Origin: Burkholderia vietnamiensis LMG 10929
Lineage (GTDB): Bacteria > Pseudomonadota > Gammaproteobacteria > Burkholderiales > Burkholderiaceae
Reading direction: 5' to 3'
Assembly: GCF_000959445.1 (NCBI RefSeq)
Contig: NZ_CP009631.1
Location: 744,001-808,000, forward strand
Length of the DNA: 64,000 bases
Of this stretch, positions 1 to 64,000 are shown one piece after another (positions within the stretch are counted from its first letter, which is position 1; every line of letters begins with the position of its first letter). The notes beneath the pieces were generated by a model, which saw nothing but the letters and a program-made list of their open reading frames with translations, was not told the DNA's origin and made no database searches. Made by a program: the position numbers and the translations under genes.

Positions 1-630
1 ATAGGCGACGATGAACGAACCGGCGATCAGATACACCGGTTGCAGGATCGTCGCGAACACGTTGCCGTACGCTTCCTGATGGAGCCAGCTCGTCACGAGC
101 TTGGTCAGCACGATCGCATACACGCTGTTCAGCGCGGTCAACGTGATGAGCCGCTGCGACACCTGCCCTTCCGCGCGCAGTTCGGTCTTCAGCTGGATCA
201 CCATCGACGGCGAGGTCGCGATCGCGATCGCCGACAGCACCAGCGCGACCATGCCCGACACGCCGAGCGCGAGCATCACGAACAGCACGAGCACGAAGGT
301 CAGCGTCGCTTCGGCGAGGCTCGACGCAATCAGCCACGGATTGCGGCGAATCCACTTCAGGTCGAGCCGGCTGCCGAGCTCGAACAGCAGCAGGCCGAGC
401 GCGACGTCGATCAGCAGACGCGAGGTTTCGTCGGTACTCGCGTCGATCACGCCGAATCCGAGCGACCCGGCGATCAGACCGATCACCGCATAGCCGGTGA
501 TGCGCGGCAGCCGCCAGGCGCGATAGCACAGCTCGCCACACAGACCGGCCGCAAACAACGCGAGACCGGCCCAGAACACGGCATCCGGCGCGAGCGGCCA
601 GTTGGGCAGAAATGAGAACGCCGACTTCAT
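1..630 (-). CDS. Cation:proton antiporter, CPA/Kef-type (C-terminus outside window)
   Basis: The frame is open from an ATG at 630 to the window edge, giving the first 210 residues. Translation shows alternating hydrophobic segments and the motif GYAVIGLIAGSLGFG near residue 50, typical of the Na+/H+ exchanger domain of CPA2/Kef-type transporters. A later stretch, IAIATSPSMVIQ, resembles the discontinuous-helix region of this family. An inner-membrane monovalent cation/H+ exchanger is therefore likely; whether it moves K+ or Na+ cannot be told. The start is supported by AAAGGAGA about 10 bases upstream. The regulatory TrkA-N part, if present, lies outside the window. Confidence 0.8.
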   Translation of the reverse strand, partial: MKSAFSFLPNWPLAPDAVFWAGLALFAAGLCGELCYRAWRLPRITGYAVIGLIAGSLGFGVIDASTDETSRLLIDVALGLLLFELGSRLDLKWIRRNPWLIASSLAEATLTFVLVLFVMLALGVSGMVALVLSAIAIATSPSMVIQLKTELRAEGQVSQRLITLTALNSVYAIVLTKLVTSWLHQEAYGNVFATILQPVYLIAGSFIVAY

Positions 631-928
631 CGTGGTGACTTCTCCTTTGGAAGCAATCGCCAGCGGCGCGGGGTCAAGCGTCAGAAATGAGATGCACGCC
701 GGCTGGGTATCGCCCCGAATGTGATTGTTGTGGTCGACGACGGCGGGACATGGGATCCGCCTCTTCCGCCATCCGGCGGAGTGTCGTACAGGCTGCCGAT
801 CTGGATTGTCGGCCTGGTGTGTGAACGGACTGCGCAGTCTCGAAGATTCAGATTCGAAATCGTGCCGACCGTTCCATTGATGCATGTCCGGCGCAGGGCC
901 GGACGAACGCGAAGGAAACCGATTGTGC
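631..928. other. Intergenic stretch without a recognisable gene
   Basis: This is the upstream region of the antiporter gene. The short frames here overlap on both strands, have no ribosome-binding sites and give Arg-rich translations typical of GC-rich shadow frames. I see no RNA gene. The methylation-motif array begins immediately to the right. Confidence 0.5.
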
Positions 929-1284
929 CACAGCTTTTTCGTTCCGGAACCCGCCCGATCGACTCGCGGCGCTGTGAGGCGCCACAGGTCTTTGGTTTCA
1001 ACTGTTTACTCGTATACATACGTAGTAGAAGTTAACAAGGCACGCACAGTTCTGTGGATAACGCAGGTTTGTGTAGAAAGATCAAGGCATTGGCGTGCGC
1101 GTAACCCGTTGCACACGTTGTTTGCTCACAGCGGTTCGAGTTGAGCAACTTTCGGGCCGCATCGCGGCTGTGCGAGTTACCCAGTTTACGTCCACTGTGA
1201 TTGCACACGGACTGCGTACGGATTCCGCGCAGTTATCCACAGCGGTGCGTGGATAAGTTTGCGCGGGCGAATCGCGGGACTGTG
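929..1284. repeat. Methylation-motif array A: ten CACAG, four GTWWAC, DnaA-box-like sites
   Basis: CACAG (or its complement CTGTG) starts at 929, 972, 983, 1045, 1052, 1127, 1168, 1195, 1238 and 1280, many about 41-43 bases apart. GTWWAC occurs at 1004 (GTTTAC), 1012 (GTATAC), 1031 (GTTAAC) and 1184 (GTTTAC). Perfect DnaA-box-type sequences lie at 1053-1061 (TGTGGATAA) and 1233-1241 (TTATCCACA), each overlapping a CACAG site; a one-mismatch copy is at 1248-1256. At base frequencies of this genome fewer than one CACAG would be expected by chance. The core around 1004-1060 recurs inverted near 47983-48044. Function is inferred only: replication- or methylation-related regulatory DNA. Confidence 0.7.
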
Positions 1285-1302
1285 AGGCATGGGCCGGCCA
1301 GG

Positions 1303-3264
1303 TCAGCCGAGTTTGCGCCCGCGCAGGGCGCGGATCAGGAACCGGGCGGGGTCGACGGCATCGACGAGCTCGCGCTCGAGCGGCAACGGCTCGCCTTCGA
1401 GTTGCGACGCGATCAGCTCGGCACCGAGCGACGCCCACACGAGGCCGCGCGAACCGAAGCCGAACGCGCCGTACAGGCCGGCGGTGCGCGGCAGGTCGCG
1501 CGCTTTCGCACCGCTCAGCGCCCGCGCGTTGGCAACGGCCTGCGCTTCGTCCGCGAGCGGGCCGATCAGCGGCACGCGATCGGCGACGACCCAGCGAAAC
1601 GCGACGCGCCCGCGCAACGTATCGACGTCCGGCACGTCGCCGACGAGGCCCGGCAGCAGATGCCGGATGCGCGCGAGGTTTTCGAGGTGGCCGGCGTCGC
1701 GAATCTCAGGATCGACGTCGTCCGGTTCGAAGGTCGCGCCGATCAGCAGCGTGCCGTCGTCGAGCGGCACCGCGTAGCCGTCGCCGATCGCGGGGCACGG
1801 CAGCGGCGCCGTCGTGCCGGGCGGCAGCAGCGTCAACTGGCCGCGCACCGGCTGTAGCGCGACATGCCGCAGGCCCGCGAGCCGCACCGCGTCGCCGGCA
1901 TTCGCGAGCACGACGACCGGCGCTTCGGCGATCGTCGCGCCGTCGGCGCCGATCGCGCGCCACGTGTCGCCGTCGCGTTCGAGCCGCGCGACCTCGGTGC
2001 CGGTGCGCAGCGTCACGCGCTCGCCGGCCGCGGCGACCTGGGCGGCACAGAGTCCGGCCGGCCATACGGCGCCGCCGTGCGGAAACAGCAGGCCGCCGTG
2101 CGCGACCGGCAGATTCAGATGCGCGCGCGCGGCGTCGGCATCGAGCAGCGTGACATGGTCGGCCGGTGCGCCGAGCGCGTCGAACGCATCGCGCATTCGC
2201 ACGAAGTCGTCGGCCGATTCCGCGAGATGGATCATCCCGCGCGTGCTGCGCGCGAACGTGTGGCCCGCATGCTCGAGCGCGCGCCAGCGCGCGAGCGCAT
2301 GCAGGAAACCGCTGCGCGTGAGGCGGCTCGCGACGTTGTCGTCGCGCGTCATCAGCGGATGGAACACGCCGGCCGGATTGCCCGATGCCTCGCTCGCGAT
2401 CTGCGCGTGTCGCTCGATCAGCGTGACGTGCCAGCCGCGCGCGGCGAGCCGCTCGACGAGCGCACATCCGGCGAGGCCCGCGCCGATCACGATCGCCTCG
2501 CGCACGGCCACCGGCAACGCGCGCGGCGGCTCGTGCCGGCGCATCCGCCACCGCGGCGCGTATTCGCCGACCAGCATCGCAAACTTGCCGGCCAAACCCG
2601 GCATCTTGCGATAGGCGAAGCCCGCTTCGACGAGCGCCTGCTTCACGACGCCTGCGCTCGAATACGTCGCGAACGTCGCGTCGTCGGCTGCGACGCGCGC
2701 GAGCGCGCGGAACACGTCGGCCGACCAGAGGTCCGCGTTCTTCGCCGGTGCGAAGCCGTCCAGATAGAACGCGTCCGCGCGTGCGACGAGCTTCGGCAGC
2801 AGCTCGCGCGCATCGCCGAGCGCGAGCGTGAGCACGACGCGTCCACCTTCGAATTCGATCCGATGAAAACCGGGCACGGCCGGCGGCCACGCATCGGCAA
2901 GCAACGTGGCCTGCTCCGACAAAGTTGTGCCCGCAACGATGTGGGAAAGCGCGCGGCGCAGGTCGTCGCGCGTGAACGGATGCTTCTCGAACGACACGAA
3001 ATGCAGCCGCTCGCAGCGCGCGGGGTCGTCGCGCCACGCGGCCCAGGTCGCGAGGAAGTTGGTGCCGGTGCCGAACCCCGTCTCGACGATCGTGAACGTG
3101 CGGCTGCCCTGCCAGCGTGCGGGCAGCCGGTTGCCGGCGATGAACACGTAGTTCGCCTGCGCGAACGCACCGGCGACGTTGTAATAGATGTCGCCGTACT
3201 CGGGCGAGATGAGGGTGCCGTCGTCGCGAAACGCGAGCGTGGCCGGGACGAGTCGGTCGGGCAT
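1303..3264 (-). CDS. mnmC: Bifunctional tRNA mnm5s2U34 methyltransferase / FAD-dependent cmnm5s2U34 oxidoreductase MnmC
   Basis: MnmC completes the 5-methylaminomethyl-2-thiouridine modification at the wobble base of tRNAs for Lys, Glu and Gln. The N-terminal third is the SAM-dependent methyltransferase half (VETGFGTGTNFLATW near residue 62, a glycine-rich SAM site). The C-terminal part is a DAO-type FAD oxidoreductase, with the dinucleotide-binding motif IGAGLAGCALVERLAARG near residue 262. The length of 653 residues fits the family. The ATG at 3264 (MPDRLVP) is preferred over a TTG three codons upstream because it matches the usual N-terminus. It is convergent with nothing nearby and is read away from hupB. 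Confidence 0.93.
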   Translation of the reverse strand: MPDRLVPATLAFRDDGTLISPEYGDIYYNVAGAFAQANYVFIAGNRLPARWQGSRTFTIVETGFGTGTNFLATWAAWRDDPARCERLHFVSFEKHPFTRDDLRRALSHIVAGTTLSEQATLLADAWPPAVPGFHRIEFEGGRVVLTLALGDARELLPKLVARADAFYLDGFAPAKNADLWSADVFRALARVAADDATFATYSSAGVVKQALVEAGFAYRKMPGLAGKFAMLVGEYAPRWRMRRHEPPRALPVAVREAIVIGAGLAGCALVERLAARGWHVTLIERHAQIASEASGNPAGVFHPLMTRDDNVASRLTRSGFLHALARWRALEHAGHTFARSTRGMIHLAESADDFVRMRDAFDALGAPADHVTLLDADAARAHLNLPVAHGGLLFPHGGAVWPAGLCAAQVAAAGERVTLRTGTEVARLERDGDTWRAIGADGATIAEAPVVVLANAGDAVRLAGLRHVALQPVRGQLTLLPPGTTAPLPCPAIGDGYAVPLDDGTLLIGATFEPDDVDPEIRDAGHLENLARIRHLLPGLVGDVPDVDTLRGRVAFRWVVADRVPLIGPLADEAQAVANARALSGAKARDLPRTAGLYGAFGFGSRGLVWASLGAELIASQLEGEPLPLERELVDAVDPARFLIRALRGRKLG

Positions 3265-3575
3265 GCGAAACAAAAAACGTGGCGGCCAAGCCTGGCAAGG
3301 GATTGCGCGGACGCCCGGCGCGCCGCGTTGGCAAAAACCAACGAGCTGGCGCGCGCGTGGAGCGAGCTGCGTATCCTCTGCGCTTGGCGCAGGTCAAAAA
3401 ATGGGCAATCGACGATTCATTCGGCGAAATACCGATGAAAATCTTTGAAACCCTTGTCGTTATTGGGTTTGCGCTGCGCTATCATAGCAACGCCGTACCG
3501 CGGGGTGGCCGCCGGCAAGCCGGACGGCGCGTCGCGCGGGCCAGGATTCGGCGCTGTGTCGTCGGAGTCTGTCTC
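3265..3575. other. Intergenic region between mnmC and hupB
   Basis: The divergent mnmC and hupB genes are separated by about 390 bases. This part holds no convincing gene; short frames in all phases lack support. It should contain the mnmC promoter and upstream hupB control sites, but I could not assign them. Confidence 0.5.
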
Positions 3576-3603
3576 TCGACGGCACGGTTCGCGCACGTAT
3601 AAT
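3576..3603 (+). promoter_or_regulatory. Candidate sigma-70 promoter of hupB
   Basis: A perfect TATAAT at 3598-3603 is preceded by TCGACG (four of six matches to TTGACA) with a 16-base spacer. It lies about 50 bases before the hupB start, a normal distance for a strong housekeeping promoter. Confidence 0.6.
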
Positions 3604-3653
3604 CGGCGCGTTCGCGCTGTTCGTGTCAAACCTAACCTGAAAAAGGAACCTTA

Positions 3654-3932
3654 ATGAACAAACAGGAACTGATCGACGCCGTCGCCGCCCAAACGGGCGC
3701 CAGCAAGGCTCAAACCGGCGAAACGCTGGACACGCTGCTCGAAGTCATCAAGAAAGCCGTGTCGAAGGGCGATGCGGTTCAGCTGATCGGCTTCGGCAGC
3801 TTCGGTTCGGGCAAGCGCGCAGCACGTACGGGCCGCAACCCGAAGACGGGCGAAACCATCAAGATCCCGGCAGCCAAGACGGTCAAGTTCACGGCTGGCA
3901 AGGCGTTCAAGGACGCCGTCAACAAGCGTTAA
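3654..3932 (+). CDS. hupB: DNA-binding protein HU
   Basis: This 92-residue protein is a canonical [17 protein letters not shown] at the start, the GFGSFG turn near residue 46, and the beta-arm signature [14 protein letters not shown] around residues 60-73. HU is a small homodimeric nucleoid protein that bends DNA without strict specificity and supports initiation at oriC. AAAGGAACC precedes the ATG, and a strong terminator follows, so the gene is probably monocistronic. Naming as hupA or hupB is a matter of convention when a single beta-proteobacterial HU is seen. Confidence 0.96.
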
Positions 3933-3950
3933 TACCGCGCTCGTTCCAGA

Positions 3951-3978
3951 AAAAAACCCGCCGGAAGGCGGGTTTTTT
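3951..3978 (+). terminator. Rho-independent terminator of hupB
   Basis: A perfect 12-base stem (AAAAAACCCGCC with GGCGGGTTTTTT) closes a GGAA loop and ends in a T run, 19 bases after the hupB stop. Confidence 0.93.
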
Positions 3979-4072
3979 GTTTGGCGCGCGCGGCATTTTC
4001 ACCACAGTGTGCGCCGCGCTTGCAAGATTTAACGTTGTGTCGGCCGCTTGCCAGCAGCGTGTTTACCGCGTG

Positions 4073-5383
4073 TTACGCATGCACGATCTGCCCGTCGGGA
4101 TCGTCGTCATCATGCTCGTCGACGTCCCACGCCGGGAACGGATCGTCGAATGCGGCCCATTGTTCGGCGCCCAGCGCGAATTCCGCATCGGTGAGCAGGC
4201 ACGCGTCGAGTTTCGCGCGCCAGGCATCGGCGTCGAGCCCGATGCCGATCAGCACGAGCTCCTGACGGCGATCGCCGATCGAGCGATCGTCGAGATCGCC
4301 CTGCCACTCCGTGCGAATTTCGGCGAGCAATTCGTCGTCTTCCGGCCATTCCGCGCGATCCTGCGCGGCCCACCAGAGGCCGGCCGGCCCGTGTCGGCAC
4401 ACGCCGCCCGCCTGCGACAGCGAGCCCGCGATGTCGTTGCGCGTCGCGAGCCAGAAGAAGCCCTTGCTGCGCAGCACGCCCGGCCATTCCTGATGCAGCA
4501 GCGCCCAGAGTCGCGCCGGATGAAACGGCCGGCGTGCGCGGTAAACGAAATTGCCGATGCCGAATTCGTCCGCTTCGCCGTGCACGTGCGCATGATGCGG
4601 ATCGTGGCAGTCCGGATCGTCGCACTGCGTATGATCGTGATCGAGCGACGCGAGCCATCCCGGCGCATTCGCGGCCTCGTCGAAATCGAAGCGGCCGGTG
4701 TTCAGCACTTCGTCGAGCGGCACGTTGCCGAACGTCGAGACGACCTGATGCGCGCGCGGGTTCAGCCGCGCGAGGATGTGCTGCAGGCGCGCGAGTTCGT
4801 CCGCGCCCACCAGATCGGCCTTGTTGATCACCAGCACGTCGCAGAATTCGATCTGCTCGATCAGCAATTCGACGAGCGTGCGATCGTCTTCGTCGGAAGC
4901 GGCGATTCCGCGCGTCGCGAGCGCATCGTCGGAACCGTAGTCGCGCAGGAAGTTGTACGCATCGACGACCGTCACGAGCGTGTCGAGCCGCGCGACGCTC
5001 GACAGCGAGGCGCCGTCGTCGTCGACGAACGTGAAGGTTTCGGCGATCGGCATCGGCTCGGCGATGCCGGTCGATTCGATCACGATCGCATCGAAGCGGC
5101 CGTCGGCGGCGAGATTGCGGATCTCGACGAGCAGATCGTCGCGCAGCGTGCAGCAGATGCAGCCGTTCGACATCTCGACGAGCCGTTCCTCGACGTGCGA
5201 CAGCGCCTGCGCATCGCGCACGAGCGACGCGTCGATGTTGACCGCCGCGAGGTCGTTGACGATCACCGCGACCTTCAGGCCCGCGCGGTTCGCGAGGATG
5301 TGATTGAGCAGCGTGGTCTTGCCGGCGCCGAGGAAACCGGACAGCACGGTGACGGGCAACGGCTGGTTCATTGCCGGATTCAT
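4073..5383 (-). CDS. COG0523 / CobW-family GTPase, putative zinc chaperone
   Basis: G3E-family GTPase that is thought to hand metal ions, usually zinc, to target proteins. Walker A (GFLGAGKTTLLN) lies near residue 17, the metal-site motif GCICC near residue 75, and the NKAD guanine-specificity motif near residue 188. A His/Asp/Cys-rich insertion around residues 255-275 (HDHTQCDDPDCHDPHHAH) is typical of zinc-handling members. A CobW C-terminal domain follows and the tail is Asp-rich (DEHDDDDPDGQ). The ATG at 5383 begins MNPAMNQ; the ATG at 5371 is an alternative, and neither has a strong ribosome site. The frame extends further upstream but its Arg/Ser-rich content is not family-like. No Zur box was recognised. 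Confidence 0.85.
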   Translation of the reverse strand: MNPAMNQPLPVTVLSGFLGAGKTTLLNHILANRAGLKVAVIVNDLAAVNIDASLVRDAQALSHVEERLVEMSNGCICCTLRDDLLVEIRNLAADGRFDAIVIESTGIAEPMPIAETFTFVDDDGASLSSVARLDTLVTVVDAYNFLRDYGSDDALATRGIAASDEDDRTLVELLIEQIEFCDVLVINKADLVGADELARLQHILARLNPRAHQVVSTFGNVPLDEVLNTGRFDFDEAANAPGWLASLDHDHTQCDDPDCHDPHHAHVHGEADEFGIGNFVYRARRPFHPARLWALLHQEWPGVLRSKGFFWLATRNDIAGSLSQAGGVCRHGPAGLWWAAQDRAEWPEDDELLAEIRTEWQGDLDDRSIGDRRQELVLIGIGLDADAWRAKLDACLLTDAEFALGAEQWAAFDDPFPAWDVDEHDDDDPDGQIVHA

Positions 5384-5528
5384 AACGATTTGCACCAACG
5401 GAAAGGATGAAAAAGCGGCCGCGGCGCCCTTGCGGGGCGCGATCGGCCCGCGGGGCCGGTCGACATGGCGGCGTGAGTCCGCATTGTGCATCAAACGCGC
5501 GCCGGCCGAGCGGCTGCGCGCCGCGGCG

Positions 5529-5975
5529 TCACTGCTGCGGCAGCAGCTTCCACTGCGACAGGATGCCGGCGATCTGCCGCGCATACTTGTCGCGCAGCGA
5601 CGGCGTTTCCGAATGATAGGCGCCCACCGCCTGCCAGCTGTTGCCGTAGCGATTCATCTTCTGGCGCAGATGCCACGCGGCGATGTAGACGTTCTTGCAC
5701 GGCTCCATCAGCGTGTCGCGGCCGATGCCGTAACGCGACAGCGTCTGCAGATGGATCGAGTTGATCTGCATGAGCCCGTAGTCGACGGAGCCGTTCGTAT
5801 TCTTGTTCAGCGCGTCGGGCCGGTTGTGCGACTCCTGCCACGCGATCGCGCGCAGGATCAGCGGATTGACCTTCTGATACCGGGCGGCTTCGTCGAAACA
5901 ATCGGCGCGAGCGTTGCCGCAGGCGAACCCTGCGCCGGCGGCGATCAGCGCGATCGAAGCGAACCGTCTGTTCAT
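5529..5975 (-). CDS. Exported lytic transglycosylase, SLT/IagB-like
   Basis: The protein of 148 residues has a signal peptide ending at about residue 24 (NARA before DCFDEA) and a compact SLT-type lysozyme fold. The catalytic glutamate is in AIAWQESHNRP near residue 46, followed by SVDYGLMQINSIH and the C-terminal AVGAYHSE motif. Such small enzymes (IagB, VirB1 and PilT-associated types) cut peptidoglycan strands to let envelope machines through. It lies divergent from gspD, so a role in opening the wall for the type II secretion system is plausible but inferred. The ATG at 5975 is chosen because it gives a standard signal peptide. Confidence 0.85.
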   Translation of the reverse strand: MNRRFASIALIAAGAGFACGNARADCFDEAARYQKVNPLILRAIAWQESHNRPDALNKNTNGSVDYGLMQINSIHLQTLSRYGIGRDTLMEPCKNVYIAAWHLRQKMNRYGNSWQAVGAYHSETPSLRDKYARQIAGILSQWKLLPQQ

Positions 5976-6347
5976 AGTGCGCAAGCGGTGACGAATAGGT
6001 GAAATGCTCGGGAAAACCCGTGTCTGTTCGGCGTACGACTGGAAACGCGTCGCCCGTATCATACCGACAGACCGTCACGTGGCGACATCCGACGGACGGC
6101 AGACCGTTTATACCGCATTTCCGTGTCGATCTCGATAGCGCGACAAGGCGATGGCGGCCGGAATCTCGCAGTGATGCCGAAAATATTACATTCTGCATAC
6201 ATTGCGCCAGCAAGATGTCGTATGTGAGACAGTCTTCGGATCAATGTGATATTTCGGACATGAAAAACTGCTAATGTCGCGCCTTTAGGACTTGGATCCC
6301 AGCACTACCGCCGGAAGTGGCCTGAGCCGGCATCGACCCATTCATCC
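5976..6347. other. Divergent promoter region between lytic transglycosylase and gspD
   Basis: The right part (6175-6290) is clearly AT-richer than its surroundings, as expected for the start of the long gsp transcript. I cannot fix a -35/-10 pair with confidence. No small gene with a ribosome site is visible. Confidence 0.45.
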
Positions 6348-8678
6348 ATGACAAGAACTCGCTTCGCTATGCGGCGCATCGCCACGACCCTGGTGGTCGC
6401 CGGCATCATCGTCTCCCAGGCCGCCTACGCTCAGGTCACGCTCAACTTCGTGAATGCGGACATCGACCAGGTCGCGAAGGCGATCGGCGCCGCGACCGGC
6501 AAGACCATCATCGTCGATCCCCGCGTGAAGGGGCAGCTCAATCTCGTGGCCGAGCGGCCGGTGCCGGAGGAGCAGGCGCTGAAGACGCTGCAGTCGGCGC
6601 TGCGCATGCAGGGCTTCGCGCTGGTGCAGGACCACGGCGTGCTGAAGGTCGTGCCGGAGGCCGATGCGAAGCTGCAAGGCGTGCCGACCTATGTCGGCAA
6701 CACGCCGCAAGCGCGCGGCGATCAGGTGATCACGCAGGTGTTCGAGCTGCACAACGAATCGGCCAACAACCTGCTGCCGGTGCTGCGCCCGCTGATTTCG
6801 CCGAACAACACGGTCACCGCGTACCCGGCGAACAACACGATCGTCGTGACCGACTATGCGGACAACGTGCGCCGCATCGCGCAGATCATCGCCGGCGTCG
6901 ACAGCGCCGCGGGCGCGCAGGTGCAGGTCGTGCCGCTGCGCAACGCGAACGCGATCGACCTGGCCGCGCAACTGCAGAAGATGCTCGACCCCGGTGCGAT
7001 CGGCAACAGCGACGCGACGCTGAAGGTGTCGGTCACCGCCGATCCGCGCACCAACTCGCTGCTGCTGCGCGCGTCGAGCGCGTCGCGCCTCGCGGCGGCG
7101 AAGCGCCTCGTGCAGCAGCTCGATGCGCCGAGCGCGGTGCCGGGCAACATGCACGTGGTTCCGCTGCGCAACGCGGACGCGGTGAAGCTCGCGAAGACGC
7201 TGCGCGGGATGCTCGGCAAGGGCGGCAACGACGGCGGCTCGTCGGCGTCGTCGAACGATGCGAACAGCTTCAACCAGAATGGCGGCTCGTCGTCGAGCGG
7301 CAACTTCTCGACCGGCACGTCGGGCACCCCGCCGCTGCCGTCGGGCGGCCTCGGCGGTTCGTCTTCGTCGTATGGCAATGGCGCTTCGGGCAGCGGCAGC
7401 CTGGGCAATGCCGGCTTGCTCGGCGGCGACAAGGACAAGAGCGGCGACGACAACCAGCCCGGCGGGATGATCCAGGCCGACGCGGCGACCAACTCGCTGA
7501 TCATCACCGCATCCGATCCGGTCTACCGGAACCTGCGCTCGGTGATCGACCAGCTCGACCGGCGCCGCGCGCAGGTCTACATCGAGGCGCTGATCGTCGA
7601 GCTGAACTCGACGACGGCTGGCCAGCTCGGGATCCAGTGGCAGGTCGCGAGCGGCGCGCTGCTCGCCGGCACGAACCTCGCGGCCACCGCCGGCACCGTG
7701 GCCGGCAACAGCATCATCAACCTGACGACGGGCACCGCGGGCAGCACCGCGATCGGGCTGCCGGGCAACCTCTCGAATCTGAACCAGGGCCTCAACATTG
7801 GCTGGCTGCACAACATGTTCGGCGTGCAGGGGCTCGGCGCACTGCTGCAGTACTTCGCGGGCGTGAGCGACGCGAACGTGCTGTCGACGCCGAACCTGAT
7901 CACGCTCGACAACGAGGAGGCGAAGATCGTCGTTGGCGAGAACGTGCCGATTCCGACCGGTTCGTATTCGAACCTGACGAGCGGCACGACGAGCAACGCG
8001 TTCAACACCTACGATCGCCGCGACGTCGGCCTCACGCTGCACGTGAAGCCGCAGATCACCGACGGCGGGATCCTGAAGCTGCAGTTGTATACCGAGGATT
8101 CCGCGGTCGACACCGCGACGTCGAATTCGCAGACGGGCCCGTCGTTCACGAAGCGTTCGATTCAGTCGACGATCCTCGCCGACAACGGCGAAGTCATCGT
8201 GCTCGGCGGCCTGATGCAGGACGCATACAACGTGTCCAACAGCAAGGTGCCGCTGCTGGGCGACATCCCGTGGATCGGCCAGCTGTTCCGCTCCGAAAGC
8301 AAGCAGCGCAAGAAGACCAACCTGATGGTGTTCCTGCGGCCGGTGATCATTAGCGATCGCAACGTCGCGCAGGAAGTCACCGCGAACCGCTACGACTACA
8401 TCCAGGGCGTGACGGGCGCGTACAAGTCGGATAACAACGTGATCCGCGACAAGGACGATCCGGTCGTCCCACCGATGCCGCTCGGCCCGAGCCAGGGCGG
8501 CACGCCGGCCGGCAACCTGTTCGATCTCGACAAGATGCGGCGCCAGCAGATGCAGCGTCAGGTCGCGCCGGTGCCGGCCCAGCCGCTGCCGGAGCAGACG
8601 CCCGTACAGCCGCAAAGCGTGCCGCAGCAGACGGTGCCGCAGCAACCGTTGAGCGCCACGCCGGGAGCCTCGCAGTGA
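6348..8678 (+). CDS. gspD: Type II secretion system secretin GspD
   Basis: This is the outer-membrane channel of the Gsp system. A signal peptide ends at about residue 28 (AYA before QVTLNF). The N0 domain and repeated N1-N3 domains follow. A Ser/Gly/Asn-rich linker, roughly residues 288-370, interrupts them. The C-terminal secretin domain carries VPLLGDIPWIGQLFR. The tail after residue 725 is Pro/Gln-rich and may act as the pilotin-binding or S-domain region, although no pilotin gene is present here. At 776 residues it is typical for Burkholderia GspD. The stop overlaps the gspE GTG start by four bases, implying translational coupling. Confidence 0.96.
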   Translation: MTRTRFAMRRIATTLVVAGIIVSQAAYAQVTLNFVNADIDQVAKAIGAATGKTIIVDPRVKGQLNLVAERPVPEEQALKTLQSALRMQGFALVQDHGVLKVVPEADAKLQGVPTYVGNTPQARGDQVITQVFELHNESANNLLPVLRPLISPNNTVTAYPANNTIVVTDYADNVRRIAQIIAGVDSAAGAQVQVVPLRNANAIDLAAQLQKMLDPGAIGNSDATLKVSVTADPRTNSLLLRASSASRLAAAKRLVQQLDAPSAVPGNMHVVPLRNADAVKLAKTLRGMLGKGGNDGGSSASSNDANSFNQNGGSSSSGNFSTGTSGTPPLPSGGLGGSSSSYGNGASGSGSLGNAGLLGGDKDKSGDDNQPGGMIQADAATNSLIITASDPVYRNLRSVIDQLDRRRAQVYIEALIVELNSTTAGQLGIQWQVASGALLAGTNLAATAGTVAGNSIINLTTGTAGSTAIGLPGNLSNLNQGLNIGWLHNMFGVQGLGALLQYFAGVSDANVLSTPNLITLDNEEAKIVVGENVPIPTGSYSNLTSGTTSNAFNTYDRRDVGLTLHVKPQITDGGILKLQLYTEDSAVDTATSNSQTGPSFTKRSIQSTILADNGEVIVLGGLMQDAYNVSNSKVPLLGDIPWIGQLFRSESKQRKKTNLMVFLRPVIISDRNVAQEVTANRYDYIQGVTGAYKSDNNVIRDKDDPVVPPMPLGPSQGGTPAGNLFDLDKMRRQQMQRQVAPVPAQPLPEQTPVQPQSVPQQTVPQQPLSATPGASQ

Positions 8679-10174
8679 GCGACGTGCTCGCGTCCGCGCC
8701 CCAGGACGGCGCGCCGGGCGAACGGCAGCCGCCGTCGCCGCTCGCCGCCCGCCTGCTGCCGTACGGCTTCGCGAAGAGCGGCCAGGTGCTGATCGCGCAC
8801 CAGCTCGACGATACGCTCGAGGTGTGGATCAGCGAACGCACGAGCGACGCGGCGCTCGCCGAGATCGCCCGCAACTTCGGTTCGATCGTCGTGCAGCGCG
8901 TGCCGGCCGACGAGCTCGCGCAGGCGATCAACCACGCGTACGCGCGCCAGGACGGCAGCGCCGCGCAGATCGTCGGCGAGGTCGAAGGCGAAGTCGACCT
9001 GTCGCGGCTGATGCAGGACATCCCCGAAGTCGAGGATCTGCTCGAATCGGAAGACGACGCGCCGATCATCCGCATGATCAACGCGCTGCTCACGCAGGCC
9101 GCGCGCGAGCAGGCGTCGGACATCCACATCGAGCCGTTCGAGAATGCGTCGGTCGTGCGGTTTCGCGTCGACGGCACGCTGCGCGACGTCGTGCGCCCGA
9201 AGAAGGCGCTGCACGGCGCGCTGATCTCGCGGATCAAGATCATGGCGCAGCTCGACATCGCCGAAAAGCGCCTGCCGCAGGACGGCCGCATCACGCTGCG
9301 CGTCGGCGGCCGCCCGGTGGACGTGCGCGTGTCGACGCTGCCGACCGGGCACGGCGAGCGCGCGGTGCTGCGTCTGCTGGAAAAGGACGCGCAGCGCCTG
9401 AACCTCGAAGCGCTCGGGATGGGCCGCGACACGCTCGTCCAGTTCGACAAGCTGATCGCCCGCCCGCACGGGATCGTGCTGGTGACGGGGCCGACCGGCT
9501 CCGGCAAGACGACGACGCTGTACGCGTCGATGTCGCGGCTCGAAACGGCGACGACCAACATCATGACGGTCGAGGATCCGATCGAATACGACCTGTCCGG
9601 CATCGGCCAGACGCAGGTCAACGAGCGGATCGGGATGACGTTCGCCCGCGCGCTGCGCTCGATCCTGCGCCAGGATCCGGACGTCATCATGATCGGCGAA
9701 ATCCGCGACCTCGAAACCGCGCAGATCGCGGTGCAGGCGTCGCTCACGGGCCACCTGGTGCTGGCGACGCTGCATACGAACGACGCCGCGTCGGCCGTCA
9801 CGCGGCTGACCGACATGGGCGTCGAGCCGTACCTGCTCGCGTCGTCGCTGCTCGGCGTGCTCGCGCAGCGGCTGGTGCGCCAGCTGTGTCCGGTCTGCAA
9901 GGAAGAGCGGCACGAGGACGGCCGCAGCGTGTGGCATCCGGTCGGCTGCGACAAGTGCGGCCATTCGGGCTACACGGGCCGGCGCGGCGTGTACGAACTG
10001 CTGGTGGTCGACGATGCGATCCGCTCGCTGATCCATCGCAACGCGGCCGACGCGGAGATCCTCGCCACCGGCCGCGCGCAAGGCATGCGCACGCTGCGCG
10101 ACGATGCCGAGCGCTGGCTCGCGGCCGGCGCGACGTCGCTCGAGGAAGTGCTGCGCGTGACGGGAGGCGCATAG
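8675..10174 (+). CDS. gspE: Type II secretion ATPase GspE
   Basis: Cytoplasmic hexameric ATPase that powers pseudopilus assembly. Walker A (GPTGSGKTTTLYASM) is near residue 271, the Asp box and Walker B (DPDVIMIGEIRD) near residue 331, and the His box (ATLHTNDA) near residue 366. A tetracysteine zinc site (CPVC and CDKC) lies around residues 407-430. The N-terminal GspE-N domain that meets GspL is present. It starts with GTG inside the end of gspD. Length 499 is normal. Confidence 0.96.
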   Translation: MSDVLASAPQDGAPGERQPPSPLAARLLPYGFAKSGQVLIAHQLDDTLEVWISERTSDAALAEIARNFGSIVVQRVPADELAQAINHAYARQDGSAAQIVGEVEGEVDLSRLMQDIPEVEDLLESEDDAPIIRMINALLTQAAREQASDIHIEPFENASVVRFRVDGTLRDVVRPKKALHGALISRIKIMAQLDIAEKRLPQDGRITLRVGGRPVDVRVSTLPTGHGERAVLRLLEKDAQRLNLEALGMGRDTLVQFDKLIARPHGIVLVTGPTGSGKTTTLYASMSRLETATTNIMTVEDPIEYDLSGIGQTQVNERIGMTFARALRSILRQDPDVIMIGEIRDLETAQIAVQASLTGHLVLATLHTNDAASAVTRLTDMGVEPYLLASSLLGVLAQRLVRQLCPVCKEERHEDGRSVWHPVGCDKCGHSGYTGRRGVYELLVVDDAIRSLIHRNAADAEILATGRAQGMRTLRDDAERWLAAGATSLEEVLRVTGGA

Positions 10175-10178
10175 CGCG

Positions 10179-11396
10179 ATGCCGGCATTCCGTTTCGAAG
10201 CGATCGACTCGGCGGGGCGTGCGCAGAAAGGCGTGATCGACGCCGACAGCGCGCGCGCCGCGCGCGGCCAGCTGCGCACGCAGGGGCTCACGCCGCTCGT
10301 GGTCGAGCCGGCCGCCAGCGCGACGCGCGGCGCGCGTTCGCAGCGCCTCGCGTTCGGCCGCAAGCTGTCGCAGCGCGAGCAGGCGATCCTCACGCGCCAG
10401 CTCGCGAGCCTGCTGATCGCGGGGCTGCCGCTCGACGAGGCGCTCGGCGTGCTCACCGAGCAGGCCGAGCGCGACTACATCCGCGAGCTGATGGCCGCGA
10501 TCCGCGCCGAAGTGCTCGGCGGCCATTCGCTCGCGAATGCGCTCGGACAGCATCCGCGCGATTTTCCAGAGATCTACCGCGCGCTCGTCGCCGCCGGCGA
10601 ACATACGGGCAAGCTCGGCATCGTGCTGTCGCGCCTGGCCGACTACATCGAGCAGAGCAACGCGCTCAAGCAGAAGATCCTGCTCGCGTTCACGTATCCG
10701 GGGATCGTCACGCTGATCGCGTTCGGCATCGTCACGTTCCTGCTGAGCTACGTCGTGCCGCAGGTCGTCAACGTGTTCGCGAGCACCAAGCAGCAGTTGC
10801 CGCTGCTGACGATCGTGATGATGGCGCTGTCCGAGTTCGTGCGGCACTGGTGGTGGGCGATCCTGATCGCGGTCGCGCTCGTCGTGTGGATCGTGAAGTC
10901 GACGCTGTCGCGCGCCGGGCCGCGGCTGGCGTTCGACCGCTGGGTGCTGACCGCGCCGCTCGCGGGCAAGCTCGTGCGCGGCTACAACACGGTGCGCTTC
11001 GCGAGCACGCTCGGCATCCTGACCGCGGCCGGCGTGCCGATCCTGCGCGCGCTGCAGGCGGCCGGCGAGACGCTGTCGAACCGCGCGATGCGCGCGAACA
11101 TCGACGATGCGATCGTGCGCGTGCGCGAAGGCTCCGCGCTGTCGCGCGCGCTGAACAACGTGAAGACGTTTCCGCCGGTGCTGGTGCACCTGATCCGTTC
11201 CGGCGAAGCGACCGGCGACGTGACGACGATGCTCGACCGCGCGGCCGAAGGCGAAGCGCGCGAGCTCGAACGGCGCACGATGTTCCTGACGAGCCTGCTC
11301 GAGCCGCTGCTGATCCTGGCGATGGGCGGGATCGTGCTGGTGATCGTGCTGGCCGTGATGCTGCCGATCATCGAGCTGAACAACATGGTGCAGTGA
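10179..11396 (+). CDS. gspF: Type II secretion inner-membrane platform protein GspF
   Basis: A polytopic inner-membrane protein of 405 residues with two T2SSF repeats, each beginning with the pattern LTRQLASLLIAGLPLDEAL and its second copy around residue 272 (FASTLGILTAAGVPILRAL). Transmembrane segments lie near residues 170-200, 220-235 and 370-400. It follows gspE by four bases and starts MPAFRFEAIDSAG, the usual GspF beginning. Confidence 0.95.
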   Translation: MPAFRFEAIDSAGRAQKGVIDADSARAARGQLRTQGLTPLVVEPAASATRGARSQRLAFGRKLSQREQAILTRQLASLLIAGLPLDEALGVLTEQAERDYIRELMAAIRAEVLGGHSLANALGQHPRDFPEIYRALVAAGEHTGKLGIVLSRLADYIEQSNALKQKILLAFTYPGIVTLIAFGIVTFLLSYVVPQVVNVFASTKQQLPLLTIVMMALSEFVRHWWWAILIAVALVVWIVKSTLSRAGPRLAFDRWVLTAPLAGKLVRGYNTVRFASTLGILTAAGVPILRALQAAGETLSNRAMRANIDDAIVRVREGSALSRALNNVKTFPPVLVHLIRSGEATGDVTTMLDRAAEGEARELERRTMFLTSLLEPLLILAMGGIVLVIVLAVMLPIIELNNMVQ

Positions 11397-11426
11397 CGGC
11401 GTGGCCGGCGCGTGCGCCGGCGCCGC

Positions 11427-11837
11427 TCAGCGCATGTAGATCGCGGGGGACGGCGTGTTGGCCGGGAGCTGGACTTCGGCGCGCGCGCCGTTGCGGTCGA
11501 CGATGATCGAGCGGCTGCGCACTTCGGCGAGCTTCGCGCCGGGCGCGAGCTCCGCGCCGAGCGACACCGCGCGCGGCGGTTCGCCGCCGATGCCGACGAT
11601 CGCGGCGCCGCCGTGATCGAGCGCGAGAATGCCGAACAGGTGGATGTCCTGCACGGGATTCTTGTCGAGCTGTCCGCCGAAGAGCGCGGCGGCGTCCTCG
11701 GTGCGGATCGGCAGCCGCGCGGCGGCGGCAGGCAGCGGCGCTTCGCGGGCCGACAGCGTGACGACCCAGTAGGTGGCCGTCGCGCACAAACCCGCGAAGA
11801 GGGCGAGGGAGAGGATCCGGATCGAGAGCGCGTTCAT
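11427..11837 (-). CDS. gspC: Type II secretion protein GspC, encoded on the opposite strand
   Basis: A 136-residue protein with one N-terminal membrane span (residues 7-27) and a periplasmic homology region containing LFGILALDHGGAAIVGIGG, the pattern by which GspC meets the N0 domain of GspD. It is short: no PDZ or coiled-coil domain follows the HR region. It sits between gspF and gspG but is read leftwards, so it needs its own promoter in 11838-12010. This inversion is also known in other Burkholderia gsp clusters. Confidence 0.85.
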   Translation of the reverse strand: MNALSIRILSLALFAGLCATATYWVVTLSAREAPLPAAAARLPIRTEDAAALFGGQLDKNPVQDIHLFGILALDHGGAAIVGIGGEPPRAVSLGAELAPGAKLAEVRSRSIIVDRNGARAEVQLPANTPSPAIYMR

Positions 11838-12010
11838 GCGCGCTATTGTACGGATCTATATGAAATTTGCGTTGAGTGAAAGCCCTCGGCGATGCGCGCC
11901 TTACAATGCGTGCTCCGCGCCCCGGGTATCGGAAGCCTGCCGTCAGGTATGCGGCCGCGATGCGCAGGGCGCGTCACTCAATCGACGACATTTTTTGGAA
12001 AGAGGTAGTC

Positions 12011-12463
12011 ATGCAAACGTGGATCACTCGCCGTAATGCGGCCGTGCGCCGTCAGCGCGGTTTCACGCTGATCGAGATCATGGTGGTGGTCGCGATCCTC
12101 GGGATCCTGGCGGCACTGATCGTGCCGAAAATCATGAGCCGTCCCGACGAGGCGCGCCGTATCGCCGCGAAGCAGGACATCGGCACGATCATGCAGGCGC
12201 TCAAGCTGTACCGTCTCGACAACGGCCGCTATCCGAGCCAGGAACAGGGGCTGGCCGCGCTGACCCAGAAGCCGACCACCGATCCGATCCCGAACAACTG
12301 GAAGGACGGCGGCTATCTCGAACGCCTGCCGAACGATCCGTGGGGCAACGCGTACAAGTACCTGAACCCGGGCGTGCACGGCGAGATCGACGTGTTCAGC
12401 TACGGCGCCGACGGCAAGGAAGGCGGCGACGGCAACGACACCGACATCGGGTCGTGGCAGTAA
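12011..12463 (+). CDS. gspG: Type II secretion major pseudopilin GspG
   Basis: The prepilin peptidase site and methylated N-terminal helix are clear: RQRG before [19 protein letters not shown]. The GspG signature follows, with [13 protein letters not shown] and [13 protein letters not shown]. At 150 residues it is the main pseudopilus subunit, processed by PilD-type peptidase encoded elsewhere. The ATG at 12011 is preceded by AAAGAGGTAG; frames further upstream have no leader-like sequence. Confidence 0.95.
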
Positions 12464-12505
12464 GCCCGCGCTGACCGGTCCCGCCTTCGCCGCATTCTTC
12501 CCCTC

Positions 12506-13036
12506 ATGCCCGCCCCTCGCACGCCGTCGCGCCCCGCTGCCGCACGCCGCGCCGCCGGCCGCGTGCGCGGCCGCATCGCACGCGCGCAGGCGCGCGGCTT
12601 CACGCTGCTCGAGATGCTGGTCGTGCTGGTGATCGCGGGCCTGCTGGTGTCGCTCGCGTCGCTGTCGCTCACGCGCAATCCGCGCACCGACCTGCGCGAG
12701 GAAGCGCAGCGCATCGCGCTGCTGTTCGAGTCGGCCGGCGACGAGGCGCAGGTGCGCGCGCGGCCGATCGCGTGGCAGCCGACCGCGCACGGCTTCCGGT
12801 TCGACGTGAGCTCGCCCGACGGCTGGCGCACGCTGCGCGACGATCTGCTGCGTCCGCGCGACTGGGACGGCGGCGTGACGGGCGCCGATATCGACTATCC
12901 GGGTTCCGACACGCGCGCGAGCCGCGTCGTGTTCGGTACCGAAAGCATCGACACGCCGGTGCGCGTGACGCTGCATTCCGCCGCCGGCAGCGCGACGATC
13001 GTCGGCACCGGCAACGGCCGCTACGAGGTGCAATGA
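12506..13036 (+). CDS. gspH: Type II secretion minor pseudopilin GspH
   Basis: A long Arg/Ala-rich leader ends in ARG before FTLLEMLVVLVIAGLLVSL, the type IV pilin-like methylation helix. The remaining roughly 130 residues match the GspH family in size. It belongs to the tip subcomplex with GspI, J and K. Its stop overlaps the gspI ATG. Confidence 0.9.
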   Translation: MPAPRTPSRPAAARRAAGRVRGRIARAQARGFTLLEMLVVLVIAGLLVSLASLSLTRNPRTDLREEAQRIALLFESAGDEAQVRARPIAWQPTAHGFRFDVSSPDGWRTLRDDLLRPRDWDGGVTGADIDYPGSDTRASRVVFGTESIDTPVRVTLHSAAGSATIVGTGNGRYEVQ

Positions 13037-13440
13037 CGATGCGTCGTCGCCTGCGCTTCCCGGCCGCTTCCTCGCAGGGCTTCACGATGATCGAGGTGCT
13101 CGTCGCGCTCGCGATCATCGCGGTCGCGCTCGCCGCGTCGATCCGCGCGGTCGGCACGATGGCGACCAACGCCTCCGATCTGCATCGCCGGCTGCTCGCC
13201 GGCTGGAGCGCCGACAACGCGCTGGCGCAATTGCGCCTCGCGCATGCGTGGCCGGAGGTCGGCGAGCAGAGCTTCGACTGCTCGCAGGGCAACGTGCAGC
13301 TGGTGTGCACGCAGCGCGTGAGCACCACGCCGAACCCGGTGTTCCGGCGCGTGCAGGTGTCGGTGAGCATGCCGGGACGCGCCGGCGTGCTCGCGCAAAT
13401 GGTGACGGTGGTCGCGAATGAAACCAGCCGTCCGCTCTGA
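13033..13440 (+). CDS. gspI: Type II secretion minor pseudopilin GspI
   Basis: A 135-residue protein beginning MTMRRRLRFP with the processing site SQG before FTMIEVLVALAIIAVALAA. The C-terminal half has the GspI-type pattern with paired cysteines (FDCSQGNVQLVCTQ). The ATG overlaps the gspH stop by four bases, and the gene's end overlaps gspJ by 23 bases, so all tip pseudopilins are translationally coupled. A longer frame reading from 12772 is a shadow of gspH. Confidence 0.92.
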   Translation: MTMRRRLRFPAASSQGFTMIEVLVALAIIAVALAASIRAVGTMATNASDLHRRLLAGWSADNALAQLRLAHAWPEVGEQSFDCSQGNVQLVCTQRVSTTPNPVFRRVQVSVSMPGRAGVLAQMVTVVANETSRPL

Positions 13441-14122
13441 CGCGCCGCCGCGCCGCCAGCCGGCGCGCGCCGCCGCCTCGCGGCGCGTGCGCGGCTTCAC
13501 GCTGATCGAGCTGATGATCGCGATCGCGATCCTCGCGGTCGTCGCGATCCTCGCGTGGCGCGGGCTCGACCAGATCATGCGCGGCCGCGACAAGGTCGCC
13601 TCCGCGATGGAGGACGAGCGCGTCTTCGCGCAGATGTTCGACCAGATGCGCATCGACGCGCGGCTCGCCGCGACCGACGACGAAGCCGGCCAGCCGGCGA
13701 TCGGCGTCGCCGGCAATACGCTGCAGATCGTGCGCGAACTCGACGTGCCGGGCGCCGCGCCGCGGCTGCAGGTGGTCCGCTACCGGATCGCCGGCGGGCG
13801 CGTCGTGCGCTACGCATCGCCGCCGCTCGACGACGCGAACCGCCTGCGCGACGTGCTGAAGGACAGCAGCGTCGACGGCTGGAGCTGGGTCGCGCTGATG
13901 GGCGGCGTCGGCGCGATCGACGCGAAGCTGTACGTGCCGCGCGTCGGCTGGACCACCAACCTGCAGACGGCCAACGACGCGCTGGCGCAGAACAACGACG
14001 CGCTGAAGGTGCCGCAGATCGGCAACGCGCCGCCCGCGCGCGCGGTGACGGGCCTGCAGGTCAGCATCGGCGCGACGTCGCTGCGCGTGCCGGTCACACG
14101 CATTTTCCTGGTCGGGGAATGA
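13418..14122 (+). CDS. gspJ: Type II secretion minor pseudopilin GspJ
   Basis: The class III leader ends RG before FTLIELMIAIAILAVVAIL. The protein of 234 residues continues with the GspJ pattern (AWRGLDQIMRGRDKV). It works in the pseudopilus tip with GspI and GspK. It starts inside gspI, and its stop overlaps the gspK ATG. Confidence 0.93.
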   Translation: MKPAVRSDAPPRRQPARAAASRRVRGFTLIELMIAIAILAVVAILAWRGLDQIMRGRDKVASAMEDERVFAQMFDQMRIDARLAATDDEAGQPAIGVAGNTLQIVRELDVPGAAPRLQVVRYRIAGGRVVRYASPPLDDANRLRDVLKDSSVDGWSWVALMGGVGAIDAKLYVPRVGWTTNLQTANDALAQNNDALKVPQIGNAPPARAVTGLQVSIGATSLRVPVTRIFLVGE

Positions 14123-15225
14123 CGATGCGCGCCCGCCCTTCCCGCTTCCGGTTCGCCGCGCGCGCGCAGCGCGAGCGCGGCGCGGCGATCATCACCGCGC
14201 TGCTGGTGGTCGCGCTGTCGGCGATCCTTGTCTCCGGGATGCTGTGGCGCCAGCAGGTGCAGATCCGCCGCATCGAGAACCAGCGCGTGCTCGCGCAGGC
14301 GCAGTGGGTCGCGCGCGGCGCGCTCGACTGGACGCGCATGATCCTGCGCTCCGAAGCCGACACGGCGCCCGGCATCACCTATCTCGGCGGGATCTGGGCC
14401 GTGCCGATCGCGAAGACCAAGCTGTCGGACTTCCTCGGCCGGATCGGCGCGCCGAACGACAACGGCGGCGAGGACACCTACATCTCCGGCTCGATCGAGG
14501 ATGCGCAGGCGAAGTACAACCTGCGCAATCTCGTGTCGTCGCCGGCGCCGGGCGTGCTGCAGCTCAACGTCACGCAGCTGCAGGCGTTCCAGCGGCTGCT
14601 GGCGACGCTCGGTTACGACGGCGCGCTCGCGAAGCGGATCGCGCTGCAGATGCGCGCCGGGCTGATGCATTCGGCGACGCGCTTCCAGACGCCGGCGCTG
14701 CCCGGCGCCGGCACGGCCGCGACCGCGCCGGTGCCCGGCGGCGACATGGCCGGCAACTTCACCGACGAACCGGGCATGTCCGACACCGAGCGCGGGCCGG
14801 CGCCGCTCGTGATGACGAGCGTCGACAGCCTGCTCGACGTCGACGGCGTGACGTCCGAGATGATCGCGCGGCTGCGCCCGTTCGTCACCGTGCTGCCGAC
14901 CACGACGCCGGTGAACATGAACACCGCGCCGGCCGAGGTGATCGCCGCGCTGGTGCCGGGGATGAGCGTGTCGTCGGCGCAGGCGCTGGTGTCGCGCCGC
15001 GAGACGGTGTTTTTCCGCAACGCCGGCGACGTGCAGCTCGCGCTGCGCGGCGCCGGTGCGCCGAACGCGACGATCGACTCGAGCCTCGTCGACGTCAATT
15101 CCAGCTATTTCATCGTGCACGGCCGGATCCAGCACGATCGCGCGGAGGTCGATCGCACCTCGCTCGTGTATCGTGATCCGACCACGCATTCGACGCGGGT
15201 CGTGCGCATCCGCGACCAGCTATAA
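14119..15225 (+). CDS. gspK: Type II secretion minor pseudopilin GspK
   Basis: A 368-residue pseudopilin with the leader ending ERG before AAIITALLVVALSAIL. It lacks the usual glutamate at mature position 5, a feature of GspK that caps the tip. The large inserted alpha domain and the SAM-like helix-hairpin region (VNMNTAPAEVIAALVPG, near residue 270) are present. The start codon overlaps gspJ. Confidence 0.93.
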   Translation: MTMRARPSRFRFAARAQRERGAAIITALLVVALSAILVSGMLWRQQVQIRRIENQRVLAQAQWVARGALDWTRMILRSEADTAPGITYLGGIWAVPIAKTKLSDFLGRIGAPNDNGGEDTYISGSIEDAQAKYNLRNLVSSPAPGVLQLNVTQLQAFQRLLATLGYDGALAKRIALQMRAGLMHSATRFQTPALPGAGTAATAPVPGGDMAGNFTDEPGMSDTERGPAPLVMTSVDSLLDVDGVTSEMIARLRPFVTVLPTTTPVNMNTAPAEVIAALVPGMSVSSAQALVSRRETVFFRNAGDVQLALRGAGAPNATIDSSLVDVNSSYFIVHGRIQHDRAEVDRTSLVYRDPTTHSTRVVRIRDQL

Positions 15226-15249
15226 CGACGCCATTCGGGAGAGGAGCTC

Positions 15250-16617
15250 TTGAGCACGCTGATTGTTTCTTTGCCGCCGCGCGAGCCGGCCGTGCCGTTG
15301 CAGGAATGGCAGTGGCCCGAGCTGCCGTTCACGCTCGTGGACAAGGCCGGCCAGGTGCAGCGCGCGGGCCGCGCCGCGCTCGCGCTGCTGCCGCGCGCGA
15401 ACGCGACGGTGCTGATCGTCGCCGCGCGCGACGTGCTGCTGCTGGCCGCGACCGTGCCGCCGCTCAAGGGGCCGAAGCTGCGCCAGGCGCTGCCCAACAT
15501 CGTCGAGGATCAGCTGATCCAGGATCCGCTCGGCTGCCATATCGCGCTCGATCCGGTCGCGCTGCCCGACGGCCGCCGCGTGCTGGCCGTCGTCGATCGC
15601 GCGTGGTTCCGCACGATCTGCGACGCGTTCATCGCGGCCGGCCACCGGCACCTGAGCGCGGTGCCGGCCACGCGCTGCCTGCCCGCGCCGCGCGCGAGCA
15701 CGGCCGACGCCGCCCTGCCCGCCGACGGCGACGCCGCGCCTGCCGCCGCACTCGCAGCCGACGCCGCGCCGCTCGCACGGCCCGCGCCGGTGGCCGCGGT
15801 GCTCGGCCTCGCGACGACGGTCGAACCGGCGCTCGTCGAAGCCGGCGCGCAGCCGGGGGCGGCCGTGGCGCCGCGCTACGAATTCGCGATCGCGCGCGGT
15901 GCGCTCGGCGAAGGTTTCGCCGCGCCCGCGGCCCGCGCGGGCGGCACGCTGGCCGCGCTCGCGGGCGGCGCCGACGTCGAACTGTACGAACTCGGCGAGC
16001 CGGGCGCGGAGCCGCGCCTCGCGTCGGTCGGCCGCAGCGACGCCGCGCTGTTGCCCGGGGCGCAGCCGCTGGCGTTCGACGTGTTCGCGCGGCGTGCGCT
16101 CGACGAGAAGTTCGATCTCTGCCAGTTCGAATTCGAATCGCAGCCGTGGCGCTTCGATCGCGCGACGGTGAAGCGCCTGCGCGTGCCGATCGCACTCGTG
16201 GCGGCGACGCTCGGCGTCGCGGTGATCGGGATGAACCTGCACTGGTGGAAGCTGTCGCGCGAGCGCGATGCGCTGTCGGCGCAGATCACCGAGACGCTGC
16301 TGTCCGCGTTCCCGAAGACGACCACCGTGCTCGATCCGCCCGCGCAGATGCAGCGCCAGCTCGATCAGCTGCGGCTCGCGGCCGGCGAGCTGTCGCCGAA
16401 CGATTTCCTCGCGCTGGCGAGCGGGCTGTCGCGCTCGATGGGCGCGCTGCCGCAGAATGGCATCGCCTCGCTCGATTATCACGACCGGCGGCTCGACGTC
16501 GGCTTCAAGCCGGAGGTCAAGGTCGACCCCGATTTCCCGCAGCGTCTCGCGCGCAACGGGCTGGCCGGCGAAGTCGACAGCAGCACCGGCAAATGGACGA
16601 TCCGGAGCCGCTCATGA
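15250..16617 (+). CDS. gspL: Type II secretion inner-membrane protein GspL
   Basis: The 455-residue protein has the cytoplasmic actin-like GspL domain (residues 1 to about 300), one membrane span near residues 315-335, and a periplasmic ferredoxin-like domain. It recruits the GspE ATPase to the membrane. The start is a TTG preceded by GGGAGAGGAGCTC, a strong ribosome site that decides the choice. The Ala-rich stretch around residues 155-185 is a variable insertion. Its stop overlaps the gspM ATG. Confidence 0.92.
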   Translation: MSTLIVSLPPREPAVPLQEWQWPELPFTLVDKAGQVQRAGRAALALLPRANATVLIVAARDVLLLAATVPPLKGPKLRQALPNIVEDQLIQDPLGCHIALDPVALPDGRRVLAVVDRAWFRTICDAFIAAGHRHLSAVPATRCLPAPRASTADAALPADGDAAPAAALAADAAPLARPAPVAAVLGLATTVEPALVEAGAQPGAAVAPRYEFAIARGALGEGFAAPAARAGGTLAALAGGADVELYELGEPGAEPRLASVGRSDAALLPGAQPLAFDVFARRALDEKFDLCQFEFESQPWRFDRATVKRLRVPIALVAATLGVAVIGMNLHWWKLSRERDALSAQITETLLSAFPKTTTVLDPPAQMQRQLDQLRLAAGELSPNDFLALASGLSRSMGALPQNGIASLDYHDRRLDVGFKPEVKVDPDFPQRLARNGLAGEVDSSTGKWTIRSRS

Positions 16618-17120
16618 ACACCGCACAACTGAACGAGACGCTGGCCCAGTTCTGGGGCGAGCGCACGCCGCGGGAACGCACGCTGCTCGGCTGGGGCGGC
16701 ACGGTGCTGGCCGTCGCGATCGCGTATTCGGTGCTGTGGTCGCCCGCGCAGGAAGGCCGCGCGCGCATCCAGCACGAGTTGCCGACGCTGCGTCGCGAGC
16801 TCGCGCAGATGACCGCGCAGGCCAACGAGGCGAAGTCGCTGACCGCCGCCGCGCAGGGCGTCGCGCCGACCGGCCTCGCGCTGAAGGACGCGCTCACCGC
16901 GTCGCTGTCCGATCACGGGCTGCAGGGCGCGCAGGTGCAGGTGGTCGGCAACGGCGTGCAGGTCCAGATGAAGAACGTGTCGTTCCCGGCATGGACGCAG
17001 TGGCTCGACGATGCGCGCCGGCAGTTCAAGGTGCAGGTCGGCGAAGCGCACGCCACCGCACTGAAGGATGACGGTCAGGTCGACCTGACGGCCGTGATGC
17101 AACCCTCGATGCAGAAATGA
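16614..17120 (+). CDS. gspM: Type II secretion inner-membrane protein GspM
   Basis: A bitopic protein of 168 residues: short cytoplasmic N-terminus, membrane span near residues 27-43 (GTVLAVAIAYSVLW), then a coiled and ferredoxin-like periplasmic domain. GspM pairs with GspL. The gene overlaps gspL by four bases. Confidence 0.9.
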   Translation: MNTAQLNETLAQFWGERTPRERTLLGWGGTVLAVAIAYSVLWSPAQEGRARIQHELPTLRRELAQMTAQANEAKSLTAAAQGVAPTGLALKDALTASLSDHGLQGAQVQVVGNGVQVQMKNVSFPAWTQWLDDARRQFKVQVGEAHATALKDDGQVDLTAVMQPSMQK

Positions 17121-17124
17121 CGCA

Positions 17125-17940
17125 GTGAACGAAACAAGCGACGCCCGGCCGATGCGGCCGGCACTCAGGCGGCTCGTCGCCGTCTTGCCGTGGCTGGCGG
17201 CCGGCGCGCTGGCCACGGCCGCCACGCTCGTCGCGCTCGCGCCGGCCGCGTGGATCGCGCCGCAGTTCGCGCGCGCGACCGGCGGTCACGTCAATCTCGT
17301 CGATCCGGACGGCTCGCTGTGGCACGGCTCCGGCACGCTGATGCTGGCGCCGGGCGCGGACCAGAGCGCCGCCACGCTGCTGCCGGGCCGCGTCGAATGG
17401 ACCACGCGCTTCTGGCCGCTCTTGACCGGCCGCGTGCAGATGCGCATGCGGCAGACCGAGGCGATGCCCGATGCCGTCACGCTCGACGCGACGTGGCGCG
17501 GCGCGGTGCTGTCGGCCGGTGCGATGGCCGTGCCCGCATCGCTGCTCGCCGGGCTCGGCACGCCGTTCAACACGCTCGACCTGCAGGGCGACGTGCGGCT
17601 CGGCTGGACCGACTGGCGGCTGATCGGCAACAACGCGTTCGGCCAGCTGACGGTGACGATCGATTCGATGAGTTCGCGCGTGTCGCGCGTGAAGCCGCTC
17701 GGCTCGTACCGCGCGGTGCTGCAGGCGAAGGGCGCGGACGCCGATCTCGACCTGTCGACCACGCAGGGCCCGCTGTTCCTCGACGGACACGGCGGCTTCG
17801 GCCCCGGCCACGGGTCGTTCCGCGGCACCGCGCACGCGGCGCCGGAGCAGCAGGCGAACCTCGCGGGGCTGCTGAACCTGCTCGGACATCCGATCGGCAA
17901 CAACCAGGTTTCGCTGATCTTCGGCGACGCGATGCGCTGA
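17125..17940 (+). CDS. gspN: Type II secretion protein GspN
   Basis: The 271-residue protein has an N-terminal membrane anchor (residues 12-40) and a periplasmic beta-rich domain (VNLVDPDGSLWHGSGTL) seen in T2SSN family members. It closes the gsp operon, which is usual in Burkholderia. The start is GTG, four bases after gspM. Its exact role is uncertain, since many type II systems lack GspN. Confidence 0.87.
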   Translation: MNETSDARPMRPALRRLVAVLPWLAAGALATAATLVALAPAAWIAPQFARATGGHVNLVDPDGSLWHGSGTLMLAPGADQSAATLLPGRVEWTTRFWPLLTGRVQMRMRQTEAMPDAVTLDATWRGAVLSAGAMAVPASLLAGLGTPFNTLDLQGDVRLGWTDWRLIGNNAFGQLTVTIDSMSSRVSRVKPLGSYRAVLQAKGADADLDLSTTQGPLFLDGHGGFGPGHGSFRGTAHAAPEQQANLAGLLNLLGHPIGNNQVSLIFGDAMR

Positions 17941-17968
17941 GCCGCCGCGGCCCGCGCCGCGATTCCCG

Positions 17969-19507
17969 CTACTGCTGCGCGAGCGGCGCGGCGGCCGTCG
18001 CGCCGGACGCCGGCATCGCGGCGGGCGCCGCCATGCCGCCCGTCTCGCGCGCCATGTCCGACGTATCCCAGCCGCCGCCGAGCGCCTTCACGAGCCCGAC
18101 CGACGACACCATCCGCTGGCCGCCGAGCGTCGCGAGCTTCTGCTGCGCAGTGAACGCGGTGGTCTGCGCGGTCAGCACGTTCAGATAGGCGACCGTGCCG
18201 GCCTTGTACTGGTTCGTGACGATCGCCAGCGCCTGCTCGGCGCTCGCGACGGCCTGCCGCTGCACGTCGACTTCCTGCGCGAGGATGCGCTGCGACGCGA
18301 GGTTGTCCTCGACGTCCTGGAACGCGGTGAGCACCGCGAGCCGGTACGCGGCGACGTCCTGATCGTAGGTCGCGCGGGCCGCGTCGGTCTGCGCGGCCCG
18401 CAGGCCGGCGTCGAACAGCGTCGCCGCGAGCTGCGGGCCGACCGTCCAGAACCGTGCGGGCAGCGTGAACAGCTGCGACCACACCGAGCTCTGGAAGCCG
18501 CCGCTGGCCGACAGCGTGAGCGTCGGAAAGAATGCGGCGATCGCGACGCCGATCTGCTCGTTCGCGGCGGCCGCGCGGCGCTCGGCGGCCGCGATGTCGG
18601 GCCGGCGCTCGAGCAGCGCGGACGGCACGTCGACCGGCGTGACCGGCGGCTCCTCGGCGAGCGGGTTCGGCGGCAGCGAGAAGGTCGATGCCGGTTCGCC
18701 GATCAGCGTCGCGATCGCATGCTCGTATTGCGCGCGCGCGACGCCGTTGTCGATCGACGCGGCCTGCGCGCTCTGCAGCTGGGTCTGCGCCTGGATCACG
18801 TCGGCGCGCGCGGCCACACCCTGTGCGTACTGGTTCTGCGTGAGCTTCAGCGAGTCGCCGTACGACTTCACCGTGTCGTCGAGCAGCTTCTGCAGCGCAT
18901 CGGACGTGCGCAGCTGGAAGTACGTCTGCGCGAGCAGCGCCTGCTGCGACAGCCGCGCGTTCGCGAGATCGGCCGCGGCCGCCGCTTCGCCGGCGCGCTG
19001 CGCGCTGACGTTGCGGCTCACCTTGCCCCACAGGTCCGGCTCCCAGCTCGCATCGAGGCCGACGCTGTAGCTGTTGCCGATCGCCGAGCCGCCGCCGAAC
19101 GTGGACGAGCCCGACGACGACGACGCGCGTCCCGTACGCGAGCGCGTGCCCGACGCCGTCAGCCCGACCGTCGGGAAGTACGCGGCGCGCGCCTCGGTCA
19201 CGAGCGCGCGTGCCTGCCGGTACGCGGCGGCCGATTGCGCGATGGTCTGGTTCGACGCGTTGAGCTTGCCGATCAGCGCGTCGAGCTGTGAATCGCCGTA
19301 GACGGACCACCACGGCCCGCGATCGGCCCGGTCGGCCGGCTGCGCGACCTTCCAGCCGGCCGGCGCTTCCTTGAACGCGGCGGGAATCGTCGTGTCGGGC
19401 CGGTGATAGTCGGGCCCGACCGCGCAGCCGGCGAGCAGCACGGCCGTTGCAACGGCAACGGCGGCGCTCAGCGGGCGAAAGGCGCGCGGGAAGGAGGCGT
19501 ACGGCAT
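17969..19507 (-). CDS. NodT-family outer-membrane efflux lipoprotein
   Basis: A TolC-like outer-membrane factor. The lipobox LLAGC is near residue 27, followed by AVGPDYHRPD, the characteristic start of mature NodT-type factors. Two repeated OEP coiled-coil halves follow (YAQGVAARADVIQAQTQLQ and YKAGTVAYLNVLTAQTTAF). The C-terminus is Ala/Pro-rich. The ATG at 19507 has AGGAACC upstream. It normally works with an inner-membrane pump and a periplasmic adaptor. The DHA2 pump at 20935 is a likely partner, but no adaptor gene lies between them. Confidence 0.92.
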   Translation of the reverse strand: MPYASFPRAFRPLSAAVAVATAVLLAGCAVGPDYHRPDTTIPAAFKEAPAGWKVAQPADRADRGPWWSVYGDSQLDALIGKLNASNQTIAQSAAAYRQARALVTEARAAYFPTVGLTASGTRSRTGRASSSSGSSTFGGGSAIGNSYSVGLDASWEPDLWGKVSRNVSAQRAGEAAAAADLANARLSQQALLAQTYFQLRTSDALQKLLDDTVKSYGDSLKLTQNQYAQGVAARADVIQAQTQLQSAQAASIDNGVARAQYEHAIATLIGEPASTFSLPPNPLAEEPPVTPVDVPSALLERRPDIAAAERRAAAANEQIGVAIAAFFPTLTLSASGGFQSSVWSQLFTLPARFWTVGPQLAATLFDAGLRAAQTDAARATYDQDVAAYRLAVLTAFQDVEDNLASQRILAQEVDVQRQAVASAEQALAIVTNQYKAGTVAYLNVLTAQTTAFTAQQKLATLGGQRMVSSVGLVKALGGGWDTSDMARETGGMAAPAAMPASGATAAAPLAQQ

Positions 19508-19794
19508 CGTGAGGTTCCTGTCTGGGTGCGGCGGCCGGCGAGCGGCGTCGCGCAACGCGCGCGGTGCGGACGTTCAGCCGCTGGCGGACAAATGGTAACT
19601 GACGGCGGGAAAGCTGCGCAGCCGTAAGGGTAAGGTGCGCGGCCGCACGCATGTGTTACCGGTGCGGACGGCCGGTTTACCGGTCGTTACGGCGGGCTTG
19701 CGTGCAAAACGGGCCGGCGGCGCCGACCGCACCGCGCGTTGCGGCGGGCCGATTCAACGGCGAAGGCAACGGCGACGGCGGGCGCCGCGCCGCG

Positions 19795-20088
19795 TCAGTG
19801 GCAGCGCGCGGGCACCGGCAGGGGATCGGCGGCGGGCCGCCATGGCGATGGGTCGGGTGCCGCCGTCTGAGCCGTGCGGTGCCCGGCGCGGCCGGCCCGT
19901 TTCGCGCTGCGCTGGCGCCGATGATCGAACCACGCGAACCCGAGCGCCGCGAGCGAGCCGCCCGGCACCACCAGCATCGTCACGTACAGCGCGATCTTCC
20001 AGCCGCGGTGCGGGCCGGCGAACGCATGATGAGCGGTATCGGTCAGGTTGCGGCGCAGTGCGCCGGCGGCGTTTTTCAGGAACAGCAT
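19795..20088 (-). CDS. Small single-span membrane protein of unknown function
   Basis: A 97-residue protein starting MLFLKNAAGALRRNL, with one hydrophobic segment near residues 29-48 (IALYVTMLVVPGGSLAALGF) and a basic C-terminus. The ATG at 20088 is chosen because GAGG lies nine bases upstream; an ATG at 20097 would sit directly on that sequence. It precedes the NodT gene on the same strand and could share its transcript across a gap of about 290 bases. I do not recognise the family. Confidence 0.6.
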   Translation of the reverse strand: MLFLKNAAGALRRNLTDTAHHAFAGPHRGWKIALYVTMLVVPGGSLAALGFAWFDHRRQRSAKRAGRAGHRTAQTAAPDPSPWRPAADPLPVPARCH

Positions 20089-20186
20089 GGGGAACATCCT
20101 CGGGTGCCCGGCAGGGCGGGCGCGGCGGTCAGAACATAGTCTCCGGCGGTGCGACATGCACGTCGTAACTGGTTGCCTGAAATAAT

Positions 20187-20200
20187 ATTGACCAAGCAAT
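20187..20200. promoter_or_regulatory. Candidate MarR operator
   Basis: The inverted repeat ATTG-N6-CAAT lies in an AT-rich stretch 62 bases before the marR-type start and upstream of the leftward membrane-protein gene. MarR proteins often bind TTG-spacer-CAA palindromes in such divergent regions. Assignment is by position and pattern only. Confidence 0.45.
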
Positions 20201-20261
20201 CATTTTTCAAGATACTGGGCGCGTTTTGTCCTGAAACGCACTGTTGCTGCGCGCAATCGCA

Positions 20262-20759
20262 ATGAACGGCGGCCTTTACGATCCCGACACCATCGAGCTG
20301 GAAACGAGCCTCGGTTATTTCCTGACCAAGGCTCGGCAGGCGCTCGTCGAGCGGATGGATCGCGCCCTCGAGCCGTACGACCTCACCGCGCAGCAGATCG
20401 GCGTGATCCTGCTGCTGTCGCGCGGCTATGCGCGCACGCCGTTCGAGCTGTCGCGCAAGATGTCGTACGACAGCGGCTCGATGACGCGGATGCTCGACCG
20501 TCTCGAGCGCAAGGGCCTGGTGGCCCGCGCGCGCAGCGAGCAGGACCGCCGCGTGATCGAGCTGACGCTGACCGAGCGCGGCGCCGAGGCGGCGCGGGCG
20601 TTGCCGTCGCTGATCGCGACCGCGCTGAACGCGCAGCTGGCCGGCTTCTCGGCCGACGAGCTCGCGACGCTCACCGGCCTGCTGCAGCGCTTCATCGCGA
20701 ACGGCCCCGGCGACGCCGGCTGCCCGAAGCCCGACGAATCCGACGAACCCCACTGTTGA
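20262..20759 (+). CDS. MarR-family transcriptional regulator
   Basis: The 165-residue protein has the winged-helix pattern of MarR: LSRKMSYDSGSMTRMLDRLERKGLVAR as recognition region and RARSEQDRRVIELTLTERG as the wing (residues 60-110). It sits upstream of a DHA2 pump gene and divergent from the small protein/NodT pair, so it probably represses the efflux genes and responds to a small phenolic-type ligand, as EmrR does. The ATG at 20262 is used rather than a TTG at 20244. Confidence 0.9.
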   Translation: MNGGLYDPDTIELETSLGYFLTKARQALVERMDRALEPYDLTAQQIGVILLLSRGYARTPFELSRKMSYDSGSMTRMLDRLERKGLVARARSEQDRRVIELTLTERGAEAARALPSLIATALNAQLAGFSADELATLTGLLQRFIANGPGDAGCPKPDESDEPHC

Positions 20760-20934
20760 GCGCGGAGGCCCGATGTTCCGGTTTAAGCATTCGCTTATTT
20801 GTCTGTCTGGGCAGAAGATGACCGTGCAGGTGCCCCGCGCGCCCCTTCATTCGTTCCACCCGGTCGCGCCGCACGGTTCCGTGTGCCCGCGCCTTGTGCC
20901 GACGCGTTGCGCGCGTCGCGTCTAGGAGATTCCG

Positions 20935-22497
20935 ATGTCCACCACCACGGCATCTGCCGCGTCCCCTGCCGCCGAACCGGCGCCGCTCACCGGCGGCGCG
21001 CTCGCGCTGCTCACCGTCGGGCTCGCGCTCGGCACTTTCATGGAAGTGCTCGACACGTCGATCGCGAACGTCGCGGTGCCGACCATCTCGGGCAGCCTCG
21101 GCGTCGCGACCAGCGAAGGCACGTGGGTGATCTCGTCGTACTCGGTCGCATCGGCGATCGCGGTGCCGCTGACCGGCTGGCTGGCGCGGCGGGTCGGCGA
21201 AGTGCGGCTGTTCACGCTGTCGGTGCTCGCGTTCACGATCGCGTCGGCGCTGTGCGGCCTCGCGTCGAACTTCGAGACGCTGATCGCGTTCCGGCTGCTG
21301 CAGGGCCTCGTGTCGGGGCCGATGGTGCCGCTGTCGCAGACCATCCTGATGCGCAGCTACCCGCCCGCGAAGCGCGGGCTCGCGCTCGGGCTATGGGCGA
21401 TGACGGTGATCGTCGCGCCGATCTTCGGCCCGTTGCTGGGCGGCTGGATCAGCGACAACTACACGTGGCCGTGGATCTTCTACATCAACCTGCCGATCGG
21501 GATCTTCTCGGCGACCTGCGCGTACTTCCTGCTGCGCGGCCGCGAGACCCGCACGAGCAAACAGCGGATCGACGCGATCGGCCTCGCGCTGCTCGTGATC
21601 GGCGTGTCGTGCCTGCAGATGATGCTCGACCTCGGCAAGGACCGCGACTGGTTCAACTCGAGCTTCATCGTCGCGCTCGCGCTGATCGCGGTGGTGTCGC
21701 TCGCGTTCATGCTCGTGTGGGAAGCCACCGAGAAGGAGCCGGTGGTCGACCTGTCGCTGTTCCGCGACCGCAACTTCGCGCTCGGCGCGCTGATCATCTC
21801 GTTCGGCTTCATGGCGTTCTTCGGCTCGGTCGTGATCTTCCCGCTGTGGCTGCAGACGGTGATGGGCTACACGGCCGGCAAGGCCGGGCTCGCGACCGCG
21901 CCGGTCGGGCTGCTCGCGCTGGTGCTGTCGCCGCTGATCGGGCGCAACATGCACCGGCTCGACCTGCGGATGGTCGCGAGCTTCGCGTTCATCGTGTTCG
22001 CGGGCGTGTCGGTGTGGAATTCGACGTTCACGCTCGACGTGCCGTTCAACCACGTGATCCTGCCGCGGCTCGTGCAGGGGATCGGCGTCGCGTGCTTCTT
22101 CGTGCCGATGACGACGATCACGCTGTCGAGCATTTCGGACGACCGGCTCGCGAGCGCGTCGGGGCTGTCGAACTTCCTGCGCACGCTGTCCGGCGCGATC
22201 GGCACCGCGGCCAGCTCGACGTTCTGGGAGAACGACGCGATCTACCACCATGCGCGGCTCGCGGAATCGGTGAGCGTCTATGCGCAGAACACGACGGACT
22301 ACCAGGCCGCGCTCGCGCAGCTCGGGGTCGTCGGGCAGACGGCCAACGCGCAGCTCAACCAGCTCGTCACGCAGCAGGGCTTCATGATGGCGACCAACGA
22401 CTTCTTCCACCTGTCGGCCGGCGTGTTCATCGCGCTCGCGGCGCTCGTGTGGATCACGAAGCCGAAGAAGGGCGCGGGGCCGTCGATGGGGCATTGA
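20935..22497 (+). CDS. DHA2-family (EmrB/QacA-type) multidrug efflux MFS transporter
   Basis: A 520-residue inner-membrane protein with 14 predicted spans. It shows motif D1 (LDTSIANVAVPTISGSLG), motif A-like GWLARRVGEVRLF and motif C (APIFGPLLGGWISDNYTWPWIFYINLPIG), all diagnostic of EmrB-like proton antiporters. AGGAGATTCCG precedes the ATG. EmrB normally needs EmrA (HlyD-type adaptor) and an outer-membrane factor. The latter is at 17969, but no adaptor gene is present between marR and this gene, where a 175-base gap remains. Confidence 0.93.
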   Translation: MSTTTASAASPAAEPAPLTGGALALLTVGLALGTFMEVLDTSIANVAVPTISGSLGVATSEGTWVISSYSVASAIAVPLTGWLARRVGEVRLFTLSVLAFTIASALCGLASNFETLIAFRLLQGLVSGPMVPLSQTILMRSYPPAKRGLALGLWAMTVIVAPIFGPLLGGWISDNYTWPWIFYINLPIGIFSATCAYFLLRGRETRTSKQRIDAIGLALLVIGVSCLQMMLDLGKDRDWFNSSFIVALALIAVVSLAFMLVWEATEKEPVVDLSLFRDRNFALGALIISFGFMAFFGSVVIFPLWLQTVMGYTAGKAGLATAPVGLLALVLSPLIGRNMHRLDLRMVASFAFIVFAGVSVWNSTFTLDVPFNHVILPRLVQGIGVACFFVPMTTITLSSISDDRLASASGLSNFLRTLSGAIGTAASSTFWENDAIYHHARLAESVSVYAQNTTDYQAALAQLGVVGQTANAQLNQLVTQQGFMMATNDFFHLSAGVFIALAALVWITKPKKGAGPSMGH

Positions 22498-22619
22498 GCC
22501 CCGCCGCGGCCGGCGTCGCGTGCCCGGCCGCCGGCCGCGGGCCGCACACGTCGCCCACGCCCACCGCCCACGGCACGCATGAGCCGCACGGCCGCCGCGT
22601 GCCGATGTCCCGGCCCGCA

Positions 22620-23546
22620 TCACTCGCGCGCGAGCAGACCCCCGAAGGCGAGATCATCGCCGGACGCGATGGGCAGCGTCGCGCGCGCAACCTCGAGCCA
22701 CGCGCGCGCCGCGTGCGACAGATAACCCTTCTTCAGCCAGCCGAGCGCGATCGCCCACGTGATTTCCGGCTCGACGATCGGCCGGCACGTGAACTGCCGC
22801 GCATCGAGCCGCCGGCAGTACGGCTCGGGCAGCAGCGCGATGCCGACGCCCGCGTGCACCAGCGCGGCCATGAAGTCCCAATGGCCGCTGCGGCTCACGA
22901 TCGACGGCGTGAAGCCGGCCTGCCGGCACGCGTCGAGCACCGCGTCGTGCAGCGCGAGGCTTTCCGCGTAGAACACGAACGACTCGCGCGCGAGGTCGGC
23001 GAGCGGCACGGCCGTGCGGTCCTCCCAGCGCGACTCGCGCGGCGCGACCAGCCACAGCGGCGCGCGCACCATCGGCAGCCGCTCGAACGTGCCGGGGTCG
23101 ACCGGCTCCAGCAGCCCGCCCAGCTCCAGCTCGCCCGACATCAGCGCCGCCTCGATCATCCGCGCGCCCTGCTCGAACAGCTTCAGCTCGATGTTCGGAT
23201 AGCGCTGCTTGTACGCGGCGATGATCGGCGTGAACAACGAGCCGCCGAGCGGCGGAATGCCGATCGTCAGCTCGCCGCGCCCGAGCGTGCCCAGATCATT
23301 CAGCTCCGACTGCAGCTGCGCCTGCGCGGCGAGCACGTCCTGGCCGCGCTGGAACACGATCCGGCCCGCGTCGGTCAGCACCATTTGCCGGCCGTCGCGC
23401 AGCAGCAGCGGCGAGCCGATCTCGTCCTCCAGCGCCTTCACCATCTTGCTGATGGTCGGCTGCGTGACGAACAGCCGGTCGGCCGCCGCCGTGAAGCTCT
23501 GCTGGCGGACCACTTCGACGAAGTACCGCAGCGCGCGCAATTCCAT
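22620..23546 (-). CDS. LysR-family regulator, CidR-like
   Basis: A 308-residue LysR protein. The N-terminal helix-turn-helix (MELRALRYFVEVVRQQSFTAAADRLFVTQPTISKMVKALE, read in parts) is followed by a substrate-binding domain starting LTIGIPPLGGSLFTP. It is divergent from lrgA/lrgB-type genes, the arrangement of CidR, which in Gram-positives responds to overflow metabolites such as acetate. Regulation of the neighbouring pair is inferred from that context. The ATG at 23546 has GGGGAGAAG upstream; a longer upstream frame does not look like LysR sequence. Confidence 0.88.
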   Translation of the reverse strand: MELRALRYFVEVVRQQSFTAAADRLFVTQPTISKMVKALEDEIGSPLLLRDGRQMVLTDAGRIVFQRGQDVLAAQAQLQSELNDLGTLGRGELTIGIPPLGGSLFTPIIAAYKQRYPNIELKLFEQGARMIEAALMSGELELGGLLEPVDPGTFERLPMVRAPLWLVAPRESRWEDRTAVPLADLARESFVFYAESLALHDAVLDACRQAGFTPSIVSRSGHWDFMAALVHAGVGIALLPEPYCRRLDARQFTCRPIVEPEITWAIALGWLKKGYLSHAARAWLEVARATLPIASGDDLAFGGLLARE

Positions 23547-23632
23547 CGCTTCTCCCCAGATTGGTGCAGCGTTTACAGACAGGATTCCGAACTGGAATGA
23601 TAAGGATAGAGACAAGTCATTTTATTTATGGT

Positions 23633-23646
23633 TAGGGGAAACCCTA
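23633..23646. promoter_or_regulatory. Inverted repeat in the lysR-lrgA promoter region
   Basis: TAGGG-GAAA-CCCTA is a perfect palindrome with a 4-base centre. It partly overlaps a -10-like TATACT at 23645-23650, 35 bases before the lrgA start. It is a candidate LysR-type site, although the short centre is not the classical T-N11-A form. Confidence 0.5.
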
Positions 23647-23684
23647 TACTCCTACCATCAACCGAATCTCTGCAGGAGCCAGCC

Positions 23685-24161
23685 ATGAGCCACTCGACCG
23701 CGTCTGTCGCCGTCCTTCCCGCCACGCCGGGCAAGCTCACGCGCACGGGCCGCATCGCGCTGCAGTCCGCCGCGCTCGGCGTGCTGTGGCTCGCGGTCGA
23801 CTGGGCCGTGCGCGCGGTCGGCCTGCCGGTGCCGTCCGGCGTGGTCGGGCTCGCCGTGCTGCTGGTGCTGCTGTTCTCGGGGCGCGTCGCGCCTGCATGG
23901 GTGAAGGACGGCGCGAACTGGCTGCTGTCCGACATGCTGCTGTTCTTCGTGCCGGCGGCCGTCGCGGCCGTCCAGTACGGCGGGCTGTTCCGCGAGGACG
24001 GCTGGCGCATCGCGCTCGTCATGCTCGCCGGCACCGCGTTCGTGATGGTCGCGGTGGCCGTCGCGGTCGACCTCGCCGCGAAGCTCGAGCGCCGGCTCGC
24101 CGCGCAACGTATGTTCGCCGAACGCCGCCGCGCGCGTCTGGCGACCGTGTCGGTCCACTGA
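23685..24161 (+). CDS. LrgA/CidA-family holin-like membrane protein
   Basis: A 158-residue protein with four membrane segments and the LrgA/CidA pattern (GLPVPSGVVGLAVLLVLL, then WLLSDMLLFFVPAAVAAVQY). The family is described as holin-like and is now linked to pyruvate or small-acid transport and programmed lysis. AGGAGCC precedes the ATG at 23685. The upstream extension to 23628 crosses the palindrome and is not used. It is followed by lrgB after 13 bases. Confidence 0.9.
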   Translation: MSHSTASVAVLPATPGKLTRTGRIALQSAALGVLWLAVDWAVRAVGLPVPSGVVGLAVLLVLLFSGRVAPAWVKDGANWLLSDMLLFFVPAAVAAVQYGGLFREDGWRIALVMLAGTAFVMVAVAVAVDLAAKLERRLAAQRMFAERRRARLATVSVH

Positions 24162-24174
24162 GCCGGAGCCCGTC

Positions 24175-24897
24175 ATGCATGCGCTGCTGTCGCGCCTGAG
24201 CGTCGACCAGGTGAATACCGCGATCTCGATCGGCTGCTTCGTGCTGACGGTCGCGCTGTATTTCGCGTCGAAGCGGCTCTACGCGTACCGCAAGACGCTG
24301 CTGTTCTCGCCGCTGGTGTTCGTGCCGGGCGTGCTCGCGCTGCTGGTCGTGCTGACCGGCATCCCGTATTCGGTGTACTTCCGCGACACGCGCTGGCTGA
24401 TGTGGCTGCTCGGCCCGGCGACCATCGCGTTCGCGGTGCCGATCTACGAATACCGCGAGCTGATCCGCCGCCACTGGCTGTCGCTGTCGGTCGGTGTCGC
24501 GGTCGGGATCGCGGCGGGCGTGTGCGGTTCGCTGCTGCTCGCGAAGCTGCTGCACCTGTCGCCCGAGCTGCAGCGCTCGCTGATGACGCGTTCGGTCTCG
24601 ACCCCGTTCGCGCTCGCGGTGTCCGACAAGATCCACGCGCCGAAGGACCTCACCGCGCTGTTCGTGATCGCGACCGGCATCTGCGGGATGCTGCTCGGCG
24701 AACTCGTGCTCGCGCTGGTGCCGATGCGCACGCGGCTCGCGCGCGGCGCGCTGTTCGGCGCGGCCGCACACGGCGTCGGCACCGCGAAGGCGCGCGAGAT
24801 CGGCAGCGAGGAAGGCGTCGTGTCCAGCCTCACGATGATGATCGCGGGCGTCGCGATGGTGCTGATCGCGCCGTTGCTGTCGCTGCTGCCGATCTGA
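24175..24897 (+). CDS. LrgB/CidB-family membrane protein
   Basis: The 240-residue protein has the LrgB signature RSVSTPFALAVSDKI near residue 142 and GAAAHGVGTAKAREIGSEEG near residue 198. Hydrophobic segments fill most of the chain. It acts with the LrgA-like protein encoded just upstream; together they form the operon controlled by the divergent LysR gene. Confidence 0.93.
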   Translation: MHALLSRLSVDQVNTAISIGCFVLTVALYFASKRLYAYRKTLLFSPLVFVPGVLALLVVLTGIPYSVYFRDTRWLMWLLGPATIAFAVPIYEYRELIRRHWLSLSVGVAVGIAAGVCGSLLLAKLLHLSPELQRSLMTRSVSTPFALAVSDKIHAPKDLTALFVIATGICGMLLGELVLALVPMRTRLARGALFGAAAHGVGTAKAREIGSEEGVVSSLTMMIAGVAMVLIAPLLSLLPI

Positions 24898-25152
24898 GCA
24901 CGCGCCGAGCCCGTGCGGGCGGCCGGCCGTCCGCATCGCCGCCCGGTCCTGCCTGCCGCCGGCCGCCGCGCCGCGGCCCTTCACCGTTCTCCCGCCGCTC
25001 CCCCACCCTCCCCGCGCCGAATCGAGCCGAAGCGATCCCGCAGCCGGCCGACAATCTGCTGAGATAGCCGTAATTCCCCCCTCTTTTCCGCCCATCGGCT
25101 TCGGCCCGGATGCCGAACAATGCATGCTACGAGACACCACGCACGCATTCAC

Positions 25153-25656
25153 ATGGCCTCCACGACTGCAAACCCGCCTGCCGACAAGCCGGCTTCGTCC
25201 GGCAAGTTCAAGCGCATCGCGCTGATCGCCGTCATCGCGCTGGGCGCGGCCGCCGCCGCAGCCGGCGGCATGTACGTGTTCCTGAGCAAGGCGGGCGTCG
25301 GCCATTCGAGCGCGCCGGCCGAACCGCCGCCGCTCGCGGCGCCCGTGTTCTTCCCGCTCGACCCGCTGACCGTCAACCTGCAGTCGGACGACGGCATCCA
25401 GCACTATCTGCGCGTCGGGCTGTCGCTGAAGCTCACCGACCCGAAGGCGCAGGAGGAGCTGACCGCGCGCATGCCGGAGATCCGCAGCCGGATCCTGCTC
25501 GCGCTGTCGAACAAGCATCCCGAGGAGCTCGCGACGCCGGACGGCAAGCAGCAGCTCGCGAAGCAGCTGCGCGAGCTGGTCGAGCAACCGACGCAGCCGG
25601 GCAACCAGCGCGCGAAGGTGGACGCCGTGCTGTTCACCGAATTCGTCGTCCAGTAA
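25153..25656 (+). CDS. fliL: Flagellar basal-body protein FliL
   Basis: A single-span inner-membrane protein of 167 residues (span near residues 20-42) with the periplasmic FliL domain: FFPLDPLTVNLQSDDG and a C-terminal VDAVLFTEFVVQ. FliL surrounds the stators and supports torque. It opens the fliLMNOPQR operon. The ATG at 25153 is preferred; an ATG at 25120 would add 11 unfamiliar residues, and neither has a clear ribosome site. I could not identify a sigma-28 or sigma-54 promoter in 24898-25152. Confidence 0.93.
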   Translation: MASTTANPPADKPASSGKFKRIALIAVIALGAAAAAAGGMYVFLSKAGVGHSSAPAEPPPLAAPVFFPLDPLTVNLQSDDGIQHYLRVGLSLKLTDPKAQEELTARMPEIRSRILLALSNKHPEELATPDGKQQLAKQLRELVEQPTQPGNQRAKVDAVLFTEFVVQ

Positions 25657-25678
25657 CGCGGCCGCAAAAGGAGCGCGC

Positions 25679-26677
25679 ATGGGCCACCAGGAGTTCATGT
25701 CCCAGGAGGAGGTCGATGCCCTCCTCAAGGGCGTCACCGGCGAAACCGACTCGATCGACGAGCAGCGCGACACGTCGGGCGTTCGCCCCTACAACATCGC
25801 GACGCAGGAGCGGATCGTCCGCGGCCGGATGCCCGGCCTCGAGATCATCAACGACCGCTTCGCGCGTCTGTTGCGGATCGGCATCTTCAACTTCATGCGG
25901 CGCACGGCGGAAATCTCCGTGAGCCAGGTGAAGGTGCAGAAGTACAGCGAGTTCACCCGCAACCTGCCGATTCCGACGAACCTGAACCTGGTGCACGTGA
26001 AGCCGCTGCGCGGCACGTCGCTGTTCGTGTTCGATCCGAACCTCGTGTTCTTCGTCGTCGACAACCTGTTCGGCGGCGACGGGCGCTTTCACACGCGCGT
26101 CGAGGGCCGCGACTTCACGGCCACCGAGCAGCGGATCATCGGCAAGCTGCTGAACCTCGTGTTCGAGCACTACACGACCGCATGGAAGAGCGTGCGGCCG
26201 CTGCAGTTCGAATTCGTGCGCTCGGAGATGCACACGCAGTTCGCGAACGTCGCGACGCCGAACGAGATCGTGATCGTCACGCAGTTCTCGATCGAGTTCG
26301 GGCCGACGGGCGGCACGCTGCACATCTGCATGCCGTATTCGATGGTGGAGCCGATCCGCGACGTGCTGTCGTCGCCGATCCAGGGCGAGGCGCTCGAAGT
26401 CGACCGCCGCTGGGTGCGCGTGCTGTCGCAGCAGGTGCAGTCGGCCGAGGTCGAGCTGACCGCGGATCTCGCGGAAATCCCGGCGACCTTCGAGAAGATC
26501 CTGAACCTGCGCGCAGGCGACGTGCTGCCGCTGGAGATCGACGACACGATCACCGCCAAGGTCGACGGCGTGCCGGTGATGGAATGCGGCTACGGCATTT
26601 TCAATGGTCAATATGCGTTGCGCGTGCAGAAGATGATCAGCGCGGGCGACACGATGAAGGAAGGTGGATATGAGTGA
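25679..26677 (+). CDS. fliM: Flagellar motor switch protein FliM
   Basis: This 332-residue C-ring protein binds CheY-phosphate through its N-terminal segment (FMSQEEVDALLKGVTGE). The middle domain carries the GGXG-type motif (NLFGGDGRFHTRVEGRDFTATEQ). The C-terminal SpoA domain ends with the FliN-binding region. AAGGAGCGCGC precedes the ATG. It overlaps fliN by eight bases. Confidence 0.96.
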   Translation: MGHQEFMSQEEVDALLKGVTGETDSIDEQRDTSGVRPYNIATQERIVRGRMPGLEIINDRFARLLRIGIFNFMRRTAEISVSQVKVQKYSEFTRNLPIPTNLNLVHVKPLRGTSLFVFDPNLVFFVVDNLFGGDGRFHTRVEGRDFTATEQRIIGKLLNLVFEHYTTAWKSVRPLQFEFVRSEMHTQFANVATPNEIVIVTQFSIEFGPTGGTLHICMPYSMVEPIRDVLSSPIQGEALEVDRRWVRVLSQQVQSAEVELTADLAEIPATFEKILNLRAGDVLPLEIDDTITAKVDGVPVMECGYGIFNGQYALRVQKMISAGDTMKEGGYE

Positions 26678-27194
26678 GCTGAACACGACGACGCCCGAAC
26701 TCGACGCGCAGGCCCTCGCCGACGCGGCGCTCGCGGAATCGGCCGCAGCGGCGACCCCGGCCCCGGCCGCGCCGGCGGCAGCGGCAGCGGCAGCGCCTGC
26801 CGCGGACGAAGAACAGGGCCTCGACGACTGGGCCGCCGCGCTCGCCGAGCAGAACGAGCAGCCGGTGGTGGCCGGCGCGACCGGCGCCGGCGTGTTCCAG
26901 CCGCTGTCGAAGGCCGCGGCGAGTTCGACGCACAACGACATCGAGATGATTCTCGACATCCCGGTCAAGATGACCGTGGAGCTGGGCCGCACCAAGATCG
27001 CGATCCGCAACCTGCTGCAGCTCGCGCAGGGTTCGGTCGTCGAGCTCGACGGCCTCGCCGGCGAACCGATGGACGTGCTCGTGAACGGCTGCCTGCTCGC
27101 GCAGGGCGAGGTCGTGGTGGTCAACGACAAGTTCGGCATCCGGCTGACCGACATCATCACGCCGGCCGAACGCATCCGGAAGCTGAATCGGTGA
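26670..27194 (+). CDS. fliN: Flagellar motor switch protein FliN
   Basis: A 174-residue protein with an Ala/Pro-rich N-terminus of about 90 residues and a C-terminal SpoA domain (IEMILDIPVKMTVELGRTK, then GEVVVVNDKFGIRLTDII). FliN tetramers build the lower C-ring and help export. The ATG at 26670 follows AAGGAAGGTGG and lies within the end of fliM. Confidence 0.95.
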   Translation: MSELNTTTPELDAQALADAALAESAAAATPAPAAPAAAAAAAPAADEEQGLDDWAAALAEQNEQPVVAGATGAGVFQPLSKAAASSTHNDIEMILDIPVKMTVELGRTKIAIRNLLQLAQGSVVELDGLAGEPMDVLVNGCLLAQGEVVVVNDKFGIRLTDIITPAERIRKLNR

Positions 27195-27766
27195 ACGTCG
27201 TGAAGGCCGCCCGCCGTGCCCACCGCTTCGCCGTCGCCACCCTCCCGGCCATCCTGGCCGGGGCGGCGGCGCTCGCGAGCACCGGCGCCGGCGCGGCCGA
27301 CATGAACGCGGTGAACCACGCCGGTTCGATCGCGTCGAGCGTGATGGTCGGCTCGGCCGCGCCGTCGCTCGGCGTCGGCGCGGTGCTGCAGACGCTGGTC
27401 GGGCTCGCGGTCGTGATCGGCCTGGTGTTCGGCTGCGCGTGGCTCGCGCGCCGCTTCGGGTTCCAGCCCGCGCGGCGCGGCGGCCCGCTGAAAGTCGTGT
27501 CGAGCGTCGGGCTCGGCGCGAAGGAAAGCGCGACGATCGTCGAGATCGGCGACACCTGGCTCGTGCTCGGCGTCGCGCCGGGCAACGTGCGCCTGCTGCA
27601 TACGCTGCCGGCCGGCTCGGTGCCCGACGCGGCCGTCGTGTCGACGTCGCCCGGCGCCGCCTCCGCCTCCGCCGACGCGAACGCGTCCGGCCCGTTCGGC
27701 GCGCGGTTTCGCGACGCGCTCGCCGGCGAAGCCGCGAAGCGCTTCGGGCGCGGCAAGGAGCGCTGA
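27191..27766 (+). CDS. fliO: Flagellar export-gate assembly protein FliO
   Basis: The 191-residue protein has a signal-like N-terminus, one membrane span (residues 60-85, VLQTLVGLAVVIGLVFGCAW) and the cytoplasmic FliO domain (LKVVSSVGLGAKESATIVEIGDTWLVLGV, read in parts). FliO stabilises the FliP complex during gate assembly. The start GTG overlaps the fliN stop by four bases. Confidence 0.88.
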   Translation: MNVVKAARRAHRFAVATLPAILAGAAALASTGAGAADMNAVNHAGSIASSVMVGSAAPSLGVGAVLQTLVGLAVVIGLVFGCAWLARRFGFQPARRGGPLKVVSSVGLGAKESATIVEIGDTWLVLGVAPGNVRLLHTLPAGSVPDAAVVSTSPGAASASADANASGPFGARFRDALAGEAAKRFGRGKER

Positions 27767-27802
27767 CATGGCGCCGCGTCACCCATCCGTACCCGCATTC
27801 CG

Positions 27803-28564
27803 ATGAAACACGACTTCCTGCGTCACGCGGCGCGCTTCGCGCCCGTGCTGATCCTCGGCCTCTTCCCCGCGCTCGCCTGCGCGCAGGCGGCCGGCCTGCC
27901 CGCGTTCAACACGAGCCCGGGCCCGAACGGCGGCACCACCTATTCGCTGAGCGTGCAGACGATGCTGCTGCTCACGATGCTGTCGTTCCTGCCGGCGATG
28001 CTGCTGATGATGACGAGCTTCACGCGCATCATCATCGTGCTGTCGCTGCTGCGCCAGGCGCTCGGCACCGCGACGACGCCGCCGAACCAGGTGCTGCTCG
28101 GCCTCGCGATGTTCCTCACCTTCTTCGTGATGTCGCCGGTGCTCGACAAGGCCTACAACGACGGCTACAAGCCGTTCTCCGACGGCTCGCTGCCGATGGA
28201 GCAGGCCGTGCAGCGCGGCGTCGCGCCGTTCAAGGGCTTCATGCTGAAGCAGACCCGCGAGACCGATCTCGCGCTGTTCGCGAAGATCTCGAAGGCCGCG
28301 CCGATGCAGGGGCCGGAGGACGTGCCGCTGTCGCTGCTGGTGCCGGCGTTCGTCACGAGCGAGCTGAAGACGGGCTTCCAGATCGGCTTCACAATCTTCA
28401 TTCCGTTCCTGATCATCGACCTGGTGGTCGCGAGCGTGCTGATGTCGATGGGGATGATGATGGTGTCGCCGTCCACCGTGTCGCTGCCGTTCAAGCTGAT
28501 GCTGTTCGTGCTGGTCGACGGCTGGCAGCTGCTGATCGGCTCGCTCGCGCAGAGCTTCACGTAA
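27803..28564 (+). CDS. fliP: Flagellar type III export-gate protein FliP
   Basis: The 253-residue protein has a cleavable signal peptide (to about residue 30) and the conserved FliP core: [51 protein letters not shown] and [22 protein letters not shown], each recognisable in part. Five copies form the core export channel with FliQ and FliR. A 36-base gap separates it from fliO. Confidence 0.96.
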
Positions 28565-28579
28565 GCGGAGGAAGACGCG

Positions 28580-28852
28580 ATGACACCCGAACAGGTGATG
28601 ACGCTGGCGCACCACGCGATGATGGTCGGCCTGCTGCTGGCCGCCCCGCTGCTGCTGGTCGCGCTCGCGGTCGGCCTCGTCGTGAGCCTGTTCCAGGCCG
28701 CGACGCAGATCAACGAATCGACGCTGTCGTTCATCCCGAAGCTGCTCGCGGTCGCGGCGACGCTCGTGATCGCCGGCCCGTGGATGCTGACGACGATGCT
28801 CGACTACCTGCGGCAGACGCTGCTGCAAGTCGCGACGCTCGGCGCCAGCTGA
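28580..28852 (+). CDS. fliQ: Flagellar export-gate protein FliQ
   Basis: A 90-residue, two-span membrane protein with the family pattern MTPEQVMTLAHHAM and LFQAATQINESTLSFIPKL. It is part of the FliPQR gate. GGAGGAAGACGCG precedes the ATG. Confidence 0.96.
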   Translation: MTPEQVMTLAHHAMMVGLLLAAPLLLVALAVGLVVSLFQAATQINESTLSFIPKLLAVAATLVIAGPWMLTTMLDYLRQTLLQVATLGAS

Positions 28853-28880
28853 GCGGCCCGCGCGGCCCCGCTTCCCCGCG

Positions 28881-29663
28881 ATGTTCTCGGTTACCTACGC
28901 GCAGCTCAACGGCTGGCTGACCGCCTTCCTGTGGCCGTTCGTGCGGATGCTCGCGCTCGTCGCGACGGCGCCCCTGGTCGGCCACGGGGCGGTGCCCATG
29001 CGCGTGAAGATCGGCCTCGCGGCGTTCATGGCGCTGGTCGTCGCGCCCACGCTCGGCGCGATGCCCGGCGTGACCGTGTTCTCCGCGCAGGGCATCTGGA
29101 TCATCGTCACGCAGTTCCTGATCGGCGTGTCGATGGGCTTCACGATGCACCTCGTGTTCGCGGCCGTCGAGGCGGCCGGCGACTTCATCGGGCTGTCGAT
29201 GGGGCTCGGCTTCGCGACCTTCTTCGATCCGCATTCGAACGGCGCGACGCCGGTGATGGGCCGCTTCCTGAACGCGGTCGCGATGCTCGCGTTCCTCGCG
29301 GTGGACGGCCATCTGCAGGTGTTCGCGGCGCTGGCCGCGTCGTTCCAGACGCTGCCGGTGTCGGCCGAGCTGCTGCATGCGCCCGGCTGGCATACGCTCG
29401 CCGCGTTCGGCGTGACCGTGTTCCAGATGGGGCTGCTGCTCGCGCTGCCGGTCGTCGCCGCGCTCCTGATCGCCAACCTCGCGCTCGGCATCCTGAACCG
29501 CGCGGCGCCGCAGATCGGCATCTTCCAGATCGGCTTCCCGGTCACGATGCTGGTCGGGCTGTTGCTCGTGCAACTGATGATCCCGAACCTCGTGCCGTTC
29601 GTGTCGCACCTGTTCGACATGGGCCTCGACGGGATCGGCCGCGTGCTGCAGGGCTGGCGCTGA
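28881..29663 (+). CDS. fliR: Flagellar export-gate protein FliR
   Basis: The 260-residue protein is strongly hydrophobic and carries the FliR pattern (GFTMHLVFAAVEAAGDFIGLSMGLGFA, in parts, and GILNRAAPQIGIFQIGFP). It completes the export gate and ends the flagellar operon; flhB/flhA lie elsewhere, as is usual in beta-proteobacteria. Confidence 0.95.
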   Translation: MFSVTYAQLNGWLTAFLWPFVRMLALVATAPLVGHGAVPMRVKIGLAAFMALVVAPTLGAMPGVTVFSAQGIWIIVTQFLIGVSMGFTMHLVFAAVEAAGDFIGLSMGLGFATFFDPHSNGATPVMGRFLNAVAMLAFLAVDGHLQVFAALAASFQTLPVSAELLHAPGWHTLAAFGVTVFQMGLLLALPVVAALLIANLALGILNRAAPQIGIFQIGFPVTMLVGLLLVQLMIPNLVPFVSHLFDMGLDGIGRVLQGWR

Positions 29664-29808
29664 CGCGGCCCCGCCCGCCCCATTTGCTGGAAAACCCCTA
29701 ACCGAATCGCCGCGTCGCGAAAGGTTGCGGAAGGCTTCGCGTCCCTATACTCGTCGTGACGATGCGCCACGCATCGCGCCATACGAATACAACGAAGGAG
29801 ACGACCCG

Positions 29809-30813
29809 ATGCGACCCATCCTGCGCACCCTCGCCGTTGCAGCCAGCCTGAGCTGCGCGCTCGCCGCTCACCCCGCGCTCGCCGACGACGGCGGCAAGAT
29901 CACGATCATGGTCGGCGGGATCGCCAAGCTCATCTATCTGCCCGCGCGGCTCACGCAGGAACTCGGCTACTTCAAGGCCGAAGGGCTCGACGTCGAGCTG
30001 CTGTCGCAGCCGGCCGGCGTCGATGCCGAGAACGAGCTGCTGGCGGGCGCCGTGCAGGGCGTCGTCGGCTTCTACGACCATACGGTCGACCTGCAGAGCA
30101 AGGGCAAGGAAGTGAAGGCGATCGCCGTGTTCGGCCAGGTGCCCGGCGAGGTCGAGATGGTGTCGACCAAGGCCGCGCCGACGTTCAGGACGATGGCCGA
30201 CGCCAAGGGCAAGACGCTCGGCGTGACGGGCCTCGGCTCGTCGACCAGCTTCCTCACGCAATATCTCGCGCTGCAGCGCGGCGTGCCGTCGACGCAGTAC
30301 ACGATGCTGCCGGTCGGCGCCGATGCGAGCTTCATCGCCGCGATCAAGCAGGGCCGCATCGACGCCGGGATGACGACCGAGCCGACGGTGTCCGCGCTCG
30401 AGAAGATGGGCGACGCGAAGGTGCTGGTCGACATGCGCACCGTCGAAGGCACGCGCGCCGCGCTCGGCGGCACCTACCCGGCCGCGAGCCTGTACGTGCA
30501 GTCCGCGTGGGCCGATGCGCACAAGGCGGAAGCGACCAAGCTGGCGCACGCGTTCGCGAAGACGATGCAGTTCATCCACACGCACAGCGCCGAGGAGATC
30601 GCCGCGAAGATGCCGGCCGATTACCAGAAGGACAAGGCGCTGTACGTGGCCGCGCTGAAGGCGTCGCTGCCGATGTACACGGCCGACGCGAAGATGCCGG
30701 CCGACGGCCCGGCGACCGTGCTGAAGGTGCTGTCGGCGTTCAACCCGTCGGTGAAGGGCAAGCACATCGATCTGGCGCGCACCTACACCAACGACTTCGT
30801 GAATGCCAAATGA
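29809..30813 (+). CDS. ABC transporter substrate-binding protein, NMT1/SsuA type
   Basis: A periplasmic binding protein of 334 residues with a signal peptide ending at about residue 25 (ALA before DDGGK). The NMT1/THI5-like fold is seen in LIYLPARLTQELGYFKAEGLDVELL and GVTGLGSSTSFLTQYLAL (both in part). Family members bind taurine, sulfonates, nitrate, pyrimidines or aromatics, so the substrate is open. AAGGAG precedes the ATG, and a -10-like TATACT lies at 29746-29751. It heads an operon-like row with the ATPase and permease that follow. Confidence 0.88.
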   Translation: MRPILRTLAVAASLSCALAAHPALADDGGKITIMVGGIAKLIYLPARLTQELGYFKAEGLDVELLSQPAGVDAENELLAGAVQGVVGFYDHTVDLQSKGKEVKAIAVFGQVPGEVEMVSTKAAPTFRTMADAKGKTLGVTGLGSSTSFLTQYLALQRGVPSTQYTMLPVGADASFIAAIKQGRIDAGMTTEPTVSALEKMGDAKVLVDMRTVEGTRAALGGTYPAASLYVQSAWADAHKAEATKLAHAFAKTMQFIHTHSAEEIAAKMPADYQKDKALYVAALKASLPMYTADAKMPADGPATVLKVLSAFNPSVKGKHIDLARTYTNDFVNAK

Positions 30814-30937
30814 GCGCGCCATGAACGCGCACGGTGCCCGCGCCGGCGGCCGGCTGCCGCCGTGCGCGCACCGCAGGCCCGGCTGACCGGCCCGGCGCCG
30901 CCGCTGCGGCGCCCTCTTCACCCGCAGGACGAATGCG

Positions 30938-31735
30938 ATGAACCAGGCAGTTTCCCCGAGCACACCGGCGATCGAGTTTCGCAACGTGTCGTGCCGCTTC
31001 ATTTCGCCGGAAGGCCGCGCGACGGTGGCGCTGCGCGAATTCAGCATGAGCGTCGCGCGCGGCGAGTTCATCGCGATCGTCGGCCCCACCGGTTGCGGCA
31101 AGTCGACCACGCTGAACCTGATCACCGGGCTGCTGAAACCGGCGTCGGGCGAGGTGCGCGTGATGGGCCGGCCGGTCGACGGGATCGACCCGCGGATCGG
31201 CTTCGTGTTCCAGGCCGACGCGGTGTTTCCGTGGCGCAACGTGATCGACAACGTTGCGGCCGGCCCGCTGTTTCGCGGCCGCTCGAAGGACGTGGCCTAC
31301 GCGCAGGCCGACGAATGGATCCGCAAGGTCGGCCTCGACAAGTTCGCGAAGCACTACCCGCACCAGCTGTCGGGCGGGATGCGCAAGCGCGTCGCGCTCG
31401 CGCAGACCTTCATCAACCAGCCGGAAATCCTGCTGATGGACGAGCCGTTCTCCGCGCTCGACATGCAGACGCGCACGCTGATGCAGGACGAGCTGCTGCA
31501 GCTGTGGTCGGCGAACAAGGGCTCGGTCGTGTTCGTCACGCATGATCTCGAGGAGGCGATCGCGCTCGCCGACCGCGTGTTCGTGCTCACCGCGCGCCCC
31601 GCGACGCTCAAGCGCGTGTACGAGATCGACCTGCCGCGCCCGCGCGTCACGTCGGAGGTGCGCTACGACGCGCGCTTCATCGAGATTTCGAAGGACATCT
31701 GGCACGACCTGCGCGAAGAAGTGCAGATCGGCTGA
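30938..31735 (+). CDS. ABC transporter ATP-binding protein, SsuB/TauB type
   Basis: The 265-residue ATPase has Walker A (GPTGCGKSTTLN, near residue 49), Q-loop (FVFQADAVFPWRN), signature LSGGMRKRVALAQ and Walker B (ILLMDEPFSALD), followed by VTHDLEEA. This pattern is typical of nitrate/sulfonate/taurine importers. It lies 124 bases after the binding protein and before the permease. Confidence 0.93.
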   Translation: MNQAVSPSTPAIEFRNVSCRFISPEGRATVALREFSMSVARGEFIAIVGPTGCGKSTTLNLITGLLKPASGEVRVMGRPVDGIDPRIGFVFQADAVFPWRNVIDNVAAGPLFRGRSKDVAYAQADEWIRKVGLDKFAKHYPHQLSGGMRKRVALAQTFINQPEILLMDEPFSALDMQTRTLMQDELLQLWSANKGSVVFVTHDLEEAIALADRVFVLTARPATLKRVYEIDLPRPRVTSEVRYDARFIEISKDIWHDLREEVQIG

Positions 31736-31780
31736 CGCCTGCGCCGCCCGCGCACGCGACCCACCGCCAAGGACAGGAGC

Positions 31781-32638
31781 ATGACCGACATGACGCTTCC
31801 CCCCACCGCCCTGCCGGCGACCACGCTCGAGGACGACGAGCGCGCCGCGCAACGCCGGCTGCGCCGCCGGCGCAATCTGATCGTCGCGCTGCGCATCGCC
31901 GTGCTCGTCGTCGTGCTCGGCGGCTGGGAGCTCGCCGCGCGCCTGAAGTGGATCGATCCGTTCTTCTTCTCGATGCCGTCGCTGATCTTCGAGCAGATCC
32001 AGGACTGGTTCGTCAACGGCACGTCGCAAGGCCCGTTGCTCACGCAGGTGTGGGTCACGCTGGAGGAAACCGCGATCGGCTTCGTGATCGGCTCGGTCGC
32101 CGGCGTGATCTGCGGCATCGTGCTCGGCCGCAACAAGCTGATGGCCGACGTGTTCGGCCTGTACATCCAGATCGCGAACTCGATTCCGCGCGTGGTGCTC
32201 GGCTCGGTGTTCGTGATCGCGCTCGGCCTCGGGATGGCGTCGAAGATCGCGCTGGCCGTCGTGATGGTGTTCTTCGTCGTGTTCGGCAACGCGTTCCAGG
32301 GCGTGCGCGAAGCGGACCGCTACCTGATCGCGAACGCGCAGATCCTCGGCGCGTCGCGCCGGCAGATCACCACGTCGGTCGTGATTCCGTCCGCGCTGAG
32401 CTGGATTCTCGCGAGCCTGCACGTGAGCTTCGGCTTCGCGCTGGTCGGTGCGGTGGTCGGCGAATTCCTCGGCTCCAAGCAGGGCATCGGGCTGCTGATC
32501 TCCACCGCGCAGGGCGCGTTCAACGCGAGCGGCGTGTTCGCGGCGATGATCGTGCTGGCCGTGGTCGCACTGGCCGCCGACTACCTGCTGACGCGGATCG
32601 AGAAGCGCCTGCTGAAATGGCGTCCCGCCGCGTTCTGA
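31781..32638 (+). CDS. ABC transporter permease, SsuC/TauC type
   Basis: A 285-residue inner-membrane protein with about six spans and the EAA loop (ANAQILGASRRQITTSVVIP, near residue 187) that docks to the ATPase. The N-terminal 35 residues are cytoplasmic and rich in Arg. AGGACAGGAGC precedes the ATG. It is the last transporter gene before the two-component pair. Confidence 0.92.
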   Translation: MTDMTLPPTALPATTLEDDERAAQRRLRRRRNLIVALRIAVLVVVLGGWELAARLKWIDPFFFSMPSLIFEQIQDWFVNGTSQGPLLTQVWVTLEETAIGFVIGSVAGVICGIVLGRNKLMADVFGLYIQIANSIPRVVLGSVFVIALGLGMASKIALAVVMVFFVVFGNAFQGVREADRYLIANAQILGASRRQITTSVVIPSALSWILASLHVSFGFALVGAVVGEFLGSKQGIGLLISTAQGAFNASGVFAAMIVLAVVALAADYLLTRIEKRLLKWRPAAF

Positions 32639-32709
32639 GCCGCGCCCGGCCGACCGCATCCACGAACCGCGCCGGCCGCCCCGGCGCGGTTCGGCATTGA
32701 GGAGACGCC

Positions 32710-34077
32710 ATGGCGCACAGCCTGCGCGGGCGGCTGCTATGGTGGTTGCTGCTGCCGCTCGCGGCCTTCGTGCTGATCGCCGGCGCGATGTCGTACGACA
32801 CCGCGCGGCGCACGGCCGCGCTCGTGCAGGACAGCGCGCTGATCGCATCGGCGCGCACGATCGGCGAGGACGTCGAATGGCGCAACGGGCTGCCGGTCGC
32901 CGACGTGCCGCCGGCCGCGCTGGAGATCTTCGAGTCGCCGTCGCGCGACTCGGTGTTCTACAAGGTGATCGACGGCCACGGCCGGCTGCTCGCGGGCAAC
33001 CCGGCGCTCGATGCACCGGCGCGGCACCGCGCCGAGCCGACGCTGTACGACACGACGCTCGAGCATGTGCCGCTGCGCGCCGTCGCATACGATCGCCAGC
33101 TGTACGACGAGGGACGCGTCGAGACGGTCACGGTCGTCGTCGCGAAGACGGCGCGCTCGTACGACGCGATGGTCGCGACGATCTGGCGGCCGCAGCTGCT
33201 GCGCCTGTCGCTGATGCTGGTGCTCGCGATCGTGCTCGTCTATCTCGGCCTCACGCTGGAGCTGCGGCCGCTGATGAAGCTGAAGGACGACGTCGCCGAC
33301 CGCGGGCCGATGGAGCTGGAGCCGATCCGCCCGGAGCGGCTGCAGCACGAGCTGCGGCCGATCGTCGATGCGATCAACCAGTGCATCGCGCGGCTCAACA
33401 CGCACACGGCGACGCAGCGGCGCTTCATCGCCGACGCCGCGCACCAGCTGCGCACGCCGATCGCCGTGCTCGACACGCAGATCCAGTACGCGCGGCGGCC
33501 CGATCATGGCGACCGCGAGCTGGCGGCGGTGCTCGACAGCATGCAGCGCGGCAGCCGCAAGATGGCCGACGTGACCGACAAGCTGCTGCTGCTCGCGCAT
33601 GCGGAAGCCACGCCGTCGACGCTGCTCACGCAGCGCGTCGATCTCGCGGCCGTCGTGTCGAGCGTGCTGGAGGAAGCGATCGTGCTCGCGCAGCGGCGCG
33701 CGATCGACCTCGGCGCGGATCTCGGCGAGCGGCTCGACGTCGCCGGCAGCGACAGCCTGCTGAGCGCGCTGGTGTCGAACCTCGTCGACAACGCGGTGCG
33801 CTACACGCAGCCGGGCGGCTGCGTGACGGTCGCCGCGCGCCGCGACGGCCGCGCGGTCGTGCTCGACGTGATCGACGACGGCCCCGGCATTCCGGCCGAG
33901 GCGCGGCCGCACGTGTTCAAGCGGTTCTACCGCGTGTCGGCCGATACCGAGGGCTCCGGCCTCGGCCTCGCGATCGTGCGCGAGATCGCGCAGGCGCACG
34001 GCGGCAGCGCCGTGCTCGCGCCGGGCCCGGGCAATCGCGGTATCGTCGTGACCGTGCGGCTGCCCGCTTACGACTGA
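32710..34077 (+). CDS. Sensor histidine kinase, TctE-like
   Basis: The 455-residue kinase has two membrane spans (residues 8-26 and about 164-182) around a periplasmic 2CSK-N-type sensor domain. The phosphoacceptor His is in RRFIADAAHQLRTPIAVLD near residue 246. The ATPase domain shows SNLVDNAVRYT and DDGPGIP, then GSGLGLAIVREIAQAHGG. This layout resembles TctE, which senses tricarboxylates. Its neighbours suggest it controls the ABC importer and/or porin. GAGGAGACGCC lies before the ATG. Confidence 0.9.
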   Translation: MAHSLRGRLLWWLLLPLAAFVLIAGAMSYDTARRTAALVQDSALIASARTIGEDVEWRNGLPVADVPPAALEIFESPSRDSVFYKVIDGHGRLLAGNPALDAPARHRAEPTLYDTTLEHVPLRAVAYDRQLYDEGRVETVTVVVAKTARSYDAMVATIWRPQLLRLSLMLVLAIVLVYLGLTLELRPLMKLKDDVADRGPMELEPIRPERLQHELRPIVDAINQCIARLNTHTATQRRFIADAAHQLRTPIAVLDTQIQYARRPDHGDRELAAVLDSMQRGSRKMADVTDKLLLLAHAEATPSTLLTQRVDLAAVVSSVLEEAIVLAQRRAIDLGADLGERLDVAGSDSLLSALVSNLVDNAVRYTQPGGCVTVAARRDGRAVVLDVIDDGPGIPAEARPHVFKRFYRVSADTEGSGLGLAIVREIAQAHGGSAVLAPGPGNRGIVVTVRLPAYD

Positions 34078-34091
34078 AGATACGAATCGCC

Positions 34092-34769
34092 ATGAAACTG
34101 CTGCTGGTCGAAGACAATGCCGAACTCGCGCACTGGATCGTGAACCTGCTGCGCGGCGAGGACTTCGCGGTCGACTGCGTCGGCGACGGCGAGCGCGCCG
34201 ACACGGTGCTGAAGACGGAGCGCTACGACGCGGTGCTGCTCGACATGCGGCTGCCCGGCATCAGCGGCAAGGAAGTGCTCGCGCGGCTGCGGCGCCGCAA
34301 CGACAACGTGCCGGTGCTGATGCTGACCGCGCACGGCTCGGTCGACGACAAGGTCGACTGCTTCGGCGCGGGCGCCGACGACTACGTCGTCAAGCCGTTC
34401 GAATCGCGCGAGCTGGTCGCGCGCATTCGCGCGCTGATCCGGCGACAGGCCGGCGTCGGCACCGCGCAGCTCGTGTGCGGCGACCTCGTCTACGCGTTCG
34501 GCACGCGCGAGTTCCGCTGCGGCGACGCGCTGCTCGCGCTGCGGCGCCGCGAGCATGCGATTCTCGAAACGCTGATGCTGCAGCAGAGCAAGACGGTGTC
34601 GAAGGCGCGGCTGATGGACAGCGTGTTCGCGCTCGACGACGAGCCGAGCGCCGATGCGATCGACATCTACATCCACCGGCTGCGCAAGCATCTCGCGGGC
34701 AGCACGGCCGAGATCATCACGCTGCGCGGCCTCGGCTATATCCTGCGCGCGAAGCCCGCGCAGCACTGA
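34092..34769 (+). CDS. OmpR/PhoB-class response regulator, TctD-like
   Basis: A 225-residue regulator: receiver domain with acidic pocket EDN, phosphoacceptor Asp in DAVLLDMRLPG near residue 51 and Lys in VVKPFESREL, then a winged-helix DNA-binding domain with VSKARLMDSVF and IDIYIHRLRKHL. The kinase gene precedes it by 14 bases, the reverse of the most common regulator-first order. The porin at 35056 is a natural target. Confidence 0.93.
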   Translation: MKLLLVEDNAELAHWIVNLLRGEDFAVDCVGDGERADTVLKTERYDAVLLDMRLPGISGKEVLARLRRRNDNVPVLMLTAHGSVDDKVDCFGAGADDYVVKPFESRELVARIRALIRRQAGVGTAQLVCGDLVYAFGTREFRCGDALLALRRREHAILETLMLQQSKTVSKARLMDSVFALDDEPSADAIDIYIHRLRKHLAGSTAEIITLRGLGYILRAKPAQH

Positions 34770-35055
34770 CGCGCGCGCTCTCTTGCCTCACGCGCCTCGC
34801 GCAACAATTCGTAGTACGGAAATTCACCACCGACCCGGCGATGCATCGCGCGGCTCGCCGCCGCTCGCGTGCGCGACCTGCCTTCGTCGCGGCTTCGGTG
34901 TTTTCACCGACGCAGATGCTTGCCGCGGGAAAGCGACGTGAAGGATTGCACCTTCTACGATGCTACGCGTCGGCCCCATGCGGCCGTCACCATGCGGCGT
35001 ACGTTTCGTACCGCCAACGAATTGACTTCAATGCGGCAGCCCGGAGGAGACGATC

Positions 35056-36186
35056 TTGAAACGAACCACCCTTGCCCTTTCCATCGCGGCGACAGGCCTC
35101 TGCGCCGGCACCCACGCGCACGCGCAGTCGAGCGTGCAGCTGTACGGGCTGATGGACCTGAGCTTTCCGACCTACCGGACCCACGCCGATGCGAACGGCA
35201 ATCACGTGATCGGCATGGGCAACGAAGGCGAGCCGTGGTTCAGCGGCAGCCGCTGGGGCCTGCGCGGCGCGGAAGACATCGGCGGCGGCACCAGGATCAT
35301 CTTTCGCCTCGAGAGCGAATACGTGGTCGCCAACGGCCAGATGGAAGACGACGGCCAGCTGTTCGACCGCGACGCGTGGGTCGGCGTCGAGGATCCGCGC
35401 CTCGGCAAGCTGACGGCCGGCTTCCAGAACACGATCGCACGCGACGCCTCGGCGATCTACGGCGACGCGTACGGCGCCGCGAAGCTGACGACCGAGGAAG
35501 GCGGCTGGACCAACTCGAACAACTTCAAGCAGATGATCTTCTACGCGGCCGGCCCGACCGGCACGCGCTACAACAACGGCGTCGCGTGGAAGAAGGTGTT
35601 CGGCAACGGCATCTTCGCGAGCGCCGGCTACCAGTTCAGCAACTCGACCGCGTTCGCGACCGGCTCCGCGTACCAGGTCGCGCTCGGCTACAACGGCGGA
35701 CCGTTCGCGGTGTCCGGCTTCTACAACCACGTGAACCACGGCGGCTTCACCAACCAGACGTTCTCGGTCGGCGGCAACTACGCGTTCAGCATCGTGCGCC
35801 TGAACGCCGGCTACTTCCGCTACAACGGCGACCAGGGCTCGCTCGGCCAGCGCCACGACGATTCCTGGACGGTGTCGATGAAGATCGCGCCGCGCGGCCC
35901 GCTCGACTACGAGCTCGGCTACCAGCAGATGCGCGTGAAGAACGCCGCATACAACGCCGACGGCTTCGTGCCGAACGCCAACCTCGGCGCGTTCAGCCTG
36001 ACCAGCGGCGTCGGCAACGGCTTCAAGGAGACGCTCTACGGGTCGGTGTTCTACCACCTGAGCAAGCGCACCGAGGTGTACCTCGCCGGCGACTACATGA
36101 AGCTGCATGGGGGCTACACGGTGGCGTCGACGTTCGGCGCGAAGAACCAGCTCGAGCTGACGTCGGGGATTCGCACGCGCTTCTGA
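35056..36186 (+). CDS. Gram-negative general porin, OmpC/Bcc porin type
   Basis: A 376-residue outer-membrane beta-barrel precursor. The signal peptide ends at about residue 23 (AHA before QSSVQLYGLMDL), the usual start of beta-proteobacterial trimeric porins. SRWGLRGAEDIGGGTRIIFRLE and the terminal phenylalanine (TRF) needed for BAM recognition are present. The start is TTG, fixed by GGAGGAGACGATC directly upstream. The preceding 286 bases contain no other gene and should carry its promoter. It may serve the ABC importer upstream. Confidence 0.92.
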   Translation: MKRTTLALSIAATGLCAGTHAHAQSSVQLYGLMDLSFPTYRTHADANGNHVIGMGNEGEPWFSGSRWGLRGAEDIGGGTRIIFRLESEYVVANGQMEDDGQLFDRDAWVGVEDPRLGKLTAGFQNTIARDASAIYGDAYGAAKLTTEEGGWTNSNNFKQMIFYAAGPTGTRYNNGVAWKKVFGNGIFASAGYQFSNSTAFATGSAYQVALGYNGGPFAVSGFYNHVNHGGFTNQTFSVGGNYAFSIVRLNAGYFRYNGDQGSLGQRHDDSWTVSMKIAPRGPLDYELGYQQMRVKNAAYNADGFVPNANLGAFSLTSGVGNGFKETLYGSVFYHLSKRTEVYLAGDYMKLHGGYTVASTFGAKNQLELTSGIRTRF

Positions 36187-36415
36187 CCGGACCGGGGCCG
36201 CCCGGCCCCGTATCGCGCGCGCCCGATGCGCGCGGCGGGCACGGCGACGCCCTCGCGCCGACCGTGCCCCTTTTTTCTGCCGTCGCTGCCGCAGCACCGC
36301 ATCTGCCGCGACCCGCGCGTCGTGCGCCGGCCGCGAGGCCCGCCCCGACTCGCCTCGCGGGCCGCCCGACGGGCGTTTCCCGGCCGATGCGCGCACGCTC
36401 GCCTCACATCGGTGC
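36187..36415. other. Intergenic region after the porin gene
   Basis: A GC-only hairpin (CGGGGCC against GGCCCCG, about 36193-36210) directly follows the porin stop but has no T run, so termination is uncertain. The rest holds overlapping Arg/Pro-rich frames typical of shadows and no supported gene. Confidence 0.45.
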
Positions 36416-36444
36416 TTGACCTGCGCCGACCGACTCGCTAGCGT
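36416..36444 (+). promoter_or_regulatory. Candidate promoter of the type III mod-res operon
   Basis: TTGACC at 36416-36421 and TAGCGT at 36439-36444 are separated by 17 bases, about 80 bases before the mod start. The -10 match is weak. Confidence 0.4.
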
Positions 36445-36521
36445 TTCGGGTTTGCCCGGGCGGCCCTTGCCGCCGGTGCCGCGAGTGCGCCCGATGTCCT
36501 GGCGCACGCGGCCGGGCTCCG

Positions 36522-38540
36522 ATGGAAAAGACGATGCAGAAACTCGATGCGGCGAGCCCGCTGGCGATGTCGACGGATTTCACCGCCGACAACGTCGCGC
36601 GCCTGAAGGCGCTGTTCCCCGAACTCGTGACCGAAGGCCCGCACGGCGCGTCGGTGGACGTCGACGTGCTCAAGGCGCTGGTCGGCGAGCACACCGTCGG
36701 CGCCGCCGACGAGCGCTACGGCTTCCACTGGCACGGCAAGCGCGGCGCGCGCCAGGCCGCGCTCACGCCGTCGACCGGCACGCTGCGCCCGTGCCCCGAC
36801 GACAGCGTCGCGTGGGACGACACGCGCCATCTCGTGATCGAGGGCGACAACCTCGACGTGATGAAGCTGCTGCACAAGAGCTACGCGGGCAAGGTGAAGC
36901 TCGTCTACATCGACCCGCCGTACAACACCGGCAGCGATTTCGTCTACGCGGACGACTTCAGCGACAGCATCCGCCATTACCTCGCGATGACGGGCCAGAC
37001 CGACGCCGGCGTGAAGCGCAGCACCAACACCGAGGCGAACGGCCGGTTCCACACCGACTGGCTGAACATGATGTATCCGCGGCTGAAGCTCGCGCACGCG
37101 CTGCTGTCCGACGAAGGGCTGATCGCCGTGCACATCGACGAGCACGAGGTGCATGCGCTCGTGCTGATGCTGCGCGAGATCTTCGGCGAGGAGAACGAGC
37201 TCGGCGTGGCCGTGTGGGACAAGCGCAATCCGAAGGGCGACGCGCGCGGCATCGCGTACCAGCACGAGTCGCTGGTGCTGTTCGCGCGCAACGCCGAGAC
37301 GCTGCTCGAACAGGCGCCGCTGAAGCGCCCGAAGCGCAACGCGCAGCGCATGCTCGATGCCGCGCACGACGCCGTGTACCGCAGCGGCAACGCAAAGGAC
37401 GCGCAGAAGGCGTACCGCGCGTGGATGAAGGCGCAGACCAACCTGTCCGGCGGCGAGGTGATGTACGACCGGCTGTCCGCCGACGGGCGCGTGTACCGGC
37501 TCGTGTCGATGGCGTGGCCGAACAAGAAGAAGGCGCCGGACGAGTATTTCACGCCGCTGATCCACCCGGTCACCGGCAAGCCGTGCGCGATGCCGGCGCG
37601 CGGCTGGCGCAATCCGCCCGCGACGATGCAGGCGCTGATCGAGCGCGGCCAGATCGAATTCGGCCCCGACGAGACCACCCAGCCGCAGCGGATCTACTAC
37701 CTCGACGAGAACATGTACGAGAACGTGCCGTCGGTGCTGCCGTTCGCCGGCTCCGACGACGCGCTGCTGAAGGCGCTCGGCATCCCGTTCGACCAGCCGA
37801 AGCCGGTCGATTTCGCGGCGGCCGTGATCGGCTGGTGCACGCGCGGCGACGACATCGTGCTCGACTGCTTCGCCGGCTCCGGCTCGACCGGCCACGCGGT
37901 GATGCAGGTGAACGCGACCGACGGCGGCGCACGCCGCTACATCCTCGTGCAGCTGCCCGAAGCGCTCGACCGTCGCGACAAGGCGCAGCAGGCGGCCGCC
38001 GATTTCTGCGCGAAGCTGAAGAAGCCGGCGACGCTCGCCGAAGTCACCAAGGAGCGGCTGCGCCGCGCCGCGCAGCAGGTCGCGCGCGACTATCCGGAAA
38101 GCTATGGCGACCTCGGCTTTCGCGTGTATCGCCTCGACACCACCAACGTGATCGAGTGGGATCCGCGCCGCGACGACTTCGACCATGCGCTGTTCGCGTC
38201 GGTCGAGCACGTGAAGACCGGCCGCAGCGAAGACGACCTGCTCGCCGAGCTCACGCTCAAGCTCGGCCTCGATCTGTGCACGCCGGTCGAGCATCACCAG
38301 GTGGCCGGCAAGACGGTGCACCTGATCGGCCGCGCGATCGTCGCGTGCTTCGACGCGCGCATGTCGCGCGACGACGCGGGGCCGCTCGCCGACGGCATCG
38401 TCGAGCTGCTCGATGCGACCGGCGCGACGCGCGACGTCACGTGCCTGTTCCGCGACAGCGGCTTCGTCGACGACGTCGCGAAGCTCAATCTCGCCGCGCT
38501 GCTCGAGCAGCACGGCGTGAAGCGCGTGCGGAGCCTCTGA
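36522..38540 (+). CDS. Type III restriction-modification DNA methyltransferase, Mod subunit
   Basis: A 672-residue adenine-N6 methyltransferase of the beta class. The catalytic motif DPPYNTGSDF lies near residue 131, and the SAM motif FAGSGSTGHAV near residue 449, in that order. The target-recognition domain lies between them. Mod also dictates specificity for the Res partner. From memory this position and type match B. cenocepacia BCAL3494, reported to methylate CACAG; orthology is an inference here. The ATG at 36522 is used; one at 36534 has GGAAAAG just upstream and may be the real start. Its stop overlaps the res ATG. Confidence 0.92.
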   Translation: MEKTMQKLDAASPLAMSTDFTADNVARLKALFPELVTEGPHGASVDVDVLKALVGEHTVGAADERYGFHWHGKRGARQAALTPSTGTLRPCPDDSVAWDDTRHLVIEGDNLDVMKLLHKSYAGKVKLVYIDPPYNTGSDFVYADDFSDSIRHYLAMTGQTDAGVKRSTNTEANGRFHTDWLNMMYPRLKLAHALLSDEGLIAVHIDEHEVHALVLMLREIFGEENELGVAVWDKRNPKGDARGIAYQHESLVLFARNAETLLEQAPLKRPKRNAQRMLDAAHDAVYRSGNAKDAQKAYRAWMKAQTNLSGGEVMYDRLSADGRVYRLVSMAWPNKKKAPDEYFTPLIHPVTGKPCAMPARGWRNPPATMQALIERGQIEFGPDETTQPQRIYYLDENMYENVPSVLPFAGSDDALLKALGIPFDQPKPVDFAAAVIGWCTRGDDIVLDCFAGSGSTGHAVMQVNATDGGARRYILVQLPEALDRRDKAQQAAADFCAKLKKPATLAEVTKERLRRAAQQVARDYPESYGDLGFRVYRLDTTNVIEWDPRRDDFDHALFASVEHVKTGRSEDDLLAELTLKLGLDLCTPVEHHQVAGKTVHLIGRAIVACFDARMSRDDAGPLADGIVELLDATGATRDVTCLFRDSGFVDDVAKLNLAALLEQHGVKRVRSL

Positions 38541-41500
38541 TGCGGCTGCATTTCGAAGCGGATCTCGACTACCAGCGCGACGCGATCGACGCCGTCTGCG
38601 ACCTGTTTCGCGGCCAGGAATCGTATCGCGGCGACTTCAGCGTGCTCGCGAACGCCGCGCCCGGCACGACGGCCGCCGCGCAAGGCTCGCTCGGCTTCGC
38701 GGTGTCGGAGCAAGGCGTCGGCAACCGGCTGTCGCTGACCGACGACGCGCTCGCGCGCAACCTCGCCGACGTGCAGCTGCGCGGCGGGCTGCCGCCGTCC
38801 GGCCAGCCCGGCTCGCGCGACTTCACCGTCGAGATGGAAACCGGCACAGGCAAGACCTACGTGTACCTGCGCACGATCTTCGAGCTGAACCGCCGCTACG
38901 GCTTCACGAAGTTCGTGATCGTGGTGCCGTCGATCGCGATCAAGGAAGGCGTGCACAAGACGCTGTCGATCACCGAGGATCATTTCCGCGCGCTGTACGC
39001 GGGCGTGCCGTACGACTACTTCCTGTACGACTCGGCGAAGCTCGGCCAGGTGCGCCACTTCGCGGCGAGCGCGGCGATCCAGATCATGGTGATGACCGTC
39101 GCCGCGATCAACAAGAAGGAAATCAACAACCTCTACAAGGACAGCGAGAAGACCGGCGGCGAGAAGCCGATCGACCTGATCCGCGCGACGCGGCCGATCG
39201 TGATCGTCGACGAGCCGCAGAGCGTCGACGGCGGCCTCGAAGGGCGCGGCCGCGAGGCGCTCGCCGCGATGGCGCCGCTCTGCACGCTGCGCTACTCGGC
39301 CACCCACGTCGACCGGCATCACATGGTGTATCGGCTCGACGCGGTCGACGCTTACGAGCGCAAGCTCGTCAAGCAGATCGAGATCGCGTCGGCGATCGTC
39401 GAGGACGCGCACAACAAGCCGTACGTGCGGCTCGTCGGCGTGTCGAACCGGCGCGGCGCGATCAGCGCGCGCATCGAGCTCGACGTGGCGACCGCGGCCG
39501 GCGTGAAGCGGCAGATCGTGTCCGCGACCGACGGCGACGATCTCGAACGGCTGACCAAACGCGCGCTGTACGCCGGGCTGCGCATCGGCGAAGTGCATGC
39601 GGTCAAGGGCGCCGAATACGTCGAGCTGCGCCATCCGGAAGGCGACGCGTTCCTGTCGCTCGGCGAGGCGTTCGGCGACATCGACACGCTCGCGGTGCAG
39701 CGCGAGATGATCCGCCGCACGATCCGCGAGCATCTCGACAAGGAGCTGCGCCTCGCCGAGCGCGGCGTGAAGGTGCTGTCGCTGTTCTTCGTTGACTCGG
39801 TCGAGCGCTATCGCCGCTACGACGAGAACGGTACGCCCGTCAAAGGCGACTACGCGCTGATCTTCGAAGAGGAATATGCGCGCGCCGCGCGGGTGCCGGC
39901 CTATCGCGCGCTGTTCGACGGCGTCGACATCGCCCGCGAGGTCGAGCGCGCGCACAACGGCTACTTCTCGATCGACCGCAAGGGCGGCTGGACCGACACG
40001 AGCGAGAGCAGCGCCGCCGCGCGCGAGAACGCCGAGCGCGCGTACGGGCTCATCATGCGCGAGAAGGAAGCGCTGCTGTCGTTCGACACGCCGCTGAAGT
40101 TCATCTTCTCGCACTCGGCGCTGAAGGAAGGCTGGGACAACCCGAACGTGTTCCAGATCTGCACGCTGCGCGACATCCAGACCGAACGCGAGCGCCGTCA
40201 GACGCTCGGCCGCGGGCTGCGCCTCGCGGTCGACCAGGACGGCGAGCGCGTGCGCGACCCCGGCGTGAACACGCTCACCGTGATCGCGACCGAGCGCTAC
40301 GAGTCGTTCGCGGAGAACCTGCAGAAGGAAATCGAGGCCGACACCGGCATCCGCTTCGGGATCGTCGAGCAACACCAGTTCGCGGCGCTGCCGGTGCAGG
40401 AAGGCGACGGCCCCGCGCATGCGCTCGGCATCGAGCTGTCGCGCATGCTGTGGACGCATCTGCACGAGCAAGGCTACGTCGACGCGCAGGGCAAGGTGCT
40501 CGACCGCCTGAAGGACGCGCTGCGCCGCAGCGCGCTCGTGCTGCCCGACGCATTCGAGACGCTGCGCGCGCCGATCGTCGCGACGCTTCGCAAGCTGTCG
40601 GGCCGCTTCGCGGTGCGCAACGCGGACGAGCGGCGCGCGATCGCGCTGCGCCGCGATGCGTCCGGCAAGGCCGTGATCTTCGGCGACGCGTTCCGCGCGC
40701 TGTGGGAACGCATTCGCCATCGCACCGTGTACAGCGTGGACTTCGACAACGCGAAGCTGGTGCGCGACTGCACGACGGCGCTGCGCGACGCGCCCGACAT
40801 CGCGCGGGCGCGGCTGCAATGGCGCAAGGCCGAGATCGACATCGGCAAGGCCGGCATCGAGGCGATCGAGGTGGCGGGCGCCGGCACGGTGCTGCTCGAC
40901 GAAGGCGAACTGCCGTTGCCGGACCTGCTCACCGAGCTGCAGGACCGCACGCAGCTCACGCGCCGCTCGCTCGCGACGATCCTCGCCGACAGCGGCCGGC
41001 TCGACGACTTCCGCGTGAATCCGCAGCAGTTCATCGCGCTGGCCGCCGACGCGATCAACCGCTGCAAGCGGCTCGCGCTCGTTGCGGGGATCTCGTACAG
41101 GAAGCTCGGCGATCGTCACGTGCACGCGCTCGAATCGTTCGAGAGCGAGGCGCTCACCGGCTACCTGCGCAGCCTGCGGCTCGATGCGCGCAAGTCGATT
41201 CACGAGGCGGTGGTGTGCGAGACGGACGCGGAGCGCGCGTTCGCCGATGCGCTCGAAGCGCACGACGGCGTGAAGCTGTACGCGAGGCTGCCGGCGTGGT
41301 TCCGCATCGCGACGCCGCTCGGCGGCTATCACCCGGACTGGGCCGTGCTCGCGGAACAGGATGGCGGCGAGCGGCTCTATTTCGTCGTCGATACGCCGAA
41401 CGCCGACGACGCCGTGCCGAGCGAGCACGAGCGCGCGAAGCTCGCGTGCGGCGCCGCGCATTTCCGCGCGCTGGCCGATGGCGAAGATGCGGCGCGGTTC

Positions 41501-41566
41501 GTGCGCGTCGCGCAGGTCGATGCGCTGTTCGAGCCCGGTGCGGCGGCGGGCGGCCGCGCGGGTTGA
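38540..41566 (+). CDS. Type III restriction endonuclease subunit Res
   Basis: The 1008-residue partner of Mod. The helicase motor has Walker A in METGTGKTYVYLRT near residue 98 and a DEAD-like box IVIVDEPQSV near residue 220. Motif VI-like RRQTLGRGLRL lies near residue 552. The nuclease-type end has GYHPDWAVLAEQ followed by FVVDTP near residues 930-955; the Lys of a classical D-EXK core is not seen in the visible FVVDT stretch, so nuclease competence should be checked. Overlap of one base with mod indicates coupled translation. The frame is intact, with no sign of decay. Confidence 0.92.
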   Translation: MRLHFEADLDYQRDAIDAVCDLFRGQESYRGDFSVLANAAPGTTAAAQGSLGFAVSEQGVGNRLSLTDDALARNLADVQLRGGLPPSGQPGSRDFTVEMETGTGKTYVYLRTIFELNRRYGFTKFVIVVPSIAIKEGVHKTLSITEDHFRALYAGVPYDYFLYDSAKLGQVRHFAASAAIQIMVMTVAAINKKEINNLYKDSEKTGGEKPIDLIRATRPIVIVDEPQSVDGGLEGRGREALAAMAPLCTLRYSATHVDRHHMVYRLDAVDAYERKLVKQIEIASAIVEDAHNKPYVRLVGVSNRRGAISARIELDVATAAGVKRQIVSATDGDDLERLTKRALYAGLRIGEVHAVKGAEYVELRHPEGDAFLSLGEAFGDIDTLAVQREMIRRTIREHLDKELRLAERGVKVLSLFFVDSVERYRRYDENGTPVKGDYALIFEEEYARAARVPAYRALFDGVDIAREVERAHNGYFSIDRKGGWTDTSESSAAARENAERAYGLIMREKEALLSFDTPLKFIFSHSALKEGWDNPNVFQICTLRDIQTERERRQTLGRGLRLAVDQDGERVRDPGVNTLTVIATERYESFAENLQKEIEADTGIRFGIVEQHQFAALPVQEGDGPAHALGIELSRMLWTHLHEQGYVDAQGKVLDRLKDALRRSALVLPDAFETLRAPIVATLRKLSGRFAVRNADERRAIALRRDASGKAVIFGDAFRALWERIRHRTVYSVDFDNAKLVRDCTTALRDAPDIARARLQWRKAEIDIGKAGIEAIEVAGAGTVLLDEGELPLPDLLTELQDRTQLTRRSLATILADSGRLDDFRVNPQQFIALAADAINRCKRLALVAGISYRKLGDRHVHALESFESEALTGYLRSLRLDARKSIHEAVVCETDAERAFADALEAHDGVKLYARLPAWFRIATPLGGYHPDWAVLAEQDGGERLYFVVDTPNADDAVPSEHERAKLACGAAHFRALADGEDAARFVRVAQVDALFEPGAAAGGRAG

Positions 41567-41570
41567 TGCG

Positions 41571-41596
41571 AAGGGCGGCGCGAGCCGCCCTTTTTT
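41571..41596 (+). terminator. Rho-independent terminator of mod-res
   Basis: A nine-base stem AAGGGCGGC/GCCGCCCTT with loop GCGA is followed by TTTT, directly after the res stop. Confidence 0.92.
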
Positions 41597-41760
41597 CATT
41601 TGGGGGGACGCGCTTCCCTCCTTCGATACGAACGATCCGTCCGTCGTCCGCGGGAAAGCGGTTCGTATTCCGACGCGTTCTCACGCGCCGTTACGGCTGG
41701 TTGCAAATCAGGGTCGAGACGGCGAGCAACGACCGGCCTGCGATGCCGCGCGCGCCCATG

Positions 41761-41784
41761 AAAAAAGCGCGCCGAAGCGCGCTT
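41761..41784 (-). terminator. Rho-independent terminator of the Gly/His-rich protein gene
   Basis: Read leftwards: AAGCGCGC, loop TTCG, GCGCGCTT, then TTTT. The stable UUCG tetraloop and T run lie 22 bases beyond the stop at 41806. Confidence 0.9.
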
Positions 41785-41805
41785 GTTCCGTCCGCACGGG
41801 CACGC

Positions 41806-42189
41806 TTACAGCGTGCGGCCGAGCGCGTTGCGATGCCCGTGATGCGTCGAGGTCGCCGTCGTCGCATGCGCGGTATGGCCGTGCGTATGCGCGTGACCGT
41901 GGCCGGGCTGCACGCCGGCGCGGTCGGCGATCGTGTCGGAGCGATCGGCCGCGCGTGCGAGGCCCTTGTCGCGGTCGCCCGAGCGGAAGCCGTTCGAATT
42001 GCTCAGCGCGTCGCCGCTCATGTGGCTGCCGGACATCCCGCCCGCGTTGCCGCCCATCCCGCCCATCCCGCCTGCGCCATGGCCGCCGCCACCACCACCG
42101 CCATTGCCGCCAGCAGCCGCCTGTGCGCCGGCGGCCCCGAGTGCGAGCAGCGCCGCTGCCAGCACGGACAGATATCGTTGAGTTTTCAT
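41806..42189 (-). CDS. Small exported Gly- and His-rich protein
   Basis: A 127-residue protein with a signal peptide ending at about residue 24 (AQA before AAGG). A glycine/methionine-rich block (residues 27-58) is followed by a polar region and a histidine-rich tail (HGHAHTHGHTAHATTATSTHHGH). The tail could bind metal ions; this is inference. GGGAGCAAACG precedes the ATG. It has its own terminator. No known family is recognised. Confidence 0.75.
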   Translation of the reverse strand: MKTQRYLSVLAAALLALGAAGAQAAAGGNGGGGGGGHGAGGMGGMGGNAGGMSGSHMSGDALSNSNGFRSGDRDKGLARAADRSDTIADRAGVQPGHGHAHTHGHTAHATTATSTHHGHRNALGRTL

Positions 42190-42334
42190 CGTTTGCTCCC
42201 TGAAGCGCGTTCGGATGACTGCATTCTACGAACGCGCGGTTTTCGCGCGGCGCGACGTTGTAAATGATCGTAACGCGGCGTGTGCACGCATTCGTCCGAT
42301 CAATTTCCGGCCCACCGGCGTGCGACAACGACAG

Positions 42335-42370
42335 CGACCGGCGGCGACCGGCGGCGACCGGCGGCGACGG
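42335..42370. repeat. Short tandem repeat, 10-base unit
   Basis: The unit GCGGCGACCG is repeated about three and a half times between two small leftward genes. It lies downstream of the 42398 gene's stop and upstream of the 41806 gene, so a length change could affect their spacing or expression. Confidence 0.8.
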
Positions 42371-42397
42371 TGTCGCGGCGCCGCCGGTCGTCGTGGT

Positions 42398-42652
42398 TCA
42401 CTGCGCCGTCTGCGATGCGGCCGCGGCCGCCTTGCGCTGCGCCGCCTGCTCCTGCTCGTGCTTCTTCGCCAAATGGCGGCCGACGAGACAGCCGCCGACC
42501 GCGCCTACCACCGCATGGTGCCCGACGTAGTGGCCGGCAACGCCGCCCACCGCCGCGCCCTTGATGCAGCCGGCAGCCTGCGCGCTACCGATCGTTGTGA
42601 GCGCAACAGCCGCGGCGGCCGTCAACGTTCCGATGTATCGAATGGGGTTCAT
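42398..42652 (-). CDS. Small exported glycine-zipper protein
   Basis: An 84-residue protein with a signal peptide ending at about residue 26 and a glycine-zipper segment (GAAVGGVAGHYVGHHAVVGAVGG, residues 32-54, in part) of the kind that inserts in membranes. The C-terminus is charged and Ala/Gln-rich. It resembles the short glycine-zipper or 17-kDa antigen-like proteins common in beta-proteobacteria. Function is unknown. Confidence 0.75.
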   Translation of the reverse strand: MNPIRYIGTLTAAAAVALTTIGSAQAAGCIKGAAVGGVAGHYVGHHAVVGAVGGCLVGRHLAKKHEQEQAAQRKAAAAASQTAQ

Positions 42653-42708
42653 GCGATCACGCTCCTCGTGTCGATGCGATCAATGTTGTCGTGTGCGTGT
42701 CGCGGCGC

Positions 42709-43011
42709 TCAGTCCCAGCGGCCGCGCCAGCCGCCGCCGTCGCGCCAGCCGCGCTCGCGCCACTCGTGTTCTCGCCATTCGCGGCGGCGCCATTCATGTT
42801 CGCGCCACGCGCGCGCACGCCAGTCGTCGTCGCGATAGCCCACCGGCGCGTACATCACCGGCGGCGGCGGTGCGACGTAGACGGGCGCCGGCGCCGCGTA
42901 GACGCCCGGCACGCCGATCCCGACCGACAGGTCGACGTGCGCCGACGCGACGCCCGACGCTGCGAGCGCCGCTACACCGAGAACTGCACCGAGAATAAGT
43001 TTCTTGCTCAT
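42709..43011 (-). CDS. Small exported Pro/Val-rich protein with Trp-Arg repeats
   Basis: A 100-residue protein with a signal peptide ending at about residue 24 (ASA before HVDLSVG). A PAPVYVAPPPP stretch follows. The C-terminal 40 residues are an imperfect repeat of W-R-E-H-E-W-R type. Proteins with PXPV-type repeats of this size are common in Burkholderia, with no settled function. AGGGAGTCGCGAA precedes the ATG. Confidence 0.75.
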   Translation of the reverse strand: MSKKLILGAVLGVAALAASGVASAHVDLSVGIGVPGVYAAPAPVYVAPPPPVMYAPVGYRDDDWRARAWREHEWRRREWREHEWRERGWRDGGGWRGRWD

Positions 43012-43242
43012 TTCGCGACTCCCTGCACGTATCGTGCGTGATGTGACTACGGTTCGGAGTCTAGGCAGCGCGGGCCGACACAGGTGAAACCGGTCTGCGA
43101 GACCGGTAACGGGCGATTACGGCGCCCGTGAAGCCTTGCTGCGCAAGGAGACGCGCGATTCGACACGCCGTTGCGACGGCGCATCGAATCGACGGAGACG
43201 GAAATTATTGCCGCAAGGCGGCCGGTGCGGCGTGCCCGGCCG

Positions 43243-44256
43243 CTACGCGCGGATATCGTCGACGCTGCGCAGCCAGTGCACGCTGAACAGCTCGTCGGCG
43301 TCGGTCCACACGGTGTCGGGCTCGAAGCCCGCGCGCCGCGCGATCGCATGGAAGCCGTCGATCGTGAACTTGTGCGAGTTCTCCGTGTGGACGCGCTCGC
43401 CGGCCTCGAAGCAGAACGCGTGGCCGCGCACGTGCACCGTCTGCGCGACATCGCTGACGAGATGCATCTCGATGCGCTGCCGCTCGCGATCGTAGAACGC
43501 GCAATGCGAGAAGGCGTCGACGTCGAAATCCGCGCCGAGCTCCGCGTTCGCGCGCACCAGCAGGTTGAGGTTGAACTGCGCGGTGACGCCCTGCGCGTCG
43601 TTGTACGCACGATGCAGCGTGCACTCGTCCTTCACCAGATCGGCGCCGACCAGCAGGCCGCCGCCGCGCAGCAGCCGTGCGGCGTCGCGCAGGAACGCAT
43701 CGGCTTCTTCCGGCGAGAAGTTGCCGATCGTCGAGCCGGGGAAAAAGCCGATGCGTCGCCGCGGCGTGTTCGTGAGCTCGGCCAGTTGCTCGGCCTTCGT
43801 GTAGTCCGCGGCGAGCGGCGCGACGTCGAGCCATGGATACGCGGCGCGCAGGCGCGCGGCCGCGCCGTGCAGATAGTCGGCCGAGATGTCGATCGGCACG
43901 TAGCGCGCCGGCGCGTTCGCATAGTTGTTCGCGCAGGCGTCGAGCAGCACGCGAATCTTCTCGAGCGAGCCCGCGCCGAATTCGACGATGTCGGCATGCG
44001 GGCCGACGCGCTGCACGATCTCGGCCGCGCGGTCGCGCAGGATGCCGAGCTCGGTGCGCGTCGGGTAGTACTCCGGCAGCTCGCAAATGCGGTCGAACAG
44101 CGCGGAGCCGGCCGCATCGTAGAAGTACTTCGGCGGAATGCTGCGCGGCGTGCGCGACAGCCCGTCGATCAGGTCGCGCTCGAACGCGCTCGGCCGCGCC
44201 TCGCGGGCGGGTTGCTGGCCACCGCTCGTGGCCGTCAGGTCAGACGTCTCGCGCAA
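43243..44256 (-). CDS. egtD: L-histidine N-alpha-methyltransferase EgtD
   Basis: EgtD trimethylates histidine to hercynine, the first step of ergothioneine synthesis. The 337-residue protein has [18 protein letters not shown] and the SAM motif [17 protein letters not shown], with [11 protein letters not shown] further on, all EgtD landmarks. The start is a TTG at 44256 with GGGAG upstream, overlapping the egtB end by 17 bases; a longer open frame to 44496 is only the egtB shadow. A two-gene egtBD operon is enough for EgtB-type assembly when a lyase is encoded elsewhere. Confidence 0.92.
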
Positions 44257-45469
44257 GTCGCACTCCCGTGAATTGCCAGCGCGCGGCCGGCGGAAAGAAA
44301 TTGCGGTACGTCGGCCGCGCGTGGCCCGGCGGCGTCGCGATGCTGCTGCCGCGCAGGACCTGCTGGCCGACCATGAACTTGCCGTTGTATTCGGCCGCGA
44401 CGCCGGCCAGCGGCCGAAAGCCCGGATACGGCTCGTACGACGAACGCGTCCACTGCCACACGTGGCCGAGCATCTCGCGCACGCCGTCCACGCCAAACGC
44501 GGCTTCCCATTCGAATTCGGTCGGCAGGCGTGCGCCGGCCCATTCCGCGTACGCGGCCGCCTCGTAGAAGCTCACGTGGCACACCGGCGCATCGGGCGCG
44601 AGCGGTTCGACGCCATGCAGGCCGAACGCGCGCCATTCGCGTACGGTTTTCGCGGTGCGGTCATCGTCGGCGATCCAGTATGCCGGCGCGCACCACCCTT
44701 CGCGCTGCACGGTCGCCCAGCCGTCGGACAACCAGAGTTCGGCGCGCGTGTAGCCGCCGTCCGCGATGAAGGCCGCGAATTCGGCATTCGTCACGAGGCG
44801 GTTCGCGATCTCGCACGGCTGCACGAGCGCCGTATGGCGCGGCCGCTCGTTGTCGAACGAGAACGCGTCGCCGTCGTGGCCGATCTGGACGAGGCCGCCC
44901 GGCTGACGCAGCCAGCGCAGCGCGCCGGCGTCGCCCGCGGCGAGCGCCGCTTGCGCGTGCGCGCCGTCGCGCGGCCGGAACGCAGGCTTGAGCGGGTTGC
45001 ACGAGAACGCGTGCAGCATGTCGGTGACGATCAGCTCCTGATGCTGCTGCTCGTGATGCAGGCCGAGCTCGACCTCCGGTGCGATCGCGGCCAGCAAGGC
45101 GGGATCCGCAGCGTCGAGTGCGTGCTGCAGCGCTGCGTCGACATGCTGCCGGTACGCATGCACGCGCTCGAGCGACGGACGCGTGAGCAGCCCGCGCTGC
45201 GGCCGTGGATGACGCGGGCCGAGCGCTTCGTAATACGAGTTGAACAGGAACTGGAACGCGTCGTCGAACGGCGCGTAGCCGGGCACGCGGCGCATCAGCA
45301 CGACGGTTTCGAAGAACCAGGTGGTATGCGCGAGGTGCCACTTCACCGGGCTCGCGTCGGGCATCGACTGCACGGCCTGGTCTTCGGCCGACAGCGTCGC
45401 GGTCAACGCGAGGCTATGGGCGCGCACTTCCTGGTAACGGCGCTGAAGCTGGGATGCAAGGAGGCTCAT
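44240..45469 (-). CDS. egtB: Ergothioneine biosynthesis sulfoxide synthase EgtB
   Basis: EgtB is a non-haem iron enzyme that couples hercynine to a thiol with O2. The N-terminal DinB-like half provides the iron ligands: [11 protein letters not shown] near residue 45 and the pattern HHEQQHQE near residue 138. The C-terminal half is an FGE-sulfatase-type fold ([17 protein letters not shown]). At 409 residues it is normal. The ATG at 45469 with GGACGG upstream is preferred over a GTG at 45484. It precedes egtD on the same transcript. Confidence 0.92.
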
Positions 45470-45961
45470 CGGTTTACCGTCCACGTCGCGATTCGCTGCG
45501 TTGCGTTGCCGGGAAAAGGACAGCGTTGCGCTCGGATGCGCGCGGCTGACGTGCGACCTTCGTTGCTGCGTCGTCGGGCGGTAGATTCTGCGTCACTTCG
45601 TCTGCCCGTGCAGAACAGTATGGGCCAGAAATGTGACCGTCGCGAATCGGATTTCGGGTGAAACGATAGCGAAAGAGGAATGAAAGCATGGGTTCCACGA
45701 AGCTCGGATGGGCGGCGGGCGGTCGAATGCAGGTAGCGCAATGTGTCGCAACGCGCCCGCAATTCGCATGCCCGAGCGTCGATTCTGCCGACATCTGGTG
45801 ACAAGCGCCCTGAGCGCGTGAAAGCTGCGATGACGCTGCGGCGTCTCCATGCGCGCGATACCGGGCGCGCTGCGCTTCGGATTGGACGCTCGTCGCACAT
45901 GACCTGCAATCGCGCTGCATCGCCCCGCCGCTTCCGTTCGTTGAAATTTTTTTCGCGTCGA
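45470..45961. other. Intergenic region between egtB and the ECF41 operon
   Basis: About 490 bases without a supported gene. Several overlapping frames occur, but none has a ribosome site or a natural-looking composition. Unlike the arrays at 929, 47768 and 49642 it has no CACAG cluster, which makes it a useful internal contrast. The right end holds the ECF41 promoter. Confidence 0.5.
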
Positions 45962-45988
45962 TGTCACACGCGGCAGGTGTCGCTCGTC
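45962..45988 (+). promoter_or_regulatory. ECF41-type promoter
   Basis: TGTCACA at 45962-45968, a 16-base spacer and CGTC at 45985-45988 reproduce exactly the published ECF41 target promoter. It lies 36 bases before the start of the decarboxylase-like gene, which is co-transcribed with the ECF41 sigma gene, so the operon should be autoregulated. Confidence 0.9.
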
Positions 45989-46023
45989 ATGTCGTCTGAA
46001 TCCACCCGAAAGGAGAAGCAACC

Positions 46024-46500
46024 ATGACAGCGAAACTCAATCCGTTTGCCGCCGCGCCCGCGCTGATGAAGAGCTGGATGACCGTATCGGTCGCCGCTGC
46101 CGGCAGCCTCGAGCCGACGCTGACCGAGCTCGTCAAGATCCGCGCGTCGCAGATCAACGCGTGCGCGAACTGCCTTAACATGCACACGGTCGAAGCGCGC
46201 GCGCGCGGCGAGACCGAGCAGCGCATCAATCTGCTGGCTGCGTGGCGCGAGGCGCCCTGCTACACCGATCGCGAACGCGCGGCGCTCGGCTGGACCGATG
46301 CGCTGACGCGGCTGTCCGAAGGCCACGATGCGCGCGCAGCCGCGTATGCGGCGCTGGTCGATCAATTCAGCCAGGAGGAACAGGTGAAACTCACGCTGAT
46401 GATCAACGTGATCAACGGCTGGAACAGGCTCGCCGTCGGCTTCGGCTTGTGGGTCGATCCGGCCGAAGCGAAGGCTGACGCCGCGAACCTGGTGGCCTGA
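46024..46500 (+). CDS. Carboxymuconolactone decarboxylase/AhpD-like protein (ECF41 partner)
   Basis: A 158-residue alpha-helical protein with the AhpD-type redox motif ACANCLNMHTVEARA near residue 55 (CXXC then His). Such proteins are alkylhydroperoxidase-like, and they are one of the three enzyme classes (COE genes) found next to ECF41 sigma factors. AAAGGAGAAGCAACC precedes the ATG. The stop overlaps the sigma gene by one base. Confidence 0.92.
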   Translation: MTAKLNPFAAAPALMKSWMTVSVAAAGSLEPTLTELVKIRASQINACANCLNMHTVEARARGETEQRINLLAAWREAPCYTDRERAALGWTDALTRLSEGHDARAAAYAALVDQFSQEEQVKLTLMINVINGWNRLAVGFGLWVDPAEAKADAANLVA

Positions 46501-47381
46501 TGACGAACGTCGATCCGTCCGCGGGCGGCGCCGAAGGCAGTGACGACGCAGCGACGAGCTTCGATCCGCTGCGCCGTACGTTGATCCGCGTCGCGTACCG
46601 GATGCTCGGCTCCGTCGCCGATGCCGAGGACGTCGTGCAGGACGCGTTCATCCGCTGGATGGACGTCGATCGCGACGACGTGCGCGTGCCCGAGGCGTTC
46701 CTGCGCCGGATGGTGACGCGCATGTGCATCGATCAGCTGAAGTCCGCGCGGCATCAGCGCGAGACCTATATCGGCCCGTGGCTGCCCGAGCCGATCGTCG
46801 ACGAAGACGTGCAGGGGGACGTGACGCTGCCGCTGCTGCTCGCGCTCGAACGGCTGTCGCCGCTGGAGCGCGCGGCGTTTCTGTTGCACGACGTGTTCGG
46901 TCTCGAGTTCGACGAGATAGCGACGACGATCCAGCGCGAACCGGCTGCGTGCCGCCAGCTCGCTGCGCGGGCGCGCACACACGTGCGCGACGCGCGGCCG
47001 CGTTTTCATGTCGAGAAGCAGCGCGGAATCGAGTTGGCCGAGGCGTTCTTCGCGGCGTCGCGCAGCGGCGACATGCGGGCACTCGGCGCGCTGCTCGCCG
47101 AGGACGTGAGCCTGCATTCGGACGGCGGCGGCAAGCGCTCGGCCGCGGGCAAGCCGGTGTTCGGGTTCGACCGCGTGATGAAGGTGCACGCGTTTCTCGC
47201 GCGGCTGTTCGCGACGCATGCATCGAAGCTCGTGCGGGCCGGGTTCATCAACGGCTTGCCGGGCTTCGTCACGCTGGAGGCCGACGGCGAGTTGCAGACC
47301 ACGGCGCTCGAAGTCGACGACGGGAAGATCGTCGCGATCTATGTCGTGCGCAATCCGGACAAGCTGAAGCATCTGCATTGA
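46500..47381 (+). CDS. ECF41-family RNA polymerase sigma factor (SigJ-like)
   Basis: The 293-residue protein has sigma-2 (LIRVAYRMLGSVADAEDVVQDAFIRW, in part), the linker motif WLPEP, sigma-4, and the SnoaL-like C-terminal extension specific to ECF41. That extension carries the landmark motifs DGGGK (near residue 205) and NPDKL at the end. In ECF41 the extension replaces an anti-sigma factor and tunes activity in cis. It is translationally coupled to the preceding gene and transcribed from the TGTCACA/CGTC promoter. Confidence 0.95.
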   Translation: MTNVDPSAGGAEGSDDAATSFDPLRRTLIRVAYRMLGSVADAEDVVQDAFIRWMDVDRDDVRVPEAFLRRMVTRMCIDQLKSARHQRETYIGPWLPEPIVDEDVQGDVTLPLLLALERLSPLERAAFLLHDVFGLEFDEIATTIQREPAACRQLAARARTHVRDARPRFHVEKQRGIELAEAFFAASRSGDMRALGALLAEDVSLHSDGGGKRSAAGKPVFGFDRVMKVHAFLARLFATHASKLVRAGFINGLPGFVTLEADGELQTTALEVDDGKIVAIYVVRNPDKLKHLH

Positions 47382-47452
47382 AGGCGCGCGGCGGGCGATT
47401 CGTGCGCCCGCTTGGCTGCTTGCAGCGCACGCGTATGCGTGATTTCGACCGC

Positions 47453-47490
47453 AAAAAGAAAAACGCCACGCGATGTTGCCGCGTGGCGTT
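47453..47490 (-). terminator. Terminator of the tRNA-Val gene
   Basis: Read leftwards, AACGCCACGCG pairs with CGCGTGGCGTT around a seven-base loop, followed by TTTTTCTTTTT. It may also stop rightward sigma transcripts weakly, but the T run is on the leftward side. Confidence 0.85.
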
Positions 47491-47554
47491 CGTATGTTTG
47501 GCGAGCCGACTGCCTGTAGGCAATGCGTGCTGCCAGACCCCTTCATTTATTCGT

Positions 47555-47631
47555 TGGTAGGCTCGATTGGATTCGAACCAACGACCCCCACCATGTCAAG
47601 GTGGTGCTCTAACCAACTGAGCTACGAGCCT
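47555..47631 (-). tRNA. tRNA-Val (anticodon GAC)
   Basis: A 77-base cloverleaf with AGGCTCG/CGAGCCT acceptor, encoded CCA, anticodon loop TTGACAT (GAC at 47595-47597) and a normal T arm (GGTTCGAATCC). Confidence 0.97.
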
Positions 47632-47643
47632 AAGAAGCCGCGA

Positions 47644-47672
47644 ATTATAGAGAGGGTTTTCAGACAGCACAA
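47644..47672 (-). promoter_or_regulatory. Promoter of tRNA-Val
   Basis: Read leftwards, TTGTGC, 17-base spacer and a perfect TATAAT end 13 bases before the tRNA 5' end, leaving a leader of only a few bases. Confidence 0.78.
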
Positions 47673-47767
47673 GCCCCTTCGTGAAAATTTTTTGAACCGG
47701 TGTGCGGGGCGGCTGGCGGTTGGTGTCGGGGCGGCGAAGTCGGGACGTTGCGCTCGTGTCGTCGCGT

Positions 47768-48391
47768 CACAGCAAAACGTGTCGGTGCGCTGTGACGTTA
47801 TGCACATCGCCCTCTGGATAACCGGCTCGGAAGCCTCTGGATTCACAGTGGAACGATTGGGGATACGTCGGCGCGGCTGTGAATCGACGAAAAGTTGTTC
47901 TGTGCTGCACAGAGATTTGCGTCTGCTTTGCGGCGGGTTATGCGTTGCGGTTCGGGCTTTGGATTCAGGGGGTTAAGGAGGTTATCCACTGTGAGGCCGT
48001 GCGCTTGTTAACTATCACTACGTATGTATACGAATCCTGTTAACACCTTTGGATAAGCACAGTCCGGAGACTGTGATCCGGGGTGGATGTGCACTGCGTG
48101 CGGTGGGGGAGAACCTAATCTGGGCGCTGTGAGCGGGGCCAAGGTCTGGATGGGACGCACAGATCAATTGTTTGATAGCTTGGGGCCGGAGCTAGCTTGG
48201 CGAGCTCAAGCTGCATTGGGTGATGTGCTGCCTGGTAAAGCCGCGTAGCTCGGAAGCGGCGCGGCAGGCGAAGCGTCCTGGGGAGTGGTCTGCACAGGAA
48301 ACGCTCGTGCCGGTGATGCGGCTCTCCATCACGTTTGGTTAACCGGAAGCAAACCAGTTCGAAGCGCTGTGCAGCTCGCCGGCCGGCTGTG
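47768..48391. repeat. Methylation-motif array B: fourteen CACAG and four GTWWAC
   Basis: CACAG/CTGTG starts at 47768, 47790, 47844, 47877, 47900, 47908, 47989, 48058, 48071, 48127, 48158, 48293, 48367 and 48387. GTWWAC occurs at 48007 (GTTAAC), 48026 (GTATAC), 48039 (GTTAAC) and 48338 (GTTAAC). DnaA-box-like near matches are at 47813-47821, 47982-47990 and 48048-48056. About one CACAG would be expected by chance. No gene is supported in 47673-48445; the leftward frame at 48115-48534 has no ribosome site. Positions 47983-48044 align with array A in reverse orientation. Confidence 0.7.
48333..48371 (+). repeat. 39-base dispersed repeat, left copy
   Basis: GTTTGGTTAACCGGAAGCAA opens this copy and GAAGCGCTGTG closes it. 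It aligns over its full length with the three copies right of the Imm71/72-like gene, best with 49642-49681. Confidence 0.6.
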
Positions 48392-48445
48392 CAAGCCGCT
48401 GCATGGAGGCGTCGTTGGCTCGAGAATGAAGAGACCCATACAAAG

Positions 48446-49582
48446 ATGAGCGACAGCAACGTGAGTCCCACGACGCGAATTGGAAGCGTGGTACGAAGTT
48501 CAACGATGACGAAGACGATCAAGCAATACGACATGGCCGACGATGCGACCCGGCGCAGAATTTTCTGGCTGCTTCAACGGCTGACCAGCTTCTCGCTCTG
48601 GAAGCGCAAGCGCGAAGACTTTGCGATCTTCGCGAACGAGTACGAGAACGCGGTAAAGACTTGGCCCGAAGATGATCCGGAGCGCGTGCACGCAGATCAT
48701 TTGCCAACCATCTTCGAAATTCTCGCTTCTTACGATCGAGGCTTGACCGAACTAGCCCGCGGGTATCGATTCGTGTGGCAGTGTGGCGAGCCGCTGGAAT
48801 ACGCGATTGATCGGTATAACTATTTGAATGCATATTTTTTCCCCCACCAGGATTACTGGGAGCGTGGTGCGCAATTCGCCGCTTACCCGCCAAAGATCGA
48901 TGCGCTGGCCAAACTTCTGCATGCATCGGAATACCAGATGGAGAACGCTCCGTTGGAGCCGTCGAGTTTGAACAACGATCTCGCACAACTGCGCTCGGTC
49001 GGACTGCTGCTGTCTCCCGGTGCATACGACTACACCTTCTACACGCTTCCGTATCCGGTATTTCCAGCGAACCTGCCGGAGGTTCCGGAACCCGTGGGCC
49101 CGGTGGTCAAATCTGGTGACAAAGTGCCTTGTGACGGCATCTGGGAGCCCGTTACCGTCGAGCAATCGAAGTTGCTGGGCGTTGTGCCGGTCGGCAATCG
49201 CAGCTTGCACAACAACGGCTGCTTCAACTATTTCATTCGTGACATCCGCGCGCCGAACCTCCGGGATGACGAGACGCGAACGCCCGTCAAGACGCACTGG
49301 CGGCTGTTGTGGGAAGACAAGCGATACGCGGACGGCATCATCCCCGACGAATCGGAGTACTTCCTCGATCCGCCTTCAGCGCCGGCGTCCGACCGCGACC
49401 CCGTCGCGCAGGTCCGCACGAGCGATATCTGCCCGGTGACCGGCGATTGGCAGACGGACGAATACGGCGGCAAGGTGCTGCGCGTCGAAGCCGGGGCGGC
49501 GATGCCCGACATGCTGGTCCGGGACAATCTGGGGGAGCTCAAGGTGCACTGGGTGACGTGGCGTCTGGTGAAACGCGCGTAG
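48446..49582 (+). CDS. Orphan Imm71/Imm72-like immunity protein
   Basis: A 378-residue soluble protein whose N-terminal part (TRRRIFWLLQRLTSFSLWKR near residue 30) resembles, from memory, the polymorphic-toxin/T6SS immunity families Imm71 and Imm72 of Burkholderia. The C-terminal half has two similar modules. PCDGIWEP ... THWRLLWEDKRY near residues 225-292 is followed by CPVTGDWQ ... VHWVTWRLVKRA at the end, suggesting internal duplication. No toxin, VgrG or PAAR gene is near. Its composition is less GC-rich than its neighbours, and repeats flank it, suggesting transfer. The ATG at 48446 is chosen; one at 48506 is possible. Confidence 0.6.
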   Translation: MSDSNVSPTTRIGSVVRSSTMTKTIKQYDMADDATRRRIFWLLQRLTSFSLWKRKREDFAIFANEYENAVKTWPEDDPERVHADHLPTIFEILASYDRGLTELARGYRFVWQCGEPLEYAIDRYNYLNAYFFPHQDYWERGAQFAAYPPKIDALAKLLHASEYQMENAPLEPSSLNNDLAQLRSVGLLLSPGAYDYTFYTLPYPVFPANLPEVPEPVGPVVKSGDKVPCDGIWEPVTVEQSKLLGVVPVGNRSLHNNGCFNYFIRDIRAPNLRDDETRTPVKTHWRLLWEDKRYADGIIPDESEYFLDPPSAPASDRDPVAQVRTSDICPVTGDWQTDEYGGKVLRVEAGAAMPDMLVRDNLGELKVHWVTWRLVKRA

Positions 49583-49641
49583 TGCGCAGACGGCAAGGGC
49601 GCGCAAATGCCGCCCGTGCTGCCGTAGCGCTTGGCTTCTGA

Positions 49642-50005
49642 GTGTGGACAACCGGCACGCAACACAATCGGAAACGCTGTGCCCGTCGACAAAAAGCACG
49701 AGTTCGAAGCACTGACGCGCATGCGAACACCGCGAGCGCAGCCGAACCGAGATCCGCTATGCCGGCTCAGTGAAAGCTGTGTGGATATCGCCGCCCGAAG
49801 TCACTCGAAACGCTGTGTAACCCGAAGATGGGCGGTTCGACGAGAGGCTGCATGCAGAGTTGCCGAGACTGATGTTGATATCCCGCGCGCAGAAGACGCC
49901 AAACCGCACGACACCGGAATCGTGCAAGACACGCCGATCTGCGAACGCACCGAGACGAGACTCTCTGTGTGGACAACCGCCACAAAAGCGACTCCCAACG
50001 CTGTG
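49642..50005 (+). repeat. Three dispersed 39-40-base repeats ending in CTGTG (array C)
   Basis: Copies lie at 49642-49681, 49779-49817 and 49967-50005. Each begins GTGTGGA and ends in ACGCTGTG, with CAACCG following the start in two of them. CTGTG occurs at 49677, 49777, 49813, 49965 and 50001. They fill the otherwise empty gap 49583-50078; the rightward frame at 49631-50155 running through them has no ribosome site and is judged non-coding. Confidence 0.65.
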
Positions 50006-50078
50006 GATCTGAACGTCTCACATGAGCGCTTTGAGCGCTGGCCGAGCTCCACCAGCCGGCCCGCCGACATCACCCCCC

Positions 50079-50840
50079 TCAAATCTGCTGATCCAACGCC
50101 CTCGCAACGGCTTGCTCACCGAGATTGCTCGCCGGCCCGACCACCGCATAGTTGAGCCCGTTCACCGACCCATACCGCGCCATCAACGCGCCGTCCACGC
50201 GTTGCCCCGCGGGCAGCAGCCGATTTTTCGCTTCCGCTGGCCGCAGATAGAAGCTCAGCGTCCGCCCGGCATCGTCCTCATAGAGCACCATCGCGGCCGC
50301 GGCGCCGCTGTCCGTCATGAACAACCGCGCGCCGATCGGCTTGAACCCTGCGGCACTCAAGTCCGGCAGCTTCGCCGACGCGCCGACGCGCCTGGTGAGC
50401 CACCCATGCAGATCCTTCGCACTCGTCGGCCGGAAATCCACCTTCGCGACCTGATCGACCACCATCATCCGGTAAGCCTCGACCGCATCGCTCATCGGCG
50501 CGACGGGCGGCGGCGCGTTCCACCCGCGCGCCTGCCAGCCGCCGAAGGTGCCGAGCCCGATGCAGAACACGAACGAAGCGGCCATCGCGAACCGCATCCG
50601 CGAGCGTTCGGCGCGGCGCGAACGAATCGCGGCCGGATCGAGCTCGGGATTCCCGGCGGGCATCCGCACGCTTTCGAGCGCTGCCCGCAACCGCTGCGCA
50701 TCCTGCTGCCACTGCTTCACCTGCTCGGCGCTCTCCGGATGCAGCGCGAGATATCGCTCGACCGCGGCGCGCGCATCGTCGTCGAGCTGGCCGTCGACAT
50801 AGGCCTGGAGATCGTGTTCGTCGGGGCGGAGGTCGTTCAT
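50079..50840 (-). CDS. Anti-sigma factor, single-span membrane type
   Basis: A 253-residue protein with an N-terminal anti-sigma domain (MNDLRPDEHDLQAYVDGQLD), one membrane span near residues 84-103 (MAASFVFCIGLGTFGGW) and a periplasmic sensor region. No HXXXCXXC zinc motif is present; the only cysteine seen lies in the membrane span, so redox sensing through zinc release is unlikely. It overlaps the sigma gene by four bases. It should hold the sigma factor at the membrane until an envelope signal arrives. Confidence 0.88.
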   Translation of the reverse strand: MNDLRPDEHDLQAYVDGQLDDDARAAVERYLALHPESAEQVKQWQQDAQRLRAALESVRMPAGNPELDPAAIRSRRAERSRMRFAMAASFVFCIGLGTFGGWQARGWNAPPPVAPMSDAVEAYRMMVVDQVAKVDFRPTSAKDLHGWLTRRVGASAKLPDLSAAGFKPIGARLFMTDSGAAAAMVLYEDDAGRTLSFYLRPAEAKNRLLPAGQRVDGALMARYGSVNGLNYAVVGPASNLGEQAVARALDQQI

Positions 50841-51355
50841 TTCATCAACCGGAGAGAAGGAGCGGGAAGCTCGCCGTCGCTGAGCTGGCGCAGCGCCTGC
50901 CGCGCGCGCGACAGGCGCGACATCACGGTGCCGATCGGCACCTCGAGCAGATCGGCGACTTCCCGATACGTGAAGCCTTCGACCGCGACGAGCAGCAGCA
51001 GGCTGCGTTGCTCGTCGGAGAGCCGGCCGAACGCTTCGAGCGTCGCGCGCGCGGCGAATTCGCGTTCGGCGGACGGCCAGTGCGCGTCTTCATCGTCGCG
51101 GATGCGGCCGAGCAGCCACGCGTAGCGCTTCGCGCTGCGCTTGCCGTCGAGAAACTGGCGGTAAAGGATCGTGAAGAGCCAGCTGCGCAGCGATGCGTCG
51201 TCGCGGCGGCTCGCCCAGCGCGACAACGCGCGCTCGAGCGTCGACTGAACGAGATCGTCGGCTGCGTGGACGTCGCGCGCCAACCACAGCGCGAAGCGTC
51301 GCAGCCTGGGGATGAGTTCGCGCAACGCGTCGTCGTCGGGGGCGTTTGAAGGCAT
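50837..51355 (-). CDS. RpoE-type ECF sigma factor
   Basis: The 172-residue protein has sigma-2 (RFALWLARDVHAADDLVQSTLERAL, in part) and sigma-4 (LLLVAVEGFTYREVADLLEVPIGTVMSRLSRAR, in part). The start at 51355 is settled by the promoter: the leftward GGAATAA-N14-CGTC signal ends at 51395, so transcription begins about 30 bases before this ATG, and the longer frame from 51409 would start upstream of its own promoter. It is co-expressed with the anti-sigma factor and probably drives the divergent catalase operon. Confidence 0.92.
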   Translation of the reverse strand: MPSNAPDDDALRELIPRLRRFALWLARDVHAADDLVQSTLERALSRWASRRDDASLRSWLFTILYRQFLDGKRSAKRYAWLLGRIRDDEDAHWPSAEREFAARATLEAFGRLSDEQRSLLLLVAVEGFTYREVADLLEVPIGTVMSRLSRARQALRQLSDGELPAPSLRLMK

Positions 51356-51394
51356 GGCCGGGGGCGAGCCGAAAGGCGTGGAGATGCCGGGTAA

Positions 51395-51419
51395 GACGCC
51401 GCCCGGCATCGCTTATTCC
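51395..51419 (-). promoter_or_regulatory. ECF promoter of the sigma/anti-sigma operon
   Basis: Read leftwards: GGAATAA (51419-51413), 14 bases, CGTC (51398-51395). The sequence between, GCGATGCCGGGCGG, nearly matches the spacer of the divergent promoter at 51445. Confidence 0.8.
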
Positions 51420-51444
51420 ATCAGCATACGAAAAATTGTTTCGT

Positions 51445-51469
51445 GGAATAAAGCGACGCGGGCGGCGTC
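51445..51469 (+). promoter_or_regulatory. ECF promoter of the catalase/cytochrome b561 operon
   Basis: GGAATAA (51445-51451), 14-base spacer, CGTC (51466-51469). It is a near copy of the leftward promoter and places the start of transcription about 35 bases before the catalase ATG. Confidence 0.8.
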
Positions 51470-51511
51470 CTATTCCCGTTCGACAATGATCAGACGATCG
51501 GGAGTGCATCC

Positions 51512-52600
51512 ATGAAGCAATCTTCTTCTTCGCCGCCGCGCGAGCCTGGGCGCGGATGGTGGCGCTGGGCCGTGATCGGCGGCGCGGCGGCCGGCGTGGT
51601 GGTGGCGTTCGGCTATGTCGGCGGGTGGCTCGCGCCGGCGCGGCTGACGCCGCATCGGCTCGTCGACGCGCTGCAGACGGCCGGCGGCGGCGTCCATCCG
51701 GGCTTCCGGCGCAATCACGCGAAGGGCGTGTGCGTGACCGGCTACTTCGAAGGCAGCGGCGCCGCGAGTGCGTATTCGGTGGCGCCGTTCTTCAAGCCCG
51801 TGCGCACGCCGGTGGTCGGCCGGTTCGCGCTGCCGGGCGGCAATCCGTATGCGCCGGACAGCAGCGTGCCGATCCGCAGCCTCGCGCTGAAGCTGACCGC
51901 TCCGGACGGCGAGCAATGGCGCACCGGGATGAACGCGATGCCGGTGTTCCCGGTCGCGACGCCGAAGGCGTTCTACGAGCAGCTGCTCGCGACCGCGCCC
52001 GACCCGGCGACGGGCAAGGCCGATCCGGCGAAGGTGAAGGCGTTCTTCGCCGCGCATCCGGAGACGGCCGCCTTCCGCGCATGGGTGAAGGGTGCGAAGC
52101 CGAGCGCGAGCTACGTCACCGAAAGCTATTACGGGCTGAACGCGTTCTACTTCGTCGACGCCGCCGGCCAGCGGCACGCGGTGAGATGGCGCGTCGTGCC
52201 CGAGCAGACGGCCGGCGCCGCGGACGTCGCGACGGCGGCCGATCCGAACGTGCTGCAGCAGGACGTCACGCGCCGCATCGCTGGCGGTGCGCAGAAGTGG
52301 AAGCTGCTCGTCACCTTGGCCGACCCCGGCGATCCGGTGGACGACGCGACGAAAACCTGGCCCGCGCAGCGAACGACGATCGACGCGGGCACGCTGGTGC
52401 TCGATCGCGTCGAGCCGCAGGACAGCGGCCCGTGCCGCGACGTGAACTACGACCCGACGGTGCTGCCGCGCGGGATTCAGGTGTCGGGCGATCCGTTGCT
52501 GGCGGCGCGCTCGGCCGCGTATGCGGATTCGTATCTGCGCCGCACGAGTGAAGAGGCCGGCGTGGCCGGGGCCGCGCGATTGACTGCGGAGGGACGATGA
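51512..52600 (+). CDS. Membrane-anchored catalase-related peroxidase, SrpA-like
   Basis: A 362-residue haem protein with an N-terminal membrane anchor (residues 17-37) and the minimal catalase core. The distal His is in GFRRNHAKGVCVTGYFEGSG near residue 71, and the haem-tyrosine pattern RSAAYADSYLRR lies near residue 340. It is shorter than monofunctional catalases, like the periplasmic SrpA group, which act more as organic peroxidases. The following cytochrome b561 overlaps it, suggesting electrons from the membrane. GGGAGTGCATCC precedes the ATG. Confidence 0.9.
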   Translation: MKQSSSSPPREPGRGWWRWAVIGGAAAGVVVAFGYVGGWLAPARLTPHRLVDALQTAGGGVHPGFRRNHAKGVCVTGYFEGSGAASAYSVAPFFKPVRTPVVGRFALPGGNPYAPDSSVPIRSLALKLTAPDGEQWRTGMNAMPVFPVATPKAFYEQLLATAPDPATGKADPAKVKAFFAAHPETAAFRAWVKGAKPSASYVTESYYGLNAFYFVDAAGQRHAVRWRVVPEQTAGAADVATAADPNVLQQDVTRRIAGGAQKWKLLVTLADPGDPVDDATKTWPAQRTTIDAGTLVLDRVEPQDSGPCRDVNYDPTVLPRGIQVSGDPLLAARSAAYADSYLRRTSEEAGVAGAARLTAEGR

Positions 52601-53130
52601 TGAAGGGAACTACGACGTTTGGCTTGCCGGCAAGGCTGCTGCATTGGGTGATGGCCGCGATGATCGTGACGATGCTGTTCGTCGGTGTGGGGATGGTGGC
52701 GTCGATTTCGCGGCGACACGATTTCCTGGTGGCGTTGCACAAGCCGTTGGGGATCGCCGTGCTGGTGCTGGTGTGCGTGCGCATCGCGGTGCGGCTGTCG
52801 ACGAAAGCGCCGGCGCTGCCGGACGATCTGCCGTGGTGGCAGAAGTTCGCCGCGCACGGGTCGCATCTCGTGCTGTATGCGCTGATGGTCGCGATGCCGC
52901 TGATCGGCTGGGCGATGCTGTCGGCGGGCGGATACCCGGTGACCTTGGGCGGCGGGGTGCAATTGCCGGCGCTGGTCTCGGCGGATCCGGCGACCTTCGC
53001 ATGGCTGCGGGTCGCGCATCGGGTGTTGGCTTACCTGTTCTTCGTCACGTTCGTCGCGCACTTCGCGGCGGCGCTCTATCACGGGCTGATCCGGCGCGAC
53101 GGGGTGGTGAGGGCGATGGTCGGGCGTTGA
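52597..53130 (+). CDS. Cytochrome b561
   Basis: The 177-residue inner-membrane protein has four spans and the haem-ligand histidines expected of the CybB family: LLHWVMAAMIV near residue 15, ALHKPLGIAVL near residue 48, and VAHRVLAYLFFVTFVAHFAAALYHG (in part) at the end. It starts inside the catalase stop, so the two are made together. It probably passes electrons between quinol and a periplasmic acceptor, here perhaps the SrpA-like peroxidase. Confidence 0.93.
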   Translation: MMKGTTTFGLPARLLHWVMAAMIVTMLFVGVGMVASISRRHDFLVALHKPLGIAVLVLVCVRIAVRLSTKAPALPDDLPWWQKFAAHGSHLVLYALMVAMPLIGWAMLSAGGYPVTLGGGVQLPALVSADPATFAWLRVAHRVLAYLFFVTFVAHFAAALYHGLIRRDGVVRAMVGR

Positions 53131-53164
53131 CTTGCGCGGGGTGCGCGCGATGCGGCGGGGCTGT

Positions 53165-53188
53165 CGGCGGCGCTCGAGGGCGCCGCCG
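53165..53188 (+). terminator. Hairpin after cytochrome b561
   Basis: CGGCGGCG pairs with CGCCGCCG around an eight-base loop, 35 bases after the stop. There is no proper T run, so termination strength is uncertain. Confidence 0.4.
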
Positions 53189-53242
53189 CTGTCTCGATTT
53201 GACGGCTGCGGAAGGCTGCTCAACGGACCCCGCCGCACCGCT

Positions 53243-53295
53243 TGTCAAAAAATTTTCAAAAAGTGCTTGACGCCGATGCTGGGGAAAACCATAAT
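53243..53295 (+). promoter_or_regulatory. rRNA operon promoter with UP element
   Basis: TTGACG (53267-53272), 17-base spacer and CATAAT (53290-53295) follow an A/T-tract UP-element-like stretch at 53243-53262. A GC-rich discriminator (TCGGCCTC) comes next, as in stringently controlled rRNA promoters. Confidence 0.88.
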
Positions 53296-53346
53296 TCGGC
53301 CTCTCTTGATTGAGACGCGAAACAAACGAGACGTTTGAAACGCGAC

Positions 53347-53358
53347 GTTCTTTAAAAA
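53347..53358 (+). promoter_or_regulatory. boxA antitermination element, 16S leader
   Basis: GTTCTTTAAAAA matches the Nus-factor boxA consensus and lies about 50 bases into the transcript. A second copy precedes 23S. Confidence 0.75.
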
Positions 53359-53360
53359 TT

Positions 53361-53383
53361 AACAGCCGATAAGTGTGGGCGCT
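53361..53383 (+). other. 16S processing stem, 5' arm
   Basis: This 23-base sequence (AACAGCCGATAAG...) pairs with 55087-55109 downstream of 16S, with only two G-U-type mismatches. It forms the long stem cut by RNase III. Confidence 0.85.
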
Positions 53384-53531
53384 TGATGGAAGCGAGCTGA
53401 TCTTCGGATCAGAAAGCGAAAGTATCAAGAGTCTCACACTAAAGTAAGTCAGGTTTATGAAGAGATTCATATACCTGTCAGCTTTGAGTGAGCGACCGGT
53501 TCTTAACGGAACCGAAAACAGTAACAGGTTT

Positions 53532-55064
<1,533 letters not shown>

Positions 55065-55511
55065 CCAGAGCTATCTCGCAAAATTGAGCGCTCACGCTTA
55101 TCGGCTGTTGGTTTAGAAAGAAAGGCTGTCTGTTAGCGGTTTTATCGGTTATAATACCGGCCGCTTTCGATAATCTTCAATGAAAAATATTCGAACGATG
55201 TTTCGTTCGAGTCTTTCTCATTGGCGATTGAGCCAGTCAGAGCGGTACGAAAGTATCGGCTGTCGTTCTTTAACAATCTGGAAGAAGTAAGTAATTTGGA
55301 TAGTGGAAGCGTCTTGAGATGGACGTGAAAACTATCCGGGTTGTGATTGTATCGATGTATCTCAAGATGATTCGAACTTCATGTTCGGCTCAATTGGAAT
55401 ACGGCACAACGCGAGAACTCAACCTGTAGCGACTGTCGTCCCCTTCGGGGATGGGCCCCTCGTAAGCGCTAAAGCGCTAACGATGGCCGACATGAGACAG
55501 ACTCGTTATAG
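55065..55511 (+). other. 16S-23S spacer without tRNA genes
   Basis: About 447 bases. It holds the 3' arm of the 16S processing stem (55087-55109) and a second boxA (GTTCTTTAACA, 55265-55275). I find neither tRNA-Ile(GAT) nor tRNA-Ala(TGC), which many proteobacterial spacers carry. A small hairpin around CCCCTTCGGGG lies at 55440-55450. Confidence 0.85.
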
Positions 55512-58393
<2,882 letters not shown>

Positions 58394-58546
58394 ATAACAA
58401 GTCTGCCTTGTAGATCGGCGCCGTGCGAAAGCACTGGCCGCGATCCAGAGCGACATGTTGGATTCTCGTGTGTGATACACACAACTCAAGATTACTGCTT
58501 CTTCCAAGATTGGTTCTGTTGGCCATGCCAGCAGAACAACCCTCTT

Positions 58547-58661
58547 TGCCTGATGACCATAGCGAGTCGGTCCCACCCCTTCCCATCCCGAACAGGACCG
58601 TGAAACGACTCTACGCCGATGATAGTGCGGATTCCCGTGTGAAAGTAGGTAATCGTCAGGC
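58547..58661 (+). rRNA. rrf: 5S ribosomal RNA
   Basis: Begins TGCCTGATGACCATAGCGAG and closes with CGTCAGGC. Internal CCCATCCCGAACAGG and the CGCCGATGATAGTG loop are typical. About 150 bases of spacer separate it from 23S. Confidence 0.95.
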
Positions 58662-58674
58662 TCCCCTAAGCCAG

Positions 58675-58703
58675 AAACCCCCGCCCGAAAGGCGGGGGTT
58701 TTT
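58675..58703 (+). terminator. rRNA operon terminator
   Basis: AAACCCCCGCC pairs with GGCGGGGGTTT around CGAAA and is followed by further T residues, directly after 5S. Confidence 0.95.
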
Positions 58704-58921
58704 GCATTTGTGGCCTCCGAAAATCCGGCTACCGAAGATCATCAGCATCTATCTGTTGACCGTTGGTGTGACGGTTGTTGACGATGGCTGTCGAAAACTG
58801 CGCTGCGTTCCGCGCTCGGGAAGAGCGCATGGAGATGGTCTCTCCGGGGGGCGGGCCGTTGCGGAGGCAGTGAGGGCCGCGTAACGCGGCCCTTGACCCT
58901 TTAGCGCTCGAATAGTCGCCG
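58704..58921. other. Short gap with a GC hairpin
   Basis: Between the rRNA terminator and the SymE-like gene. A perfect nine-base stem AGGGCCGCG/CGCGGCCCT lies at 58873-58893 and could end transcription from either side, although its T run is poor. Confidence 0.45.
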
Positions 58922-59203
58922 TCAATCCGGTTGATGGTAGGGCTGCTCGCGGAAATCGAGATCGCCATAGTGCGGCGTGATGTGCATTTGCCGGGTATCG
59001 TGGTTGATCTCGAAATAGACGCGGTCGCCGGGCTCGAATCCGAACAGCTTGAAGTGCGCGTCGATGACGGCCATCCAAGGCAAGTACGGCCAACCTCGCT
59101 TTGGCTTGTCAGGCGTGCTGCGGAGGATCAACTGAAGCACGGTGGTAGGGTCGCGCTGGAGCTTGCGTTTCTTGGGAAGCGATTTAATATTCGGGACAGC
59201 CAT
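58922..59203 (-). CDS. Small SymE-like protein
   Basis: A 93-residue protein. After a basic N-terminus (IKSLPKKRKLQRD) it has PWMAVIDAHFKLFGFEPGDRVYFEIN, read in parts, which resembles the SymE-toxin/AbrB-like swapped hairpin pattern. AGGAGTCGG gives a good ribosome site before the ATG. SymE relatives act as RNA-cleaving or nucleoid-condensing toxins, usually held back by an antisense RNA; such an RNA cannot be verified here. Family assignment is by pattern only. Confidence 0.55.
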   Translation of the reverse strand: MAVPNIKSLPKKRKLQRDPTTVLQLILRSTPDKPKRGWPYLPWMAVIDAHFKLFGFEPGDRVYFEINHDTRQMHITPHYGDLDFREQPYHQPD

Positions 59204-59614
59204 TTCCGACTCCTAGTGTGAGTTGGTTGTGGTCAGCGGGTCGTATGGGTGGCAGCCCATGCGGCCCGCGCTCTTACTGCTTTGCTCTCTCTTCAGCGGT
59301 TCTTCTGATCCGCTGTGTCTAGCGATGCGATCTTCTATATATCGCACGCCGCGTATAGTTTAATTCGTGATGCATCTCACAAATCGATTTAGGCGCTCAA
59401 TAGCCAAACGGGAGATGTATAAAAAAGACGTATCGAACGGAGGCAGATTTTCGTATCCGTCCAATGGTTCGCTGGCTAAGCGGGTGGTATGGATCTGCAT
59501 AATTGGTAAAATAATGCAAATAACTTAAAATTTGTCTAGTTACGATCACCCGTAGACGCGCTTGCCTGTGATTTATAGTATTGTGCAGTTCGCGTTGAAC
59601 ACACGGGAGTCGGA
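59204..59614. other. AT-rich gap in the accessory island
   Basis: This 411-base stretch is much AT-richer than the chromosome around it and has no frame with a convincing start. It must contain the divergent promoters of the SymE-like and Tli4-like genes, and could hold a SymR-type antisense RNA. A -10-like TATAGT lies at 59574-59579. Confidence 0.4.
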
Positions 59615-60658
59615 ATGTTGAGACATGCCAGTACTATTTCGATAATTGTCGCAGGTATGTGTATCTGCTCAGCTGCCTTCTCTGGGGAGTTGGCGGTGAC
59701 TAATCCTTTGTTATCCAAGTTGAGGCCGTGGTGTGTCGGCCGCTTTGTGTTTGATCGCCCAGTGGCAAGCCGAATATATAATCAATCATACGAATTCCGT
59801 GGTGAAAGGATTGATGTTAAGCATAACTCGTCGGCGGCCGAGTACGATTCGAAGGTAAGACTCTTGAGCTCTAGGTTGAATGGTTTGCAGCGAGTAAATC
59901 CTGGAACCGGTATAAAAGTCAATCATTCGTGGTTGGAGACGGAGTTGCGCCCAAGAGAAAATTCGGCGGTATTTGTTTATCAAGAATATTATTCAAAATC
60001 TGGCCTTGATTTCAAAACAGAGGGCTATTTGTTGGATGGTGGAAATCTTTTTCACACTGTTGGCGGAATTGGAGTAGAGGCGCTGAGACAGGCTGGGGAG
60101 ATCTATAACGACACGTATCGTCGAATTAGGAGCCGTGACAACTGGTCGGTACCGACAGAGTCAGGATTCTGCATTGATGGTGGAATCGTGACTGGTTCGT
60201 CGACCTACTCTGAGGAGGTTACCCAGTCGTTCGTGTTGATGCCGGAAAATCGCCCGGCACTTCTAGTGATTCAGATGCGCGATTCCGTTAGTCAAGACCG
60301 CGATTCTTCCGCCTCGCTCCTGAAAACCTTGCCTGATTTGCGTGCGAAATTGGATAGTATCGGTACACACTACCGTATTTTGCGCCAAGGCCATCGCAAA
60401 GTCGCGGGCATTGAAGCCGAAGAAGTACTGTTTGAGGCTAAAGACGGGGCGGTTACCGAATACCGCTTCTCTCTGCTTGCCCCGGGTGACCCGAGTACGT
60501 TGGCAAAGCCGCATACTTCGATTCAAATGATTCTTGGCAATATCAGTAACCACGATATGCCAGCTGAAGAACGAACCTCTCCGGTTGATGAGGCACAGGC
60601 ATTACAGGCTTGGGATATATTGCTGAACAGCTTGAGGCTGCGACCCGGCGTGGTTTAA
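59615..60658 (+). CDS. Orphan T6SS immunity protein, Tli4-like
   Basis: A 347-residue exported protein with a signal peptide (cleavage near residue 23, AFS before GEL). It follows the pattern of Tli4 immunity proteins, which protect the periplasm against Tle4-type phospholipase effectors: WCVGRFVFDRP near residue 38, GFCIDGGIV near residue 189, and a C-terminal domain with RKVAGIEAEEVLFE. GGGAGTCGGA precedes the ATG. Its base composition is strikingly AT-rich against the host. No Tle4 or VgrG gene accompanies it. Family naming is from memory of motifs. Confidence 0.72.
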   Translation: MLRHASTISIIVAGMCICSAAFSGELAVTNPLLSKLRPWCVGRFVFDRPVASRIYNQSYEFRGERIDVKHNSSAAEYDSKVRLLSSRLNGLQRVNPGTGIKVNHSWLETELRPRENSAVFVYQEYYSKSGLDFKTEGYLLDGGNLFHTVGGIGVEALRQAGEIYNDTYRRIRSRDNWSVPTESGFCIDGGIVTGSSTYSEEVTQSFVLMPENRPALLVIQMRDSVSQDRDSSASLLKTLPDLRAKLDSIGTHYRILRQGHRKVAGIEAEEVLFEAKDGAVTEYRFSLLAPGDPSTLAKPHTSIQMILGNISNHDMPAEERTSPVDEAQALQAWDILLNSLRLRPGVV

Positions 60659-61086
60659 AGGATGGAGGGCGATAGGGCATTCTAAAAAATGACATGACGA
60701 CGGTCGGTGGCATCGTGCAGCGAGGTAACGGAGAGGACATACTGCAGCCAAGCGAGCCGCTTCTGGTCCGACCGGACGAGCCTCGTCGGGCGGTAGGAGC
60801 CCCCAGTGAGAGTTTGGGAAGCATAGTGTGAGATTGTCTATCTCGACGTTGCGGTACTCTAGGCCGCCAGGCAGGGGAGCATAATAGCTGGCGGCACGAT
60901 TGCTGGAAGCCTCGCACAGTTCACGGGGTTTCATTCGTTTGCGGCCTGCTGAGCCCGCTCGCACTATCGCGCTGGTGTTTGTCGGGAGTGACGTTGGGTA
61001 GATGGGGGCCGAGGTTGGAAGCGACATGTACAAGAAGAGCTGGCTGTTTTCATGCACTGGATGAACGATTAAGGGGAACGCCGAAA
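60659..61086. other. Gap in the accessory island, possible gene remnant
   Basis: No supported gene. A leftward open frame across most of the gap (60602-61099) includes MKPRELCEASSNRAASYYAP, but it overlaps the end of the Tli4-like gene, has no clear ribosome site and matches nothing I recognise. It may be decayed coding sequence. Confidence 0.4.
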
Positions 61087-61314
61087 ATGTCGATGCCAAT
61101 ATTCGTTGTTCTTCTCGGGCTCTTTGTCTGCTCTGCCTTGTTGATTATCGTCAATCTCACTGGCGACCCGGGCATCGACTACTGGGACCTCGACGGAGAG
61201 AACGAGCCGCCGACGTCCAAGCTCGATGTCCTCCGAAATTGGCCGGTGTTCTGCGGCGCTGGGGTGGTGCTCATCGCAACGTTCGTTACCTACCATTGCT
61301 ACGTGGCTGAATGA
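61087..61314 (+). CDS. Small two-span membrane protein
   Basis: A 75-residue protein with hydrophobic segments at residues 4-22 (PIFVVLLGLFVCSALLIIV) and 52-69, joined by an acidic loop (DPGIDYWDLDGENEPP). AAGGGGAACG lies upstream of the ATG at 61087. Proteins of this shape are often found with T6SS effector/immunity genes, but the family is not recognised. Confidence 0.55.
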   Translation: MSMPIFVVLLGLFVCSALLIIVNLTGDPGIDYWDLDGENEPPTSKLDVLRNWPVFCGAGVVLIATFVTYHCYVAE

Positions 61315-61378
61315 ACGTCTTGGAGTCCCAGCGGTTCGTCGGGTGCTTTGACGCCCGCCGCTTAGCGCAGCTCCGCGG

Positions 61379-63058
<1,680 letters not shown>

Positions 63059-63066
<8 letters not shown>

Positions 63067-63856
63067 CGACATCGCCGCCCAACTCAAGGGGCTCAAACTG
63101 CATGGCATGGCGAGCACCTGGCCAGAGCTGCTGGCGCAGTCGCGTCACACGGAGTTCGACCCGGAGCGCTTCATGAAGCAGCTGCTGATGGCTGAGACGG
63201 CGGAGCGACAGGTGCGCTCGATCGCCTATCAGATGACCGCCGCTCGCTTCCCGGCTCACCGCGACCTGAAGGGCTTCGACTTCGCGCAGGCGCACGTCGA
63301 CGAAGCGCTGGTTCGAGAACTCAGTGACCTGTCGTTCCTCGCAAGCGCACACAACGTCGTGTTCATCGGTGGCCCCGGCACCGGCAAAACGCACCTCGCC
63401 TCAGCGATCGGAATTGAGGCCGTGCAGCGCCACGGCAAGCGCGTGCGCTACTTCTCGACCGTCGAGCTGACCAACGCACTGGAGCAGGAGAAGTCCATCG
63501 GCAAACAAGGCCAGATCGCCCATAAGCTGATGTACGTCGACCTGGTAATCCTCGACGAACTGGGCTACCTGCCGTTCAGCCAGACCGGTGGCGCATTGCT
63601 GTTCTACTTGCTCTCGAAGCTGTATGAACACACGAGTGTCGTGATCACCACCAACCTCAGCTTCGGCGAGTGGGCGACCGTGTTCGGGGACGCAAAGATG
63701 ACGACGGCGCTGCTGGACCGCGTCACCCATCACTGCCACATCGTCGAAACGGGCAATGAATCCTGGCGCTTCAAGTCCAGTTCTGCCAAGGCGAAGGCAA
63801 CCAGAAAGAGAGCAGCAAAAGCAGCAGGCAGTGAGGAGTTATCCACACCGGAATAG
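63059..63856 (+). CDS. istB: IS21-family helper ATPase IstB
   Basis: A full 265-residue AAA+ protein with Walker A ([15 protein letters not shown] near residue 104), Walker B ([11 protein letters not shown] near residue 161) and TTNLSFGEW. It assembles on DNA to direct IstA to its target. The gene overlaps istA by eight bases. Confidence 0.93.
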
Positions 63857-63925
63857 ATGTACTACGCTGTCTCGGGGTGGGTCAGATTTAGATGAAAACG
63901 GTGGGTCAAGATTCGGTGAAAATCA

Positions 63926-64000
63926 ACAATCGCACTGATATATGCGTCGTCTACGCCGAGTCGGCGTGCGAGTTCGGTCTGCGTGAGCTTGAGCATTTTG
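63926..64000 (-). pseudogene. Fragment of an HTH regulator cut by the IS (continues outside window)
   Basis: Read from the window edge, the frame gives KMLKLTQTELARRLGVDDAY then ISAIVDFH, an XRE-type helix-turn-helix. It continues without stop into the IS terminus, ending at 63870. The gene's C-terminus therefore appears to have been replaced by IS sequence. The N-terminal part lies outside the window. Confidence 0.4.

Follow-up and report, generated by a model that had tools for sequence, protein, structure and literature searches.

The analysed stretch of DNA (the window, 64 kb) covers positions 744001-808000 of contig C3 in a 6.93 Mb genome of four contigs. Close to its left edge, the gap between a Na+/H+ exchanger (antiporter) gene and mnmC carries an array of CACAG and GTWWAC sites (array A), together with DnaA boxes and a conserved core. 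The exchanger gene separates this array from a further group of DnaA boxes (cluster C).

C3:741993-742185, DnaA-box cluster C, at the local GC-skew minimum
1..885 (C3:743416-744885), minus strand, Na+/H+ exchanger gene, its ORF running past the left window edge
929..1284, array A, ten CACAG sites (plus strand 929, 983, 1045, 1127 and 1238; minus strand 972, 1052, 1168, 1195 and 1280)
1004, 1012 and 1031 (within 1004..1036) and 1184-1189, the four GTWWAC sites of array A
1010..1036, minus strand, conserved core GTTAACTTCTACTACGTATGTATACGA, a 17-bp part of which recurs without mismatch at just one other place in the genome, within array B
1023..1031, minus strand, DnaA-trio-like triplets CTT CTA CTA (opposite strand 3'-GAA GAT GAT-5')
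1053..1061, minus strand, DnaA box TTATCCACA, perfect match, beside the trio-like core
1233..1241, plus strand, DnaA box TTATCCACA, perfect match
1248..1256, minus strand, DnaA-like box TTATCCACG, one mismatch
1303..3273, minus strand, mnmC, flanking array A

When the sites were recounted, the ten CACAG and four GTWWAC sites that an earlier note on this DNA had listed between 929 and 1284 were all recovered, with five CACAG sites on each strand. The CACAG excess claimed in that note was also confirmed, as about 1.0 site was expected in the 420-bp mnmC-antiporter gap under a first-order Markov model. The density check was run on a sample of 727,620 of the 6,930,496 bases of the same genome (10.5 %, partly picked around DnaA boxes), which contained on average 0.30 CACAG and 0.04 GTWWAC per 360 bp. 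Array A and a second array in the window (array B) were the two densest CACAG places in this sample, with peaks of 10 and 9 sites per 360 bp, respectively. Across the whole 64-kb window no CACAG excess was found (68 observed vs 102 expected). The 41-43 base spacing that had been proposed for the sites did not hold up well: only four of the nine distances between neighbouring sites show it, and 2.1 % of 20,000 random placements contained a 3-bp bin that was filled as often. Periodicity was rejected because it was weak and was lost in the genus-wide site set (2 or 3 of 10 gaps).

Array A has an origin-like anatomy. Two perfect DnaA boxes and one with a single mismatch are clustered within 356 bp of intergenic DNA, and a local GC-skew minimum was observed 2.1-3.4 kb from the array, on the antiporter side, in all five genomes examined (skew was computed on local stretches of 200-400 kb picked around A). 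The spacer between the box at 1053-1061 and the trio is 21 nt long and includes part of a GTTAAC site. All 35 genus elements scored, and 13 of the 14 from other genera, had this same length; the A element of locus L135, from a divergent genus, does not fit the rule. DnaA-trio consensus sequences were taken from PMC6669920 and PMC8287927. As in the published BUS described there, a DnaA box lies beside 3'-GAT-5'-type triplets, and at least three triplets with a conserved middle base are present at A. However, the BUS search rule limits the box-trio spacer to 16 nt unless a second box is present (PMC8287927), and array A is therefore called BUS-like and not a BUS member. The replication-related role that had been suggested for the array is thus well supported by its sequence, which is oriC-like, and array A probably forms that half of the primary-chromosome oriC which contains DnaA boxes and the unwinding site.

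Array A was present in 37 of 37 Burkholderia genomes and was not found in 24 genomes from other families of the order. The core (at most 3 mismatches) was detected in 59 of 150 genomes of the family, representing 7 of 25 genera, and the named records with a core include Paraburkholderia, Caballeronia and Trinickia. The gidA-parAB region lies about 27-31 kb and dnaA 78 kb from A. A gene for an HU-family DNA-binding protein (3654-3932) adjoins mnmC; its product was 97.8-100 % identical in the five same-genus loci compared. With regard to oric1 of B. cenocepacia (Du 2016, PMC4948915), two observations favour the A-side region: the conserved core with its fixed geometry, and the five local skew minima, which come from genomes other than J2315. 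If this is true, a sharp sequence criterion would become available for the primary origin, a point left open by Du 2016 (PMC4948915).

When the orthologous mnmC-antiporter gaps were compared, 7-14 CACAG sites were counted in 35 of 35 Burkholderia genomes vs 1-5 in all 14 genomes from other genera (35 of the 37 genus genomes were scored; G007 and G019 were left out though A was found there). Outside DnaA boxes the counts were 6-12 and 1-3, respectively. A match to the type III methyltransferase Mod, which is encoded in the window and described below, was absent from 13 of the 14 other-genus genomes, and the remaining one (G103) had a Mod match and a single CACAG in its gap. Because the genomes are related, the correspondence between Mod and CACAG amounts mainly to one evolutionary contrast: the stem of Burkholderia holds the one main change in both Mod presence and CACAG excess. 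GTWWAC was frequent at A both in Burkholderia and in other genera. The two CACAG orientations totalled 182 and 200 over the 35 genomes; this strand balance was rejected as evidence by itself, as it is not significant and the genomes are related.

A wider set, obtained from one pattern scan and partly overlapping the 35 + 14 genomes, gave 118 core matches in 114 loci, 80 of them with a record title listed. After 32 were dropped (cut short or away from mnmC), the remaining 86 A elements were scored for CACAG and fell into 29 with 9-14 sites and 57 with 0-5, with none between. The low group includes five loci recorded as 'Burkholderia sp.' (WSM2232, 4M9327F10, Ax-1719, WSM2230 and WAC0059), the mnmC of which is 55-59 % identical and Paraburkholderia-like. 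'Burkholderia sp. Ac-20379' (locus L260) carries 14 CACAG; its mnmC is 57 % identical over 515 residues. It is probably an early-branching Burkholderia, because its MarR neighbour is 84 % identical.

The 35 genus gaps contained a mean of 10.9 CACAG vs 1.18 expected (9.3-fold), and the best of the 15 single-base variants of CACAG reached 1.73-fold, several being depleted; CACAA, CACAC and CACAT stood at 0.84, 1.35 and 0.32 of expectation. As no variant exceeded 1.73-fold, it is the Mod target itself that appears to be selected, not DnaA boxes, and CACAG itself is likely to be under selection at A in Burkholderia. The 14 other-genus gaps showed a 2.8-fold CACAG excess, partly via DnaA boxes. Among the 35 genus sequences, CACAG was kept at the aligned positions 929, 1052 and 1280 in all 35, at 1238 in 33, at 1168 in 32, at 1127 and 1195 in 30, at 972 in 28, at 1045 in 26 and at 983 in 10. 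Conservation of the non-box CACAG columns was 93 % vs 85 % for the other columns of the array.

These data bear on two other explanations of the sites. The CACAG sites could be no more than weak DnaA boxes, in which a G follows the 3' end of TTATCCACA, their methylation being incidental. Two of the ten sites of array A do fall in perfect boxes, but the remaining eight depart from the box sequence at three to five of its nine positions, and the values of CACAA, CACAC and CACAT given above speak against it as well. Moreover, the other genera keep the boxes and the core without extra CACAG, and their DnaA is still 80-88 % identical (12 of 14 with a single match), so we regard this explanation as improbable. 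Another Burkholderia-specific DNA-binding protein might instead recognise the origin CACAG sites, with Mod modulating its binding or just overlapping with it. To our knowledge no protein that reads the CACAG mark has been described, and the base before CACAG was never A in 36 cluster sites, which hints at a slightly longer recognition site. On the other hand, the flanks of these 36 sites were otherwise nearly uninformative and the selected 5-mer equals exactly the published Mod target; we consider such a protein unlikely, if conceivable.

The type III Mod reported in the earlier note was found in the window, directly followed by its restriction subunit.

36522..38540, plus strand, type III DNA methyltransferase Mod, 672 aa, probable BCAL3494 orthologue
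38540..41566, plus strand, type III restriction subunit Res, 1008 aa

Mod carries an N6_N4_Mtase domain, and Res contains helicase and endonuclease domains, as expected for a type III restriction-modification system; Res scored over the Pfam cut-offs and reached 294.5 of 564 bits for NCBIfam PRK15483, which is under the cut-off of that model. The pairing of Mod with Res and the presence of Mod in all genus genomes searched make it a probable orthologue of BCAL3494. An uninterrupted, full-length Mod gene was present in each of the 65 genus genomes searched, so that no natural Mod loss was found among them, and Res had no stops in the 20 genus genomes checked. In the family sample (E-value 1e-30), Mod matches were obtained for 15 of 15 genus members and for 3 of 135 others, the latter at 34-48 % identity. 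The targets that had been assigned to BCAL3494 (CACAG) and BCAM0992 (GTWWAC) could be traced to SMRT data from B. cenocepacia (PMC7364216), where BCAM0992 is encoded between trpB and trpA. A methylase gene at C2:1558852 sits between the same two genes in the present genome and is likely to encode the GTWWAC methylase. It matched 111 of 150 family genomes, and the trpB-trpA methylase has been reported as conserved across Burkholderiaceae (PMC5390034). R. solanacearum is described in PMC7364216 as having the GTWWAC methylase, with Mod and CACAG methylation absent.

The complete Mod/Res pair could point to defence, in which case CACAG clustered in both orientations would offer a good type III nuclease substrate on foreign origins. 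Type III cutting needs two unmodified sites in opposite orientation, and both strands do carry sites (182 and 200 over the 35 genomes). Defence does not, however, predict the CACAG clusters at dnaA, gidA and priA described below, and as an explanation of the array it seems highly improbable.

Features resembling those of array A are repeated at the second array in the window.

47555..47631, minus strand, tRNA-Val (gac), adjoining array B
47768..48391, array B, 14 CACAG, four GTWWAC and four one-mismatch DnaA boxes
48007-48033, plus strand (opposite orientation to the A core), second core copy, with trio-like CTA TCA CTA

The A and B cores lie about 47 kb apart. At the array B loci scored, 7-15 CACAG were counted in 27 of 27, and the middle triplet was TCA in 26 of 27; in other genus members, the tRNA-Val gene accompanied array B at 23 of 26 loci. 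A core facing A from cluster C, about 3 kb off, was found in 4 of 37 genus genomes (G006, G029, G032 and G033). Cluster C of the window genome has DnaA boxes and no core within 3 mismatches. It is possible that array B is a moved copy of cluster C. The third cores of other genera sit at places other than B, and extra core copies away from A were seen in other genera at loci L119, L121, L128, L130, L131 and L133, that of L130 adjoining a glmS-like gene.

One might ask whether array B is the working origin and array A a relic, given the core and the four one-mismatch boxes of B in this genome and its 7-15 CACAG at all scored loci. In the four examined genomes with B, however, the local skew minimum is next to A and some 50 kb away from B, the perfect DnaA boxes of this genome belong to A, and A has three trios with a conserved middle base whereas the middle triplet of B is nearly always TCA. 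In addition, A is present in all 37 genus genomes. This alternative is thus considered very unlikely. The flat GC skew between A and B was rejected as a sign of two origins and lends no support to B, because the skew of G033, a genome without a detected B core, is itself almost flat on this side.

Apart from arrays A and B, at least five CACAG per 360 bp were found in the 10.5 % sample only at dnaA (gene start and upstream), gidA (upstream), priA (within the gene) and one place on contig C2.

C3:698701 (locus L009, 18701-19061), priA cluster, five CACAG per 360 bp, with TTATCCACA at C3:699018 and 699749
C2:459681 (locus L151, 4681-5121), contig C2 cluster, six CACAG per 360 bp, with a TTATCCACA box near and a LysR gene beside it

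Possibly priA is a further replication-gene target of CACAG clustering. Upstream of dnaA, a small test agreed with the comparison at A, with 2-4 CACAG in 10 genus loci vs 1-2 in 17 others (3 of 13 genus loci were dropped for too little upstream DNA). The stretch at the end of C1 with two DnaA boxes had no cluster of at least five CACAG per 360 bp, which counts against an origin-marking role. When 200-kb stretches of other genomes were scanned at the same density, 2, 3 and 2 places beyond A and B were found in G008, G022 and G036, respectively, and one place beyond A and C in G033.

Methylation of both CACAG and GTWWAC at the origins of B. cenocepacia was already described in 2020 (PMC7364216), and therefore this type of site is not new. 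The J2315 study (Vandenbussche 2020, PMC7364216) agrees with the present locus in the CACAG and GTWWAC clusters at origins, the CACAG at DnaA boxes, the CACAG at dnaA and gidA, which in that study are among the genes with methylated promoter CACAG, the type III Mod with Res, and the orphan methylase between trpB and trpA. What is added here is the comparative test of CACAG at the orthologous gap and the exact-motif test. These, with the occurrence of Mod in 65 of 65 genomes, the trio-like core and the second core copy 47 kb off, go beyond the accessible text of PMC7364216, in which the lack of Mod and CACAG methylation in R. solanacearum is the only such comparison. A literature search, with most subscription papers outside its reach, recognised no paper making a cross-genus comparison of CACAG and Mod.

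According to the same source (PMC7364216), CACAG is methylated at the fourth base on one strand only, and deletion of BCAL3494 abolishes this methylation. Nucleoid size was altered in methylase mutants, and dnaA was up 1.9-fold in the K56-2 mutant, the change in J2315 being not significant. Other results of that study count against origin control: exponential-phase growth of the mutants was unchanged, gidA expression showed no significant change in K56-2 or J2315, and the BCAL3494 deletion also took out Res and BCAL3488-3492 (PMC7364216).

Origin-like anatomy, conservation, enrichment of the exact motif and a match to the distribution of Mod are all observed at array A. From these we infer that CACAG is methylated in this strain and that replication is initiated at A, and the dense packing of A with targets of a Mod common to all genus genomes searched suggests that the CACAG mark helps to control the start of replication. 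We favour, with somewhat better than even confidence, a reading in which array A is one half of oriC overlaid with Mod-selected CACAG sites, the half-marked state of which delays re-initiation and tunes dnaA and gidA. DnaA bound to the 1053-1061 box would load onto the trio strand (1023-1031), melting would proceed from the trio towards the antiporter gene, and cluster C, 3 kb off, would by its sequence be the second DnaA-box half. In Burkholderia, some ten CACAG sites would then have been added to this origin element, under selection for recognition by the type III Mod that the whole genus carries. Just after passage of the fork, each sister origin would be unmarked wherever CACAG lies in one of the two orientations, because Mod modifies only an adenine in CACAG, and the complementary CTGTG contains none. 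The half-marked state may be read by DnaA directly or by some reader protein, which would delay re-initiation and tune dnaA and gidA and hence the DnaA supply, comparable to the action of GATC, Dam and SeqA in E. coli; the CACAG clusters at these two genes would fit such tuning. A role in defence would remain, since Mod still has an intact Res.

A more tentative extension, which we hold to be possible but on balance doubtful, is that the complete type III system serves as a genus-wide origin-marking system. As the mark sits on one strand, the sister origins would be methylated in complementary patterns just after initiation, and these could act as a two-strand clock or as a signal of sister identity. 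A one-strand CACAG clock or sister signal would differ from the Dam and CcrM systems, which are palindromic. In E. coli the GATC site is palindromic, giving hemimethylated DNA, and Dam is solitary, whereas here CACAG is asymmetric, the type III Mod is accompanied by Res and no reader is known to us. In both cases methylase targets are crowded at the origin and upstream of dnaA. The mark used in E. coli GATC/Dam/SeqA origin sequestration (PMC13076061, PMC5390034) is diluted by replication, as that of CACAG would be here. If the proposal is true, a defence enzyme has been recruited for cell-cycle control, and the limits on initiation in Burkholderia, with its several large replicons, become testable.

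Several other features were noted along this part of C3. At 49620-50010, a unit with TGTGGACAACCG and AACGCTGTG is present in two to three degenerate copies, which contain five CTGTG in a single orientation. The region following array B (48335-63856), partly of lower GC, holds an IS21 transposase pair and a catalase-family gene as well as immunity genes of the Imm71/Imm72 and Tli4 types. In the interval that separates the window from dnaA, C3:808807-818632 (locus L015, 8807-18632) encodes two large proteins lacking any Pfam match along with a DUF4007 protein and one of HATPase type, and is perhaps a defence island.
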